Shown: positions 1-21,129 of the stretch, in pieces
Position numbering within the stretch: the first letter of the stretch is position 1
Layout: every line of letters starts with the position of its first letter
DNA from: Cafeteria roenbergensis
Taxonomy: Eukaryota > Sar > Bigyra > Bicosoecida > Cafeteriaceae
Assembly (NCBI GenBank): GCA_008330645.1
Contig: VLTN01000134.1
Location: 1-21,129 of the forward strand
DNA length: 21,129 nucleotides
Direction of reading: 5' to 3'
Made by a program: the position numbers and the translations under genes
The notes under the pieces: model-generated
Told to the model about the DNA's origin: nothing
The model's database searches: none
Seen by the model: only the letters and a program-made list of their open reading frames with translations

Positions 1-1326
1 ACAAACACTGGAGCTGCGACTCTTGTGCAGACGTGGCACTCGTTTCTGCTCGGGGCTTGCCGGGACGGAAAAGTATTTCTCGGTTCCGGGCTGGCCAGGC
101 ACACTCTCACAAGCTCGGAGGGATCCGTCCTTGTGGCGAAATGGCCCTCGATGACAGGGGCTCTCGTTGTCGCCCCGTGCCGCTAGCGCGAGTGGGCTGA
201 CTGGCGGCGAGATTCTCGTCGTCCCTCCCGGTCGGCAACACGCTCCTGCCGTGCTCTGCTCGGCAGTCATGTCGCTCGGAACGGCGTGAAACATTGCTTT
301 GCTCCGGCCGCTCTGCGCTCTCGCGTGCTGAGCGCTACGGGCTCGGCCCGAGGGGGGCAAGCGGAGCAGCGACGGACGTGGACCACGAAAGGCTCGGAGG
401 GCAGCGAGAGCGAAAGCGACGAGGAGGGCGCTGCCGGCGATGATCCGCACGGCGGCGCGGCCGCGCTGTCGCGCCGAGCGGGCTGCCACTGCGGCTGCGG
501 CGCGCGATGCGGCTGCGACCTTTGCCGACGGCCCGGGCCTGCGAACGCGCCGCCGGCCGTGGCCAGCAGGCGGCAGAGCTGTGGCGCGGCACGCCCTACG
601 CTGTGGTGCGCGTCGGCCGGCGCTGCGTGCGTGTGTGGAAGGCAGTCCTCCCCACCGGCTGGGAGGAGGGATGCGGGCATCACTGCAGCAGCGGCGCCGG
701 CTGAGCGACGCGGCAGCATGGCCAGGCCTCAGCATCAACTGCGCATGGGGGGAAGGTCGGTAGGGACGCAGGTGCCGCCGCCGCGCCGGCCCTGGTCACG
801 GCCGCCGGCGCCTCCGCAGGCGGCCCCGCCCGGCGGCAGGCGCAGCCGCCGGAGCTGGGCCGCGCGTCGTCATGCCGGGCCCAGGCCCGCCTGGGCGCAG
901 GCGGGCAGCGGGAGGGCGTCCGCGCAGCGGAGAGGCGCGGGGTCGGACGACGACGCGGAGGCCTGGCGCCGCCGCTCCTCCTCGCCCCACCGTCGCTCCC
1001 AGTGGAGGCTGCTTGGTGGGCGGACCCTTCCGAGCTGCCTCGGCCCGCCCGGCGCGGGACAGGCCCCGCACCTGTGGTTGGTCGCGCTCTTGGCCGCTCA
1101 GGCGGTTCGCCGCGGCAGTGTTCGAACCCTCCCCGCTGCGGCGGGCCTGGAGGAGGGAGGCACTTCCAGCCTCCGCAGGGCAGGGCGCGCGCTCTGCGAT
1201 GGAGGCCCGGGCTCACGCCGGGGCGGCGTCGGAGGCGTCGGCCGTGGCCCGCTGACGCCGCCGGCGACGCCGCGCTGCCGCGCCGCAGCGGCCGCCGAGT
1301 CTGGGCTGAGGGTGCCGCTTGCCGCC
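1..1326. other. left flank, no confidently assignable gene
   Basis: No complete gene can be assigned here. The + strand has one frame open without a stop from 286 past this region, but it begins at a GTG. Several stretches have coding-like composition with GC-rich third positions, each in a different frame: an acidic Ser/Glu/Asp run at about 385-440, an Ala-rich stretch at about 470-540, and a stretch at 560-704 reading ELWRGTPYAVVRVGRR that ends in a stop. An ATG at 718 has a good context (GCAGCATGGCC) and shares the frame of the downstream start at 1327, so the neighbouring gene could begin earlier. The first 285 bases hold nothing I recognise. Confidence 0.35.
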
Positions 1327-1330
1327 ATGG
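1321..1330 (+). promoter_or_regulatory. Kozak-type translation start context
   Basis: The bases GCCGCCATGG match the optimal eukaryotic start consensus exactly, with the ATG at 1327-1329. This decided the start chosen for the + strand gene. An ATG at 718 in the same frame is the alternative. Confidence 0.5.
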
Positions 1331-3125
1331 ATCTTGCTGCGCGGCGGCCGCTTGTCTCGCCCACAACCACGCACTCCGCGTACACCGTTCGCCGGAAGCA
1401 GGGCGGCGCCAGTCGTCCCGCGACTCGGGCGGCGGGGCAGGCCGCGCTCATGGGCGCCAAGCTGCGGCGCGGAGGGGCGAGCGCAAGCTCCGGCGGCAGC
1501 ATAGCCGCCACTTTGCCGGATGGGAGCCCCTTGTCCGGCGGTGCTGCCCGCGTCTTCATGCTGCGCGTCCAGCACAGAGGGCGAGCTCATGACCGCAGAG
1601 ACTGCCGACGCGGACAGCTCCGTGCTGCAGGCCGCCCAGGCTGCGAGCAGGGCAACGGCGGAGGCGGCGGGCGTTCCGGCCCCGGCCAGGCCCTTCGGCT
1701 TGCGCCGCTCCGACGACCGCATTCGCCGCATCCCCTTCGCCACCGGCAAGCCGGGCTTCGCCGAGGCTTGCGCCTCCTTCACCAAGCTGCTGGCCTGCGA
1801 GGATGCCGGCGAGTGGGACGCCCATTTGTCCGTTGTGGCGGAGGCGGTCCTCGCAAGGGGACCCGGCGACGGCGGGGCCAGCGATGGCGGCCGCGCGATG
1901 GCCGGCCCTCGCGCCGGCCCCGAGTCGAGCGCGCGCGGGGCACCGGGCGCGGCTCCCGAATCCTCAATGGGGCGGGCGCCCTCCTCGGCCACCGAGGCCT
2001 CCGACTCCGGGATGGACCGGGTGGCCCAGGAGAGCAGGGGCTTTGCGCGGCTGGGAAGCCACCAGTCCGAGTCCAGCGACGACGAGGACGGCGCCTCCGG
2101 CGCCTCCGGTGCCGACGACGACGAGGACGCTGCGCTGGCGCCGGCAGCCGACGAGGGAGCTGGCGCGGCGGAGAAGGAGGCGCGCGCAGAGCGCGAGAGG
2201 CAGCGGCGCCGCGCCAAGCGGGCACGGCGCCGGGACAACGCCCGGGCCGCCAAGAGCAGGGCGGCTGCCGCCGAGGCAGGGACGGCGGGCGCACCGGCCG
2301 TGGCAGAGACGGCGGACAGCGCGGAACCGACGCCAGCAGCGTCGAAGGAGTCGGTGCTGTCGCTCGCCCCGGCGGACGTGGTGGCGAAGGCCAGGGTGGC
2401 GGTGCTCCGAGCGCGCACGGAAGTCGACGCCGTCGCAGCGAGCCTGGCGGGGACGCTCCGGGTCCCGCAGCACATCCTCGCCAGCGCCATCGAGGCCCGC
2501 GGGGGAGGCGAGGCGTCCACGGTCATCGGCCCGGCGGAGGTGCGCTCCAGGTGCCAGCTGGCCACGGACATGGTGGCCGCCGGGCTCGAGGCGGGCCAGC
2601 TGCTTGAGATCCTGGGGTGGAGCGACGCTGCGGCCGTGGCCGTCGCGGCGGCGGACGACCCGTCGGCCTGGGCGTCGCTTCGGTTCACGGCCCGCGGCGA
2701 CGCGGAAGAGGCCGCGGTGGCGGCTGCTGTGGCTGCGGCTCTGCCAGGAGCGCGACCCGGCGCGTCGCGGCCGGAGACTGCAGCTGCCTGCCCAAGCGAT
2801 TCCCCAGCAATGCGCCCGGCAGCTGCTGCGGAAGCCGGCACACCTGCAAACGGCGGCGGTGGCGGCTGGCGATGCGACGCCCCCGCCTGCAGCTGTTGCC
2901 CGTCAGGACTCAGGGTCCAGCGTGAGGAGCGCAGTGCTTGCCGCCACCCTCTCCGCCACGGCCGCTGACGTTGCGAGGTGCCTATCGCCCGCACCCGGCC
3001 CGCGTGCAACCCAGGCGCAGGCGCCCGCGAGTGTTCCGGGTGCGTCGTCGGCCGAGGCCAGCGTCGAGGCCGGGGGAGAGCAGGAGGACGCCGACTCTGC
3101 GTTGGGCGCGTGCGTGTGTGCGTGA
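1327..3125 (+). CDS. Ala-rich protein of unknown function with acidic tract and basic NLS-like cluster (frame-disrupted)
   Basis: I do not recognise a family. From the ATG at 1327 the frame runs to about 1570 (MDLAARRPLVSPTTTHSAY onward). Convincing protein sequence then continues in a second frame from about 1575 (EGELMTAETADADSS) to about 2855, and in a third frame to the TGA at 3123-3125. With two single-base corrections it would be roughly 600 residues. Visible are a segment at 1700-1850 with FGLRRSDDRIRR and FAEACASFTKLLACEDAGEW, a Ser/Asp/Glu tract at 2065-2135 (SESSDDEDGAS), and an Arg/Lys-rich cluster at 2185-2270 (RERQRRRAKRARRR), which suggests a bipartite nuclear signal or nucleic-acid contact. 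A mostly helical Ala/Val/Leu region follows. An ATG at 1589 is an alternative start if the first frame is not coding. No operon logic applies; the next gene is convergent. A nuclear role is inference from composition only. Confidence 0.55.
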
Positions 3126-3304
3126 AGCATGGAAGCTGTGCCGACGCCACGAGTTTTCGTGCCTTTGTGCGCGCTGGGATCTGGCTGCTGGCCCTCTCGA
3201 TCAGCAAGGGGCGGTGCTCGTGTATGTTCGACGTGCACACCACGTTGTGCATCTGATTCTCGCCTCAGCAACGAGGCCCAAGCCGCCACGCAAGAGCAAT
3301 TCAA
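3126..3304. other. convergent intergenic spacer (shared 3' ends)
   Basis: Only 179 bases separate the TGA of the + strand gene from the TGA of the - strand gene, so both 3' untranslated regions must fit or overlap here. The sequence is somewhat less GC-rich than the coding regions. I see no canonical AATAAA on either strand. Confidence 0.6.
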
Positions 3305-5550
3305 TCAAGCAAAGCTGGCCACGCAACGCTGCCGTTGCGCCCAGCTCTCCCCATGTCCAGACGCAACTGACACAGCGCGGGCAATCTTGTGCGCGGCATC
3401 GATCGAAGACCGGAGCTGCTGCAGGCCCAGCTCACGGCCGGCCACACTGATGGCCGCGGACAGCTGCGGGATGTCGTCGAGCACCACCTGGGCGAACTGC
3501 TCCCGCTGGACAAGGCGCGTTTGAACGCGGACCGTGAACGACAGCTCCACGAGGCTGCCGAGGTCGCCCAAGGCGGTGCCGTTCAGTTCCAGGGCGGGCT
3601 CGCCGGCCAGGCTCGCGAGACCGGTGGGAGTGTGCAAAGGCCGCAGAGTCGCGTTCTGCGCATCGATGTCGACCCACACCTCCTGGCGGCTGAGCCAGCC
3701 GGAGGTCTCCGCCATCCAAGGCTCCGCCGCAGTAAACGGAGTGGCGGCGCTCGTGGAGAGGCCGATTCGCTCCTTCAAGAGGGTCGCGACCATGCTCAGG
3801 AAGATGCTGAGTCGGCCTGGCGACGGGGACTGCAGCGAGAACCGGGCAGTAACCTTGACCAGCACCGTGGACAGCTCGCCGTGGGGCCAGCGGGGCCACC
3901 CCGGTTCGCTTCGGTCGCATGCGAAGTGCCGAATCTGAACCGCGAGTTGGCGAGTGCCGATCTGCGCAGGGGGACTGCCACGGGCGAAAGGTGCATTGCT
4001 TCCGTCGCCGGGGTGCTGCCCTCGCTGGTCTGACCCACTGACGCGGGGAGCGGGTCGAGGCCGCTCGACAGCCCGGGAGCGACCAGCTCCGACTCGACAG
4101 GGCCGGTCCTGACGAACGAGAGCGGCTTCGCCGCGGCTGCGACGACCGGGGTCAGCGCCGACATGGCCGTCTCGCCCAGCTCACTCCGGTAGTATCGCAA
4201 GGGCAGCATCCCGCGCCAGGCGCTGCCGTCGAGCACCAGCGTGCCAGCCAGCGAGGTGGGCGCCTGCTGCAGAGCGGGCCCGGGGCCTGACTGAGCCCCG
4301 GGGCGGGGCCGTCCGCGCTGCTGGCATTTGCCTGCTCCGGCGCCGCGCCCAGGTGGCGGTCTCGCGCAACTCGCACGAGCCTTCGGAGCATGATGCGGCT
4401 GTGAAGCGTGGAGCGGAGGGCCGCCTCGCTGATGGTGCCGGCCACCGAGTCCAGAACAGCCTCTGGCACGGGCTCGGTCGGGAGGAGGTGCACGCCCACG
4501 ATGGCGATCGACGAGGTGGGCAAGGTGCGCCCATCGAAGGACGCCTCCTGGGCGAGGGAGAGATGGTGGGCCCGTGCCGCGGCCCTGTCCTTGTCCGCCA
4601 GCGAGGCGTTCGCGGGCGCCAAGGCGACGCCTGCGACGGGAACGCCCCCAGCCATTGCCTGCAGAGTCGACAGCCTCTCGCTGTCAGCAGCTGAGCCCTC
4701 GCCGGTAGCGTTCCAGCCCAGCGCAGAGAGCGCGTCCGCCTCTTGCGGGCCAGGGCGTACGGCATGAAGGCGCGAGCGCAAGCCGGGCGGGAGGTTGCGT
4801 TGAGCGCCAGCGTGTCCGCCGTGAGAAGTGAGTTGGCTCCGGCCTTCCAGCGGAGGCGGGCAAGCCCCGTGGCCTCGTCGCCAGCCGCCACGCCCGCCGC
4901 TGCGCCAGCCAGGAAGTCCGATGCAGTGCCGCGGATCGGGCTTCCGACGCCGCACACGAGGGCAGAGCGGCCGCGCTCCGACGCTTGTGCGGCACCAGGA
5001 AGGCGCGGCAGGGGCACGGCACTCAGCCGCACGGCCCCGCTCAGCGACCTGCAGACAACAGACACGCCGGTGCACTCTGCCTGGCCGCTCAGCGATGCGT
5101 TGGGCGATGAGCACGACCCGGCCGAGACTGGGACCTCCAGGGCCAGGTCCGGAAGGCCGCTGAGTCCGGCGTCCGGCACCGGACCAATTTTCCCGGCACA
5201 GAAGCCGCACGGGGCCAGGCGCACTGGCGCGGGCTGGCTGCTGATGGGGTAGTTGTCGTAGCTGTACGTGGAGACGACTGGCATGGTCAGCGGGGCACCA
5301 GGGAGGCCGCTCGTGGCGACGGCGAAGTCCGCGTCTCCGACGGTTGGCAGCACGCCACCCCGTGAGACGGCCGCCTTGAGCGCAGCGTGCCCAACGGACG
5401 CAATGTGCCCGAATGTGGCCGCGGCTGGAATGGCACCGACGCGGTCCTCGACCGTGAGCACTTGCTGCGCTGGATCGGCACCGCTGCCTGCCATGCCACG
5501 CGTGTCGCATCGCCGGACAGCGTCGAAATCGTAGAGCATGACGAGCGCCG
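3305..5550 (-). other. unrecognised C-terminal extracellular region of the propeller protein
   Basis: About 740 residues with no family I can name. The first part (5550-4750) has scattered Cys pairs and N-glycosylation sequons (for example CSSPNASLSG). The middle (4740-4280) reads ADALSALGWNATGEGSA and ASFDGRTLPTSSIAIVGVHL. The last part (3870-3307) contains VWVDIDAQNATLRPLH, ALELNGTALGDLGSLVELSF and a helical end with DDIPQLSAAISVAGRELGL. Alternating hydrophobic residues suggest further beta-rich domains. No membrane anchor is visible at the end. Confidence 0.55.
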
Positions 5551-8500
5551 GCGGCAGGCTGAGCGGCGAGAAGCTCTTGGATTCCAGGGCCGAGACGTCT
5601 GTTGCGGACAGCGGCAGCGACCACCCCATCAAATCGTCAACGTGGCCCAAGAAGGAGCTTGATGCGGAGCCGTTGCCGGGGCTGGCACCGATGAGTGGCG
5701 GGACGACCCGGTTGAGCACCGAGTTTGACGTGTCGATGTGCAGCGTGGCGAGCGGCCACGTGTCGCTGAGGTACCCGGACACGTAGAGCTTGACGTCCGT
5801 CGCCGAGCGGGGAAAAGGCAACCGTCGTCCAGCTGCTCTCAGCGGCGAAGCCCTGGGTGGAATCCATGCTGAATCGCTCCCAGGCCAGGGACCCGTTGGC
5901 GAGCCGCTCCACGCTGGAGATGTGCAGAAAGGGACGCAACGACGGTGACAGGCCAACAGTCAGCATCGACGCCTTGTCGCCGCTGCTCAGAAGCGACAGA
6001 GCGGGGTGGCCTCGCTGACAGCGTTGCTGAAGACTACGCCACCGGCACCACCGTTCGAGTCTCCGATCGGCTTCACTAGGAACCGGATTGTAGCCAGGTT
6101 GGCGGCCGTCGTCATGCCAGACGTGGTGAAGAAGGCGGCAGGCTGGCTTGGGGAGCTTCGGAAAGTCACGAAAGTCTCGCGGCCTGGCGTCCACTGCTCC
6201 CGCATGCGGAGCGTCGGGACCAAGCTGGCCGGAAGCACAGCAGCTTGTGGAACCGGCGACGCCGACGCTGAGGGAGTTGCCGATTGTGATGGAGTCGTTG
6301 TCGGCGACGACGACACGGACGGGCTCGGCGAAACCGACGGGGTGGCCGAGGTCGAAGCGCTCGAGGTCGGTGTGGCCGACGGCGTAGCCGAAATCGAAGC
6401 GGTCGGGGTGGGCGTGGCCGATGGAGAGGCCGATGCAGTTGCCGACGGAGACTGGGTAGACGTTGGCGTTGCAGAAGACGACGCTCCCAGGGTCACGAGA
6501 GGTGGGCTGTATGGGGTGGAGGACGGCGAAGCCTCGGCGTTAGGAGAGCAGCATGGGGTCGGCGTACTTGGCGATGTCGAGCAGTTGCCCCCGCTGCAGT
6601 TCATCGGCGGGCACGCCCCTCCGCTGCAGTTCATCGGCGGGCACGCCCCTCCGCTGCAGTTCATCGGCGGGCACGCCCCCCCGCTGCAGTTCATCGGCGG
6701 GCACGCCCCTCCGCTGCAGTTCATCGGCGGGCACGCCCCTCCGCTGCAGTTCATCGGCGGGCACGCCCCCCCGCTGCAGTTCATCGGCGGGCACGCCCCT
6801 CCGCTGCAGTTCATCGGCGGGCACGCCCCTCCGCTGCAGTTCATCGGCGGGCACGCCCCTCCGCTGCAGTTCATCGGCGGGCACGCCCCCCCGCTGCAGT
6901 TCATCGGCGGGCACGCCCCTCCGCTGCAGTTCATCGGCGGGCACGCCCCTCCGCTGCAGTTCATCGGCGGGCACGCCCCCCCGCTGCAGTTCATCGGCGG
7001 GCACGCCCCTCCGCTGCAGTTCATCGGCGGGCACGCCCCCCCGCTGCAGTTCATCGGCGGGCACGCCCCCCCGCTGCAGTTCATCGGCGGGCACGCCCCC
7101 CCGCTGCAGTTCATCGGCGGGCACGCCCCCCCGCTGCAGTTCATCGGCGGGCACGCCCCCCCGCTGCAGTTCATCGGCGGGCACGCCCCCCCGCTGCAGT
7201 TCATCGGCGGGCACGCCCCTCCGCTGCAGTTCATCGGCGGGCACGCCCCCCCGCTGCAGTTCATCGGCGGGCACGCCCCCCCGCTGCAGTTCATCGGCGG
7301 GCACGCCCCCCCGCTGCAGTTCATCGGCGGGCACGCCCCTCCGCTGCAGTTCATCGGCGGGCACGCCCCTCCGCTGCAGTTCATCGGCGGGCACGCCCCC
7401 CCGCTGCAGTTCATCGGCGGGCACGCCCCTCCGCTGCAGTTCATCGGCGGGCACGCCCCTCCGCTGCAGTTCATCGGCGGGCACGCCCCCCCGCTGCAGT
7501 TCATCGGCGGGCACGCCCCCCCGCTGCAGTTCATCGGCGGGCACGCCCCCCCGCTGCAGTTCATCGGCGGGCACGCCCCCCCGCTGCAGTTCATCGGCGG
7601 GCACGCCCCCCCGCTGCAGTTCATCGGCGGGCACGCCCCCCCGCTGCAGTTCATCGGCGGGCACGCCCCTCCGCTGCAGTTCATGGGCGGGCACGCCCCC
7701 CCCGCTGCAGTTCATCGGCGGGCACGCCCCCCCGCTGCAGTTCATCGGCGGGCACGCCCCCCCGCTGCAGTTCATCGGCGGGCAGGCACCGTCAGAGCAG
7801 TTCGATCCGGCCGGAGATCTCGTGCGGTTGTCCAGCGCAAGGACCATAACAGCGTCCTGGTCGGCATGGTCTCGGAACGCCGTCGCCACGAGGTTTCCCG
7901 CAAGGACTGGTCTGGCAAGCACCGCGCCAAGCAGCATGCCGCCTGTTGTTGCGTTTGCCGGCAGCCCGCTTGTGCCGGCCTCAATGGAGCCGGTGAGCTT
8001 GGCGCCCTCGTAGAGGTCCACCGAGAAGACTTTGATGCTGCCTCCGCCTGGGGCGCTGGGAGAGCCAACAAGCAGGTCGTTAATCGCCCCGTCGCCGTCG
8101 ACGTCGATATCGCTCCAACCCATGGGCAATGTCGGCCCGGCGAGCGGCTCTGAAAGGCTCCACGAGGCGGTCTCCCAGGCGCTGCCAGATTGCGATATGC
8201 TGATCACCGACACGGACGAATTTTGCGGCCAGGCTGGGCACGACGCCACGGCGGCCTCCGAGGTCCAAGGGTCGCTGTCAAGGTCCGCTGCCGTCCACGC
8301 CACAGAGCATCCGTACCGCTGCCCGGTCACAGGCGTGGAGGAGGCAGACAGCGTCTGGTCTGACACGAACTGCCCGAAGGCGTCGACCGACAACAGATGC
8401 ACGGCGCCTGCGTGCGTGACGTTTCCGGGCGCAGTCGCACTGGGCACACCAACAAGGATCTCCGCCGTCAACACATTGCCGTCGACATCGCGGGCCATGA

Positions 8501-9047
8501 CTGCCAGTGCGACTGCAGTGCCTGAGTCATCGCCGGCAGCCCCGAGGTTGTGGCTTCTGATGCTTCTCACTCCCCCGGTATCATTGAAAACCACGGAGAA
8601 GACAAAGACATCGCCGCTGTGGCTTTGTGGAGCCGCAACCAGCATCTGCGCCATAAAGCCATCGCCGTCCAGGTCCCGCGGAATCCACGCAAGCACGGAC
8701 CCGAACCCGAGTGCCGCCCCGTCCCCGGGCTCAATGACCGCCAGCGTCGACGCACTGCCGTTGGAACCGAGCGACAGGATCACCACCGCGCCCTGGCTGC
8801 CCCGGCCGGGGGCGCCTACGGCAAGCTCGTTCAGCTTGGAGTCGCCGTTCAAGTCCTCGCCGATCCACGCGAGCGCCGAGCCGAACGCGTCACCAGGCGA
8901 GCCTGAGGGGTCGATGATGCGATGCTGCCGAATGGGTAAGCCTCCCGCGTCCACGACGGCCACAGTGATGGCGCCGGCATGCTCGGCGAGGTGGGGGGCA
9001 AGTTTCGAGCCAATCCATTGGCAGCGAGTCGGGGGCGCCTCGGCGCC
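3305..9047 (-). CDS. large secreted/cell-surface protein: FG-GAP propeller, decapeptide repeat array, Ser/Thr linker, LamG-like domain
   Basis: This reads as one multidomain extracellular protein, about 1,900 residues. Order from the N terminus: seven FG-GAP-type blades (about 9047-7830), an array of about 40 MNCSGGACPP decapeptides (7794-6588), a Ser/Thr/Pro linker (about 6580-6250), a LamG-like domain (about 6215-5555) and an unrecognised C-terminal part ending at the TGA at 3307-3305. The frame is open upstream only to a TGA at 9050-9048 and holds no ATG before the first blade. The true start and signal peptide must therefore lie in an upstream exon, or behind an indel, and were not found. 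The reading frame changes at about 7700 (an extra C in a C run), 6000, 5810, 4745, 4275 and 3895. Protein features continue across each point, so single-base indels are likelier than separate genes. No membrane segment is visible. The propeller resembles integrin alpha, but no integrin tail motif is present. Confidence 0.8.
5555..6215 (-). other. LamG / concanavalin-A-like domain (split over three frames)
   Basis: Segments read in order as strands of a LamG-type jelly roll: FVTFRSSPSQPAAFFTT, NLATIRFLVKPIGD, GGVVFSNAV, then in the next frame KASMLTVGLSPSLRPFLHIS, LANGSLAWERFS and SSWTTVAFSP, then in the third frame SATDVKLYVSGYLSDT, LATLHIDTSN and FLGHVDDLMGWSLPLSATDV. The WTTVAF, VKLYVSG and GHVDDLMGWSLPLSATD motifs are the hallmarks (compare the family pattern of W-x-H-V-A, then L-Y-V-D-G, then G-x-I-D-E/D with a following L-S-x-x-E/D). 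Frame changes at about 6000 and 5810 fall inside the domain, so they cannot be gene boundaries. Confidence 0.65.
6250..6580 (-). other. Ser/Thr/Pro/Ala-rich mucin-like linker
   Basis: About 110 residues dominated by Ser, Thr, Pro and Ala, with quasi-repeats such as SATPSATPT, SASTSATPS and SVSPSPSVSSSP. This composition is typical of extended, O-glycosylated stalks in secreted protist and algal proteins. It lies between the decapeptide array and the LamG-like domain and would be a plausible substrate region for the O-mannosyltransferase encoded next door; that link is inference. Confidence 0.85.
6588..7794 (-). repeat. 30-bp tandem repeat encoding about 40 MNCSGGACPP decapeptides
   Basis: A perfect 30-bp period (TTCATCGGCGGG... 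on +, one PstI-type CTGCAG per unit) is translated on the - strand as MNCSGGACPP. There are 39 canonical units, one diverged unit at the upstream end (SNCSDGACPP) and a final MNCSGGNCS that leads into the linker. Almost the only variation is one base, C or T on the + strand, which switches Gly codons GGG and GGA and is therefore silent. A second silent change occurs at 7685 (ATCGG to ATGGG on +). Unit 37 has eight C (7696-7703) instead of seven, which shifts the frame. Each unit carries one N-X-S sequon and two Cys. Near-perfect identity implies recent expansion or homogenisation. Confidence 0.97.
7830..9047 (-). other. seven-bladed FG-GAP (integrin-alpha-like) beta-propeller region
   Basis: Seven repeats can be aligned by eye. 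Five carry Asp-rich calcium-loop-like motifs: GEDLNGDSKLNELAVGAP, PRDLDGDGFMAQMLVAAP, ARDVDGNVLTAEILVGVP, AADLDSDPWTSEA and DIDVDGDGAINDLLVGSP. Each is followed by a strand such as GAVVILSL, GDVFVFSVV or GSIKVFSV. A partial first blade (GSKLAPHLAEHAGAITVAVV) and a last, loop-less blade (NLVATAFRDHADQDAVMVLAL) complete the set. FG-GAP propellers of this kind bind divalent cations and mediate extracellular protein or glycan contacts. The whole 1.2 kb is a single uninterrupted frame. Confidence 0.85.
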
Positions 9048-9745
9048 TCAGTCCAACATGGCGGCTCTCACAGCGCATTGGTCCCGCGAAAGGATGTGCC
9101 CGGCGCGAGCGGGCAGCAGCTGCCGCAGATGTGCTGCGGTGGAAAGCCGGGAGGGGCACCGCGAGGACGGGCAGCAATCGTGCCGGTCAGGCAGTCGAAC
9201 TGGCCAGGAGCTGGAGGCCAGCGCTGCTTCCAACGCAGGCGCCTCTGCGATGGCAGCAAGCCCGCACGAGATGCCCCTGCCTCCACGCCGCCCTTCCGAC
9301 GGGCGCGGGCAGTCCCGCACTCATTGCAAGACGCTTTTCGGCCACGCCGCAGTCAGGGACGAGCGCGGCTCGGGTTTGCTGGCTGCAACTGAGCGACGGC
9401 TGCGCGTTGGCAACGGCAGGCCTGCCGCTTGCTCAGGCCTGCTGGACTCTCCTCCCGATGCTCCTCCCAACTTCTGGGCGACTTCTTCAGAGGCCGCACG
9501 CCCAAGGCTGCGCGCTTCTGACCTCACCTGTTCGCCGGCTTGTGGGTCGCGCGGGTTGAGGGCGTGTGTCTCAATGCGTCCCCCCGGCAGAGCCGCAAGG
9601 CAAGGCCTGTGCGTGAGTGGTTGTTCAACCGGCGCGAGCAACACGCGCAGGCTCTTCGCCACTCTCTTCGCAAGCCGGACTCTCGCCGGCCGGGTACAGT
9701 TGTCCTCGCCGGCCAGCCCGGCTCACCGAGGCCCCGGTCGGAAAA
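9048..9745. other. spacer between mannosyltransferase and propeller gene
   Basis: It holds the 3' end of the mannosyltransferase transcript and the 5' end of the propeller gene. A missing first exon with start codon and signal peptide should lie here. The ATG at 9324 (- strand) opens only a 47-codon frame without a signal-peptide-like core, so I could not identify the exon. Nothing else is recognised. Confidence 0.4.
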
Positions 9746-11913
9746 TCAGCTCCAGCCGTCGGTCCAGCGCAGGGCTGCGTGGTAGTCTCGAGACATCGGG
9801 ATGCCGTACACCCAAGGGGCGAACAGAAGCCAGACCCCGACGACGATGGCGCTGAGGACTTGCACGACGAAGCCGACCTGGTTTCCGGACACCTTGTCCA
9901 CGAGGATTGCCGTGGCGAGCTCGGCGTAGAGCAGCGCGGGCATGTAGTGGTAGACGAACGCGGCACGGGACACGAGGATGTAGGGGATGAGGTTGATGAG
10001 CCACACCAGGCACGTGTACGTCAGCGTCGACGAGAAGGCGCGCATCCAGTTGGGGAAGAAGGTGTCTGGGCCGGAGCGGTAGCGGCAGTACGTGAGCAAG
10101 ACCGCGAAGCCGCCAAGCACCCCGATGAGCACGAGCCAGATGACTGCTGGGTTGCCGACGAGGTAGATGAGCTGGTTGTCCTTGCCGATGTCCTTGGAGT
10201 AGTAGAGCACGCCGCGGGCGTTGATGGGCCAGGTCCACCACTTGGACATCCAGTGGTGAGGGGTGTCGATGCGGGCGTTGGCCGAGAGCATCTCCTGGTT
10301 GAGCTGGACGAAGGAGGTCAGGAAGAAGGGCTTGGGGGCGTTGGGGTCGTAGTTCGTGTTGTTGATGATGGTCCTCTGGAACTCCACCTGCGGCAGGAGC
10401 GTTGCGGCGAGCTCGAGAGAAACAAGCAACCAATCAAAGTTTCGCAGCGGGAGGGAGCGGGAGGCACGGGCGCGCGGCTGCGAGGGGCGAGCAACTCAGA
10501 GGCACACCACACGCGACGGGAGCGACTGGCCTCGGCGCCATGAGGACGCGTAACGAGAGCTCACGCGCATGAACGCGTCGCCGTCGCCGGTGAAGGGGAG
10601 CAGAGCGAAATGGATGAAGAACCACAGGGTGTAGACGAACAGGGCGCTGGCGCCCATGACGAGGAGGTCGGGCAGCGGCGCTGCTTCGCGCAGGAAGAAG
10701 AGGCCGAAGAAGGACTCGATGGCAATCATGCCAGGGGTCGCGAGGTTGGTCCACTTGATGGAGACGGCGCAGCCGCAGACGGTGCCTAGAACGACGGCCC
10801 AAACCATGCGCTCAGCGATGGTCATGATAGCAGGGGGGGTGGCGCGCTCGTGCTTGGGGCGGCCGATGCCGTATGCGGCGGCCTCGACGGCAACGGGGTT
10901 CTGGACCTCGCTGGTTCCGAGGTCGTCGCCGTCGCTGGTGCTCCGGCCCGGGCGGGCGATGATGGTGAACGGGGGCGGAACCCACACACCGAGGCTGCCG
11001 TAGCCGCGGTTGATGACATCGTCGCTGTCGACAGAGCCGCTGCCCGTCTTGCTGACGTCACGGGCCGAGGCCTTGACACGGGCAAGAGAGCGACCCAGGA
11101 GCAGCACTGCGTCCTCGTGCTTGCGGCGGCGCTCCCAGTAGCAGAGAGCCACCCAGAGGGAGAGCGCGGCGAAGAAGATGAGCTGGGAGTCGACGAGGAT
11201 GAGGCGGCTCTCGATCAGGTTGAGGTTGTCGGTGAGGAAGAGGAGCGCCCCAAAGGATGCCGCGACCACGCGGCAGCCCATGCGACGGCAGATGGAGTAC
11301 AGGAGGGGCACGGTGAGGCACCCGAACAGAGCTGCGAGGGGGGGGAGACGGGGGCCGGGGGGGAGAACTAGACCATGGATCGGCGGGCCCAGCTGCACAA
11401 GGGCGAAGCCGCAATGAGCGGCCCTGACGGAGGCACGCGCGCACACTCCTGGCGCGCGCGTTTCTCACCCGCAGTGGCACGGAGCGGCATGAAGTTGCAG
11501 TCCTCGCCGTACACGTTGCTGATCTCGGCGTAGTCGCACGCGTCCGGGTTGTAGCCGGCGATGCGGGACACCACGTAGAACACCAGCTTGCCCAGCGGGG
11601 GATGGATATCAAACAGGTAGGTGCCCCTGTTGTACTGGTTGGTGAAGCGGCCAAAGTGGTGCTCATCGAAGACGACGCCTCGAGGAGAATCGAGGCGGTA
11701 AAAGCGAGTGAGGACGCCGAGCGCAAACAGCAGGACGTGCATGGTCGGCCACTCTGGGAGGCCCCAAAACAGCTCGGAGGTCTCCTCCTGCGCATCGTCT
11801 GCGCTCTCTGGCAGGCGCGGGCTTGCCGCAGAGGGCGCGGCGTCGTCGCCAACGACCTCAGCGCCGGCGCCCTTGCGCGTGCGCGCCGTCCCGCGGTGCT
11901 GAACGGCCGACAT
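9746..11913 (-). CDS. dolichyl-phosphate-mannose protein mannosyltransferase (GT39/PMT family), MIR-less
   Basis: The enzyme transfers mannose from dolichyl-phosphate-mannose to Ser/Thr of secretory proteins at the ER membrane. Three exons, 11913-11469, 11331-10565 and 10387-9746, join in frame into 617 residues. The start is the ATG at 11913; a GTG 54 bases upstream is not needed. Family hallmarks: first membrane helix at about 57-73, the catalytic-loop motif VVFDEHHFG with Asp83-Glu84, FDIHPPLGK at 101-109, IESRLILVDSQLIFF near 188-202, and SIKWTNLATPG before another helix. Exon 3 encodes the C-terminal PMT domain (HHWMSKWWTWPINARGVLYY) and at least four membrane helices. Unlike fungal PMTs and animal POMTs it has no MIR domain between the two membrane blocks; only about 45 residues lie between the intron and that C-terminal motif. 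It also has a hydrophilic insert of about 85-100 residues after WVALCYWERRRK. No frameshift is present. It is transcribed toward the propeller gene on the same strand. Confidence 0.93.
10388..10564 (-). other. intron 2 of the mannosyltransferase gene
   Basis: A 177-base phase-0 intron. The donor is ATGCGC|GTGAGC (first intron base 10564) and the acceptor CTGCCGCAG|GTGGAG (last intron base 10388). The join gives GDGDAFMR-VEFQRTI, matching the family pattern G-D-x-F-M-x-x-E-F-Q, so the boundaries are well supported. Confidence 0.9.
11332..11468 (-). other. intron 1 of the mannosyltransferase gene
   Basis: A 137-base phase-1 intron. The donor reads GCGG|GTGAGA (first intron base 11468) and the acceptor is a pyrimidine-rich tract ending CTCGCAG (last base 11332). 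Splicing joins RATA to ALFGCLTVPLLY, restoring the conserved segment before the second helix block. Confidence 0.88.
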
Positions 11914-12779
11914 GGCAGGCGATCCGATCCTGCGCCCAGGCGACCATTGGAACCGAAAGCGGGGCACAAGGCGCTTCGCACAGGGCCGCAGACGAGGACA
12001 ATCACAGCCGGCGGCGGACTCTGATTTACGCCGAATGACACCCTGGCCAAGCCTTCAAGGCCCGCCGGCGCAGCACCCATGGCAGACTGTGACCACAGCC
12101 ACGGCGTGCCGCGCGCCAGGCTAGGTGCTCGGGCCAGCCCGGCCAGAGGGCGCAAGGCTGCCGCGGCAACGCCAGACTCATCGAGCATTGCAGGGGAGCG
12201 CGCTGGACCGACCGCGCTCCCGGCACGCGCGGCCCGCAGCCATGCCCTTCGCCTGCTCTGCGCAAATCACTGACACTCACCGCTGCAACTCGACGGCCTT
12301 GCCGCGCGAACCCGGATCAGTGGATGATTTGGGGGCTGCTGCGCTCCACGTTGTCAGGGAGATCGCTGGCAGAGCTTCCGCTTGGCTGCGGGCGCCAGCT
12401 GAAGCCGCAGGGCAGGTGCGGCGCGCACGGCGGCGAGATTCGAGGGCCCAGCCTGCGGAACCCTGCTGGAAGGAGCTGCCTGCGCTTGGGCCGCCAAAGC
12501 CGCTGCACCAAGCGTGCATCGCGAAAGTGGCAAAATTGCATGCTCTGAATGAAACATTCCCGATGCGCTTTGCCGCCGAAACGCGACGAGCCCGAAAATA
12601 CGGCTGAGCAAAGGTGGGACGCATAGCCGCGAGACCACAAGACAAGCGAATCGTTGCAACTACTGTCAACAACGCACACAAGACGCGCAGGCGACCCAAG
12701 GCTGCTTTGATTCTCGGCGGCACAAAATGCGCCGCCAGTGCATCACTTCGGCTCGGCTCTCAGCCACGCGCCAGCGCGA
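11914..12779. other. spacer between giant gene 3' end and mannosyltransferase start
   Basis: About 870 bases with no convincing gene. The stretch 12530-12740 is clearly less GC-rich than the surroundings, as expected of untranslated or promoter sequence. A - strand frame from a GTG at 12723 begins with a short hydrophobic run (LCALLTVVATI) but degenerates into Ser/Ala/Arg-rich sequence, so I do not call it. The promoter and 5' leader of the mannosyltransferase should lie here; no motif was recognised. Confidence 0.5.
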
Positions 12780-15700
12780 TCACCTGCAACGCCGCCGTCG
12801 CCTCCAGGGCCAGTTTTGGGCAACGCCAAGTGTGTCTGCCGGGTCCTGAGGGTCAGAACAACCGTTGCAAACCCAACGCGTCCAGATGCCCACCAGGCGC
12901 TCGCCACCGCAGCAGTCCGCTGCCACCGTGAACGCAAGCCCCAGCGCCCAGCCGCTGAGTAGCATGATCTTCGCCGCATCGGCGGGCAGCCCCACGAGCA
13001 GGAGGAGCAGCAGCAGGTTCGGCCACGCGGCGAGCAGGAGCAGGCTGCCGCGCCACAAGTTGACGCGATCCACAAGGCAGGGCCGCCGCGTGAACAGGTA
13101 CACAGAGAGAACGACGCTGATCCCAATGGCCACGGCGCACGGCACTGCGAGCTCGTCCTCACGCGGGAAGAAGACCATCGCCGCGGAGAGCAGCAGCTTG
13201 GCCTGCGAAGCCGCCACCGTCCACCCGAGCGAGTACTTGAGGTCCAGCGAGGGGCTGGCGTACGCCATGGACGGCGAAATGAACGTAGCGAGCGGGTAGT
13301 AGAGCAGGCCGCTGACGATGGCCAGGGCCACCCACGCGAGGTGGAAGCCACGCCAGCACTGGATGGTGGGGTCCTGGTACAGCGGGGTGCCCTCGGCGGT
13401 GTAGTTGCACGCCAGCATGCCGAGCAGCGTCTTGATGATGAAGAAGAACCCAATGCCGCCGGCCAGCGACAGAAGCTGCATGTACACGCCTTCGAAGCTC
13501 AGCAGAGGGGCAGGGCGGCGCCTGCCGTCGACGCCCGTCACTGTGCCCAGCTTCCCCTCGCGCGCGCGCCGCACGCCCCGCAGGCTGAGCAGCGGGAACA
13601 CCAGCGCCACGGCGGCGCACGCCCAGAAGAGCTGCTTGAACAGCGTCACCGGCGAAGCGCCGTCCCCAAACTCCACCGCCGTTGCCGCCGCAGTGGCTGC
13701 GGTGCTGGTGGTGTTCCCGGACGCGCCCCGGAGACGCCTGCAGCGGACAGGAGCTCGCCGAGGCTGCTCTCGAACACGATGCCTTGGATGGCCACCGAAA
13801 TGGTCTCGGAGGAGGGCAGGTCCCAAAGCCCCAGCGCGAAGCCGCGGAAGGCGACAGCGCCCACGGTCCCGAACTCGATCACGGGCTCCAGCACGCCCAT
13901 GATATTGCCAAACGACCATGAGGACACCTGCAGCTGCACCTTGGCGCCCAGCTCCTCGGAATCGTCACGCGAGGGCAGGCTTGCCTTGCTGCTGCCCTTG
14001 CGGGCGTGGCCAGGCCTGGCCTCAGCATCAGGTGGCGCGCCCGCATCGGCCGCGGTGGGCAGACGGAACCTGCGCTTGCTTGCCGCCCTGGAGCTGCCGG
14101 GGCCGCCCTTTGACCCCGGCGTCAGCCTCTGCTGCCCGCCGGCGCCGCCCGCCACAACCACGAGCGAGGACCGCCGTCCCCGGTGGCCCGGGCCGCGGCT
14201 GGGTCGAGTGTCTGTGGGAGGACCCGATGCCGCCGGGGGGTGGCTCTCCACATCTTCTAGGGTCATTGACGGGACTGGCGGGCCGCCCTGTGGCCCGTCG
14301 TCTTGCAGCTCTAGCCGCCTGGCCACGACGGGCTTCCCGAGAAGTGTGGCTCCCACCAGCAGCGCGGCCTGCCGCCACCGCATGCCGCCTAGCCACTGTG
14401 CGCGGGACCGCACGGTCACGCCCGTGAGGTCGGCTCCTTGGCCTGCGTCGTTTACCGAGCAGGGCCGACATGCCCGTGTTGAGCCTCGGGAGCTGCTTCG
14501 CGGGGGCGCGTTGCGCCACCGCCCGTGCTGCCGGCGCACCCGCTGCTGTGGCCGCCGCGAGTGCGGAGAGCTTGGCACTGCCACTCTCTCCCGCCCCCGC
14601 GGCAGATGCGGCGAGCGCACCTGCGCCGGCGATGCCGGCGCCCTCTTCTGTGCCCTCGGGGTCGGGCGCGTACCCGGCAGCGAGCCGTCGCTCTCGCCTC
14701 CGCTTGGCTGCGCTGTGGTACGTCTCGTGCTGGTTCCTGAGCCGCCGCAGCGCCTCCTCCGGGCTCAGGATGTCCTCTTCGGCGAGGGGCGGAACCAGCT
14801 CCGGAGGCAGCGCGCCCTCCAGCGCGAGGAGGAACGCAGCGGGCAGCGGGTTCGCCGGGTCCTCCCGCCGCTGTCCGACACAGCAGCAAGCTCGGGACCC
14901 TTGGGCGGAGGGGGCGTGCGGGGGCGCGAGCGGATGGCCACAAGCCGCAGCCGCTCCGCCTCCAAGGCGGCCTTTTGCGCCCTGGAGAGCGACTCGGCGC
15001 GGATGCGGTCAGAAGCCGCCTCGGCCTCCTCGGCGAGCTTGCGTCGGCGAAGGTCCTCCTCCTCTTTCGCCCTGCGCAGCCGCCGAGCCTCGGCCTCCTC
15101 CTCGTGCTTGCGCCGCTCCTCCTCCTCGCGCTGCTCCCGCTCTGCCTTGCGACGCGCCACCTCCGCTCGCCTGGCCTCCTCGTCGGCCAGCCGCTTGGCC
15201 TGCTGCAGCCGCCTGTCCTCCTCGAGCGCCTCGAGCCTGGCCTGAGCGCGGGCGAGCGCCTGCCTGGCTCGCGCAGCCTCTGCCTCCGCCTGCTCCTTGG
15301 AAAGGTCCTCCCTCCCCATGCCCATCGCTCTGGCCATGCGCCCAAAGACGCTCGACCGCCTCCGGCTCTGCGCCACCATCTCCGCCATCTCCGGGTCGTC
15401 CTCCCGTCGAACGTGACTCCAGCCGCAACAGCAGACGCAATTGCCTCGTCTGCTGCCTTGCGGGCAGCCTCGAGCTCCTCCTGGGCGACCCGCGTGGCGG
15501 CCTCCTCGGCTCTGGCAGCGGCGGCGTCGCGTTCGGCTGCCTCGCGCAACGCGCGAGCCGCCTCCTCGGCCTCCCTGGCCGCCTCTTCCTTGGCGGCCGC
15601 CGCCCGCGCCCTCTCGGCCTCCTTCGCCGCGCAAGATCCTCTCGTCGCGCGGCCTCCTGCCGGGCAGCATCCGCTGCGGCATGCGCCGCAGCAGCCGCTG

Positions 15701-18700
15701 CGGCGGCGCCCGTCGCTGATGCCGTGGTGCCGGGCAGCGCAACTCCGCCACGAGCCGCCCCGGTGCCCCGACCGCGCCCCTCCGGCCCCTCGCGGCCGGA
15801 CGACCCGCTGGCTCCGTTGTCATCCTCCGCAAAACTGTGCGCGCTGAACCTGGCCAGGCCGCCCTCGGCGTCGCCTCCGGCCTCGCCCAGCTCGTCAGAG
15901 AGCGCAGCCACCTCGTCCTTGAGCAACGACGCGCTCGAGCTGGCCACGCTCTGCAACACGTTCGCCCGCTCGGCCTCCTCCAGCTCGGCCCGCTCCAGCT
16001 CGGCCTGATCCCGCCTGCGCTGCGCCTCCGCCTCTGCCTCCGTCTGAATCTGCATCGCCTCCTCCATCCGGATGCGCCGCTCCTCGGCTTCAAGAAACCG
16101 CTGCCTCCGCGGTGGCCCAGGCCTCCTCCCGGTCCGCCTCCTTTGCCGCTGGGTTGAGAGTGGAGCTCAGCCATGATGCCAGCTCCGACAGTGACGACCC
16201 AATGCTTTGGCCAAGCTTGCCGGCGCTTGCCACAGTACCGCGCATGCAGCGCTGAGACCCGCGGACCATGGCCGCGCCAGCGCCCCAACTGGCGGCCAGC
16301 GGCAGCCACAAGCACGCTCCGATGGGCCCCCAGCACGCCGCCGCACCGCGGCTCAGCCCGGAGCAGCAGCCAGGCTTGGCATGTCTGGCTGGGCGCGGAG
16401 TCGGACCGCCAGCGACACGGCCGGTCGGTGCTGCGCCTCCTGCTCCTGCGCCTACTCCTGCTCCTGCTCCCGCCGCGCCCTCGTCCCCCGAGTCAACGCT
16501 CGCCCCGCTGAGGCTGCGGCTTCGGTTGGAGGACGTGCCGCGGAGGCTGCTAGCCGGTCGCCCGGGCTTTCCGGCGTCAGCGCCGGGGGACCCGCTTGCA
16601 GGCGGCACCGGCACTGCAACCTCGTCCCCGCCTCCTCCCACCCCTGCGGCGGGGTCTGCTGCCGGCTGCCCGCCGCCAGCCTGCCAGCTCGCTGTCTCGC
16701 TCCCTCCGACGGGAGTCCCCCACGCCTGCGCGGCCGACACCGGAACCACCGTGCCGTCCTGGAGCCCTCTGGCTGCAAGGTCAGCTCGCCTTGCCGCGTC
16801 GACCTCGCCGGGAGCCTCCCATCCAATGTCAGACTCTGAATCGGAGTCTTCTGGAGGGGGTGCAATGCGCACTTGCCGGTGCTCCGGGGACGAGCGAGGC
16901 GAAGCGGCCCCCCCCGCGCTGAGCAGAGCGCGCGACGCAGCGAGCGCCGCAGCATCTGCAGCAGCCCGGGCTGCCTCCGTCGACAGCGTACCCGCATGCC
17001 CCGAGGGCTCCCCCGGGCGGCGGCCGCCCTGCGAGCTGTCCTCGCTGTCCTCGCTGCTCTCCGGCTCTGCCGGAGGACGTCCCGCCGTCTCCCGAGCTCG
17101 TTGCTCGATCGCGGCCCGAGCCCTCTCGGTGCGGGGAGCAACCATGCCCGCGCCGGCCCCTGCGCCACCAGTACGCGACCGTTTCTGCGTCCCAGTCCGC
17201 CAGCTCGAGGCCGCCCTTGAGCGCGGGAGCAATCCTCGCCACGGCCGCAGCTCGAGTGGCAGCCAGCCCCGCCCTTGCCCTCGCGATTGCCGCCTCGGCC
17301 TCCAGTCGGCGCTGCCGCTCTTGCTCCTCGGCAGCCTGGCGATGTTCCGCAATCGCCTCGACGATGGCCGCTACGTCCAGCCGCGGGCCCCGACGGCCGC
17401 CAAGCGGCTTCCGCTCCGCTGCGCCAGCACAGCAAACGGGTGGGCCCCAAAGCCGGTATCGCTTTGCCAGCCAGGCGCCAGTCTTGCACGCTCGGCCTTG
17501 GCGGTCTCGGCGAGCAGCGCGTCGGTGATGCTTGGCACCGCCTTGGCCGCCATCTCCACGATGAAGGCGTGTGCTCCCATGACTCGCGGCGTGAACAGGT
17601 GCTTGTGCAGCAGCCGGGAGACGAAGGGCGCAACGCTTCGCCGCCACCTCCCTAACTCGGACAAGGCCAGCGGCAGATGCTGGTCGGACGGTTGCTCCTC
17701 CGCCCACCAGTCGCTTGGCACGGCGCCGCCACCGCCCCACGCACCGCCGCCCGCAGAGCCGCCCGACGTGGAAGCCTGGTCGGTCGGCTCAGCCGGCGCC
17801 AAGCCCGTCGCGTCGCCCAACCTGGCGAAGCTGGCCCTGCCATGGCACCCGCCAGCCGCAATCTGGCGAAGCCGCCCCCCATGCTGCCAGAGGCCAGGGC
17901 CCCAAAGCTGTGGCCTGCGACGGGCAGAGCCAGCTCCCCCGCGAAAGCGCCCGAGCTGGAATGCGGCGCGCCGTCTGGGTCGGCGATGAGCCCAGGCAAA
18001 GGCGTGCGAGACGGCCGCCTGGCTGACACGGACTGCCTGGCGACCCGCCGGCGCAAACCGGCGCTGGTCGGCCTCGACGAGGGCGACTCCTCGTCGCCTG
18101 CGCCGGGCTGGGCGTCGGGCGCCAATTCCGCGCTGCCCGCTGCTCGGCGGGCCGGGGACCCAGGCCTGCCACGGCGGCCGCCTTGTCCTCAAGCCAGCGG
18201 CAAAACACCCAGAGGTCGACCTGCTTCGCGCCCCGCGCAGAGAGCGCCCTTGGGCCGTCAAGCATCGACCACTCGGGTCGGAGTGCAGCCCACACCAGTT
18301 GGCCAGCTCACGCTCGGCCTCCGATGCCCGTCCCCGCCCTGTACCCTGGGAGACTTGCGCGTCGCGTCCCGGGGCCCAAGCTCAGTCGCGAGGATCGTCT
18401 TCCGCGCGGTGTCGTGACCTGGGCTGGCCTTTGCCATGCCGGCAGCGAGCAGGAGGCGGCGGAAGTCCCCGCTCCGCATTACCCTGACGACAACACGCTC
18501 GTCCAGCTCTCCGGGGAGAGGGCCTCGCCCACCATGGAGCGCCGACGGCTCCGCGCGTCCACGCGGTCCTTCGACTTGTGCCGCGCTCCCCTGGCGCCTG
18601 CTCGGACCCCGCGTGACGAACTGGCCCGCGTCGGTGTGGCGACGGCAGCCGAAGACGCAGCGCGCGCAGCTGCAGCTGCAGCTGCAGCCGCCGCCGCCGC

Positions 18701-21129
18701 CGCCGCCTCGGGCGGCTGGCAGCGCTGCAAGATGAGGCCAGCCGACGTGCATCGTGCTTTCCCACCGCAAAGGCGTCGAAGATGCACGACAAGAGCCGCA
18801 GCTGGTCGGCCACCGGCAGCCAGGGGCCTTCCGCGAGAAGGGGCTCGCCGGATCAAGCCCCCGCCTGCACCGGCCGGCGCCCCTGTTGCGGCGGCGGCGG
18901 CGGCCAGCCCGCCAGCGTCCGCGTCGCGCTTGCCGGGCGGCCCGGGAAGATCTGCGACCGCCTGCGCGAACGCGCTGTGGTCGGGGCACAGGGCCAGCAG
19001 GGCCTTGGCCGGGTAGTGGACGGCTGACGCCGGCAGCGGAGCGACGCGGTGGGTCATGTGGACGTCGGCCTCGGGGCCAAACCTTGCGGCCGGATCGGGG
19101 GCTCGGGCCGCTGCTCGGGCCGCTCCTGGGCTTGTACGCGGGGTTCAGCCAGAGGTCACGCCTCCCCCGCCGCTCGGCCCCAGCTGCGACTGCGACGGGG
19201 GGCGGCGGCCGGCATGGCTCCGAGCATGGAGACGGGAGCGAGAGGCTGGCGCTCCGCTCGCCGGGAAGGCGGCGCCCTGCTGGCGCGCGACGGCTGGCCG
19301 ACGCCAACGGGTGGCAGCACACGCGAGGGAGGCAGGTCCGAGGGCACGACCAGGCGGTGCTTCGCCGTGCGGTCCTCGCGCTCCATCGCCTCGGGCTGGG
19401 TGAGGCTCTGCCGCGGGATGGGCGGCGCCACCCTGGGAGGCCGAGGGCCGAGCGCGGCCGCCCCACGAGCGCTGACGGGGGCAAGCGAGCCGGGCGGCAC
19501 GGACGCCATTGCTCGGGCAAACCATGGCGTCAGGGAACGGGGCTGGGGCTGCAGCGCGACGCGGGGCACCGCGGGGCAAGCGCTCGCGATGCGCCTGCCG
19601 CCGCAGGTGCTGCTGCTGCTGCTGCTCCTCCTCCTCCTCCTCCTGCCGCCGCAGGCTCTGTCGAGAAAGCGCTGGTCCTGCTCGCGGAATCGGGCGAAAC
19701 CTCCACCTCGTCGCTCGGCTCGGTTCGGTCGAGGCGGCCGCTGAGTCGCGCGCCGTGGTCCTGGGCCGCCGTGGTCCCGTGCCCGGCTCCCCGCAGGGAC
19801 ACTGCCCTTGCCTCACACGCTGGCTGCTCCGCTCCCTGATCGCGACGTCGAGCGACCCGGGACCGGAAGGGGGAGCCTGACCGCGTCGGCTCGGCTGGGC
19901 GACACGGTGCACAGACCGGCTGGCGAACGGTGGCGGCGCGCCGCTGTCCGCCGCGCGGCGGCCAGTGCGAGTGCACGCTGGCCTTGAAAGCGGCCTGCGT
20001 CGGCGGCCCGCGCTCCGCCGTCTCCGGACCGTTCTGGGGAGCCGGCGGCCCTTCCCTGCTTCAGGAATGCTGCCGCGCGGCCCCGCCCCCCGGTCTTGGC
20101 GCGGCTGCGCCGCGCCGGACCGCGCCTGCCCCTCCCGCATCTCCGCAAGGGCTGCCTGTCCGCAGCAGACCCGGATGGAGCGGGTGATCTTCAAAGACTT
20201 TTGGCTGGCCAGCGTCCCCCCGAGGCTGGCCTTGGCGTGGCTGGCTCCAGCTGCTGCTCGCAGCGTCGCCTTGATCCAGCGCTTTCTCGCCCGGGAGTTG
20301 CCCTTGGCGTTGGCGCTCAGCTGCGCCTGCCACGTGAGCGCTTGGCTCACGCTGGCAAGCCCCCCCTTTTGCAGCGCAACGGACACGCGGCGCCTTGGAT
20401 GCGTGGCCCGGGGGTGCCGAACTGCTCGTCGTTCGCCGCAATGGCCATCATGGCAATTGCCGACGCCGCCTGGGCGTTCAGCTCGCGACGGTCACGACTC
20501 CATGAAGCGGCTGGGCGCGAACGCGGCGCCACGCCAGCCAGCCGCCCTCGGCAGCGCACTTGGACCAGATGTGTCCCAGGGCCTCCGCCCCGCTCATAGC
20601 GCGGCAGTCGAACCCAGTCCCGCGCATCGCCTCAGCCATGGCTGCGCCAATGAGCGCGTCAGAGGGCAACGCGGAGCGGGCCGGTACAGACTCGAGGCCT
20701 TCTACCCGGGAGCGATGTCGACTCGCGCACCAGCATGGGGGCGGCGATGCCCCAGCCGCGGCCGCCCCCTCGCCCCGCTCTGCCTTGACGGGAGCCCACT
20801 CGCTTGCGGCAGCGGCGGCGTCCCCGAGGACGGGCAGCCCTGCGGGCTGGTCGGCGGGGACAGAGCGGGCGCGGCCGCCTTGCTCTGCAGCTCCGCCCCT
20901 GAGTCCGACCCGGCGCCCAGCCAGGCCGCCGGCACTGCAGCCTCGCGGTACCGCCGGGGCAGGGCCCAGCGCCGCGCGATCTCCCTCAGCACAAGCTCTC
21001 TCGCCACGGAGGCAGTGGCGGACCGCAGCCTCGATCAGGGCGGGAGGCGGCCAAAGCCCCTGGAGCGGCGGGGCGCCGAGGATGCCCTTTGCCGCCGCCG
21101 TGTGCCACACCCGGACGGTGCGCGTCGCC
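12780..21129 (-). CDS. giant Ala/Ser-rich coiled-coil and multi-pass membrane protein, 5' partial, frame-disrupted
   Basis: I do not recognise the family. Protein-like sequence fills the - strand from the right edge to the TGA at 12782-12780, about 2,780 codons, and the 5' end lies outside the window. From the N-terminal side: a low-complexity Ala/Pro/Ser region with islands of order (ALIEAAVRHC, VARELVLREIARRWALPRRY, GTGFDCRAMSGAEALGHIW, HYPAKALLALCPDHSAFAQ, KQVDLWVFCRWLEDKAA, HKHLFTPRVMGAHAFIVEM), then a Ser/Glu-rich disordered stretch, a strongly charged coiled coil, and a C-terminal membrane domain. The reading frame changes at least a dozen times, most densely at 17-21 kb, although continuity of composition and islands of order argue that the - strand is the coding strand throughout. 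It could be two genes or a decaying one. It is followed after about 870 bases by the mannosyltransferase on the same strand. Confidence 0.6.
12870..13960 (-). other. C-terminal multi-pass membrane domain of the giant protein
   Basis: After SSWSFGNIMGVLEPVIEFG (about 13920) come about seven hydrophobic segments: LFKQLFWACAAVALVFPLL (13650-13590), LLSLAGGIGFFFIIKTLLGML (13480-13410), AWVALAIVSGLLYYPLATFI (13345-13285), AKLLLSAAMVFF (13205-13170), AVAIGISVVLSVYLF (13140-13095), SLLLLAAWPNLLLLLLLVGL (13050-12990) and IMLLSGWALGLAFTVAA (12970-12920). A loop between the second and third has paired Cys (LACNYTAEG and TIQCWRG). The frame changes once, near 13725, between GELLSAAGVSGA and SGNTTSTAAT. 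Organisation suggests a receptor- or channel-like membrane terminus fed by a long cytoplasmic coiled coil; function unknown. Confidence 0.75.
14940..16080 (-). other. charged coiled-coil region
   Basis: Dense Glu/Arg/Lys/Ala heptad-like sequence: RIRMEEAMQIQTEAEAEAQR and ERAELEEAERANVLQSV (16080-15950), AKEAERARAAAAKEEAARE and ATRVAQEELEAARKAADEA (15640-15440), then ARARQALARAQARLEALEED, AERKAEREQREEEERR-type sequence and LRRRKLAEEAEAASDRIRAE (15280-14990). Frame changes occur near 15630 and 15410. A Gly/Ala-rich break (about 15830-15680) separates the first block from the rest. Long helical assembly or a spacer role is inferred. Confidence 0.7.
16130..17170 (-). other. Ser/Glu/Ala/Gly-rich disordered segment
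   Basis: One frame runs from MVAPRTERARAAIEQRARE (about 17145) through PESSEDSEDSSQGG, PPPEDSDSESDIGWEAP and RSRSLSGASVDSGDEG to KEADREEAWATAEAAVS. Acidic Ser clusters look like casein-kinase-type phosphorylation sites. A moderately hydrophobic stretch at about 16340-16270 (ACWGPIGACLWLPLAASWG) could be a membrane-associated or buried segment. Confidence 0.6.
18666..18707 (-). repeat. GCAGCT / GCC triplet repeat encoding poly-Ala
   Basis: GCAGCT hexamers run into six or more GCC triplets on the + strand. On the - strand this reads as about 14 consecutive Ala in the frame that is coding here (PEAAAAAAA onward, then RAASSAAVATPTRASS). Confidence 0.8.
19608..19643 (-). repeat. (TGC)6(TCC)6 triplet repeat encoding Gly6-Ala6
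   Basis: Six TGC then six TCC triplets on the + strand. On the - strand, in the frame that reads RTEPSDEVEVSPDSAS just before it, this gives six Gly (GGA) then six Ala (GCA). Such uniform codon runs are prone to slippage and mark the low-complexity part of the giant gene. Confidence 0.85.

Follow-up and report, generated by a model that had tools for sequence, protein, structure and literature searches.

What does a tandem array of some 40 near-identical 30-bp units do in the genome of the flagellate Cafeteria roenbergensis: does it belong to a protein, and if so, what would it contribute? We addressed this for contig C134, all 21,129 bases of which make up the stretch analysed here (the window), and searched it against the genome of 36,303,456 bases in 167 contigs. 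The answer that we favour, and hold on balance to be probable, is that a 30-bp minisatellite has expanded in frame within a gene, where it would encode a Cys-rich spacer of variable length; the protein would be adhesin-like and either secreted or at the cell surface.

The repeat unit and its variants

The array occupies positions 6588–7790 of the window on the minus strand and comprises about 40 units of 30 bp, as judged from TRF, the unit list, unit spacing and counts. TRF reported 39.9 copies at 6588–7784 (period 30, 98% matches, 0% indels, score 2266). Translated from the minus strand, the unit gives MNCSGGACPP, with one N-C-S sequon and two Cys, so placed that a Cys recurs every five residues (C-SGGA-C-PPMN). 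Copy number, match rate and translation together bear out the first-pass annotation, which had described about 40 tandem MNCSGGACPP units. Successive units are spaced by 30 bp in 38 of 39 cases and by 31 bp in one. The two M-frame pieces across 6588–7800 hold 37 + 3 N-x-S sequons and 74 + 7 Cys, and by reading one extra sequon is cut at each edge of the array, in agreement with the earlier figures of about 42 sequons and about 80 Cys. Genome-wide, a 22-base piece of the unit had 40 forward and 64 reverse matches (reversed control pattern, 0 and 0).

Variation among the units is sparse. At the GGA/GGG site, 39 window units carry A in 16 cases and G in 23, a silent difference; a second silent variant, CCG/CCC, marks a single unit and is present in both the window and a second copy of the array on contig C2. 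The remaining two mismatches belong to a diverged edge unit, SNCSDGACPP. The earlier statement that the only recurring base difference is silent therefore holds for GGA/GGG and needs amending for the CCC-marked unit. The purifying constraint on the peptide that had been read from it fails as an argument, because there are just two variant sites, and of the 90 substitutions possible in the unit 19 leave the peptide unchanged anyway, as do 9 of the 30 transitions. Nor does the openness of the array frame prove anything by itself, because the unit is stop-free in five of its six frames; the flanks have to decide.

Reading frame and flanking domains

The flanks can be read on C2, to which window positions 1–7790 align at C2:331348–323509 (98.0%) and positions 8991–21007 at C2:321034–309006 (99.2%). 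On this copy the frame of a propeller domain continues directly into SNCSDGACPP MNCSGGACPP..., and the final units continue in frame into NCSTSPSTPT..., through a LamG domain to a stop after C2:328003; the last units, the linker and LamG lie within an open frame of 1183 residues. The codons read at the two edges of the C2 array have their starts separated by 2139 bp, which is divisible by three, so the net frame is kept across it. On the evidence of both C2 flanks, the M-frame (MNCSGGACPP) is the predicted coding frame. The window has a GC content of 0.65–0.76 per kb, and GC3 in the M-frame is higher than GC at positions 1 and 2 in the propeller (0.75), LamG (0.80) and the C terminus (0.825). 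The linker departs from this: in the M-frame its GC3 is 0.655, below position 2 at 0.885. GC3 does not fix the strand, because an equal score is obtained in the opposite-strand mirror frame, which contains stops.

On the N-terminal side of the array lies an FG-GAP or integrin-alpha-like propeller (7791–9029, minus strand; protein match at C134:7758–9029), of which the window holds blades 2 to 7, counted by eye. FG-GAP propellers have about seven blades and Ca-binding DxDxDG-type loops, and by eye the C2 translation has seven blade-like stretches and several such loops. Pfam marked one stretch of the C2 protein as FG-GAP (PF01839; 27.6 bits, E 2.7e-6, cut-off 22.1), and phmmer against PDB returned a weak match to integrin alpha-M (E 0.0013). 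The propeller is divergent, since a genome-wide PF01839 search at E ≤ 0.001 gave 22 matches that do not include it.

On the other side, a mucin-like S/T/P-rich linker of 115 residues (6248–6587, minus strand; translated composition 50% S/T, 20% P) leads to a LamG or concanavalin A-like domain (PF13385). The position of this domain in the window, approximately 5590–5885 on the minus strand, was carried over from C2 by hand, and the frame here is broken at 6010 and 5809. On the C2 protein the match is barely over the cut-off of 27.6 (28.2 bits, E 2.4e-6); the genome-wide PF13385 search gave 56 matches, including C2:325415–325717 at 32.2 bits. With PF01839 and PF13385 both over their cut-offs, the propeller on one side of the array and the LamG-like domain on the other that had been recognized by eye are supported. 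The C-terminal part, about 700 residues (3305–5589, minus strand), is broken at 4747, 4282 and 3969 in the window and open on C2; no Pfam family was assigned to it, and no relatives of the 3' half were found in the viral contig collection.

Cys are concentrated in the array, with 2 per 10 residues inside it, 2 in the 477 residues before it and 13 in the 1094 after it. A 19-residue hydropathy scan found no hydrophobic stretch after the array (maximum 1.43), and in the propeller and post-array parts nothing exceeded 1.6 apart from an N-terminal stretch. This stretch is encoded on C2 within 261 bp that are absent from the window at position 8991 (alignment, C2 translation and hydropathy). The missing piece holds the signal-peptide-like GLAAAVLVAAALAATVAGG, with a hydropathy of 2.02, and the first blade-like stretch. 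Directly before the hydrophobic stretch there is no in-frame ATG on C2; one of 12 predicted models, with a 122-bp GT-AG intron and a small first exon, would supply one. One further single base differs between window and C2 at the 8991 junction. By reading, GTGC stands at both edges of the 261-bp piece on C2. The absence suggests either a short-homology deletion or an assembly join.

Just upstream of the array gene, on the same strand, is a gene for a protein O-mannosyltransferase (PMT; 9746–11967, minus strand; PF16192 at 3.9e-40, and PF02366), in three ORF pieces apparently separated by introns. A genome search with PF16192 gave two matches, this locus and its C2 copy. The S/T/P-rich linker could be O-glycosylated, and the PMT upstream (PMT_4TMC) is a suggestive but weak link to such a role. 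An ORF at 12780–13919 (minus strand) is rich in hydrophobic stretches by eye, has no Pfam match and is perhaps a multi-pass membrane protein. Searched against Pfam, ten window ORFs gave one match, bVLRF1, at E 0.0092 and below its cut-off. Elsewhere in the genome (C2:1303076–1309147, C1:800995, C83:86543–95362 and others), FG-GAP or LamG matches lie in open frames of about 8,000–11,000 residues, which may encode giant extracellular proteins.

The unit among known and genomic repeats

The first-pass annotation had named no described repeat family for MNCSGGACPP, and no accepted match emerged from the libraries that we tried. Pfam returned only Extensin_1 (PF02095; 32.3 bits, E 1.1e-7) for the array, under the cut-off of 105; we read this match as Pro composition and do not accept an Extensin identity. 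NCBIfam had no match to the array, and a PDB search with the unit gave three matches at chance level (E 0.38–0.56). With Ser codons limited to AGY in both degenerate DNA patterns, there were 0 matches in the viral contig collection (degenerate 26-base pattern, and likewise the exact 22-base pattern) and 0 in the genome contig collection, which holds prokaryotes only (degenerate 35-base pattern). A literature search for MNCSGGACPP found none. We also considered and set aside a pentapeptide-repeat beta-helix, given Gly/Pro at the core positions, and metallothionein-type metal binding, given that the unit has no C-x-C.

Searched as protein against the genome, array units gave at least 111 matches (150 of 181 candidates scored), on contigs C134, C2, C6, C13, C90, C5, C57, C83, C10, C101, C23 and C41. 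Among the matches listed, the MNCSGGACPP unit was not found beyond C134 and its C2 copy. Arrays elsewhere were rejected as relatives, as the 14 open frames that we read at 12 other places were different GC-rich repeats. The most similar in appearance, a few DACPPEAVGS-type decapeptides in a row on C101, has ACPP in common with the unit and is without N-C-S. Long and mutually similar arrays reading LRCSGGRQP, a dispersed minisatellite, were seen at C2:22000–31999 and on C6, C13 and C90. Further GC-rich tandem arrays (NRRRGRTCPW, PRRTDGQTR, EMRCS) were seen at C23:211000–220000 and on C83, C57 and C101, the last with the short DACPPEAVGS run.

This setting raises the possibility that the array is a tolerated selfish minisatellite, in a position where any open flexible spacer would be harmless, so that its Cys and sequons would have no special function. 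Near-identical units seen at one locus and its copy among the matches listed, the different GC-rich repeats at 12 other places, a copy number that differs between copies (39.9 versus 73.9) and two variant sites that leave no measurable constraint would all be expected of such an element. However, the C2 array is in frame at both edges, and 80 to 150 useless extra Cys should make a secreted protein costly to fold. We regard this explanation as less likely than not, though it is the likeliest of the alternatives.

Two array lengths in one assembly

The two copies of the array differ in length within the same assembly, with 39.9 units in the window and 73.9 on C2 (TRF). Base differences between the window and C2 are sparse in mid-contig and crowded at the window ends. 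Positions 1–1600 and 17000–21007 show dozens of small indels relative to C2 and have the look of unpolished long reads. The window is a low-quality duplicate of part of C2, probably the second allele, and the pattern is consistent with a contig duplicated in the assembly of a diploid genome. For the assembly of C. roenbergensis BVI, the portion of the report available names Redundans for removing allelic contigs and Racon for polishing with PacBio and then Illumina reads (PMC6972860). Two primers that the same paper gives for Cafeteria genes each match the present genome exactly and at a single site; the genus is well supported, and BVI is the probable strain.

The C2 array is less regular, with unit spacings of 30 bp in 45 of 67 cases. 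A wrap-around model alignment placed 15 inserted and 41 deleted bases in it, cut edges included, and 32 of the 41 deletions fall inside G or C runs. Probably these indels, like the frame breaks of the window, are PacBio errors that polishing with short reads left standing; true breaks are possible.

Are 40 and 74 copies two alleles, or artefacts of assembly? The order of A and G units aligns unconvincingly between the copies, the gapped score being reached by 72 of 1000 shuffles and the ungapped score by 209 of 1000, and tandem repeats are a recognized source of assembly error, as the excerpted text of one study states (PMC6868369). Against artefacts, the edge pattern and the CCC-marked unit are common to both copies, and arrays of 1.2–2.2 kb can be spanned by long reads. 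We consider artefacts unlikely. An allelic difference is probable but not proven, because the A/G unit order is not convincingly matched between the arrays.

N-glycosylation versus disulfide bonding

In each N-C-S sequon of the array the Cys lies inside the sequon. The hemopexin study, in the part available, reports an N-C-S site that is under-glycosylated, with a disulfide through that Cys, native or not, restricting the site, and states that STT3B requires MagT1 or TUSC3 to glycosylate sites close to a Cys (PMC8645230). Full sequon occupancy and full disulfide bonding of the array would therefore compete.

In the Cafeteria genome, STT3 was found at one locus. Two OST3_OST6 matches, the only ones in a six-frame, exon-wise search that can miss a split gene, scored 29.2 and 28 bits (cut-off 27). 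They span profile positions 46–148 of 294, the thioredoxin part of the family alone. Of 14 control genomes, 8 also gave matches to this search, one of them above the cut-off. By reading, the two matches, at C53:183857–187733, are WCGHCK thioredoxin domains in a KDEL-ending protein, hence PDI-like, and we do not accept them as OST3/OST6. Given the competition at N-C-S and the PDI-like nature of these matches, partial N-glycosylation of the array is the better guess, and it is doubtful that all sequons could be glycosylated and all Cys disulfide-bonded at once.

These observations bear on the structure first proposed for the array, a disulfide-ladder rod in which nearly all units would carry an N-glycan. 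The composition of the unit (one N-C-S, two Cys), the STT3 gene and the position of the array between two extracellular-type domains are what such a rod would predict; the hemopexin precedent (PMC8645230, available in part) and the PDI-like OST3_OST6 matches count against it, and we judge it improbable.

Frame breaks in the window copy

Six 1-bp differences relative to C2 break the frame in the window, at 3969, 4282, 4747, 5809 and 6010 and in a run of eight C in unit 37 (7696–7703, minus strand), as seen in the unit lists of both copies and the translations; the marked unit on C2 has seven C. Because unit 37 carries eight C, the window propeller is out of frame with most of the array: its frame reads about three M-frame units, then GVPADELQR-type units, and reaches a stop near 6540. 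The array and the propeller are in frame at the C2 edges and out of frame in the window; an array shifted against the propeller in all alleles, which by the first-pass annotation would refute its reading, is not what the C2 array edges show. In neither assembled copy is there an unbroken single ORF, the window having its frame breaks and C2 small indels in the array; outside the array, C2 is open throughout the propeller and the 3' half. Errors are likely in the window copy, given that dozens of small indels separate the ends of this duplicate contig from C2. That the gene has decayed or the array is untranslated, with the window copy a null allele, would account for these breaks and for the absent signal-peptide-like stretch, but it sits poorly with a C2 copy open on both sides of the array and with the indel-rich ends of a duplicate contig, and we think it as improbable as the glycan-coated rod.

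A model for the array

Returning to an in-frame-expanded spacer, the predicted protein would begin with a probable signal peptide and an FG-GAP propeller of about seven blade-like repeats, continue with 40 to 74 MNCSGGACPP units, and end with the mucin-like S/T/P-rich linker, the LamG domain and about 700 residues outside any assigned family. Near-identical units would be prone to unequal exchange or slippage, which would shift the copy number, and because unit number would change in this way, the distance between the two candidate binding domains may be genetically adjustable. In the secretory pathway the array Cys, one every five residues, would oxidize to local or intermolecular disulfides, giving either a compact Gly/Pro-rich spacer or a cross-linked matrix. 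Glycosylation at N-C-S would probably be partial, through competition with these disulfides.

A bolder version, which we put forward as a long shot, holds that each unit is either glycosylated at Asn or disulfide-locked at Cys, and that slippage in a G7 run adds a frame switch. If so, ER redox and copy number would together determine how long and how stiff a eukaryotic 'periscope' stalk from propeller to LamG is, and how it is coated with glycans. The G7 run of GGG units would switch some alleles to the open GVPADELQR frame, which ends before LamG, and the window copy would end its protein there by this route.

Cafeteria is a bicosoecid flagellate grazer, and the name Cafeteria burkhardae is assigned to the bicosoecid stramenopiles. 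Because such grazers live by surface contact, a stalk that could adjust the distance between two candidate binding domains would be of interest. With a Cys in every sequon, the array would also offer a natural, repeated test of N-glycosylation against disulfide formation. Many other GC-rich minisatellites are present in this genome, and the array exemplifies one that has been brought into a coding frame. In a narrow literature search we found no description of length-variable repeat stalks in bicosoecid flagellates, and a search combining bicosoecid with FG-GAP found none.

Comparison with known systems

The closest published parallel in unit design that we found is KAP1, whose decapeptide QTSCCQPXXX occurs as three or five repeats in goats through a 60-bp deletion, in a family that cross-links keratins by disulfides, according to the accessible part of the source (PMC8143586). 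Both systems have a Cys-rich, ten-residue tandem unit of 30 bp, with copy-number alleles in KAP1 and a family that forms disulfide cross-links. KAP1 proteins, however, belong to the fibres of goats and sheep, and their three or five units have Cys side by side, whereas the Cafeteria array has 40–74 units, a Cys every five residues, N-C-S sequons and extracellular-type flanks. Neither Pfam nor NCBIfam linked the array to a KAP family, its unit is without adjacent Cys, and the likeness is one of design.

In architecture the array recalls the Periscope Proteins of bacteria, described in the available portion of the source as stalks with adhesion roles whose high-identity tandem repeats vary in number within populations (PMC9704523). 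The Cafeteria repeats are likewise near-identical, and number 39.9 and 73.9 in two copies within one assembly. Unlike the bacterial proteins, as far as they are described there, which are surface attached and built of folded repeat domains, the Cafeteria array is made of a eukaryotic ten-residue unit, in a protein for which no anchor was found.

Integrin alpha chains share the FG-GAP match and the weak similarity to integrin alpha-M (E 0.0013). The Cafeteria protein differs from them in having a repeat array and LamG after the propeller; neither integrin leg domains nor a transmembrane helix was found in that part, where Pfam marks LamG only and hydropathy stays at or below 1.43.

Yeast flocculins are a further precedent, as surface adhesins in which an intragenic minisatellite encodes a Ser/Thr-rich stalk. 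Their repeats are Ser/Thr-rich and not Cys-rich, unlike the Cafeteria unit. The kind of element described here, an intragenic and probably length-variable repeat spacer in an adhesin-like protein, is thus already known; what sets the Cafeteria array apart is a unit that combines Cys and sequon.
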